DNA from: Candidatus Omnitrophota bacterium
GTDB taxonomy: Bacteria; Omnitrophota; Omnitrophia; Omnitrophales; Danuiimicrobiaceae
Assembly (NCBI GenBank): GCA_023247075.1
Contig: JAHFHD010000008.1
Location: 1-34,179 of the forward strand
Length of the DNA: 34,179 nt
Direction of reading: 5' to 3'
In this document: piece after piece, positions 1 to 34,179 of the stretch
Numbering within the stretch: the first letter of the stretch is position 1
How the letters are laid out: each line of letters begins with the position of its first letter
The notes under the pieces: model-generated
Told to the model about the DNA's origin: nothing
The model's database searches: none
The model's input: the letters and a program-made list of their open reading frames with translations, nothing else
Program-made: the position numbers and the translations under genes

Positions 1-1
1 A

Positions 2-565
2 AAAGAAAAAGTTCAGGCAGCATTCAAAAGAGGCAAGGGCGTGATTTTGTTATGTGCTCACTTGGGAAATTGGGAATGGATTGGGCTTCGGATGGCGTTT
101 GATGGTTTCCCGTCAAGTGCCATTGCCCGCTCACTCAAGAATCCATTTCTGTACCGCTACATCATGAAAATCAGGGGACTGACTGGCCTTAAAATTGTGA
201 ACAAAAATGGCGCTACGCGCGAAACGCTTCGCATATTAGCAGAGGGCAAGGTGGTGGGTATTGTGATGGACCAGCATGAGCGGCAAGGTTCGGTTCAAGT
301 TGAATTTTTTGGCCGGCCGGCATTTACTACAACACTTCCCGCTCGCCTTGCGCTTAAGCGGGAAGCGGCTGTGTTTCCCATGGTATTTCAAAGGTCGCAA
401 AGTGGTCCGTCCCGTTTCATTTACGAAAATGAATTTCCCCTGATTAAAACTGGAAACAATGAGCAGGACATTTTTGAGAATACAAAGCAATACATGCAAG
501 CGCTGGAGCGCCAAATCCGCACTCAGCCCGGCAACTGGCTCTGGATGCACAAGCGTTGGCGATAA
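2..565 (+). CDS. Lysophospholipid acyltransferase family protein (LpxL/HtrB-like), 5' truncated by window edge
   Basis: Frame stays open from base 2 (KEKVQAAFKRGKGVILLCAHLGNWEW); 'AHLGNWE' is the LpxL/HtrB HxxxxxE-type motif; 'GIVMDQHERQGSVQVEFFGRPAFTTTLPARLALK' is typical of the family. Confidence 0.85.
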   Translation, partial: KEKVQAAFKRGKGVILLCAHLGNWEWIGLRMAFDGFPSSAIARSLKNPFLYRYIMKIRGLTGLKIVNKNGATRETLRILAEGKVVGIVMDQHERQGSVQVEFFGRPAFTTTLPARLALKREAAVFPMVFQRSQSGPSRFIYENEFPLIKTGNNEQDIFENTKQYMQALERQIRTQPGNWLWMHKRWR

Positions 566-639
566 TCCCCAATCTATTTCCCCCTTCATCTGCTTCTGTT
601 CTTGACCAAAATATGTAAACTCAGTAAACTATTTAGCTT

Positions 640-1578
640 ATGAGACTGCAAAGTTTTCTTTCCCAAGCTGGAATTTCAAGCCGCCGGAGCGTTGTAGACG
701 CGCTCGCGAGTGGAAAAGTGCAAGTAAACGGAGAAGAAGTTCGGATTCCGTCCTACCCTATTTTCCCAGGAAAAGACACCGTCCTTTTTGAGGGAAAAGT
801 AGTCAAGCTTTCCAAAAACAAAAGCTATTTTCTTTTTCACAAACCCAAGGACGTCATTACAACAGCGCGTGACACGCACGGCCGCAAAACCGTGCTCGAT
901 TTTTTTAAGAATGCACCTGAGCGGCTTTATCCCGTTGGGCGTCTTGACAAAGACACAACTGGTTTGCTGATTGTCACTAATGATGGCGATTTGACCAATC
1001 GACTGACTCATCCTCGCTTCGGCGTTCGAAAAATTTATGAAGCAACTCTCCAAAAGAAAATTTCAAAACCCCAAATAGAGCAGCTTGAAAAAGGGATTTT
1101 GCTTGAGGGAATTCAAACAGCTCCTTGTGAAATCCGGTTTTTAACGCCAGGGGAAGAAGGTGACAAACTTGAAGTCACGCTTCACGAAGGAAGAAAGCGC
1201 CAGATCAGGCAAATGTTTTTGAGTTTAGGTTTTGAAGTGTTAACACTTTACCGCAAGCAATACGGCCCGATTAAGCTAGAGGGATTAAAGCCAGGTGAAT
1301 ACCGCGAGCTCACTAGCACTGAGGTTCAAGCGCTTAAAGCAGTTTCTTCCAAAGAAGCCGGCCGTCCTGAGAATTCAAATTTTAGAAGGCCGCAAACTCC
1401 CAAGTGGCGCCGCCCACCCGGAGCAAGGGACGGAAGGCGAGATGGTAATAGAAATAGAAATAACAGGAATAATCGCGCCAGAGTACCTGGGCGCTCAGGG
1501 GCAGTGAATCAGGGCGGGCAAGGGCAAGCGCCGCAGGGAGAAGCAAGCATCAATTCTGAGCCCAACACGACCATCTAA
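640..1578 (+). CDS. rluB: 16S/23S rRNA pseudouridine synthase, RsuA/RluB family, with basic Arg/Asn-rich C-terminal tail
   Basis: N-terminal S4-like domain (MRLQSFLSQAGISSRRSVVDALASGKVQVNG), catalytic GRLDKDTTGLLIVTNDGDL, and EGRKRQIRQMF. Confidence 0.88.
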   Translation: MRLQSFLSQAGISSRRSVVDALASGKVQVNGEEVRIPSYPIFPGKDTVLFEGKVVKLSKNKSYFLFHKPKDVITTARDTHGRKTVLDFFKNAPERLYPVGRLDKDTTGLLIVTNDGDLTNRLTHPRFGVRKIYEATLQKKISKPQIEQLEKGILLEGIQTAPCEIRFLTPGEEGDKLEVTLHEGRKRQIRQMFLSLGFEVLTLYRKQYGPIKLEGLKPGEYRELTSTEVQALKAVSSKEAGRPENSNFRRPQTPKWRRPPGARDGRRDGNRNRNNRNNRARVPGRSGAVNQGGQGQAPQGEASINSEPNTTI

Positions 1579-1952
1579 GCGGAATAAGAAACAGATGCTT
1601 TTGGGCCTTCCCACACAATTACTTCTTCCAGTATCGACGCCTGAATAATTTCAGGTTTGTTTAATTCCGTAAAAAACCATCGCGCAATATTTTCAGAAGT
1701 GGGACTTAGGACATCAAAAGGCGGGATGTCATTAATGTAACGATGGTCAAAACGCATCGCCAAATTCCGCAGCACTTCCTCAACATGGACATAATCAATT
1801 CCAATGTCTTCATGATCAAGTTTGGCGCACCTGAATTTCGCTTCTACTTTCCACGAATGGCCATGAAGGGGCTCTGGGGCACCTTTGTAACTTCTTAAAT
1901 TGTGCGCTGCTTCAAACTGAGCTTCTACTCGAATCACATATTTTTCAGTCAT
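1575..1952 (-). CDS. queD: 6-carboxytetrahydropterin synthase / 6-pyruvoyl-tetrahydropterin synthase family (QueD)
   Basis: FEAAHNL, LHGHSWKVEA, DHRYIND and PTSENIARW motifs; 4-bp convergent overlap with the upstream pseudouridine synthase. Confidence 0.88.
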   Translation of the reverse strand: MTEKYVIRVEAQFEAAHNLRSYKGAPEPLHGHSWKVEAKFRCAKLDHEDIGIDYVHVEEVLRNLAMRFDHRYINDIPPFDVLSPTSENIARWFFTELNKPEIIQASILEEVIVWEGPKASVSYSA

Positions 1953-1965
1953 GAGGTTTTTCCGT

Positions 1966-2207
1966 GTGTCTATTTAGCTTTATGAAGGCACTGCCTCATT
2001 TCTTTTTTTGTCATTCTGAAGGAGCCCCGCAAATTTATTCTGCGGGGCGAACTGACTTGTCCGCCAGTATTTTGGCGGAAGAATCTGGCAATCACTAGAT
2101 CCTTCGCGGAGTTTACCCTGAGTGCTAGATCCTTCACTTCGTTCAGGATGACAAGCGAAGGGCTCAGGATGACAACCAATGGAAACTTTAGAGAGCTGAA
2201 CAGTTAC
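1966..2207 (+). mobile_element. MITE-like element copy A (242 bp)
   Basis: TIRs GTGTCTATTTAGC / rc GTAACTGTTCAGC; flanks TTTTCCGT (1958-1965) and CTTTCCGT (2208-2215), 7/8 target-site match. Confidence 0.85.
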
Positions 2208-2439
2208 CTTTCCGTCAATGTCTTTCTATTCCTAATCAAGCGTACAAAATGTAAGTTTCTTTACCTAAACCGGAAACCCTAAAAGGGGAATGAAAGTCAC
2301 TTTTTCCATTTATTTACTAAAATAATAATCGTAACTCCCCTTGAGGGTAGACAAAGAATTAGACGTATTGTAAACTATTTGCTCTCATTCTTCCAAGAGG
2401 TCATTTTCCTACATTCGATAACTTTGAAAGGAGTTGCAA

Positions 2440-2766
2440 ATGGCCACAACTGTATTTACAGATGGTAATTTTAAGACCGAGGTGCTTGGGGCCAAAGAGC
2501 CTGTGCTGGTTGATTTTTGGGCGGAGTGGTGTGGGCCTTGTCGTATGGTGGGGCCGATTGTCGAGAAACTCGCGCAAGATTATTCTGGGCGGCTTAAGGT
2601 CGGTAAAATTAATGTAGATGAGAATTCAGAAACCCCAGCGCAATATGGGGTACAGGGAATCCCAACTATCATCTTCTTTAAGGGTGGTGAAGAAAAGAAG
2701 CGAATTGTCGGGTATCAACCGGAAGAAAAATTAAAAACTGCAGTTGACTGCGTTCTGACTGTCTAA
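2440..2766 (+). CDS. trxA: Thioredoxin
   Basis: WAEWCGPCRMVGPIVEKLA active site and GIPTIIFFKGG; ATG at 2440 preceded by an AAAGGAG Shine-Dalgarno (the ORF track starts at 2434). Confidence 0.95.
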   Translation: MATTVFTDGNFKTEVLGAKEPVLVDFWAEWCGPCRMVGPIVEKLAQDYSGRLKVGKINVDENSETPAQYGVQGIPTIIFFKGGEEKKRIVGYQPEEKLKTAVDCVLTV

Positions 2767-2780
2767 CGAAGGGAATTTGA

Positions 2781-3614
2781 GTGCAAGTGGCAGCTGAAGC
2801 AAAATTACCTTATTTGGGGACAAATGGATTCCCGCTTCAATCAGGTGCGGTGTATGGCCCTATTCATTCTCGTAGATACGGTTATTCTCTGGGGATTAAT
2901 CCACTTCCTGTTAGTTACAAGCTTTGTGATTTTGATTGCGTGTACTGCCAGTATGGATGGACACCAAAAGGCGTGGGAGAAGAGCGAACGGATTCTGGCG
3001 AAAAAAAACCACGTGAAAAGTTCAAACCAGCCGCTCTTCTTCTTCAGGAAATCGAAGAAGCGTTTCAAAAAGTATCTTCAGAACATGTGCCTATTCGCGT
3101 CATTACGATTGCCGGAAACGGAGAGCCTACTCTTCATCCAGAATTCCCGGAACTTGTTGACAGCCTGCTTGAATTACGCACGCGGTATTTCCGCAGCGCT
3201 CCACTCGGTATTTTGTCTGACGCGTCTCAGTGTCACAGGACTTCGATTAAGGATGCGCTTGAAAAATTAGATGAACGCTGCATGAAACTTGATGCTGGAG
3301 ATTCAGAGACTATTCAGATGATAAATCGGCCTCGAGGTGATTTTCGTTTGGAGAGAACCGTTGAAGCGTTGAAAAACTTGAAGGATGTCACGCTTCAAGC
3401 CATGTTCCTAACGGGCAGTTATGACAACACGCATGAAGAGCAGGTGAAAGACTGGATTGACCGCGTTCAATATGTGTCGCCCATGCAGGTTCAGGTGTAC
3501 ACGATTGACCGTCCTCCGGCAGATTCAAAAATTCTTGCGGTTGAAACATTAGTCTTACAAAAAATTGCAGAGCAGTGTTACAGGCAAACTGGAATTCCAA
3601 CGGAAGTATTTTAG
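2781..3614 (+). CDS. Radical SAM protein
   Basis: CDFDCVYCQYG (CxxxCxxC-type cluster motif), TIAGNGEPTLHPEF (GNGEPT motif of the COG0731-like radical SAM group). Confidence 0.85.
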   Translation: MQVAAEAKLPYLGTNGFPLQSGAVYGPIHSRRYGYSLGINPLPVSYKLCDFDCVYCQYGWTPKGVGEERTDSGEKKPREKFKPAALLLQEIEEAFQKVSSEHVPIRVITIAGNGEPTLHPEFPELVDSLLELRTRYFRSAPLGILSDASQCHRTSIKDALEKLDERCMKLDAGDSETIQMINRPRGDFRLERTVEALKNLKDVTLQAMFLTGSYDNTHEEQVKDWIDRVQYVSPMQVQVYTIDRPPADSKILAVETLVLQKIAEQCYRQTGIPTEVF

Positions 3615-3626
3615 TAATTAATTTTC

Positions 3627-3810
3627 GTAACTGTTTAGCTCTCTGAAGTTTCCATTGGTTGTCATCCTGAGCGCAGCGAAGGATCTAAGTTCACTAGATT
3701 CTTCCGCCAAAATACTGGCGGACAAGTCAGTTCGCCCCGCAGAATAAATTTGCGGGGCTCCTTCAGAATGACAAAAAGTCAAAAATCACTTCAAAGAGTT
3801 AAACAGACAC
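3627..3810 (-). mobile_element. MITE-like element copy B (184 bp)
   Basis: Ends GTAACTGTTTAGCTCTCTGAAG and rc GTGTCTGTTTAACTCTTTGAAG; perfect 8-bp flanking duplication TAATTTTC (3619-3626, 3811-3818). Confidence 0.92.
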
Positions 3811-3820
3811 TAATTTTCTA

Positions 3821-3868
3821 ACTCCCCTCAATCCCTTCTTTACAAAAGAGGGGGTTAGGGGAAGTTGA
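3821..3868. repeat. Short member of CTCCCC...GGGGAG palindromic repeat family
   Basis: aactcccctcaatcccttctttacaaaagagggggttaggggaagtt; same words as 8738-8858 and 22333-22460. Confidence 0.75.
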
Positions 3869-3906
3869 GATAATTGTGCAAAACATAATAACAAGGAGAT
3901 GAAGGA

Positions 3907-4944
3907 ATGAAAATTTCACAAGGGAAGTTTAACGGCTTAATTCGACTTTCAAATTCAAAAGGTGTGATTGCGGCAGCGGCAATGGATCAAAGAGGCTCGC
4001 TCCAAAAAACAATCGCTAAAGCAAGGGGCTGCAATGAAAAAGAAATCACAGCTGCTCAAATGGAAGAATTTAAAGTAAGCGTTTCAAAAGCGCTAACCCC
4101 TCACGCCACTGCGATTTTGCTTGATCCCGAATTCGGACTTCCAGCAATGAAAGTGCGCGCCAAAAACGCCGGAGTTTTACTTGCTTATGAAAAAACTGGC
4201 TACGATGCTAGTGAGCCTGGACGTTTGCCGGATTTGCTTGACCATGAGTCTGTTGGCCGCATCAAAGAAAAAGGCGCTGATGCAGTTAAAATTCTTCTTT
4301 ATTACACACCGGATGAAACGCCAGAAATCAATGATGTGAAACATGCGTGGGTAGAGCGAATTGGCGCTGAATGCACCGCTCATGACATTGCTTTTTTTCT
4401 GGAGTTCGTGGGTTATGACCCAAAGGGCGGAGATGAAAAGGGAATTGAGTACGCAAAAAGAAAGCCCTCAATCGTTACGGGAAGCATCACTGAATTTTCA
4501 AAATCCCAGTATCAGGTGGATGTGCTCAAAATTGAAGTGCCTGTGAATATGGCTTATGTTCAAGGGTCCAAAGCCAATACAACCGGCCAAGCGGCCTACA
4601 CGCGCGAAGAAGCTAAAAAACTTTTTCGTGAATCGGCAAATCAAGCCAAGAGGCCGTTTATTTATTTGAGCGCTGGCGTTAATGATGATGTATTTCGCGA
4701 AAGTCTTGAACTTGCAACAGAAGCCGGAACCAATTGGGCAGGTGTTTTGTGCGGCCGCGCGACATGGAAAGACGGCGTTCCAATTTATGGGAAAAGCGGC
4801 GTCTGTGCTTTAGATGAATGGCTTCTCGACAAAGGAGTTAAAAATATTCAAGCTCTTAATCAAGTGATTGAGCGTGGTGCTCGCGGGTGGTGGGACACGT
4901 ATGGCGGCCGGGACAAAATTCAAGTTGTGAGCAGCGCAAAGTAG
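3907..4944 (+). CDS. Tagatose 1,6-bisphosphate aldolase-like protein (LacD family)
   Basis: N-terminal VIAAAAMDQRGSLQ, ILLDPEFGLPAM, VDVLKIEVPVNM and FIYLSAGV segments are LacD-like; SD AAGGAG upstream of ATG. Confidence 0.82.
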   Translation: MKISQGKFNGLIRLSNSKGVIAAAAMDQRGSLQKTIAKARGCNEKEITAAQMEEFKVSVSKALTPHATAILLDPEFGLPAMKVRAKNAGVLLAYEKTGYDASEPGRLPDLLDHESVGRIKEKGADAVKILLYYTPDETPEINDVKHAWVERIGAECTAHDIAFFLEFVGYDPKGGDEKGIEYAKRKPSIVTGSITEFSKSQYQVDVLKIEVPVNMAYVQGSKANTTGQAAYTREEAKKLFRESANQAKRPFIYLSAGVNDDVFRESLELATEAGTNWAGVLCGRATWKDGVPIYGKSGVCALDEWLLDKGVKNIQALNQVIERGARGWWDTYGGRDKIQVVSSAK

Positions 4945-4956
4945 ACTTCTCCTTAT

Positions 4957-5922
4957 ATGAAGAAACGCCTTCTCGGTAGAACCAGTCTCTTGATTTCAGA
5001 GATTGGTTTTGGCGCTTGGGCAATTGGCGGAACCAGCTACGGACCTACAGATGACCGCGCTTCGCGCCGCGCGCTTTCATTTGCGTTTGAGCAGGGAGTC
5101 AATTTTTTTGATACCGCAGACACCTATGGCCATGGTCATAGCGAGAAATTAATTGGGGAAACATTCCGCAAAAGCTCAATCAGGAAGCAAGTCATTCTTG
5201 CTTCAAAGGTCGGATGGGATTTTTACCACGGTGCGAGCAAAAAAAATTTTGATGCAGCTTACATTCGGTTTGCTTGCGGGGAATCTTTAAAACGTCTCAA
5301 AACCGATTACCTCGATTTATACCAGCTTCACAATCCCTCTTATGAACTCATTAAAGAAGGAAATGTGTTTAAAGTTTTGACCGACCTGCATAAGGAAGGA
5401 AAAATCCGTTTCTGGGGAGTGTCTATTCATACGGTCGAGGAAGGGACCAGTGCCATTCAAAATGGAGGCGCAGACACGATTCAGGCGGTCTACAATTTAA
5501 TTGATCAAAAAATCAGAGAAAAATTAATGCCCAATTGCAAAGCGCATGACATGGGGCTGATTGTGCGCGAACCACTTGCTTGTGGTTTGCTCACAGGTAA
5601 GTATTCGCTAGAGAGCCGGTTTCTTAAAACCGACCACCGCAATCGCTGGACTCAGGAAAAATTGAAAGATGATTTTAAAAGAATCGAACGAGTGAACCGT
5701 ATTTTGGAGCCAAAAAAAATAAGTTTGAAACAGGCTGCCATCGAATTTGTGCTTTTGAGTGACTCGGTTTCATGTGTGATTCCGGGAATTAAAACTGAAG
5801 AGCAGCTTCAAGACCATTTGAATGCGCTCAAACATCCGAAACTGGAAATGCCAGAAGCCGAACGCTTGAAGGCGCTTGTGCAAGATGACGAGCTGTTTCA
5901 AATTGGGGCGTACAGGAATTAA
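4957..5922 (+). CDS. Aldo/keto reductase
   Basis: LLGRTSLLISEIGFGAWAIGG, FFDTADTYGHGHSEKLIGE, YLDLYQLHNP, CVIPGIKTEEQLQDHL. Confidence 0.92.
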   Translation: MKKRLLGRTSLLISEIGFGAWAIGGTSYGPTDDRASRRALSFAFEQGVNFFDTADTYGHGHSEKLIGETFRKSSIRKQVILASKVGWDFYHGASKKNFDAAYIRFACGESLKRLKTDYLDLYQLHNPSYELIKEGNVFKVLTDLHKEGKIRFWGVSIHTVEEGTSAIQNGGADTIQAVYNLIDQKIREKLMPNCKAHDMGLIVREPLACGLLTGKYSLESRFLKTDHRNRWTQEKLKDDFKRIERVNRILEPKKISLKQAAIEFVLLSDSVSCVIPGIKTEEQLQDHLNALKHPKLEMPEAERLKALVQDDELFQIGAYRN

Positions 5923-5923
5923 T

Positions 5924-6427
5924 TTTGTCATTCTGAGGCGCCCCTACGAGGTCCCGTAGGGAAAGCCGAAGAATCTAGCGAATGCGAGATCCTTCGCTCG
6001 CGCTTTTGCCGGCGCTAATGCGCCAGTACTCATCGTGACGGACTTGATGTCCGTCTACGATGATGTGCCGGCGCCTAATGCAGGTGCCAATGCACCAGCA
6101 CTAATAGTAGGCAACTTTGGACGTTGCCTACGATTATGTGCGCCAGTACTCATCGCACTGCGCGTTTTCTCGTGCGAGCACTTTCCAGAGAAGAACTGGC
6201 ATTTGCCGCTTCATGCGGCAAATACTACTCGTGAGAATTTTGATATTCTCTACGAGCATGACGTTCTTCTCCGGAAGTGTGACGGACTTGTTGTCCGTCT
6301 ACGATTATGTGCTGGTTGCATTGGCACCTGCATCAGGCGCCGGCAAAAACGCGAGCGAAGCATCTAGCAAACTCCGTAGAATCTTACATTCGCTAGATTC
6401 TTCGCCCTGCGGGCTCAGAATGACAAA
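5924..6427. repeat. 504-bp compound palindrome of modular hairpins with inverted termini TTTGTCATTCTGAG/CTCAGAATGACAAA
   Basis: Outer arms share gaagaatctagcgaatg and gcgagcg..ttttgccggcgc as inverted copies. Inner hairpins: GACGGAC-ttgat-GTCCGTC, GGCAAC-tttggac-GTTGCC, TTTGCCGC-ttcat-GCGGCAAA, GAGAAT-tttgat-ATTCTC, GACGGAC-ttgtt-GTCCGTC. Confidence 0.85.
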
Positions 6428-6468
6428 TCTGGTATGAATTTCACAAGGCTTTAAAGCAATGCTTTGGT

Positions 6469-7452
6469 TCAACTCTTCCTGCCAACAGGTTGAGCCACCT
6501 TTTGATTGCAGAAGGGGCAGATGGTCAATAGTTTCAAAATTGATTTTCCGCATTTGCCGCAAAAAACGGTGGTCGGGTCTTTTTGTTCGCGCATTCTTTC
6601 GATGATTTGACTGGTCAAGTAAAACAGGGAAATCGTGCTAAAGCCAACTGCAAGAAGGAAAAGTGATTCAAGTTCTACATGTGTAAAGATGGGTTTTAGC
6701 CCCAGAAATTTGCGCGCAAGTCTAAACAAATAACTTCCCAAAATGACTGTGTAAGCGCTAATTAAAATACGGTCGAGAGCAGGCGATGAATCGATTCCAA
6801 ACAAACACCGGTAAATAAAAAATGGAATTCCAAGTGCAATCAGAATGGGAAATCCGTAAGTCACAAACCGGTGAAAGAGTGTTTTTTTTTCAAAGGTCAT
6901 TTTCAGATTCACTGGCAAGTCGCTCGCCAGTGCTCGGTCAGACAAATTGATTCCATACAGAAAAAGTCTTGCGTTGATGTGATTGGTAATGACTTCCTGA
7001 TCTTTTGGTTTCAAGATTCGCTCGAGGAATTCATGTTCTTTTTTGGCAGTCCGCCAAAAGAGCGCGTAGCTTTCACCAGCAAGTTCCTTTTTACCGTCCA
7101 GCGCGTACCAGTCGCCGTGAATCAAGTGAGCGAGTGGATTGTCAGGGTCAATTTGAAGCGCCTCCTCAATCATAATTTTTGCGGCTGAAAGATCTTTTTT
7201 GGCAAGGTAACGCCGCCCGGCTTCTACCGTAGGCCTTAGGGAGGAATTGAGTGCATCTTGAAATTCGTTGTGATGGATGGATTCATCGACCCGGGAAAGC
7301 ACGTCAAAAAGTGTTTCTTCGTATGGATTTTGTACAACCGAATTATTTTCTTTGGCGTGGAGAATAGAATTTTCACTCGAGGTGAGGAACGCACCAATCA
7401 ATAAGCCCAGGACAACAGGACGACCCAGCTTCATAAGTACTATTTTACTCAC
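6469..7452 (-). CDS. Predicted membrane protein with TPR-like segment and C-terminal zinc ribbon
   Basis: Helical repeat segment (SAAKIMIEEALQIDPDNPLAHLIHGDWYALDGK), several hydrophobic segments, C-terminal CGKCGKSILKLLTICPFCNQK zinc ribbon. Confidence 0.6.
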   Translation of the reverse strand: MSKIVLMKLGRPVVLGLLIGAFLTSSENSILHAKENNSVVQNPYEETLFDVLSRVDESIHHNEFQDALNSSLRPTVEAGRRYLAKKDLSAAKIMIEEALQIDPDNPLAHLIHGDWYALDGKKELAGESYALFWRTAKKEHEFLERILKPKDQEVITNHINARLFLYGINLSDRALASDLPVNLKMTFEKKTLFHRFVTYGFPILIALGIPFFIYRCLFGIDSSPALDRILISAYTVILGSYLFRLARKFLGLKPIFTHVELESLFLLAVGFSTISLFYLTSQIIERMREQKDPTTVFCGKCGKSILKLLTICPFCNQKVAQPVGRKS

Positions 7453-7501
7453 TTAAGCAAATCATTCCATTGATTTTTATGAGACGGCGGTTAAAATGAA
7501 G

Positions 7502-7718
7502 GTGTCTGCTTAGCTTTATGAAGGCAAAGTCTCATTTCTTTTTTGTCATTCTGAAGGAGCCCCGCAAATTTATTCTGCGGGGCGAACTGAAGAATCTAGC
7601 AATCGCTAGATTCTTCGCGGAGTTTACCCTGAGCGCTAGATCCTTCACTCCGCGCAGCAGCCCTTTAGGGTCGTTCAGGATGACAACTAATGGGGACTTC
7701 AGAGGGTTAAACAGTTAC
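7502..7718 (+). mobile_element. MITE-like element copy C (217 bp)
   Basis: Ends GTGTCTGCTTAGCTTTATGAAG and rc GTAACTGTTTAACCCTCTGAAG; perfect 8-bp duplication AAATGAAG (7494-7501, 7719-7726). Confidence 0.92.
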
Positions 7719-7746
7719 AAATGAAGTAAAGGCTATTGCCGCGTCA

Positions 7747-7820
7747 AGATTGAAATTGCAACTGCCAATTTCAATCTGGTACAGTACCTTGATCTCCTAA
7801 AAATAAATCTGACAAGGTGC
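7747..7820. promoter_or_regulatory. Tandem hairpins upstream of metallophosphoesterase (possible structured leader)
   Basis: AGATTGAAATTG-CAACTGC-CAATTTCAATCT, 12-bp perfect stem, then GGTACAGTACCTTG...CAAGGTGC. Confidence 0.4.
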
Positions 7821-7865
7821 CATTCTCAAAATACTAAAAATCTTAAAGGTGAGTGAGATTACAAA

Positions 7866-8738
7866 ATGTCCATAATCATTACCTGGTGGTGGCTATTTCT
7901 TATTTTGTTTGCGGTAGTGCTTACCGCATGGGCATTTTTTCTAGAGCCCCGTTGGTATGTGCTCAGAACAGTGAAGATTCGCCAAGTCAAAAAACTCAAA
8001 CACCCAATCACCATTCTTCATTTGTCAGACATCCACTTTATTAAAAAAATTGGTCACAAAAAAAGTTTTTTTCAGAGGCTTTCAATGCTGAACCCGGATT
8101 TAATTTTCGTGACCGGTGACGTGATTGACTGTGACGACGGCATCTCTACCGCCGCTCAGTATCTTTCAGGGCTGAGGGCAAGGTATGGAACCTTTCTGGT
8201 GCTCGGCAATCACGATTATTACGATTACCGGACCTGGGACAATATTTCGTACCATTTAATGCTTCAAAAGAATTCTCCGCACCGAAATGATGCCGAGCGT
8301 TTTGTGAAAGCGATGCAGCAAATTGGCGTGAAGGTTTTGGTGAATGAGTCAGTCGAGTTTAATGTACATGGCGCTCAGGTTTTGATTGGCGGCACAGATG
8401 ACCCCGTCACACAAAAAGTGGAATTTGAACAAGCACTTCGTGGATTAAGCCCCAAGACATTCAATATTCTTTTGACGCATCAGGCGGATGCGCTTCTCAA
8501 ACTTTCGCATGGCGGCCTTGATTTAGTTTGTGCTGGGCACACTCACGGCGGACAAATCCGGATTCCATTTTTTGGCCCTATTTTTTGCGACAGCAAGCTA
8601 CCCCGCAGGTTTGTCAGCGGTCTTCATCTCTACAAAGGAATTCATCTTTTTGTTTCGCGTGGTTTGGGCGCAGGCCGCCATTTGTTCCCCCGGTTCGCTT
8701 GCCGCCCTGAAGCAGTGATGCTTGAGCTGCTTCCGTAG
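7866..8738 (+). CDS. Metallophosphoesterase, YkuE/YaeI-like, N-terminal membrane anchor
   Basis: ILHLSDIHF, VTGDVID, VLGNHDYYDY, CAGHTHGGQIRIPFFGPIF calcineurin-like metal-binding motifs. Confidence 0.9.
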   Translation: MSIIITWWWLFLILFAVVLTAWAFFLEPRWYVLRTVKIRQVKKLKHPITILHLSDIHFIKKIGHKKSFFQRLSMLNPDLIFVTGDVIDCDDGISTAAQYLSGLRARYGTFLVLGNHDYYDYRTWDNISYHLMLQKNSPHRNDAERFVKAMQQIGVKVLVNESVEFNVHGAQVLIGGTDDPVTQKVEFEQALRGLSPKTFNILLTHQADALLKLSHGGLDLVCAGHTHGGQIRIPFFGPIFCDSKLPRRFVSGLHLYKGIHLFVSRGLGAGRHLFPRFACRPEAVMLELLP

Positions 8739-8858
8739 AACTCCCCCTAACCCCCTCTTTAGTAAAGAGGGGGAGTTAAAGCATTTCCTCCCCTTTTTTT
8801 CCGCCAGAGGAGGGATCTGCCATCTTTTGGCGGAAAAGAGGGGACAGAGGGGAGTTAG
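8738..8858. repeat. CTCCCC...GGGGAG palindromic repeat, two-hairpin form
   Basis: aactccccctaaccccctctttagtaaagagggggagttaaagcatttcctccccttt...aaaagaggggacagaggggagttag, with an internal ccgcca...ttggcgg stem. Confidence 0.8.
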
Positions 8859-8935
8859 AAGAAATATGAGGGTTTTACGACATTGACTTTAAATAGCTGC
8901 TCGTGTATCTTCTGTTTTAAGGTACGGTGAATGTC

Positions 8936-9304
8936 ATGGACAAATCAAATCAAAATTCATCCGAGTCAGATTCAAGGGCAAAAAGCTTTCTGACGAGTAA
9001 GGACCTTCTTTTAATTCGCAGGCAGATTCGCCTTAATTCGCTTGTCATTGACCGCACGATTTGCACCATCGATTTGCTCATTAATAGGGAACGCTGCCCT
9101 GAAGATGCTCGTCCCTTACTTCAATTGCGCAGGCGCCTTGATGTCGCAATGTCTGAAAATGACACTTTTCGCAGGGTGCTTTGGCGGTACGTGCAAAGCG
9201 TGGAAACCGGGGAAGTATTTGAAGAGCTTGATGCTGTAACCTATTTGGTGCGCCAGATTCGCTCTAGGAAGAATGCTATTTTTGCCCAATCTGCGATGAA
9301 GTAA
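8936..9304 (+). CDS. Hypothetical small helical protein
   Basis: Uninterrupted ORF of about 122 codons with an ATG at 8936 (the ORF track starts at 8927); no recognised family. Confidence 0.5.
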   Translation: MDKSNQNSSESDSRAKSFLTSKDLLLIRRQIRLNSLVIDRTICTIDLLINRERCPEDARPLLQLRRRLDVAMSENDTFRRVLWRYVQSVETGEVFEELDAVTYLVRQIRSRKNAIFAQSAMK

Positions 9305-9387
9305 CCCAAGTGTTCGTTGAGTATCAATGCATTACTTTTCTACCCTTAAATTCATGCGGTGCTTGCCTGTAAAACGTACCAGTGCTG

Positions 9388-9454
9388 TGTCATCCCCGAA
9401 ATCTTTTGTCGGGGATCCAAAATGGATTCCCGCTAAAGGCATGCGGGAATGACA
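9388..9454. repeat. Palindromic intergenic repeat TGTCATCCCCGA...GCGGGAATGACA
   Basis: Outer tgtcat/atgaca; inner atccccgaaatcttttgtcggggat and attcccgctaaaggcatgcgggaat hairpins. Confidence 0.75.
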
Positions 9455-9525
9455 CGAAAGAGGAAAATATTTGAGTTGCTCAAAAAAACAGACATAAATT
9501 AAAACCATAAACAAGGAGAATTTGT

Positions 9526-9744
9526 ATGGCGGATGAAAAAGCCAAAGAAGTTAAGGCAGAAGTAAAGGAAGCTCCCAAAACTGAACAAGATGGTCAAAAA
9601 AGTAAGAATAAAAAAGTAAGCCGCATGACGTTTTCAGAAGTCGAACAAGGACTTAAGAAAGCAATGCAGGAGATGGGTGGCCATCAATCTAATTTTGCCC
9701 GGCATCTCTTGGCACGCAAAAAAGCATTTTCCAATTCCAAATAA
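9526..9744 (+). CDS. Hypothetical small Lys/Glu-rich protein
   Basis: 72-codon ORF with strong SD (AAGGAG at about 9513) before ATG; charged N-terminal half. Confidence 0.55.
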   Translation: MADEKAKEVKAEVKEAPKTEQDGQKSKNKKVSRMTFSEVEQGLKKAMQEMGGHQSNFARHLLARKKAFSNSK

Positions 9745-9787
9745 TTAGGGAACAGGCAGACCTGTTTCCTACCAATCTCGCCGCTTC

Positions 9788-10942
9788 ATGATTGCACATT
9801 TAGACCTGGACTGCTTTTTCGTTTCCTGCGAGCGGATTAAAAATCCATTTCTCATTGGCAAGCCTGTCATCGTTGGCGGTAATCCAAAAGGCCGTGGCGT
9901 TGTGTCCGCTGCTTCATATGAAGCCCGCCGCTACGGTATTCGTTCAGCAATGCCTGCTGCCCGCGCAAGAGCTTTGTGTCCACACGCGATTTTTCTGAAG
10001 CCGGATTTTACCTGCTACTCTGAACATTCAAGCAAAGTGGAAAAATACCTGAAGAAAATGGCGCCTGTTCTTGAGCGCGCTTCAATTGATGAATTCTACC
10101 TTGATCTTTCAGGCTGCGAAAAAATTTATCGGGACTGGACTTTATTTGGTTTACTCGTGAAAGATCATCTTAAAAATGAACTAAAACTTCCTGCCACGAT
10201 TGCAATTTCATCGAGCAAACTTGTCTCGAAAATTGCGGCAGGTGAAGCCAAGCCGGATGGATGCCGCTATGTGCGTGTGGGTGAAGAAGCAGCATTTCTT
10301 GCGCCTTTGCCAATTCGAGCAATGCCCGGAATTGGAAAAGTGACGGAACAAGCACTCAAGAAAATGGGAATTCATACTCTGGGAGAAGTGGCGAGTAGTT
10401 CAAGAGAGTTTCTTGAAAGTTCGCTTGGTGTTTGGGGGCGGTCATTTAAGCACCTCGCAATGGGCATTGACCCAAGTCCAGTGGTGATGGCTGAGAAACC
10501 AAAAAGTATTAGCCGCGAGACAACCTTTGAGCGAGATGAGGGAGAGATTAATTATTTACTGACCTTGCTTTCGTCATTTGCAGAAGAGTGTTGCGCTGAG
10601 CTCAGGCATTACGCGTTTAAAGCAAAGACAGTGACAGTTAAATTCAGGACACCTGATTTCAAAACCTTTGAGCGCTCCAAAACCATTTCCCCAACATCAG
10701 ATGAATCAGAAGTGTATGAAGTTTTGACGCAAATTCTCAAGCGAAATCTAACGCCCGGCATGAAACTGCGGCTCATTGGCATGGGCGTTTCCCAATTAAT
10801 CGAAGCTGAAGACACACGGGAACTTTTTGTTGATGAAGAACGTTTGCGTAAAGAGCAGGTTGCAAAACGCATCGATCAAATCCGCAGCCGCTTTGGCTTT
10901 GAAGCGATTCACTTCGGCAGCTCCCTCCCGCCTGAATCATAG
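9788..10942 (+). CDS. dinB: DNA polymerase IV (Y-family)
   Basis: MIAHLDLDCFFVSCERIKNP, SYEARRYGIRSAMPAARARALCP, ASIDEFYLDLSG, SSSKLVSKIAAGEAKPDG, ISRETTFERD. Confidence 0.95.
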   Translation: MIAHLDLDCFFVSCERIKNPFLIGKPVIVGGNPKGRGVVSAASYEARRYGIRSAMPAARARALCPHAIFLKPDFTCYSEHSSKVEKYLKKMAPVLERASIDEFYLDLSGCEKIYRDWTLFGLLVKDHLKNELKLPATIAISSSKLVSKIAAGEAKPDGCRYVRVGEEAAFLAPLPIRAMPGIGKVTEQALKKMGIHTLGEVASSSREFLESSLGVWGRSFKHLAMGIDPSPVVMAEKPKSISRETTFERDEGEINYLLTLLSSFAEECCAELRHYAFKAKTVTVKFRTPDFKTFERSKTISPTSDESEVYEVLTQILKRNLTPGMKLRLIGMGVSQLIEAEDTRELFVDEERLRKEQVAKRIDQIRSRFGFEAIHFGSSLPPES

Positions 10943-11093
10943 AGTTTTGTAAAGATCAATGGTTTTCGACCAAGGTAAAAATCCTCTCTTAATTGATTTA
11001 TTAAATTAATAAATTAAGTGCCCTCAGCTTGTAGCTTCACATTTTGAGAGGGTATGGTTTTGTGTAACGAATCAAGCAGGTTCGTTAAAGGGG

Positions 11094-14000
11094 GTGCAGT
11101 CGAGAGTGGTGTATCGAAAGTTCACTTCACTTTTTGTTCTCCTTTCTTTTTTCATTACCCAAATTACGCCACAAAGCTCACTTCTTTTTGCTCAAACTCC
11201 GATAACTATTGACCCAGCCGCCGGAAATCAGCAGCCTGAAACATCTGTTCAAGCTCAGCAAGCAGTAAGCCCAAGCGGGCCAGTTAATAGTAATACCACT
11301 CAAGATTTTCTTCTTGATACAGGGGGAATTTCACCTCCTACGCCTGAATCTCAAAGCACGAATACATTTCAAAATATTAAGACCAACACAAAAAGTCTTG
11401 CTAATGATACTGAAAATGCTACGCCAATCCGGGCAATTACAATTTCCAATGTAAATACTTTTGATGGAGCTTTCAATTATTCCTTTGATATTGATACTTC
11501 AAAAAATGCAGGAAGCGGTGCGCTCATTCGTAGCGATGGTGTTACGACTCCAGGGATGGACTACAAATTTGTAGAGTACACAGATACACAGTGGAGCGGA
11601 TGGTCAATCTTGAGGATTTTGACACCAAAGTATTCTTACACACCGGGAACAGCACGGGAAAATATTGATCCCACATATTTATTTCTTGTTAATCAAGACC
11701 GATCAGAGTTTACATTTTTAGGGACTTACAGAAATTCAGCTTCCACCACGGCAATACTTGAGGATGGAATGGACTTATCTCAAGATGCTTGGAAATTGAT
11801 GCCCAAATTTTTTCATGATCCATTGTCCTTGAGCGCCGAAGAGTTTCAAAAACTAACGAATGGATTTAAGACGACAAGAAATATTTATGAATCAGATAGT
11901 CCAATTTTTGGCGATAGCTTTACACCGATTTATCTCTCGACCATTCTGAAAGAATTAGCAAAACATCCAAATTATAATTTAGATTCAAATTTATCGGTTC
12001 GAATGTTTAGCGGACTCTCCCAATCTTTCACATTAAGCATGAGAGCGGACCAAGTGGAGCCAATAATTGAGCTGATGGCTGAAGTTTGGAGTACACTTTC
12101 TTTGTCGACGAAAAAGTTATTACTTACATTGCCGGGGAGCAATTTGAATAGTAAAAGTTGCAACCAGCTTGGAAAGTTGTTCATCAGTTACTTAGATAGC
12201 TACGCTCAAAGCTCTACGAGCCAAAGAGCTATTTTTGAGGAAACATCTTCTCTTTTGTCTTTGGCACAGCGAGTCGTTACAAATTTAAATGTCGACACTC
12301 ATCTGAAATCGCAAATCGTTGAGCGGATTCTTGAAATTTCTGCGGCGGTGCAGCCATTTCAAGCTCAGTTTGGAAACTCCAGTCATTTTAACATTATCAA
12401 TTTTATGGATGTGTTGCAAAAAAGTGGCGGGCTTGCGATCGATTTGAGTCTTTATGAAGCCCAGATGACGCTTATTTTGAGTAGAGTTTTGTCATCGCTT
12501 GCGCAAAAATCTGACTTCAATTTTTTTGATTTAGATGTTGTCAATAAGACATTCAACCACATGCTCCAATATGTGGAGCCATCTTTAGCGGGGTCATTGT
12601 TGAATCTTTTTATTGGAAACCAGCTTGCCAAATATCAAGGAAAGGCGGATCAGCTTAGATTGTTGATGAATGCGCTGAACTGGCCTATCTCGAATGTACA
12701 TCGAAACAGCATTAAGCAAATTGTTCTAGCTAAATTGAACGAAGGGTTTTCAAATTTTTCGTTGTCTGATTTGTCCACCATTGTTTCTTCTCAATCACCC
12801 AATGCGTACCAATTTTCGAATTACCAATTGGAATCAAAATTTTTCAACAATCTCATTAACGAATATTATTCGCGGATTCAGAATTTAGCACTTGATTCCA
12901 GTTCACGATCTCTTTTGGCCGAAATCATTGAGTTCGCAAAAAAAAGCCAAAATTTTGATCTGTTATCTCAGGAATTTTTAAGTCATTTGAAAGATTTCAA
13001 CCCAAAGTTTAATAATGAATCTGCCGAAGACTATGGAATTCGACTCCATAAAGTAGAGGAGCTTTGGACGCAGTTGGGGGTATTTTTAGTTGATTTGGGT
13101 GGTGGGATGAGACAGGGAGTTTATCGGATGGGAAATGGAAAAGCAGACTATGTTGATTTTGTCACGGGTGCTCTTAAAAATAGAGCTGGATGGATTCATG
13201 TAGTGGAATTAACAAGTGATAATGATCAGGGTAACGCGCGACCTATGTATGTCAAGTTAGGATGGAAATCCACGAATCCAATTGAAATAGTGGTTGGAAC
13301 TCTTATTCACGAATCAGGTCATGCAATGTTTGAAAGCGATGAATACCAAGATGGTGACATTGATCCGACCCGCGCTTTCTTTTTCAATGAAAACAGTCAG
13401 TGGAATAATCAGAATTTTGTTTCAGATTATGCAGGAAGTAACAATTTTGAATTTGTTGCAGAAACATATGAAGCTTGGGTTGTCGACAGTCGCTTATGGC
13501 TTGGAAAAGCGATTCAAAACTACCAAGAGGGGCATCCTTCCATGCTCAATATGTTCTTATTTTTGACTTCAAGGACGATGGGAGATGAATTGGCAGAGAC
13601 ATTTTTGTTCCCAATTTATAAATTAGACAAACAGACTGGACTTCTGGACGCAAAGTATTTTGTGGGTGTCTGGGAAATGGGGAGTAGGAAGCAGGGAATT
13701 TTTAAGTTTATTGTGGATGACAAATTATACTCTTTGACTTATACAAATTACCAAATTTCCAATTTGAATATAAGCGAAGCAGGAATTATACCGTTTACTA
13801 TATTTGATCACAATCAAAACGGTGTGTACAGCGCCACCGAAGCATTCGATGTACTCAGAGAGCGGATTGGTAATCATAATGACACCTATGTTACTTCGCT
13901 CAGAAACTTTTTTGAAAGTCATTTGAACCCTGAAGAAGTGAATCGCTTGAATCAATTGCTTAGCGATCCCGCTCTATTGAATCAGCACCATAATCAGCCA

Positions 14001-17000
14001 ACAATAACCGAAACCACTCATCAAATTTTTCTCGGGCGCCACACTCTAAAAATAGAAAGAGTCACAGATCAAACAGGTGGTATCAAAACCTTTGCCCGGA
14101 TTTACCAAACTGGAAACAGTCAGTCTTTTAAGGAGTGTGAAATTACATCTTATCCATTCGAACAGACCATTGAAACAGGAGGGATTTCTTACAAAGTGAA
14201 AATGGCAGACCAAAACTCAATCTCAATCACTCAAACCTTAAAAGAACTGGCTTTTGGTGCTGGCTCATTAACCGGTGCTGGCAATCTAAAGATTGAGAAA
14301 GTAACGAATGAAACAGGAACTCATACTTTTGCAAAACTATTTCTTCCAAACAGCACGGAAGCTTTAAAGGTATTTGAAATCAAGAATGATTTTGTGATTG
14401 ATGAAACAAATCCGAATGCGATGGTCATTAAAGCAACTTTGAGCGAACTGGACCAAACAGGAGCTAACAAAACGCTTACATTGTCAGTCTTTTCAAAATC
14501 TAACCCCAATGCAGACGCAGATCGATATGTCATTGGTGAACAGATTGCTTCTGACTTCTTAGGAAAAACAATTACCAAAGGAACAACCTGGCATGTTTCT
14601 GGCAGCGGAAGTACTTACAAGCTTGAACAAAGCAGTGCTTCTCTAAATGAATGGGGTGAAATATGGTCAGCGGAAAGCCCTGCCTACCAGACAGAGTCGT
14701 TTTTCTATGATCAAACAGGAAAAATGGTTATGAGTTTTGTTGATTTATTTGCAGGACGTAGAACACTTCCATCCCCACTTTCTGATTGTGATCTCAGCAT
14801 CATATTTGACTATTCCCAAGGTGGAAGCAACATGGTCACCCTCTATTCACGTACTAATGGTCATGAATTATTAAATGAAGTTTTTCAGACACTTAACGTG
14901 ATTCGTGACAACACAGGCTTTATCACAGGACTTAAAGGAAACACTATTGATGGAAAGACAGTTGAAATCACCCTTTCAAGAGATCAGGTTAAGTTTACGG
15001 TTGTACAAATTCTTAACGAAACCATCTTAAGCAATGGAACTTTAAAGATTGAGAAAGAATCAAATGAATCAGGGACTTCTATCACCTATGCCCGCTATTA
15101 TGAATCTGGAAGCGCACATTCATCCAAACAATTTCAACTGGATCGTACGAATCTCAATACAACAATTATCAATGCCTCTTTTGAAGACATCAAGCTCATC
15201 CGTCAAGCTTGGAACACGCTTTACACTCAAAGTGAAGTACTCACCCTTGAACAAAAGTTGATTGACGCAAAGTTAAACCTTCTTAAATCAAATCTCAAAC
15301 TTGACTTCGACGGCAACGGCAAACAAGACGCACTTTCAGATGGAATTCTTCTCCTCAGGTATTTGGCCGGCTTTAAAGGGAATGATTTAATCAATAATGC
15401 AGTTGACCCAAGCGTTCCAAACCTAACGGCTCAAATGGTGGAATCACGAATCGCACAAGCCATCACCTCAAATCTTCTTGACGTCTACACCACAGGCTCA
15501 AGTGACTTTGTAGATGGAGAATTCATCATCCGTTCTCTTTCTGGATTTACAGGCAATAGCTTAACGAATGGAATCTTAATTGCACCAAATCGCGTCATTG
15601 ACAAATATGGCAGTGTTTTTAGAGCCATGGATCAAAATCAAGATGGTGTTACGACAAGCAGTGAAGCATTCCAAGCTTTTCTTGAATTTCAAAACTCAAT
15701 TGGTGCATCACAAGGTCAAGCAGATTTTAACAGCCAATTTGATTTTAATCAGGACGGAGTCATCAATCTTTCAGATCGTGATTTATTTACGAATACAGTT
15801 CTTCCAGTGCTTTTGAATCCAGAAACTTTCTATGAAATTGGTTGGAGAAATTTGTTCCAAACAAAATTAGGTAGAGCCCCCAAAGGTGGAAAGGAAGAAT
15901 TGATTCAGAATTCTGACGGCACAGCTACTCTAAAGCAATACCGTTCAGATGGTAGTTTGCAAATCGAGGTCGTTTATGAGAACGCGACTTTAAAGAAGAT
16001 TTATCAAAAAGTGATTCATCATCTCGATGGCAGCAAAACGGAAGATGGCTACTATTATTACCCAGGAGCAGATGCGTATGAAAAAATTTTTTACGATCAA
16101 ATGGACAATATTATTGATGATTATGTGTTTGATTTGAGCACTTCCCAAAAAACTTTGGAGTACATCATGCGATTTTACCCCAATTCAAATATCAGGGAAA
16201 TTATTTACAATCTCGGCGGTGAAAATGGGTACCTCAAGGAAACTTATTCAATCAATGGCAACTATGAAGGAGCTTATTCCATCCCTCCTCCCCCAGAGGC
16301 GAATCCAAATTATGCATTTCCGCCGGATCTGGATGCGGTATTTGATAGCGAGATGCAACCATTCTTTAATTTATTGAAACAGAAAAATACAACTTGGGAA
16401 GAGGTGTACAACAGTTTTGTTTCATCGCACACATTTGAAACGGAAGCAGAGACACGAATTAAGAGTATTTATCAGACTCTTCAAAACCGTGAGCCAAGTG
16501 AAATGGAATTAGAGAAGGCACTTGATTTTCTGAGAGCAGAAAGAACGAAGTTTTCAGACATTAAAATAACAGAAGTAACGCGTGAAATTTCTCTTGGAGT
16601 GCACACCCTAAAAATAGAAAAAATCACAGATCAAACAAGCAATGTTAAAACCTTTGTCCGGATTTACCAAACTCAAAACAGCCAGTCCTTTAAGGAGTGT
16701 GAAATTACGTCTTACCCATTCGAACAAACGATTGAGATGGGAGGAATTTCTTACAAAGTGAAAATGGCAGACCAAAACTCAATCTCAATCACTCAAACCT
16801 TAAAAGAACTGGCTTTTGGTGCTGGCTCATTAACCGGTGCTGGCAATCTAAAGATTGAGAAAGTAACGAATGAAACAGGAACTCATACTTTTGCAAAACT
16901 ATTTCTTCCAAACAGCACGGAAGCTTTAAAGGTATTTGAAATCAAGAATGATTTTGTGATTGATGAAACAAATCCGAATGCGATGGTCATTAAAGCAACT

Positions 17001-19967
17001 TTGAGCGAACTGGACCAAACAGGAGCTAACAAAACGCTTACATTGTCAGTCTTTTCAAAATCTAACCCCAATGCAGACGCAGATCGATATGTCATTGGTG
17101 AACAGATTGCTTCTGACTTCTTAGGAAAAACAATTACCAAAGGAACAACCTGGCATGTTTCTGGCAGCGGAAGTACTTACAAGCTTGAACAAAGCAGTGC
17201 TTCTCTAAATGAATGGGGTGAAATATGGTCAGCGGAAAGCCCTGCCTACCAGACAGAGTCGTTTTTCTATGATCAAACAGGAAAAATGGTTATGAGTTTT
17301 GTTGATTTATTTGCAGGACGTAGAACACTTCCATCCCCACTTTCTGATTGTGATCTCAGCATCATATTTGACTATTCCCAAGGTGGAAGCAACATGGTCA
17401 CCCTCTATTCACGTACTAATGGTCATGAATTATTAAATGAAGTTTTTCAGACACTTAACGTGATTCGTGACAACACAGGCTTTATCACAGGACTTAAAGG
17501 AAACACTATTGATGGAAAGACAGTTGAAATCACCCTTTCAAGAGATCAGGTTAAGTTTACGGTTGTACAAATTCTTAACGAAACCATCTTAAGCAATGGA
17601 ACTTTAAAACTAGAGAAGAATAGTGATCAATCCGGAACCGCAAAAGTTTTCATGCACATCACTCCTTCAGATGCTTCACAGCCTGCTCAGGTATATGAAG
17701 TCACTCAAGGCGAATCTTTAAACAAGATTGTGACACTAAGTAATATGTTGTATGCAGTGAAGGTCAATGAACAGCTTGCAGTTTCAACCGTCAACATTAC
17801 CGCTCTTGTCACAGAGATCATTGATCAAAACAAAGATGGAATCCTTGGAGCACAGGAAGCACTCAAAGGATACGTTGATTTCCGTGCAGCAGCCAAGTAC
17901 TACATTCTTGGAGATACTCAAATGAGTCCACCGCAATACGACTCAAATCACTATGACTTAAATCAAAACGGAACCTTCACATCCGCAGACCTTACACTTT
18001 TCACCAGAGCTTTTAAATTGAGTGTCACCGAAGCAGTCTGGAATCAATACAGTGCATCTGTAGCAGCTTTCACGACCATCGATCAAAATAAAGATTGGAC
18101 CATCAACGCACCAGAAGCATTTGCCGTACATCTCACCCTCACCACCCAAGAATGGCAAAAACAAGGCAGCGGTCTCAAATGTGACTTCAATCAAGACGGT
18201 GTCACTAACGACCTTGATAAATCAGTTTTTATGAGCACTCTTCAAACCGTCTCGAGCACCTTAGAGATGAACAGGTTTAATGCTTTAACCCGTACATTTA
18301 CAGCCATGGATCAAAATCAAGACGGCATCGCAACAGCAAATGAAGCCTTTGCGTTGCTGACAACCCTCAAAACAACCGAATGGTCCAAACAAGGCAGCGG
18401 TCTCAAATGTGATTTCAATCAAGACGGCAGTGTTGACATTAAAGACATTTCATTTTTTGTGAGCACCCTTCAAACCGTCTTAAGCGCATCAGAGATGACG
18501 CGGTTTAATGCTTTAAGTGCAGTGTCCAGTCAAATTGGACAGCTCTACCAAGAGCGATTGGGCAGAGACGCTAAGCTTGAAGAATTAAATGCATGGATGG
18601 ATTTGGTTCGAATACAAAGCGACATTCGCATTGAATCCATTCAAGGTCAAATGAATGAAGCAATTGATAAAATCAAAGTCGAGCAAATCATCGCAGCTAA
18701 TCAAAACACCATTCTAAAAGGTAAAAACATTTCTTTTGATGTCATGTTTGAAGTATTAAAAGAAGCAGTAAAAAATCACAAAGGAAGCGGTCTTGCGGTT
18801 CAACTAACCACAGCAACTGTTTCAGGTTCTACTTACCAAATTAAATTTACTCGCTCAGATACTCAAGAGGCAACGCTCGCGAGCTTTCGTGTTGAAAGTG
18901 GAAAGGTGCTTTGGACAAGCAAACAAGTTTATTACCCCAGTAGCAGTTCTCTCAAACTCCAAATTCTTTATCATCTGGACGGAAAGACAGTAAAGTCAGA
19001 AAACGAATACAGTCTCAAAGGCAAACCCATCCGCTCTGTCATAAGAGACACGCAAGGAATCGTTCTCTCAGCCACTGAAACTGATTATCAAACCGATGGA
19101 ATCACAAGAGCGAAATACAGATATTATGGGTCAAATAATGTTTTGGCGTATGAATACGCGTATCAATCAGATGGATCGACATACAAAACGGTGACTTATT
19201 ACTACCCAGGCGGAACACTGGTTAAATCCGAAACCCAATACAATGAAAAAAATAAGCTTAAGAGCCAGGTAACCAAAGACCTTTCTGGAGCGGTGACGTC
19301 CTATGTGCAGTACGACTACCAAGCGGATCAAGTCACCCTTCTAGAATTCAGAAATTATTTGCCGAATCAAACGGGTTTAATCAGCCGGTATGTCTACCAA
19401 GCCGATGGAAAAACGATGAAGTCTTCTACTTTTTATCATCCAGATGGAGTCACAGTTAATGCAGAGTATGAATACAATGAAAAAGGAAAAGTGACCCGAA
19501 GTGTTCAAAAAAATCTACAAGGCGTAGTTACATTTTGCCAAGTAACCAGCTATTATTCAGATCAAGTCACCCGGTTTGAAGAGAAGCGTTATCAAGCAGA
19601 TCAGACTACCCTTGCAAGTGATTACCTTTACCGCTCAGATGGACAAAACCTTCAAAAGGTGACGAACTATTACCCCAATAGCTCAATCATCCAATCAGAA
19701 AGTGAATTTAACGCAAAAGGAAGAATTACATGGACCACACAGCGAAACACCCAAGGTCAAATTACTTCTTACATAGAGGTGCGTTATCTTACGGATCAAA
19801 CTACTCGGTCAGAAGTAGCTTATTACCGGGCCAATAAAACGCTTTCATCCGTCACTGCCTTTTACCCAGCCACCCAAAAAACACAATCCATTACTTCTTA
19901 TGCCGCCAATGGAACTACTGTTACCGGCACGACTCGCTATGACACAACCGGGAAACAGATTGCGTAA
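11094..19967 (+). CDS. Giant (2957-aa) exported multidomain protein: signal peptide, HExxH zincin-like domain, EF-hand/dockerin-like calcium loops, internal duplication, C-terminal tandem repeats
   Basis: Single ORF with N-terminal hydrophobic segment (FTSLFVLLSFFITQITPQSSLLFA); HESGH at 13308-13322 with downstream FVAETYEAW; repeated DxNxDG loops (DQNQDGVTTSSEAF, DFNQDGVINLSD, DFDGNGKQDALSDGILLLRYLAGF); C-terminal YYP.G..KSE.YN.KGK repeats. Confidence 0.85.
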   Translation: MQSRVVYRKFTSLFVLLSFFITQITPQSSLLFAQTPITIDPAAGNQQPETSVQAQQAVSPSGPVNSNTTQDFLLDTGGISPPTPESQSTNTFQNIKTNTKSLANDTENATPIRAITISNVNTFDGAFNYSFDIDTSKNAGSGALIRSDGVTTPGMDYKFVEYTDTQWSGWSILRILTPKYSYTPGTARENIDPTYLFLVNQDRSEFTFLGTYRNSASTTAILEDGMDLSQDAWKLMPKFFHDPLSLSAEEFQKLTNGFKTTRNIYESDSPIFGDSFTPIYLSTILKELAKHPNYNLDSNLSVRMFSGLSQSFTLSMRADQVEPIIELMAEVWSTLSLSTKKLLLTLPGSNLNSKSCNQLGKLFISYLDSYAQSSTSQRAIFEETSSLLSLAQRVVTNLNVDTHLKSQIVERILEISAAVQPFQAQFGNSSHFNIINFMDVLQKSGGLAIDLSLYEAQMTLILSRVLSSLAQKSDFNFFDLDVVNKTFNHMLQYVEPSLAGSLLNLFIGNQLAKYQGKADQLRLLMNALNWPISNVHRNSIKQIVLAKLNEGFSNFSLSDLSTIVSSQSPNAYQFSNYQLESKFFNNLINEYYSRIQNLALDSSSRSLLAEIIEFAKKSQNFDLLSQEFLSHLKDFNPKFNNESAEDYGIRLHKVEELWTQLGVFLVDLGGGMRQGVYRMGNGKADYVDFVTGALKNRAGWIHVVELTSDNDQGNARPMYVKLGWKSTNPIEIVVGTLIHESGHAMFESDEYQDGDIDPTRAFFFNENSQWNNQNFVSDYAGSNNFEFVAETYEAWVVDSRLWLGKAIQNYQEGHPSMLNMFLFLTSRTMGDELAETFLFPIYKLDKQTGLLDAKYFVGVWEMGSRKQGIFKFIVDDKLYSLTYTNYQISNLNISEAGIIPFTIFDHNQNGVYSATEAFDVLRERIGNHNDTYVTSLRNFFESHLNPEEVNRLNQLLSDPALLNQHHNQPTITETTHQIFLGRHTLKIERVTDQTGGIKTFARIYQTGNSQSFKECEITSYPFEQTIETGGISYKVKMADQNSISITQTLKELAFGAGSLTGAGNLKIEKVTNETGTHTFAKLFLPNSTEALKVFEIKNDFVIDETNPNAMVIKATLSELDQTGANKTLTLSVFSKSNPNADADRYVIGEQIASDFLGKTITKGTTWHVSGSGSTYKLEQSSASLNEWGEIWSAESPAYQTESFFYDQTGKMVMSFVDLFAGRRTLPSPLSDCDLSIIFDYSQGGSNMVTLYSRTNGHELLNEVFQTLNVIRDNTGFITGLKGNTIDGKTVEITLSRDQVKFTVVQILNETILSNGTLKIEKESNESGTSITYARYYESGSAHSSKQFQLDRTNLNTTIINASFEDIKLIRQAWNTLYTQSEVLTLEQKLIDAKLNLLKSNLKLDFDGNGKQDALSDGILLLRYLAGFKGNDLINNAVDPSVPNLTAQMVESRIAQAITSNLLDVYTTGSSDFVDGEFIIRSLSGFTGNSLTNGILIAPNRVIDKYGSVFRAMDQNQDGVTTSSEAFQAFLEFQNSIGASQGQADFNSQFDFNQDGVINLSDRDLFTNTVLPVLLNPETFYEIGWRNLFQTKLGRAPKGGKEELIQNSDGTATLKQYRSDGSLQIEVVYENATLKKIYQKVIHHLDGSKTEDGYYYYPGADAYEKIFYDQMDNIIDDYVFDLSTSQKTLEYIMRFYPNSNIREIIYNLGGENGYLKETYSINGNYEGAYSIPPPPEANPNYAFPPDLDAVFDSEMQPFFNLLKQKNTTWEEVYNSFVSSHTFETEAETRIKSIYQTLQNREPSEMELEKALDFLRAERTKFSDIKITEVTREISLGVHTLKIEKITDQTSNVKTFVRIYQTQNSQSFKECEITSYPFEQTIEMGGISYKVKMADQNSISITQTLKELAFGAGSLTGAGNLKIEKVTNETGTHTFAKLFLPNSTEALKVFEIKNDFVIDETNPNAMVIKATLSELDQTGANKTLTLSVFSKSNPNADADRYVIGEQIASDFLGKTITKGTTWHVSGSGSTYKLEQSSASLNEWGEIWSAESPAYQTESFFYDQTGKMVMSFVDLFAGRRTLPSPLSDCDLSIIFDYSQGGSNMVTLYSRTNGHELLNEVFQTLNVIRDNTGFITGLKGNTIDGKTVEITLSRDQVKFTVVQILNETILSNGTLKLEKNSDQSGTAKVFMHITPSDASQPAQVYEVTQGESLNKIVTLSNMLYAVKVNEQLAVSTVNITALVTEIIDQNKDGILGAQEALKGYVDFRAAAKYYILGDTQMSPPQYDSNHYDLNQNGTFTSADLTLFTRAFKLSVTEAVWNQYSASVAAFTTIDQNKDWTINAPEAFAVHLTLTTQEWQKQGSGLKCDFNQDGVTNDLDKSVFMSTLQTVSSTLEMNRFNALTRTFTAMDQNQDGIATANEAFALLTTLKTTEWSKQGSGLKCDFNQDGSVDIKDISFFVSTLQTVLSASEMTRFNALSAVSSQIGQLYQERLGRDAKLEELNAWMDLVRIQSDIRIESIQGQMNEAIDKIKVEQIIAANQNTILKGKNISFDVMFEVLKEAVKNHKGSGLAVQLTTATVSGSTYQIKFTRSDTQEATLASFRVESGKVLWTSKQVYYPSSSSLKLQILYHLDGKTVKSENEYSLKGKPIRSVIRDTQGIVLSATETDYQTDGITRAKYRYYGSNNVLAYEYAYQSDGSTYKTVTYYYPGGTLVKSETQYNEKNKLKSQVTKDLSGAVTSYVQYDYQADQVTLLEFRNYLPNQTGLISRYVYQADGKTMKSSTFYHPDGVTVNAEYEYNEKGKVTRSVQKNLQGVVTFCQVTSYYSDQVTRFEEKRYQADQTTLASDYLYRSDGQNLQKVTNYYPNSSIIQSESEFNAKGRITWTTQRNTQGQITSYIEVRYLTDQTTRSEVAYYRANKTLSSVTAFYPATQKTQSITSYAANGTTVTGTTRYDTTGKQIA
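14184..15046 (+). repeat. Internal duplication copy 1 (863 bp) within the 2957-aa ORF
   Basis: Reads as identical to 16746-17608 at constant offset 2562; encodes ISYKVKMADQNSIS...ILNETILSNGTLK. Confidence 0.9.
16746..17608 (+). repeat. Internal duplication copy 2 (863 bp) within the 2957-aa ORF
   Basis: Reads as identical to 14184-15046. About 155 bp upstream of each copy also aligns but is diverged (LGRHTLKIERVTDQTGGIKTFARIYQTG vs LGVHTLKIEKITDQTSNVKTFVRIYQTQ). Confidence 0.9.
18930..19960 (+). repeat. C-terminal degenerate tandem repeats of the giant protein (RHS/YD- or MORN_2-like)
   Basis: Recurring blocks YYPGGTLVKSETQYNEKNKLKSQ / FYHPDGVTVNAEYEYNEKGKVTRS / YYPNSSIIQSESEFNAKGRITWT, each followed by a D/NQxTxxExxxY segment. 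Confidence 0.65.
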
Positions 19968-20069
19968 AACAAGCACCTGCCAACCCCTTTTTTAAATCAC
20001 CCCAAGTTTCCACTATACCCATAGCACTCATAAAGCGTGATATTTTTCTCATTAATCGTTAATACTCAA

Positions 20070-20165
20070 GTACCTTGTCTCATCAAGCATGACAGGTTCA
20101 TTTTTTAAAGGAACAAGGTACAGTACTCTGTTTCTGATTTATTAAAAATTAATGTGACAGAGTAC
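20070..20165. promoter_or_regulatory. Back-to-back 9-bp hairpins in the intergenic region after the giant gene
   Basis: GTACCTTGT...ACAAGGTAC (20070-20078/20113-20121), one base, then GTACTCTGT...ACAGAGTAC (20123-20131/20157-20165). Confidence 0.45.
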
Positions 20166-20345
20166 AAGGAGAGACATTGTTGGTTCTTTTCGTGTTCTAA
20201 TGAAATCATCATTTGTGGCTCCCTTGAGTATATTTTCCGGCTGCCCTCACCCTCTGATGAAAGATAAGTTGAAGGTGAGGACTGTGCTTGCTGCTCATGA
20301 ATGATTTAATGAAGGTGAGCACTGACACATTCTCATTCTTTTGGT

Positions 20346-21161
20346 ATGATTCCACGCATGAATAAAAAAGCAGCTCACACAGGAAGGTGGATTCTGATTA
20401 CAGGCGCATCTTCCGGGATTGGTGAGGTATTTGTCCGCCGATTTGCCCGCGAAGGTTCTCATATGGTCTTAATCGCGCGTTCAGCCGATAAACTAAACAC
20501 GCTTGCTCGTGAGCTCGAGACAGAATTTGGCGTTCAAACACTCGTCGTAGCAATTGACCTGTCACTTAAAGAAGCGGCAGCAACCATTTTTTCGCGCGTC
20601 AAAGAAAATAGAATTCAGTTGTATGGAATTATCAATAATGCGGGTTTTGGAGCAGGACGAGCTTTTCACAAGTCGCTGCTTGAGCCATATTTAAAGATGA
20701 TTGACGTCAATATTAGGGCTTTAGTCGAACTGACTCATCTTTTTTTGCCCGGTCTCATCAGTCAAAATGAGGGGTTAATTTTGAATGTTTCATCAACAGC
20801 AAGTTATCAGCCGATTCCACTGACATCTGTGTATGCAGCCTCTAAGTCTTTCGTGACCTCTTTTACGGAAGCGCTTTGGCTTGAGCTTAAGGAAACAAAA
20901 ATCCGTGTCATGAATCTTTGTCCGGGCCTGACCAAGACTCCTTTTGGAGTTTCAGCCGGCCTGCGCGATTTTAGGAATGACCCATTTGCCGAAACACCTG
21001 AGCAAGTGGTAACTCATGCGTTTGACGCTTTTTCAAAAGATAATCCCACTGTCATCTCCGGATTCCACAATTACCTCATCATATGGCTTGAAAGATTCAT
21101 TCCGCATCGAATCCTTCTTTTCCTCGTGCTCGCTTTCCAAAAATCGAGAAGAAGTGTTTAG
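20346..21161 (+). CDS. SDR family short-chain dehydrogenase
   Basis: WILITGASSGIG, IINNAGFGAG, NVSSTAS, SVYAASKSFVTSF (YxxxK). Confidence 0.93.
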   Translation: MIPRMNKKAAHTGRWILITGASSGIGEVFVRRFAREGSHMVLIARSADKLNTLARELETEFGVQTLVVAIDLSLKEAAATIFSRVKENRIQLYGIINNAGFGAGRAFHKSLLEPYLKMIDVNIRALVELTHLFLPGLISQNEGLILNVSSTASYQPIPLTSVYAASKSFVTSFTEALWLELKETKIRVMNLCPGLTKTPFGVSAGLRDFRNDPFAETPEQVVTHAFDAFSKDNPTVISGFHNYLIIWLERFIPHRILLFLVLAFQKSRRSV

Positions 21162-21162
21162 G

Positions 21163-22302
21163 ATGAAATTTTTAACCCGCCTTTTTCTTTTCCTTACGGT
21201 CAGTCTCATTCTTTGCCTTGCGGGTTTGCAAGGCGCGTCTTATTTTCTGCTTCCTTCTATTTTGGAGCGGAAGTTAAGCGATGTCTTTCAAGCACCGGTG
21301 TCTGTCGAAGGGGCAGGGGCAAATTTCTTCACCGGAGCCATTTACATGAAGGGGCTTAGAATTGGAAATGTTCGAGGATTTGAGGAGCCTGATCTTTTGA
21401 AGGCGCGAACCGTTTCCATCGACATTGGTGTTCTGAGTCTTTTGACAAGCGGACTTGAGGTGCAGCGCATTCTGGTCAAAGACCCCGTTGTGACCATCGA
21501 AATTAATCAGCAGGGTGAGACCAATTACGTGCGCGTTGGAAATCGGCTTTTCCGCTGGATGGAAAAGTTGACCCACAAAAAATTAAAATGGATTCACTGG
21601 ATTACCCATTATGAGCTTGGAAAAATTCAACTCAGACGAGGTGGCATTAGGCTCATAGACAAACGGAATATGGAGCGCAACTGGAATTTGGGCTCCGTCT
21701 CTCTGTCATTTGCCAGGCTGATGTTCCCACCAGACCCGGAAGAAGCACTTCCCGCCGCGGTTTACTTGAATGCAAAAGTATTGGGCGCGCGCGAAGGACA
21801 AGTTCTTTTAATTGGACGCCTGCATCCATTTTCTGTAAGACAGAGCTTTGACCTAAGCGGGTCTTTAAAGGACATTGAGCTGAGTGAGTACAATTATTTT
21901 TTGCCTCATTTTCCACTCCGGTTTGAAAATGGCGTTCTACAGGCGAAGGTGAAAGCTTTATGTCACGATGGGCTTTTGGAAATGGACAGTCATGCCCGGG
22001 TGGATGGTCTTTTACTTGGACCAAAGCCGGGCGAGCAGTTTGAAACAAAAAAAATTTCTGGGCTCCCCCCAAAATTTGTAGCAGATTCATTTAATGACCT
22101 TTGGGACAAGAAAACCCCTTTTGAAATTAATTCGAACGTGACCGGCGATTTGAGCGACCCTAATTTTAACCTTGCTATGACGGTTCGAAAATCAATTCAA
22201 GATGCAATTTACAAGCCGGTGAAAGAAAAATTGGAAGAGCAGCTTGCGAAGACGAAGAACGTTGCGCTCAAATCTTTGGAGAATACATCAAGTTTGCAAT
22301 GA
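21163..22302 (+). CDS. AsmA-like / DUF748-like periplasmic protein with N-terminal membrane anchor
   Basis: MKFLTRLFLFLTVSLILCLAGLQ anchor, then LERKLSDVFQAPVSVEGAGANFFTGAIYMKGLRIGN...VSIDIGVLSLL typical of AsmA-type proteins; ATG at 21163 directly follows the SDR stop (the ORF track starts at 21016). Confidence 0.7.
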   Translation: MKFLTRLFLFLTVSLILCLAGLQGASYFLLPSILERKLSDVFQAPVSVEGAGANFFTGAIYMKGLRIGNVRGFEEPDLLKARTVSIDIGVLSLLTSGLEVQRILVKDPVVTIEINQQGETNYVRVGNRLFRWMEKLTHKKLKWIHWITHYELGKIQLRRGGIRLIDKRNMERNWNLGSVSLSFARLMFPPDPEEALPAAVYLNAKVLGAREGQVLLIGRLHPFSVRQSFDLSGSLKDIELSEYNYFLPHFPLRFENGVLQAKVKALCHDGLLEMDSHARVDGLLLGPKPGEQFETKKISGLPPKFVADSFNDLWDKKTPFEINSNVTGDLSDPNFNLAMTVRKSIQDAIYKPVKEKLEEQLAKTKNVALKSLENTSSLQ

Positions 22303-22332
22303 AAATTCTTTTTAACTGAACCTTGAAGACAA

Positions 22333-22460
22333 AACTCCCCCTAACCCCCTCTTCAACAGAAGAGGGGGGACTATTTGAACTTTCCTCTTTTTTCTTAATT
22401 AAGGAAAAACTTCAAGCATTTCCTCCCCTCTTTTGTAAAGAGGGGATTGAGGGGAGTTAG
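22333..22460. repeat. CTCCCC...GGGGAG palindromic repeat, two-hairpin form
   Basis: aactccccctaaccccctcttcaacagaagagggggg...aagcatttcctcccctcttttgtaaagaggggattgaggggagttag. Confidence 0.8.
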
Positions 22461-22503
22461 AAACCATTTTGGTTTTTTTAAAAATTCATTTTTGAGTTAA
22501 ACC

Positions 22504-23421
22504 ATGACTAAAACCCGTTCCGGTTTTATTTCTATTGTTGGAAAACCAAATGTTGGAAAGTCTACATTGCTTAATCGACTTGTGGGCACCAAGCTTGCAG
22601 CGGTGTCAGACAAGCCGCAGATGACTCGCCAAGTGATTCGCGGGATTTTGACGGAGCCGCGGGGGCAGATTGTGTTCCTTGATGCTCCCGGTTTTCACAA
22701 ACCAAAAGATTCACTTGGCCGTCTGATGGCAAAAGAAGCAGCCCAAGCGCTCTTAGATGCCGACCTTTATTTCTTCATGGTGGAACCCAAACTTCCGTCT
22801 GACTCTGACGCTGAATGGGTGAGACTTGTTGAAGAAAATGCAGGGTTTAAAGACCGCTCCGACACTTCTAAAAAGAAAAAACCAATTTTTTGCCTCATTA
22901 ATAAAGTGGATGCTGTCTCAAAACCAACTCTTTTGCCCGTGCTTGAGGCATACCAAGCTCTCTGTAACTTTGATGAGCTAATTCCCATTTCCTCACTCAA
23001 AGGGGAGCAAACTGATGTCTTGCTTGAGAAGTCATTTGAGTATTTGCCTGAAGGAGAGCACTATTTTCCAGATGACATCACAAGCGACCAAGCCGAACGG
23101 TTTCTTGCGGCTGAATGCATCCGGGAGAAGGTATTTCGGTTTACCGGAGCGGAAGTTCCTTATTCAACCGCGGTTCAAATTGAATCATTCAAGGAAGACG
23201 GTCAACTCCTTCGAATTGATGCCGTTATTTTTGTTGAAAGAGATTCACAGAAAGCAATTCTCATTGGCGCAAAAGGAAGTAAAATGAAACAACTTGGAAC
23301 TGCCGCTCGAATTGCACTTGAAGAATTTTGCGGAAGAAAGGTATTTTTAAAGTTATGGGTCAAGACGCTCAAAAATTGGAAACAGGACGAGGGAAAGTTA
23401 AAACAAATCGGATTCTCTTGA
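22504..23421 (+). CDS. era: GTPase Era
   Basis: GKPNVGKSTLLNRLVG, DKPQMTR, DAPGFHKPKD, NKVD, C-terminal KH domain (AILIGAKGSKMKQLGTAARIALEEFCGRKVFLKLWVKTLKNWK). Confidence 0.96.
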   Translation: MTKTRSGFISIVGKPNVGKSTLLNRLVGTKLAAVSDKPQMTRQVIRGILTEPRGQIVFLDAPGFHKPKDSLGRLMAKEAAQALLDADLYFFMVEPKLPSDSDAEWVRLVEENAGFKDRSDTSKKKKPIFCLINKVDAVSKPTLLPVLEAYQALCNFDELIPISSLKGEQTDVLLEKSFEYLPEGEHYFPDDITSDQAERFLAAECIREKVFRFTGAEVPYSTAVQIESFKEDGQLLRIDAVIFVERDSQKAILIGAKGSKMKQLGTAARIALEEFCGRKVFLKLWVKTLKNWKQDEGKLKQIGFS

Positions 23422-24056
23422 AACAATCGCCGAAACAAAAAGATAGACTGACAATCAAATCTATTTTGTTTGATTTGGGGAATGTCCTTCTTTTGTATGA
23501 CGCACGAAAATCGGCGCGGGCTTTTGCAAAGGCACTTCAAGTGCCGGAAGAAAAATTGTGGGAAGGATTTTTCATCTCTGATTTCGAGAAAGCGTACACA
23601 AGAGGAGAAATTTCATCCCGTGAATTTTTTAAAAGGGCAAGCCAGTATTTTCCGAATTCCAAAATGAGTTTCAGCGAATTTTCTCATCACTGGAATGACA
23701 TCTTTACAGAAAGTCCTGGGATGGATGGATTGCTTGGCGCACTGAAGCAGCATTACCCGCTGTACCTAATTTCTAATACCAATGAACTGCATTATGGGCA
23801 CATCAAAAAAACATTTCCGGTGCTCCGGCATTTTAAGAAATGTTTCCCTTCGCATCAAGTGGGTCACAGGAAGCCTGACCCAAAAATATTTTATCATGTG
23901 CTTAAAGACATCCAGCTCAAGCCAGAAGAAACGGTGTTTGTAGATGACATTACTCAGTTTGTAGAAGGTGCACGCCGGGTTGGGATGAATGCGATTCAGT
24001 TTACTTCGATTGGCGAGCTCAAGCGAGATTTGAAAAAACTTGGAGTTAGTGTATGA
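23364..24056 (+). CDS. HAD-IA family hydrolase (start uncertain; overlaps the era 3' end)
   Basis: SILFDLGNVLLLYD (DxG variant), YLISNTNELH, HRKPDPKIF, FVDDITQFVEGA. The ORF track starts at 23328; the true start may be as late as about 23418. Confidence 0.85.
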   Translation, partial: DAQKLETGRGKVKTNRILLKQSPKQKDRLTIKSILFDLGNVLLLYDARKSARAFAKALQVPEEKLWEGFFISDFEKAYTRGEISSREFFKRASQYFPNSKMSFSEFSHHWNDIFTESPGMDGLLGALKQHYPLYLISNTNELHYGHIKKTFPVLRHFKKCFPSHQVGHRKPDPKIFYHVLKDIQLKPEETVFVDDITQFVEGARRVGMNAIQFTSIGELKRDLKKLGVSV

Positions 24057-24496
24057 CTAGGATTCTGAAAATTAATGTCATTCTGACCCCGCAGGGGGAA
24101 GAATCTAGCGAATGCGAGATCCTTCGCTCCGCTCAGGATGACAGTCAAAAAGTTGAATCATGCAGAACTCAAGTAACAAATTATTTTTCGCTGCGAAAAC
24201 TTGGAAAACTTTTTTGCTTTATTTTGATTCTATTTATTTTGTTTGCCCATCCCTCATGCTTTGCCGCGAGTGCCGGAAGCAATCTTTTTGTTTCCGGGTT
24301 TACGCGTCTTTTACTTGCTCCCTTGCAACTCCCGCTCAGATTACTTCAAGGTACTTTTCAAGGCCCTCCTGGAATCGGTACTGTGAGCGGCGCCTTAAGC
24401 GGTACCATCGGCACGATTACAAACTTACTCGGCGGTGCTTTTGACATGGTTACAGCTTCAGCGCCTCTCGTTAAGTACGCCGTATTTTTTATTTAA
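24053..24496 (+). CDS. Hypothetical protein with internal hydrophobic/signal segment; N-terminus encoded by a palindromic repeat
   Basis: ATGA overlap with the HAD stop; KLGKLFCFILILFILFAHPSCFAAS signal-like segment; residues INVILTPQGEESSECEILRSAQDD come from the repeat at 24076-24143. Confidence 0.5.
   Translation: MTRILKINVILTPQGEESSECEILRSAQDDSQKVESCRTQVTNYFSLRKLGKLFCFILILFILFAHPSCFAASAGSNLFVSGFTRLLLAPLQLPLRLLQGTFQGPPGIGTVSGALSGTIGTITNLLGGAFDMVTASAPLVKYAVFFI
24076..24143. repeat. Short TGTCATTCTGA...TCAGGATGACA palindromic repeat
   Basis: tgtcattctgaccccgcagggggaagaatctagcgaatgcgagatccttcgctccgctcaggatgaca; overlaps the 5' end of ORF 24053-24496. Confidence 0.85.
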
Positions 24497-24538
24497 ATTT
24501 TTTACTTGAATTTTTTAATTAGTTGAGCGCGGATGAAT

Positions 24539-25108
24539 TCAGGCTTTTTTGGCAAGGTGGTTTTTCAAAAGAAAGTTGCTCAAATACTCGTCACGAAACC
24601 ACACATCACTGATGTAGCGCCGGTACCGGTCATATCCCAGAGAAATAAATTCAATTGCGGCGCCTTCGGCTAATAATTTCATCAGTTCCACTTTTACTTT
24701 TTTTCCTGCAGAAGTTTTTAATTCTGGCGCATTGACGGCGCTTAGCCGCAAATACTGCCGCGTGAAGCATTTAAACCCCAGGTCAATGACTACGCGAAAT
24801 GTGTCGCCATCTATGACTTCGGAAACTCGTCCGTGGTAATGGTAACGGTCATGTGTAGAAACATCCCGCTCCCATTTCTTTTGAGTTAAGTCCCAGCGAA
24901 CCACACCTTCTAAATCTTGAAGGGATTTACCTCGTGGTATTTCTTCAAGGTTTCGGTAGAAATTAAAACCAAGGTCAAAAAGCGGATTTGAATTTTTACT
25001 TCCGGAAATCAAGCGCTTCACTTCATAAACATAGAAAGGCCGCTTGCGGCTTGGTTCGGGGAGAAGAGAAACTGTCTTTTTTGTTTGACGAGATAAAGTC
25101 TGGCTCAT
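24539..25108 (-). CDS. Staphylococcal nuclease-like (SNase/thermonuclease fold) protein
   Basis: YHGRVSEVIDGDTFRVVIDLGF...RLSAVNAPELKTSAGKKVKVELMKLL matches SNase core motifs. Confidence 0.75.
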   Translation of the reverse strand: MSQTLSRQTKKTVSLLPEPSRKRPFYVYEVKRLISGSKNSNPLFDLGFNFYRNLEEIPRGKSLQDLEGVVRWDLTQKKWERDVSTHDRYHYHGRVSEVIDGDTFRVVIDLGFKCFTRQYLRLSAVNAPELKTSAGKKVKVELMKLLAEGAAIEFISLGYDRYRRYISDVWFRDEYLSNFLLKNHLAKKA

Positions 25109-25215
25109 GACTACCTCCTGCGTACTTTAAATGCGCAAATTGTAGATTTGTCTCAATTAAGTCCATATTGGCAGAGCAGAACAGGCCAATCAATAAAAAA
25201 GCTTGCTATTTAAGG

Positions 25216-25432
25216 GTGTCTATTTAGCTTTATGAAGTCACTGCTTCATTTCTTTTTTTGTCATTCTGAAGGAGCCCCGCAAATTTATTTGCGGGGCGAA
25301 CTGAAGAATCTGGCAATCACTAGATCCTTCTCGGAGTTTACCCTGAGCGCTAGATCCTTCACTTCGTTCAGGATGACAAGCGAAGGGCTCAGGATGACAA
25401 TCAATGGGGACTTCAGAGGGCTAGACAGCTAC
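25216..25432 (+). mobile_element. MITE-like element copy D (217 bp)
   Basis: Ends GTGTCTATTTAGCTTTATGAAG and rc GTAGCTGTCTAGCCCTCTGAAG; perfect 8-bp duplication ATTTAAGG (25208-25215, 25433-25440). Confidence 0.92.
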
Positions 25433-25582
25433 ATTTAAGGTGTTGGGCTGGATCAGGTAAAAATATGCAGACCTAAATGGTTGATTAGTAGGCATTTGCA
25501 TGCTAAATTTTACCTAATAAATAGATATTAAGTTTTTTTATTAAGTACTTTATTTTATGGTGAAAGGCGTGTCCCGAAAATA

Positions 25583-28500
25583 ATGCCGCTAAAGGCTGTA
25601 AAACTACTTGTCCCAAAATCCATCTCACTCCTCCTTTTGATTGTTTTCACAGTCACCACACTTTCACGCGAGACAGCATTTGCAAGTCCAGTAATTCCTG
25701 AAGCTAATCCTGTTGAGGAATTACAAGCGCAGACAAGTCATCTCACCATTCCCAAAATGCTCGGGACAGTTTTGGCAAGTCATAAGACTGGTTCCCCTCC
25801 CATCATCCTCATTGAAGATGCTCATTCAGTTCCGGAAGCACAGAAGAATATTGAGCGAATCATCCGGTATGTTCAGAAGAAATATGGCGTTCGTGTGGTG
25901 GCGTCTGAGGGGGCTTCAGGCAAGCTTGAGCCCGAACTGCTTAAAAGTTTTCCAGATGCGAAGCGCTTAAAAACGATGGTTCGAAGTTACCTTGAAGCAG
26001 GTGAAATGACTGGAGTCACGGCTTCTGCAATTTTAAATACCGTAGGACACGCACCTGAATACATTGGCGTAGAAAATTGGGCGCTTTATGAAGAGGGACT
26101 TCGCAATTACTTTGAAGCAGCAAATCAGGAACAGTCAATTTTAAAAGCAATAACTCAAGAGACAAAAATGCTTGAGCAGAAAAAGAAAGAAATTTATTCT
26201 GAAGAATTACTCAAATCAGACCAAATTCTAAATGATTTTGATGAGAACAAGACGAGTTTTATGAAAGTGCTTAGGAAGCTTTCACAGATTAAAAGCCCTC
26301 AAAGCGTAGGGCAGAGTCATGATTTTTTAATGCTTAAGACAATTCTTAAGGAAAGTCTTAAAACAGAAATGGGAAATGAGAAGTTGAAAGTAGAGATTAA
26401 AACTCTCGCAGAAGAGGTGAAGAAATCATTGGGGAGTCCTGCATTCACTCGAATATTCAATCAAAAACTCCAGGCTTTTCAAACTTCTCAAATGTCAGCG
26501 GGGGAGTTTGGTTTATTTTTAAAGAAGTTTTCAGATTTACGTCGCGAGACGTCTCCGCACATGAGCATGTCGAAGGTGCTTGAAGATGAAATTAAAATTC
26601 AAAGGCAGATGGAGAGCGTTGGAGGAGCCAAGCTTTCTAAAGAATTTGAGACATACGCGAAACGGCTTAAGGAAAACTTGTTTCAAAGTATGGAAGAAAG
26701 AAATCTCGACCAAGAAAGCAAAACCTTAAAACTTCTTAAAAAACTTGCCAAACTTGAGCTCAGCCGCGAGGAGTGGGAAGAAGTCAAGCTGTTGGAGGTT
26801 GGTAATATTTCTCCAATTGCAGTTTCCTATGTCACCCTGAGCGAAGCGAAGGGTCTCGGTTCCCTAGATTCTTCGGCTCCGCCTCAGAATGACATGCGGA
26901 CTATGGACTTTTTATTTCACTTTCAATTGAGTTTCTACCACAACGCTGAAAAGCGCGAAGCCGCGATGCTTGGGAATCTTAATTCATTTTTAGATGAATC
27001 AAAAATTGATTCGACAACCCGAAATCATCAACCCTCAATTCTGGTGGCGGGAGGATTTCACGCAGAAGGGCTTGTGCAAAAGTTGAAAAAGGAAAAACGT
27101 TCCTACATTTTAATTTGTCCAAGGGTTGATGTTCTCCCAAAAGAATCCAAATACCGCATGCATATGCAGGGAAATGTGTCGTGGAAAAAGTATTTTCAGG
27201 TGAAAAATGGGCACGTAAATTTGTATGACGCGTTTATGCGCGGCGCGAGGGACCGATTATTAGTAGGGGCGGGTTTAGAGCCCGCCCCTACGCTCCGGCT
27301 CTGGCGTGACCAAATCATCCGCGATTTAGCTCAAGCAGAAAAACTGGATGAAGCCTGGCAGTACACTAAAATTCTGGATGAAGTTTTGGTTTCCAAAAAA
27401 ATGGAAGAGTCTCATTTTCTTGAGCAGAAGTTAAGCAAGCTCCACCATTTTGTTGATGGCCTTCGCTATTTACATCAAACCCAATTATTGACGGAACCCA
27501 ACATTTTAAAACTTTTGGGCCAATCCAAAGTCGTTGCACCAGCACTCGCCAGCGCACTTTCACAAAACTCAGAAATCCGTTCTGAATTTATTGTAGATGA
27601 TCAGGACAGTCCTGACCGACATTCTCCAGCAAAGCGTGAAAGCAAATCCGGAGATGAGGCTTTAAAAGCAAGAGTAAACCAGGAAACCGTTACTTTAATG
27701 ATGCGGGAATTATTTTTTTCTAAAAATCTTTCTCTTACTCCAAAATTGAAGCGACATATTCTCAGCACATTTCTTCCAGACTCAGTCATTGAAAAAGTGG
27801 GTGAAGACAATTTTTCAATTAAGCGAGACCAAAATGAATTAACAATCAGCACCTCTGAAAAGCAACAATTTTTTAATGTAAAGATTTATGTCGGATTGAA
27901 TCAAGACGTGCTGATTTTGAACGCTGGGCAAATAACCGGAGTTAATGGAGAACAAATTCCTGAATTCGGGAATGTCTTACCTAGCTACAGGCAATACGGT
28001 CTTCCATTTTTTGCCTGGTGGTATCAAACAAAACTGAAACCTTTTGCTCGCCTGTTGATGGTGAAAAATGTTTGGATGCAAAGTTCTCTCGTACAAATGA
28101 ATCAAACAGTAAACATGTTTGGCTTTCAAACTACTGGAAATCAGATATGGACAATTGACCCTAATAAGAATTCAAACCATCAACCGAAGTCGGAGCTGCG
28201 CAACAACTCTTTGCCTGTCATCCTGAGCGGAGCGAAGGATCTAAGTTCGCTAGATTCTTCGGCTTCGCCTCAGAATGACATAAATATGAATATGCAAAAC
28301 ACAACAGTTAATAAAGCAAGGGCCGAGCTGCGCTACACTGAAAATAGTCTCAAAGCAATGATTAATAAAGGCGCCGCTCAGTCCTCGTTGCCCATAGCGA
28401 TTAATCAGACGAGGGCCGAGCTGCGCAACTTTGGGAATTATTTCAAGGCAAGGATTTCTGAGATGGCAGAGCAATTCAAAATAACGACTCAGCAGGAGGC

Positions 28501-31500
28501 TGTAAAAAATGCTGATGAAAAACCTTCCGAGCTTTCATTAGGTCAAGCCAATCAAATTTCAAAGGAAGTGGTGCGGGAATTAATCAGGCTCCAATCAATC
28601 GGACTTGCTTCCCCGGACATCACTATTATTGATCATACCGAACTTGGATTTTCAACTTTGGGAGAATTGAGTTCATACCTTGAGAATATCCCAACTGCCG
28701 CCGCCTTCCTCTATTTTGATTTTCCTGTAATCAATGGTCTTACCAATTTAGGGCAATTACTTAGAGGTCTGGGTCTAGAAGCTGCTTCAAATCCACGCAT
28801 CAGAGCAATTGACAGTGTTGATTTCAATGCTGTGTGTGCATTTATTTTACAAATGTCATCTGCTGCCCAAATTCATGTATTTGATTTTTCTAATGGGCAG
28901 TGGCAGAAAGAAACACAAATAGTGAAGCGCGCCAAACTATTTCTCTCAACGCTTTCAAAGTTTTTTCTTCCGTCCCTTCATAAATCTTCTGACGACGATT
29001 TGAAAAAAATATTGGCACAATTCAACCAAACACGGGCTGCCAGAATTTCTGAAGTCAATTCAAGCCTAGTGAATACTGACCTTTCAACACTGGCATTATT
29101 TGCAGAAGGAAATCGGCTCAGATCAGAACTTGATGAAGTGATGCTGGCAATTTATGAGTCTAATCAAAATACTCACGCGGCACTTCAAGCTTTAAGGCGC
29201 ATCGACTTCGAAGCTTCTAAACTTCAGGATCAAGCGATGAACATAATCAATGGAAATTTAGAAGAAATTTTTCAGGTAGAGCAATACATCATAGGATTGC
29301 GTGATTTAATAAGAGAAACGGAATATAAATTAGTGCACACACCCGCGCAATTTAGAAATGCCCTTCACGCACAATATTCAAATGTTAATGAATCTGCATC
29401 CGCCCTTTTTAAAACTATTTTTCACAGTCAAACGCTTGTCATTCCAAATGAAGATCAAATCCTTTCTTATTCAGGCATCCTGAGAAAGGGCGTTGAAATT
29501 TTCACTCGCGGTGTCCTAACCCGTTCTCCATATATAAACATCAGCGTTTTGGTGTTTATTCAGCAAGATGCTCCTTGGAATATGGGACTTAAAATGGTGG
29601 TGAAACCTGATGACAATCAGACGGGAATTTATCAGCATATTTCATTTGAAAATTTAGCTTTTAGATTAGAAGGAGTCGACAACTTTAATTCCTACCTCCT
29701 TACTTTCCACGAGCGCTCATCTGGCATTTATGAGGCCCAAATTTCCAATGTTGAACCGGGGAAATACTCAGTTGAAGTATTAAATTCTACGGTCAGGCAT
29801 GACCCAAACCTTCGGAGAAGCCATTCGGAGCTGCGCAACATTGAAAGTAATTCCAAAGCAAACATTAATGAAAGCGCCGCTCAGTCCTTACACCATTCCA
29901 AGGGTGTGAGAGCTGAAACGCGGCAGGAGAATGATGAATGGATTGCGGGATTTTCTGAGCCGTTTTCAGAACGTCCAAAGGCATTGAGTCCGGGTGAAGA
30001 TCCGCGTCCAAATCAAGATGCATGGTTTGCTCAAACACTTGATAACGGTGTTGTGATTGCAGGAGTTTTTGATGGAGTTCGCGCAGAAAAATTTAGCTAT
30101 GAAGCAAGTCACACAGCTTGCGATGCGATTGAAGTTTATCTTTCAGCCCATTTGACAGATTCCCCGCAAAACATTAATTCCAGTCAAGCAACTCAAATTC
30201 TTCAAGATGCCATGCAAGAAGCCCATCGGGCAATTACCAAAGGAGCGACAACAGCTACGGTAGCTCTTCTTTTGCCGCGACACGGTCTACAAGAAAAGCG
30301 CTTCTTTGAGCTGTGGGTTGCGAATGCAGGCGACTCACGTGCTTATTTATGGACTTCCTCTCAAAAGATTGAGCGGCTCACAGTGGATTCGTTTCAAGGC
30401 GACGGAAAGGCGACTATTTTGGACCTCGACGATGTTAGAAGACATAATGGTCACTTAATACAAGAGAAAAATGTGCTTGAGGAAAGACAGGCAAAAGCGC
30501 ACCAAATTGGCGACTATGGCTTGCGTCAAGAATTAGCGTGGGAAAAATGGGAACACGAATTTTTAGGAAACGTACTTGGAAATGCTGATGAAAGCTATGT
30601 CCCTGTCATTACTAGAGCCGTGATTCCTTTAAATTCTAGAGTACTGCTTTTTACCGACGGAGTTTATCGATTGTTGAAAAGAGATGAAATGGAAAAGATT
30701 ATCGTTGGTGACATAATTAATCAAAGGCCTGGAGCTGGCTGGAGCGGACGTGGTTCGACTGCGCAAACAATACTAGCTGCGATTAGAGGCGAACTTAAAA
30801 AGAAACGTTTTATTGGTTTGGATGATCAAACAGCGGTTATTCTTAACATGTCTCCGTACCCTTCTCTCAGAGATCACCTTGCTCAGAGTTCAGTCAGCAA
30901 AAGTAAGTCAGAGCTGCGCCACACTGAAAATAATTCCAGAGCGTTCATTAATCCAAGCGCCGCTCAGTCCTTGCTACCCACAACAGTTAATAAAGCAAGG
31001 GCAAAGCTGCGCCACAACTCTTTGCCTGTCATCCTGAGCCATTCGCTTGTCATCCTGAACGAAGTGAAGGATCTAGCGCTCAGGGTAAACTCCGCGAAGG
31101 ATCTAAGTTCGCTAGATTCTTCCGCCACAGTGCTGGCGGACAAGTCGGCTTCGCCTCAGAATGACATAAATATGAATATGCAAAACTCAACAGTTAATGA
31201 AGCAATGGCCGAGCTGCGCAATGCTAAAAATAGTTCCAATAAGATTATAGATCAACAAAGAAAAAAATCTGGATTACAACCTCACGAACTTGGCGCAATG
31301 GTTACCAGGTTAGTGCATGTATTTACATCGTGGACTCAGGTGGTTGAAAGTGAACTTCTGCGGCGGCCAGGACTTACGGAACAAGTGATTAAAACTGAAT
31401 TGAAATATTTTTTAGGGCCTGAAACAGGGCGTCATGCACGACACAACCCAGAATTTTCAGATCAACTATTTTGGTCGCGTACCAAACATGACGATGAAAC

Positions 31501-33961
31501 CTATTTCCCAGAAGAAGACCGCCAGAGGCTTGAAACAGTGGTGGATCAAATGATTCCAGAAGAAGGGACAGTTCTCGATTTAATGGCGGGCGCTCGCTCA
31601 AGTTTTTCAAAACAAAAGAGAGAAGTGGTTGGGCTTGGTTTGACCCAGAAGGCGCTAGAAAGCAATAAAGTTTTAACACGTTTTCTCGTTCACGATCTAA
31701 ATCAAAATCCAAAACTCCCGCTTGAAGAATCGTTTGACGCCATTGTTATTTCATTTGGGCTTATGTATTTAACCAATCCTCAGCAAGTGCTTGAGTCTGT
31801 TTTGAAACATTTGAAGCCTCAAGGGAAATTGATTGTGATTTGGCATGAGAATATTTGGGATTTTGATTTAGCCACTAATGTTTGGAACGTTCCTCAGGCT
31901 TATGGATTTAAAACCAGAGAGGCGCTCATAAACCATTACTTTAAACAAGCCGGTTTTGAGAATATAAAACGAGTAAAAGATCAACAGAGCGGTTTTCACA
32001 TCGCCACAGGCAGCAGACCAGTACAAAATGAAAGTATTGCTCAGTTCTTACTACCCACAACAGTTAATTCAAGAACTGAGACACGCAACCATAATGAAAA
32101 CAATGGATTAAATTTTGTTTTAAAAATGAAAAAATTTTTCAATCAACATTGGCAACCGGTAGTGACAGGAGTTTTAATGATTGGATTTGCTTACTGCCGC
32201 GTGTATGGTTGGGTGCACGAAATTGGGCACTTAATTGCTCATCACCTCACGTTTGAGCAAGCGGCTGGTTTGCTTAAGCTGAAATTTCTTCCAGGCTCAA
32301 TGTATGTGCTGACTCATTTTGGAAATCTTTCGAGCTTTGGGGAGTGGCTGGGTTATGATCGATCTCGAGCATTTATTCTGTATGCGGGCGAGGCTTTTGC
32401 GTTTGTTATTTTAATCCCGCTTTTTATATTGCTCACCAAACAATTGTCCCACCTCAATCGTCTTTTGGGTCATTTTCTAGCATATGCGGTACTTTATCTC
32501 TCTACCACACCTCTGCTTGATGCGCTTTACGGCCCTTGGGTGCAACAACCAATCACTGATTTCTGGCAGGCGTATTATTTTTTTAAAGGCCAGCATCCTC
32601 TTCTACTTGCACCTTTTTTGGCTGTTCTTCCGTTCGTCGTGTATTGGATTTTTAATCGGATGGATATTTTTAAAGTTTCCGGTGAAGGTGGAAATATTAT
32701 TAAGAAAAGCTCTGCCCCGAAGTTAACACAACCTCAATCAACGATTCAAGGACAAAACTCCAATCATCCCGAGCTGCGCCACTTGGCTGTCATCCTGAGT
32801 GACCCTAAAGGGCTGCTGCGCGGAGCGAAGGATCTAAATTCGCTAGATTCTTCGGCTTCGCCTCAGAATGACATAAATATGAATATGCAAAACATGACAA
32901 TTAATAAAAAAAAGGCCGAGCTGCGCCACTTTGAAAGTAGTTCCAGAGCATTAATTAATCAAAGCGCAACTCAGTCCTTGCTACCCACAACAGTTAATGA
33001 AGCAAGGGCCGAGCTGCGCCACTTTGAAAGTAGTTCCAGAGCATTAATTAATCAAAGCGCAACTCAGTCCTTGCGCCGTACCATGGACGCAAGGGCCGAG
33101 CTGCGCAGCCCAGTAGCACAAGAAGCAGCAGAAGCGGAACTGTACCGCAATTTGGATTCTTACTCAACGAGTGAGAAAGCAGAACAACTCGCCATATTAA
33201 TTTTAAATAGTTCAGATGATTTTGAGAATTTCTTAAGTGAGTTTGTGCAAGCAGTGGAAGAAATTTTTGAGAAAGAATCTGGCGTGATTGGTTTGAATGG
33301 CACTCGCGAGGAGGCCAACCTTAATCCAGAGGTGATTCAATTGGCTGAGAAGCTTCGCGCTGCACTTAAGTCGCGTCTGAGTAAAGAAATAAAAGCAGCG
33401 TTCGTATTTCCAAAGGAGATTTTAAATGCAAAGGACGCCCAAACTCGCGCAGAAGAACTTTCTCAAACCGGTATGGCTATTGTTCAAGCAGAGGAAGCGT
33501 TTCAGAATGTGAGCCTTGACGTTTTTTCTGGCGGCGATGAAACTCAAATTTTGCGCCATCATTTTAATCGAGCGCTTAAAACAAAAAAGGCTGCAACCGA
33601 ATTGCAAAAGCGAACTCGCTTTTTAGTGAGCGATTTTCCTGACGCGACTTCATATGATGTAGTTGGTTCTGCAGAGATTAATCCAGCCTCTTCTCATCAA
33701 ACAGTTCAGTGGTTTCGGTTTGACCGTTTCGGTGATGGCACCAAAATTGAAGCAAAGGATGGAGAGCCTGTCGGACCAAGTCTAATGCTTGCAATGCTTG
33801 CTTCAAACGTGTTGCTGAGAGAAGACTTGGATGATTTGATTCAATTTGATCAAAATGGTGTTGCCTCAATTAAAAATAAAACTGCACTCAGTGTTTTTAA
33901 TCTTCTCCGACAAATGCTGGTTCAAGCAAAGACGGACCAAGTCAGACTTGAAGCTGCATAG
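25583..33961 (+). CDS. Giant (2792-aa) polyprotein-like ORF: TraB/ChaN-like domain, orphan domain, PP2C phosphatase, SAM methyltransferase, HEIGH membrane domain and orphan C-terminus, separated by repeat-encoded linkers
   Basis: Single uninterrupted ORF; N-terminal hydrophobic segment (ISLLLLIVFTVTTLSRETAFAS); distinct domain signatures listed as separate features; RAELR linkers between them. Confidence 0.85.
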   Translation: MPLKAVKLLVPKSISLLLLIVFTVTTLSRETAFASPVIPEANPVEELQAQTSHLTIPKMLGTVLASHKTGSPPIILIEDAHSVPEAQKNIERIIRYVQKKYGVRVVASEGASGKLEPELLKSFPDAKRLKTMVRSYLEAGEMTGVTASAILNTVGHAPEYIGVENWALYEEGLRNYFEAANQEQSILKAITQETKMLEQKKKEIYSEELLKSDQILNDFDENKTSFMKVLRKLSQIKSPQSVGQSHDFLMLKTILKESLKTEMGNEKLKVEIKTLAEEVKKSLGSPAFTRIFNQKLQAFQTSQMSAGEFGLFLKKFSDLRRETSPHMSMSKVLEDEIKIQRQMESVGGAKLSKEFETYAKRLKENLFQSMEERNLDQESKTLKLLKKLAKLELSREEWEEVKLLEVGNISPIAVSYVTLSEAKGLGSLDSSAPPQNDMRTMDFLFHFQLSFYHNAEKREAAMLGNLNSFLDESKIDSTTRNHQPSILVAGGFHAEGLVQKLKKEKRSYILICPRVDVLPKESKYRMHMQGNVSWKKYFQVKNGHVNLYDAFMRGARDRLLVGAGLEPAPTLRLWRDQIIRDLAQAEKLDEAWQYTKILDEVLVSKKMEESHFLEQKLSKLHHFVDGLRYLHQTQLLTEPNILKLLGQSKVVAPALASALSQNSEIRSEFIVDDQDSPDRHSPAKRESKSGDEALKARVNQETVTLMMRELFFSKNLSLTPKLKRHILSTFLPDSVIEKVGEDNFSIKRDQNELTISTSEKQQFFNVKIYVGLNQDVLILNAGQITGVNGEQIPEFGNVLPSYRQYGLPFFAWWYQTKLKPFARLLMVKNVWMQSSLVQMNQTVNMFGFQTTGNQIWTIDPNKNSNHQPKSELRNNSLPVILSGAKDLSSLDSSASPQNDINMNMQNTTVNKARAELRYTENSLKAMINKGAAQSSLPIAINQTRAELRNFGNYFKARISEMAEQFKITTQQEAVKNADEKPSELSLGQANQISKEVVRELIRLQSIGLASPDITIIDHTELGFSTLGELSSYLENIPTAAAFLYFDFPVINGLTNLGQLLRGLGLEAASNPRIRAIDSVDFNAVCAFILQMSSAAQIHVFDFSNGQWQKETQIVKRAKLFLSTLSKFFLPSLHKSSDDDLKKILAQFNQTRAARISEVNSSLVNTDLSTLALFAEGNRLRSELDEVMLAIYESNQNTHAALQALRRIDFEASKLQDQAMNIINGNLEEIFQVEQYIIGLRDLIRETEYKLVHTPAQFRNALHAQYSNVNESASALFKTIFHSQTLVIPNEDQILSYSGILRKGVEIFTRGVLTRSPYINISVLVFIQQDAPWNMGLKMVVKPDDNQTGIYQHISFENLAFRLEGVDNFNSYLLTFHERSSGIYEAQISNVEPGKYSVEVLNSTVRHDPNLRRSHSELRNIESNSKANINESAAQSLHHSKGVRAETRQENDEWIAGFSEPFSERPKALSPGEDPRPNQDAWFAQTLDNGVVIAGVFDGVRAEKFSYEASHTACDAIEVYLSAHLTDSPQNINSSQATQILQDAMQEAHRAITKGATTATVALLLPRHGLQEKRFFELWVANAGDSRAYLWTSSQKIERLTVDSFQGDGKATILDLDDVRRHNGHLIQEKNVLEERQAKAHQIGDYGLRQELAWEKWEHEFLGNVLGNADESYVPVITRAVIPLNSRVLLFTDGVYRLLKRDEMEKIIVGDIINQRPGAGWSGRGSTAQTILAAIRGELKKKRFIGLDDQTAVILNMSPYPSLRDHLAQSSVSKSKSELRHTENNSRAFINPSAAQSLLPTTVNKARAKLRHNSLPVILSHSLVILNEVKDLALRVNSAKDLSSLDSSATVLADKSASPQNDINMNMQNSTVNEAMAELRNAKNSSNKIIDQQRKKSGLQPHELGAMVTRLVHVFTSWTQVVESELLRRPGLTEQVIKTELKYFLGPETGRHARHNPEFSDQLFWSRTKHDDETYFPEEDRQRLETVVDQMIPEEGTVLDLMAGARSSFSKQKREVVGLGLTQKALESNKVLTRFLVHDLNQNPKLPLEESFDAIVISFGLMYLTNPQQVLESVLKHLKPQGKLIVIWHENIWDFDLATNVWNVPQAYGFKTREALINHYFKQAGFENIKRVKDQQSGFHIATGSRPVQNESIAQFLLPTTVNSRTETRNHNENNGLNFVLKMKKFFNQHWQPVVTGVLMIGFAYCRVYGWVHEIGHLIAHHLTFEQAAGLLKLKFLPGSMYVLTHFGNLSSFGEWLGYDRSRAFILYAGEAFAFVILIPLFILLTKQLSHLNRLLGHFLAYAVLYLSTTPLLDALYGPWVQQPITDFWQAYYFFKGQHPLLLAPFLAVLPFVVYWIFNRMDIFKVSGEGGNIIKKSSAPKLTQPQSTIQGQNSNHPELRHLAVILSDPKGLLRGAKDLNSLDSSASPQNDINMNMQNMTINKKKAELRHFESSSRALINQSATQSLLPTTVNEARAELRHFESSSRALINQSATQSLRRTMDARAELRSPVAQEAAEAELYRNLDSYSTSEKAEQLAILILNSSDDFENFLSEFVQAVEEIFEKESGVIGLNGTREEANLNPEVIQLAEKLRAALKSRLSKEIKAAFVFPKEILNAKDAQTRAEELSQTGMAIVQAEEAFQNVSLDVFSGGDETQILRHHFNRALKTKKAATELQKRTRFLVSDFPDATSYDVVGSAEINPASSHQTVQWFRFDRFGDGTKIEAKDGEPVGPSLMLAMLASNVLLREDLDDLIQFDQNGVASIKNKTALSVFNLLRQMLVQAKTDQVRLEAA
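25780..27130 (+). other. Domain in giant ORF: TraB/PrgY/TIKI- or ChaN/EreA-like (tentative)
   Basis: PIILIEDAHSVPEAQKNIERIIRYVQKKYGVRVVASEGASG and SILVAGGFHAEGLVQKLKKEKRSYILICPRV resemble the paired motifs of that superfamily. Confidence 0.45.
26829..26894 (+). repeat. In-frame palindromic repeat in giant ORF (VTLSEAKGLGSLDSSAPPQNDM)
   Basis: tgtcaccctgagcgaagcgaagggtctcggttccctagattcttcggctccgcctcagaatgaca matches the intergenic repeat core. Confidence 0.85.
27263..27291 (+). repeat. In-frame perfect hairpin encoding VGAGLEPAPT
   Basis: gtaggggcggg-tttagag-cccgcccctac, 11-bp perfect stem inside the coding frame. Confidence 0.85.
28187..28455 (+). repeat. RAELR linker block 1, including in-frame TGTCATCCTGAG...CTCAGAATGACA cassette
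   Basis: Encodes SELRNNSLPVILSGAKDLSSLDSSASPQNDINMNMQNTTVNKARAELRYTENSLKAMINKGAAQSSLPIAINQTRAELRNFGNYFKARI. Confidence 0.85.
29818..29935 (+). repeat. RAELR linker block 2
   Basis: Encodes RSHSELRNIESNSKANINESAAQSLHHSKGVRAETRQEN. Confidence 0.8.
29980..30860 (+). other. Domain in giant ORF: PP2C-type serine/threonine phosphatase
   Basis: RPNQDAWFA, IAGVFDGV, GATTATVALL, WVANAGDSRAYLW, VLLFTDGVYRLL, GLDDQTAVIL; the expected metal-binding aspartates are all present. Confidence 0.85.
30899..31235 (+). repeat. RAELR linker block 3, including the longest in-frame palindromic cassette
   Basis: Encodes KSELRHTENNSRAFINPSAAQSLLPTTVNKARAKLRHNSLPVILSHSLVILNEVKDLALRVNSAKDLSSLDSSATVLADKSASPQNDINMNMQNSTVNEAMAELRNAKNSS. 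Confidence 0.88.
31540..32010 (+). other. Domain in giant ORF: class I SAM-dependent methyltransferase
   Basis: EEGTVLDLMAGARSSF (motif I), SFDAIVISFGLMYLTNPQQVLESVLKHLKPQGKLIVIWHE, HYFKQAGFENIKRVK. Confidence 0.8.
32015..32105 (+). repeat. RAELR linker block 4 (degenerate)
   Basis: Encodes RPVQNESIAQFLLPTTVNSRTETRNHNENN; shares ctacccacaacagttaat with blocks 3 and 5. Confidence 0.7.
32130..32680 (+). other. Domain in giant ORF: polytopic membrane domain with HEIGH motif (possible M50-like protease)
   Basis: GWVHEIGHLIAHHL within a hydrophobic region, HEIGH at 32216-32230; later TTPLLDALYGPW could be a diverged second metal motif. Confidence 0.45.
32765..33108 (+). repeat. RAELR linker block 5, with in-frame palindromic cassette and a 93-bp tandem duplication
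   Basis: Encodes HPELRHLAVILSDPKGLLRGAKDLNSLDSSASPQNDINMNMQNMTINKKKAELRHFESSSRALINQSATQSLLPTTVNEARAELRHFESSSRALINQSATQSLRRTMDARAELR; 32914-32980 reads as identical to 33007-33073. Confidence 0.9.
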
Positions 33962-33983
33962 TGGATGACAATGGTGTTAATTC

Positions 33984-34179
33984 TTACTCCTCAAGCGGGA
34001 CATAGGCGCGTTTTGTGCGCATCAAGTAAAGACTCGCGCCGCTTGCGACAATAATTGAAGACCCAATCAAGGTTTTAATCGTTGGATATTCTCTCCAGAA
34101 AAGTGCAGCGAAGATTGCTGCAAAAACGGGTGTTAAATAGGAAAAGGGAAGCACGAGTGAAACCGGTGCATCTTGAATT
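33984..34179 (-). CDS. EamA/DMT-type transporter C-terminus, truncated by window edge
   Basis: Minus-strand translation of the open end: IQDAPVSLVLPFSYLTPVFAAIFAALFWREYPTIKTLIGSSIIVASGASLYLMRTKRAYVPLEE* is the C-terminal repeat of EamA proteins. Confidence 0.8.
   Translation of the reverse strand, partial: IQDAPVSLVLPFSYLTPVFAAIFAALFWREYPTIKTLIGSSIIVASGASLYLMRTKRAYVPLEE

Follow-up and report, generated by a model that had tools for sequence, protein, structure and literature searches.

Unrelated proteins punctuated by a recurrent pentapeptide in giant ORFs of Omnitrophota suggest exported polyproteins

Introduction

Why does a single bacterial reading frame run without interruption through several unrelated proteins, and what are the similar linkers at their boundaries? 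The question is raised by a 2792-aa ORF in a 34,179-nucleotide stretch of a Candidatus Omnitrophota contig, the whole of which was analysed (hereafter, the window). Giant Omnitrophota ORFs longer than 20 kb and with membrane helices were described previously in a paper whose searched text calls their roles 'poorly understood', credits most of them with few annotated domains and considers them possible adhesins (Seymour et al. 2023, PMC10066038). As far as that text goes, the ORFs analysed here resemble them in phylum, in lengths >20 kb and in membrane helices; a punctuation peptide, a shared head, a dialect, Cys depletion and complete metabolic enzymes are not described in it. A further paper, which cites this work, terms their 'post-transcriptional integrity ... 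unclear' (PMC12057145). Our literature search found nothing linking Omnitrophota with polyproteins (a possibly related preprint, West-Roberts 2023, was outside the search), and in the excerpted text of a deep-biosphere metatranscriptome study 'Omnitrophica' and 'polyprotein' appear once each. A punctuation peptide with a genome dialect makes the role and integrity of these ORFs a testable statement.

Results

Organisation of the 2792-aa ORF

An intact ORF had been proposed from the sequence alone, and no internal stops interrupt it. Its parts are listed below by window coordinates, all on the (+) strand.

25583..33961 (+): giant polyprotein-like ORF, 2792 aa, with 4 Cys among 2792 residues
25583..25684 (+): signal-peptide-like N-terminus, hydrophobic stretch, AFA|S; a hydrophobic 14-mer precedes 38 of 39 heads
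25718..27229 (+): head domain of ~500 residues (alignment of 38 heads; AlphaFold pLDDT 85)
26830..26895 (+): palindromic repeat copy, in frame within the head (pLDDT <50 at residues 408-439)
28187..28426 (+): linker 1, KSELR + palindromic repeat + RAELR unit + RAELR
28427..29821 (+): orphan module, without Pfam match up to E 1 except one spurious weak one
29822..29923 (+): linker 2, HSELR unit ... RAETR
29924..30904 (+): PP2C phosphatase module (Pfam part 30005-30679, E 2e-12, aa 1475-1699)
30905..31219 (+): linker 3, KSELR unit, RAKLR, palindromic repeats, MAELR
31220..32014 (+): methyltransferase module (Pfam part 31616-31837, E 4e-7, aa 2012-2085)
32015..32086 (+): linker 4, partial unit ending RTETR
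32087..32764 (+): membrane module with HEIGH motif, from the sequence; no Pfam match
32765..33106 (+): linker 5, HPELR, palindromic repeat, KAELR, RAELR, RAELR
33107..33958 (+): C-terminal orphan module (Pfam scan)

Several unrelated proteins share this chain, PP2C and methyltransferase among them, and between the head domain and the first orphan module lies a helical stretch. The sequence-only reading had placed RAELR-type linkers at five sites and all five carry them; every boundary is marked by a linker with (R/K/H)xELR or RxETR. Pfam bore out its PP2C and methyltransferase assignments and left the module at 28427-29821 an orphan, as proposed. For the HEIGH membrane domain the motif is present in the sequence and the Pfam match is absent. 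The claim that linkers avoid domains is correct for PP2C and methyltransferase, which contain none, and fails in the head, which holds a palindromic copy. The linker blocks had also been taken for one repeat, and here the reading was wrong: they comprise two unrelated things, the RAELR unit and the palindromic repeat KDLSSLDSSASPQND.

The motif R[AS]E[LVAMTI]R occurs five times in the ORF, whereas the maximum in 2000 protein shuffles is three (0/2000 reach five); the looser [RKH]xE[LVAMI]R occurs nine times vs 0.5 expected. No relatives of the PP2C module were found in other genomes of the order at 1e-8, therefore no comparison was possible for this module. Pfam gave no match in the ORF to MARTX-type toxin, repeat or cysteine-protease domains. 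An element VGAGLEPAPT at 27263-27292, also in frame, resembles another translated interspersed repeat.

A head domain shared by giant ORFs of the phylum

At least 24 long ORFs of the same genome carry the head, the 2792-aa ORF among them. The long ORFs measured there sum to 65,855 aa, ~8.6% of 2.28 Mb, a total that includes a headless second giant of the window and several ORFs cut by contig ends. Across the phylum the head was present in 141 of 286 sampled genomes, and in a search of named genomes with an alignment of eight heads as query all head loci (64/64) belonged to Omnitrophota. Heads open ORFs as long as 15,709 aa.

In the 38 aligned heads H81, E109, G162, E164, Y452, R458 and GGFH490-493 are invariant. 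The AlphaFold model predicts disorder at the residues encoded by the palindromic copy. His/Glu motifs stand at both ends of the domain, including a C-terminal GxxH, a pattern like that of the TraB/PrgY/ChaN/Tiki/EreA superfamily. The N-terminal domain had been read as TraB/ChaN-like, and family matches and fold comparison support this weakly: ChaN/Tiki (PF04187) matches 3/38 heads (best E 0.006) and TraB (PF01963) 1/38 (E 0.003), while Foldseek gave no match at E <0.001, the highest probabilities among the matches listed being 0.21, 0.16 and 0.14 for HopBA1, 3b55 and the erythromycin esterase EreC. Both hhalign of the head against E. coli YbaP and a profile search of the PDB with the head were negative; with the weak Foldseek result, this argues against TraB proper. 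The comparisons weakly suggest a relationship to a family containing proteases, and the motifs, which recall the Tiki/ChaN/EreA group, make the head a possible candidate for the protease that would cut the giants.

A pentapeptide conserved as peptide

The conserved core of the linkers is R-[AS]-E-[LVAMTI]-R, with up to 34 copies per giant in the order. We counted 394 copies in 25 giants (178,246 aa), 3-34 per ORF vs 0.01-0.33 expected per ORF. Of 52 permuted or substituted motifs all but one gave counts of 1-25, and the exception has RAEAR in common with the real motif. Another 64 loci from named Omnitrophota, whose genomes partly overlap with those of the first set, gave 220 motifs vs 3.4 expected. 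Shuffles and permuted motifs thus rule out chance or composition as the source of the excess. In giants from further genera and families within the order, the top 5-mer is RAEVR, RSELR, RSEAR, RSEVR or a near variant. The long linker consensus proposed earlier survives as a RAELR unit at the boundaries of the 2792-aa ORF; the essential element is RxExR and not the 30-aa consensus.

Synonymous codons are used freely within the motif (in one genome, G025, 16 RSELR copies are encoded by 16 different DNA 15-mers), and the sequences flanking the motif in giants of the order are mutually unrelated. Therefore it is the peptide that is conserved and selected, and the motif is not a DNA repeat; with distinct codons and unrelated flanks, DNA similarity does not account for linkers across the order. 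In one family (f1), pairs of motifs often enclose a spacer of ~30 aa.

RxExR is absent from head-bearing giants of other classes, therefore the code is not phylum-wide. It is also absent from some head-bearing giants within the order (G013, G020 and G022).

Complete enzymes between motifs

In six giants mapped with Pfam, whose domains cover only 3-25% of each ORF's length, one of 143 motifs fell within a domain vs ~15 expected, and that one lies in a weak, spurious IMPDH envelope drawn over sequence that in fact belongs to the beginning of an aldolase. The clearest cargo is that of an 11,858-aa ORF of Omnitrophica RIFCSPLOWO2_12_FULL_44_17 (G001), in which a complete phosphoglucose isomerase (PGI) stands alongside some ten further enzymes (transketolase, PfkB kinase, Glu/Leu dehydrogenase, a PLP enzyme, hexokinase, phosphoglucomutase, CofD, UDP-glucose pyrophosphorylase, KDPG aldolase and transaldolase). 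The PGI is complete (486/486), starting a few residues past RSEAR and ending just ahead of RAEAR.

The motif adjoins the native N-terminus of embedded PGIs in G001, G018 and G036 and directly follows the native C-terminus in G001 and G018; a PGI fragment lies behind RSEAR in G035, and G017 encodes PGI as a free-standing 560-aa gene. The neighbours of the three embedded PGIs differ (in G018, a member of the amino-acid kinase family). Both PGI active-site signatures are intact in all three, and their identity to one another and to the free-standing PGI is 45-58%. Related genomes, examined for the linker as the sequence-only reading had suggested, join other proteins with the same motif, and the motif keeps outside domains; both results strongly support the proposal that it is a processing site or a tether between units. 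The native start of the embedded PGIs has no Met, and the residues after the motif show no excess of Met (1.8% vs 2.0%), which makes internal translation starts after linkers unlikely. The predicted structure of the motif region around PGI has a pLDDT of 46, the alignment being too shallow.

No Pfam family was found in a 6546-aa giant of the genome of the window. A eukaryote-type hexokinase (PF00349) occurs in giants of two Omnitrophota families (L270, L272) and is absent in 14/14 control genomes. Modules of ~70 aa with a transmembrane helix, and the motif on each side, recur after the head (L125, contig C42 of G001, from 14126 onward).

Leaders and Cys depletion

Hydrophobic leaders stand ahead of the head in 38 of 39 cases. 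Cys makes up 0.15% of residues in the giants of the genome of the window vs 0.98% in its other ORFs (~7-fold lower), and 0.07% vs 0.91% in G001 (13-fold lower), where, of nine enzyme units examined in the 11,858-aa ORF, seven contain no Cys and two contain one each. Cys is near normal in G013 giants and in several other classes. The depletion fits an oxidising compartment and, together with the leaders, argues well for export of the giants, as judged from sequence. Transketolase is also encoded outside the giants in G001, therefore the polyprotein copy is an extra one.

Genome dialects and alternative peptides

Where a genome has two or more giants, they tend to agree in the x4 residue of the motif (0.70 vs 0.27 by shuffling; 0/5000), despite differing cargo. 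These dialects are best accounted for by a trans-acting reader with drifting specificity. Other short peptides recur between unrelated flanks, namely G[AR]SLGE, ASSLGE, PAGFG, [GA]ARL[AS] and TDASGAAP, in giants of G013, G015, G009, G067 and G231 (L109, L112, L106, L286-L287 and L291). G[AR]SLGE, PAGFG, [GA]ARL[AS] and TDASGAAP are apparently used as alternative punctuation in other lineages.

Local DNA repeats and an insert in dnaX

In the genome of the window the RAELR unit is a DNA repeat of 64-86% identity, and the 30-aa unit was found there only in the 2792-aa ORF and in dnaX (L039, 3084-5015 (-), contig C20). In dnaX a 34-aa RAELR unit interrupts the clamp-loader domain in frame, and it is absent from all dnaX relatives found. 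Both motif ends of the insert are altered (QAELR, RAEP), which in this single case would avoid cutting. The palindromic repeat gave 55 alignments genome-wide, many of them on other contigs. A single DNA repeat in frame within unrelated genes was thus found only for the 30-aa unit (2792-aa ORF and dnaX) and for the palindromic (SLDSS) repeat. The long 30-aa repeat is a local elaboration that was also inserted into dnaX.

Discussion

Proposed exported polyproteins and rival readings

We give a probability of about two in three to the reading that the giants are exported polyproteins, started by the head and cut at the motif by a co-evolving, genome-specific protease acting in trans, with release of unrelated cargo. 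A signal peptide would carry the chain out of the cytoplasm; the conserved head would begin it, and complete, unrelated cargo proteins would follow, spaced by a recognition peptide in flexible linkers (R-[AS]-E-[LVAMTI]-R in the order, a looser [RHK]-x-E-L-R in the genome of the window). A protease with genome-specific preference, for which the head itself may be a candidate, would then cut at the peptide and free the units outside the cytoplasm, perhaps in the periplasm, at the surface, or in a host or prey cell. The motif punctuates the chains between units, and the simplest reading of the five-residue peptide is a signal for cutting, as in viral polyproteins. Against this reading stand the cargo enzymes normally needing cytosolic ATP, the head-bearing giants with no RxExR, the near-normal Cys content of G013 and several other classes, and the low Pfam coverage of the ORFs. 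We see even odds for a broader claim: that a large share of the proteins exported by the lineage (at least 8-9% of the coding capacity of the genome of the window) is produced as giant polyproteins; that between unrelated proteins a short punctuation code, read in each cell by a single co-evolving protease, takes the place of start and stop; that the codes drift (RSELR, G[AR]SLGE, [GA]ARL[AS], TDASGAAP); and that the products include extracytoplasmic, Cys-free carbohydrate enzymes.

The chief rival is a multi-enzyme chain that stays uncut, its pentapeptide serving as a docking or hinge motif for a partner (a scaffold, surface anchor or secretion receptor), possibly as a one-piece extracellular coat. 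Genome dialects and conservation at the level of the peptide would follow just as well from a binding partner, and PMC10066038 reads giant Omnitrophota ORFs as single surface proteins. We nevertheless hold it unlikely: complete enzymes have the motif at their native ends in place of a start or a stop, the doubled motifs of f1 are as expected for excised spacers, and chains of 5,000-15,000 aa would bring many unrelated enzymes to one place.

The sequence-only reading had offered, besides the polyprotein, a stop-free repeat that fused genes. Such a mobile element, spread in frame into coding sequence and without function at the protein level, would account for the local RAELR repeat, for its insertion into dnaX where relatives have none, and for the palindromic copy in the head, and to this extent, for the 30-aa unit and the palindromic repeat only, the proposal stands. 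As a general cause it is refuted for the order as a whole by the variation of codons and flanks in other genera; per-genome dialects and exact placement at domain boundaries are not expected from it either, and we regard it as improbable. Less credible still, and very unlikely, is that the giants are functionless degenerate concatenations or assembly artefacts. Many modules do lack a known family, but many independent assemblies contain stop-free ORFs as long as 47 kb, Cys depletion and motif are maintained, and the embedded PGIs keep their signatures and their identity to one another and to the free-standing enzyme.

Comparison with known systems

The polyprotein principle is already known in viruses, Euglena and nematodes. 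In the Euglena RbcS/LHC polyproteins (PMC4938576), a targeted precursor likewise consists of units linked through a short conserved peptide, which is cut out following import; these are eukaryotic repeats of one protein with observed cleavage, whereas the Omnitrophota giants are bacterial and carry unrelated cargo, and their cleavage is predicted. Nematode polyprotein allergens (PMC3079579) are also secreted tandem precursors cut post-translationally into free units, but they are eukaryotic and consist of copies of one small lipid-binding protein, unlike the giants.

Among bacteria, two further comparisons apply. In Rickettsia, palindromic elements are DNA repeats inserted in frame into genes. 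The SLDSS repeat and dnaX insert of the genome of the window resemble them, whereas RxExR recurs in the order as a peptide and not as a DNA repeat. MARTX toxins are giant secreted bacterial chains from which several effector domains are released by proteolysis. They serve here as a comparison system (PMC6254334). By contrast, no domain or repeat of MARTX type was found in the 2792-aa ORF, and the giants occupy dozens of loci in a genome, use a pentapeptide code and have metabolic cargo.

If true, the polyprotein reading would mean genome-scale polyprotein expression in bacteria, export of sets of metabolic enzymes by host-dependent nanobacteria, and a natural code for tagging and cleavage from which proteases might be mined. 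For annotation, giant ORFs should be split at the motif ahead of domain assignment.

Other repeats of the window

Intergenic repeats of a few hundred bases lie at 1959-2211, 3624-3777 (inverted), 7495-7722 and 25209-25436; one of them is just upstream of the 2792-aa ORF, and pieces are common with the palindromic repeat inside it. The second giant ORF of the window (11094-19967, 2957 aa; entered at 2984 aa in the total of long ORFs) is without head or motif and has a Cys content of 0.34%. It carries D-x-N-x-D-G repeats (EF-hand/dockerin-like) and a 300-nt direct repeat (14003, 16565).

Follow-up and report, generated by a model that had tools for sequence, protein, structure and literature searches.

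Palindromic elements in frame inside a giant open reading frame and unrelated genes of an Omnitrophota genome

A palindromic repeat that is mostly intergenic in an Omnitrophota genome also occurs in frame four times in a giant open reading frame (25583..33961, forward strand; 2,792 aa, stop-free) of the window, the whole 34,179-nt stretch of DNA that was analysed. The first-pass annotation had proposed that this repeat was captured as coding sequence; in-frame copies are indeed present in the giant ORF and in unrelated genes elsewhere in the genome. The explanation that we consider very probable as a whole is that small, non-autonomous and selfish palindromic elements, MITE/REP-like in kind, have spread through this genome and lie for the most part between genes. 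Insertion would have been random or nearly so, with gene-breaking insertions lost by selection, and the genic copies retained would be those that keep the frame, bring no stop codon and fall in loops or at inter-domain positions. Because the genic copies are in frame and stop-free, a carrier gene is lengthened by 20-55 residues without being closed. The repeats, including stretches of the DLSSLDSSASPQNDINMNMQN type, are predicted from the reading frames to be translated into protein, probably as extra loops of little effect that would be near-neutral for the proteins. In the giant ORF, one copy would have entered a loop of the N-terminal domain and another a RAELR-type inter-domain linker, after which a unit of palindrome, tail and linker would have been copied inside the gene until it stood at three sites.

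Abundance and families of the palindromic element

The left arm of the repeat, TGTCATNCTGAG, was matched 116 times with at most 2 mismatches in the 2.28-Mb, 186-contig genome (59 and 57 matches on the two strands), and a reversed-pattern control under the same limits in the same genome gave 0 matches. A slightly wider exact pattern was present in 21 of 47 genomes of the same order, with 108 copies in this genome and at most 25 in a relative. Eighty stretches, mostly around listed copies, were read, and the proportions of palindromes reported here are those of this sample. Inverted pairs of REP-like arms, TGTCATNCTGAG...GAAGNATCT, form the core of the element. Several families share this one palindromic core and differ in their conserved ends: family A ends in GGGTGCATACCACTTGATGCAGTTGTTTTTCA...CACTGGATGAAGTGGGATGCACCC, family B is marked by GTAACTGTTTAGCTCTCTGAAG..., and family C ends in TTGAGTTCTGCA...TGCAGAACTCAA. 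The flanks of families A and B are conserved, and in family C the palindrome is enclosed by terminal inverted repeats of 12 nt (TTGAGTTCTGCA / TGCAGAACTCAA), as expected of a MITE. The right end TAAATATGCAGAACTCAA was found at intergenic copies on contigs C14, C134 and C147. In the window, a further family-C palindrome with the terminus TGCAGAACTCAA lies at 24076..24143 (no strand assigned), at the start of an ORF at 24053-24496.

These elements resemble REP and BIME sequences, whose transposases are of the Y1 type (TnpA-REP), in being short, imperfect palindromes of high copy number, often in inverted pairs and mostly intergenic, in a genome with Y1 transposase genes. The two Y1-type transposase genes, L061 (C179) and L062 (C82), are putative mobilisers of REP-like elements, and transposition is the probable source of the copies. 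Unlike REPs, which are classically extragenic and whose tags are GTAG or CGTC (PMC3733652), the Omnitrophota arms begin with TGTCAT, and in the stretches read no palindrome immediately flanked a Y1 gene, the nearest being seen about 1 kb away or further. Bacterial MITEs with in-frame ORFs include ERIC, the 107-bp form of Correia and Yersinia RU-2 (PMC2229807), together with MITEs of Coxiella (PMC5896051). Family C is like them in its 12-nt terminal inverted repeats and in having a whole copy in frame, in an ORF on contig C56. A literature search with the letters of the repeat returned no paper on bacterial repeats by title.

In-frame copies in the giant open reading frame

The giant ORF begins with a helix that appears to be signal-peptide-like or membrane-anchor-like. 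An Ere/ChaN-like N domain (aa ~1-660; predicted fold) is followed by unassigned segments, a PP2C-type phosphatase domain (30007..30679, aa 1475-1699; PF13672, 2.1e-12) flanked by motif-bearing linkers, a methyltransferase domain (31616..31837, aa 2012-2085; Pfam), a hydrophobic membrane segment, called from a reading of the translation, and a C-terminal segment. These domains and all the features of the giant ORF described below are on the forward strand. The window holds a second giant ORF (11094-19967; 2,957 aa), which has dockerin and EF-hand-like repeats as well as a long, nearly duplicated internal stretch and in which neither a palindrome nor the RSExR motif described below was found.

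All four copies claimed for the giant ORF by the first-pass annotation were located, each in frame and each able to form a hairpin, with outer limits running from TGTCAT to ATGACA. Copy 1 (26830..26894; 65 nt, YVTLSEAKGLGSLDSSAPPQNDM) lies in the loop of the N domain and is without the MITE tail. Copy 2 (28216..28280; 65 nt, VILSGAKDLSSLDSSASPQND) folds into a hairpin and is followed by an element right end (TAAATATGAATATGCAAAAC..., 28281..28309) common to intergenic family-C copies, and then by a linker repeat with RAELR motifs (28313..28429). A linker repeat without a palindrome (HSELRN...RAETR, 29828..29916) precedes the PP2C domain. Another linker repeat (KSELRH...ARAKLRH, 30899..31015) lies ahead of copy 3 (31027..31166; 140 nt), in which nested palindromic insertions total 75 nt, or 25 codons, and which is followed by its own right end and linker (31167..31239). 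Copy 4 (32788..32873; 86 nt) holds a nested 21 nt, or 7 codons, and two tandem linker repeats (RAELRHFESSSRALINQSATQSL...) stand at 32906..33106. Folding gave hairpin energies of -30.3, -35.4, -50.4 and -37.8 kcal/mol for the copies at 26830, 28216, 31027 and 32788, respectively.

Two readings in which these inserts never become part of a working protein were weighed. Strong hairpins of this kind might mark inserts that are transcribed and then removed or skipped, by RNA excision or by ribosomal bypassing, as with the hairpin 'byp' elements of yeast mitochondria. Removal or skipping would not need inserts that keep the frame and lack stop codons, yet both hold here, and we give this reading almost no weight. 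Decay of the giant ORF into a pseudogene that gathers repeats is similarly far-fetched. One gene does hold many repeats, and large genes of this sort occur several times in the genome; against decay stand 2,792 stop-free codons with four of four inserts in frame, PP2C and methyltransferase domains that are still recognisable downstream of the inserts, preserved invariant residues in the N domain, and the presence of essential enzymes among the other carriers. Decay had been put forward as the reading to adopt if other coding-frame copies were missing genome-wide and relatives showed frameshifts; many such copies were found, with homologous genes intact on both sides.

The preferred reading, insertion of selfish elements, is joined in this gene by multiplication of one of them. 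The copies at 28216, 31027 and 32788 share a common right tail, ATAAATATGAATATGCAAAAC...CAACAGTTAAT, followed by a linker; over 95 nt they are 91% and 86% identical, and their linkers are 74-91% identical. The tail, ATAAATATG(AATATG)CAAAACTCAA, equals the right end of family C, to which the tail-bearing copies belong. An extra 6 nt, ATGAAT, is present in the tails of these three copies and lacking from every other tail found in the sampled stretches. One derived ATGAAT and one linker in three copies indicate duplication within the gene, in agreement with the proposal that the three had multiplied as one unit. The downstream sequence that had been taken as the mark of a cassette is present in all three; most of it, however, is the element's own terminus, so that only ATGAAT and the linker beyond are special to the cassette. 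Similarly, the linker motifs do bracket the cassette copies as described, but the linker is not a mere bracket, being itself an insertion repeat that is also found in dnaX. The copies at 31027 and 32788 carry different nested palindromes, indicating divergence after duplication.

The copy at 26830 has different flanks and is independent of the other three, as had been suspected. It lies in a region of the N domain (W398-F451) that is hypervariable when 20 N domains are aligned, and in the same alignment the loop holding it is absent or variable in homologues. In an AlphaFold2 model of the N domain only, residues 407-440 form coil with pLDDT<50 between two helices, placing the insert in what the model presents as a permissive loop. 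The same loop holds a full family-C element in a paralogue on contig C56 and, in the relative G028, the peptide VIASEAKQS, of the kind that another bacterial REP would encode. The C56 paralogue (L102, ORF 1-4911, minus strand) is itself a giant ORF, containing the whole in-frame family-C element with both ends and, twice in frame in nearly identical forms, a palindrome of the GTCATTGCGAGG type.

In-frame copies in other genes

Capture of the repeat had been presented as a property of the giant ORF; it is instead genome-wide, with 21 of 99 palindromes (sampled outer-arm pairs) inside ORFs, defined as at least 45 nt within an ORF of at least 150 aa. Most of these are in other large ORFs, on contigs C6 (at least 6,267 aa), C56, C90 (two), C109 (two), C128, C129, C149 and C153. 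Two cases on C130 and one on the contig-end C123 are weaker and belong to no recognised protein family. A PabB/TrpE-like enzyme and Lnt each carry a palindrome between their two Pfam domains. The DHFR insert separates residue 69 from residue 121; the protein aligns to 1zdr on either side of it, and nine of nine aligned relatives have no such insert. The empty sites described here come from distant relatives only, all of them outside the genus. On C128, an ORF at 897-3047 (L084, minus strand) joins HemD (29-274) and URO-D (355-688) in one frame with a palindrome between them; this may be a true fusion, or HemE may restart at an ATG inside the element end.

Successive left arms were a multiple of 3 apart in 13 of 13 coding comparisons versus 21 of 34 intergenic ones (Fisher p 0.009); as any ORF must be open by definition, this test is in part circular, and little weight is placed on it. 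Lengths of 2 mod 3 were found for 16 of 21 coding palindromes versus 24 of 78 others, a descriptive figure that is partly circular since an ORF requires openness. When the 78 palindromes outside ORFs were screened for frame breaks by ORF structure, two had open frames on both sides in differing frames, and these resemble neighbouring genes; loss of most frame-breaking insertions by selection is probable. In 13 of the 78, the 3' part of a gene extends into the palindrome, and the element thereby encodes the end of the protein.

The linker repeat has entered a gene as well. No match to the linker around RAELRHFESSSRALINQSATQSL was found in the genome outside the giant ORF and dnaX (L100, C20, 3084-5015, minus strand). 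In dnaX it stands in frame at residues 67-99, adding about 30 residues, and falls exactly between the positions matching residues 66 and 70 of E. coli DnaX in the alignment; this first insert is missing from nine of nine relatives. A second, diverged linker copy lies near the end of dnaX, with another palindrome family between the two. A further palindrome family, GTCATTGCGAGG...CTCGCAATGAC, has two in-frame copies in the C56 ORF and one in dnaX, and a partial one in an ORF on C128. Together with the palindrome core and the linker, this makes three palindromic or repeat families that have entered genes here.

An assembly artefact, with pieces of unrelated genes joined at repeats during metagenome assembly, would find some encouragement in the 186 contigs, several of which end in or beside palindromes (e.g. 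C16, C123 and C153). Chimeric joins, however, would hold the frame only about one third of the time, both sides belong to one protein at 26830, in DHFR and in DnaX, and the same giant architecture of N domain and motif recurs in many independent assemblies, making an artefact most unlikely.

RSExR motifs, related systems and significance

The linker core RAELR is one form of a motif, R-[SA]-E-x-R, that punctuates giant proteins of this phylum, both in the window (25583-33961) and at relatives' loci (L103-L116 and L142-L211). Among relatives, 14 giant ORFs headed by this N domain contained 140 motifs in 61,743 aa; neighbouring ORFs held 6, all in one relative and 5 of them in a 1,320-aa ORF running off its contig piece. 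The tails of 38 proteins headed by the N domain in named genomes contained 161 motifs versus 1.9 in shuffles, with the motif in 36 of the 38 proteins at a median spacing of 341 aa, and RSExR words were the top enriched five-residue words of these proteins without prior choice. Synonymous codons vary at RSExR sites, indicating constraint at the level of the peptide. Direct derivation of the motif from REP-translated peptides such as CHPERSEGS was considered and is countered by the same varied codons.

Pfam domains with compared limits all fall between motifs. Homologous segments common to different giants crossed a motif in 0 of 23 cases versus 7.2 expected (small numbers), and several begin or end on one. 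With coordinates counted from residue 651, L111 2319-2626 and L113 979-1284 share 56% identity and both start on a motif, and a motif marks each end of L110 1070-1261 and of L176 1293-1466. Small as these numbers are, the pattern suggests that the giant proteins exchange modules at RSExR joints. Going further, it is an open bet, at somewhat less than even chances, that the Ere/ChaN-headed giants are modular polyproteins, joined and probably cut at RSExR, whose junctions selfish palindromes have colonised because an insertion at such a site does no harm.

In named genomes, 70 of 70 loci with a relative of the N domain belonged to Omnitrophota. Across the alignment of 20 domains, D79, H81, E109, G110, G490, G491, F492 and H493 are invariant, forming DxH, EG and GGFH. 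The top five structural rows included EreC (Z 8.6), 2rad (8.1), and 3b55 and ChaN (7.9) by VIA-align, in which such Z scores are common by chance. Foldseek by itself was not significant for the N domain (E ~1), and a sequence-profile search of the domain against the PDB gave nothing significant. The N domain may thus resemble the Ere/ChaN superfamily, scores of this size being no proof. In one relative (G001:C37 183603-185039) the same N domain is part of an open frame that runs for 35,113 codons.

The motif also bears on whether the inserts and linkers are kept for a role in the protein, as inter-domain joints, cleavage sites (RAELR) or flexible spacers, with the cassette spreading by selection at the protein level. 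An xELR-type motif immediately precedes three of the four giant-ORF copies and the copy on C129; the giant proteins of relatives show strong enrichment and a modular arrangement of the motif, and the cassette was amplified inside the gene. The same palindromes, however, are mostly intergenic, and they also occur in DHFR, the PabB/TrpE-like enzyme and Lnt, where one would not expect a joint. Hairpins of coding copies match those of intergenic copies in stability (median -0.434 versus -0.4315 kcal/mol per nt), giving no sign of change at the peptide level, and relatives have the motif without any palindrome. A protein role is therefore unlikely, although less so than decay, skipping or misassembly, and spread of selfish elements remains the preferred explanation.

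The closest known parallel is the Rickettsia protein-coding palindrome, RPE (Ogata 2000, 2002; reviewed in PMC10969869; PMC2229807), of which 44 insertions are reported from R. conorii, nearly half of the elements lying in ORFs and fused in frame (PMC10969869; PMC2229807). Like RPE, the elements described here are hairpins of ~65-170 nt with terminal inverted repeats, lie both between genes and in frame in unrelated conserved genes, and have homologues without the insert (here DHFR and the N-domain loop, and for the linker repeat DnaX). Unlike RPE, the Omnitrophota element belongs to a different phylum and has a REP-like arm pair as its core; several unrelated palindrome families occur in one genome, palindromes nest, and one unit, its linker included, was multiplied within a gene. 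Judged by analogy of behaviour alone, the two are of the same kind. In-frame hairpin insertion was already known from Rickettsia, and what is new here is that different elements do so in a new phylum. The giant ORFs themselves are like those described from Omnitrophota (PMC10066038) in being very long, with few annotated domains, and in the same phylum; the keyword passages of that paper mention neither repeats inside giant ORFs nor a punctuating RSExR motif.

In-frame palindromes, best known from Rickettsia, thus extend to an unrelated phylum, in which a giant protein, DHFR, Lnt and a PabB/TrpE-like enzyme carry them and the replication clamp loader (dnaX) carries a second repeat. Short hairpin DNA appears repeatedly able to become protein sequence, and database peptides like VILSEAKDL...PQND may be genuine parts of proteins. 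The RSExR punctuation offers a first handle on how the giant proteins of Omnitrophota are built, and may be worth more than the repeat itself.
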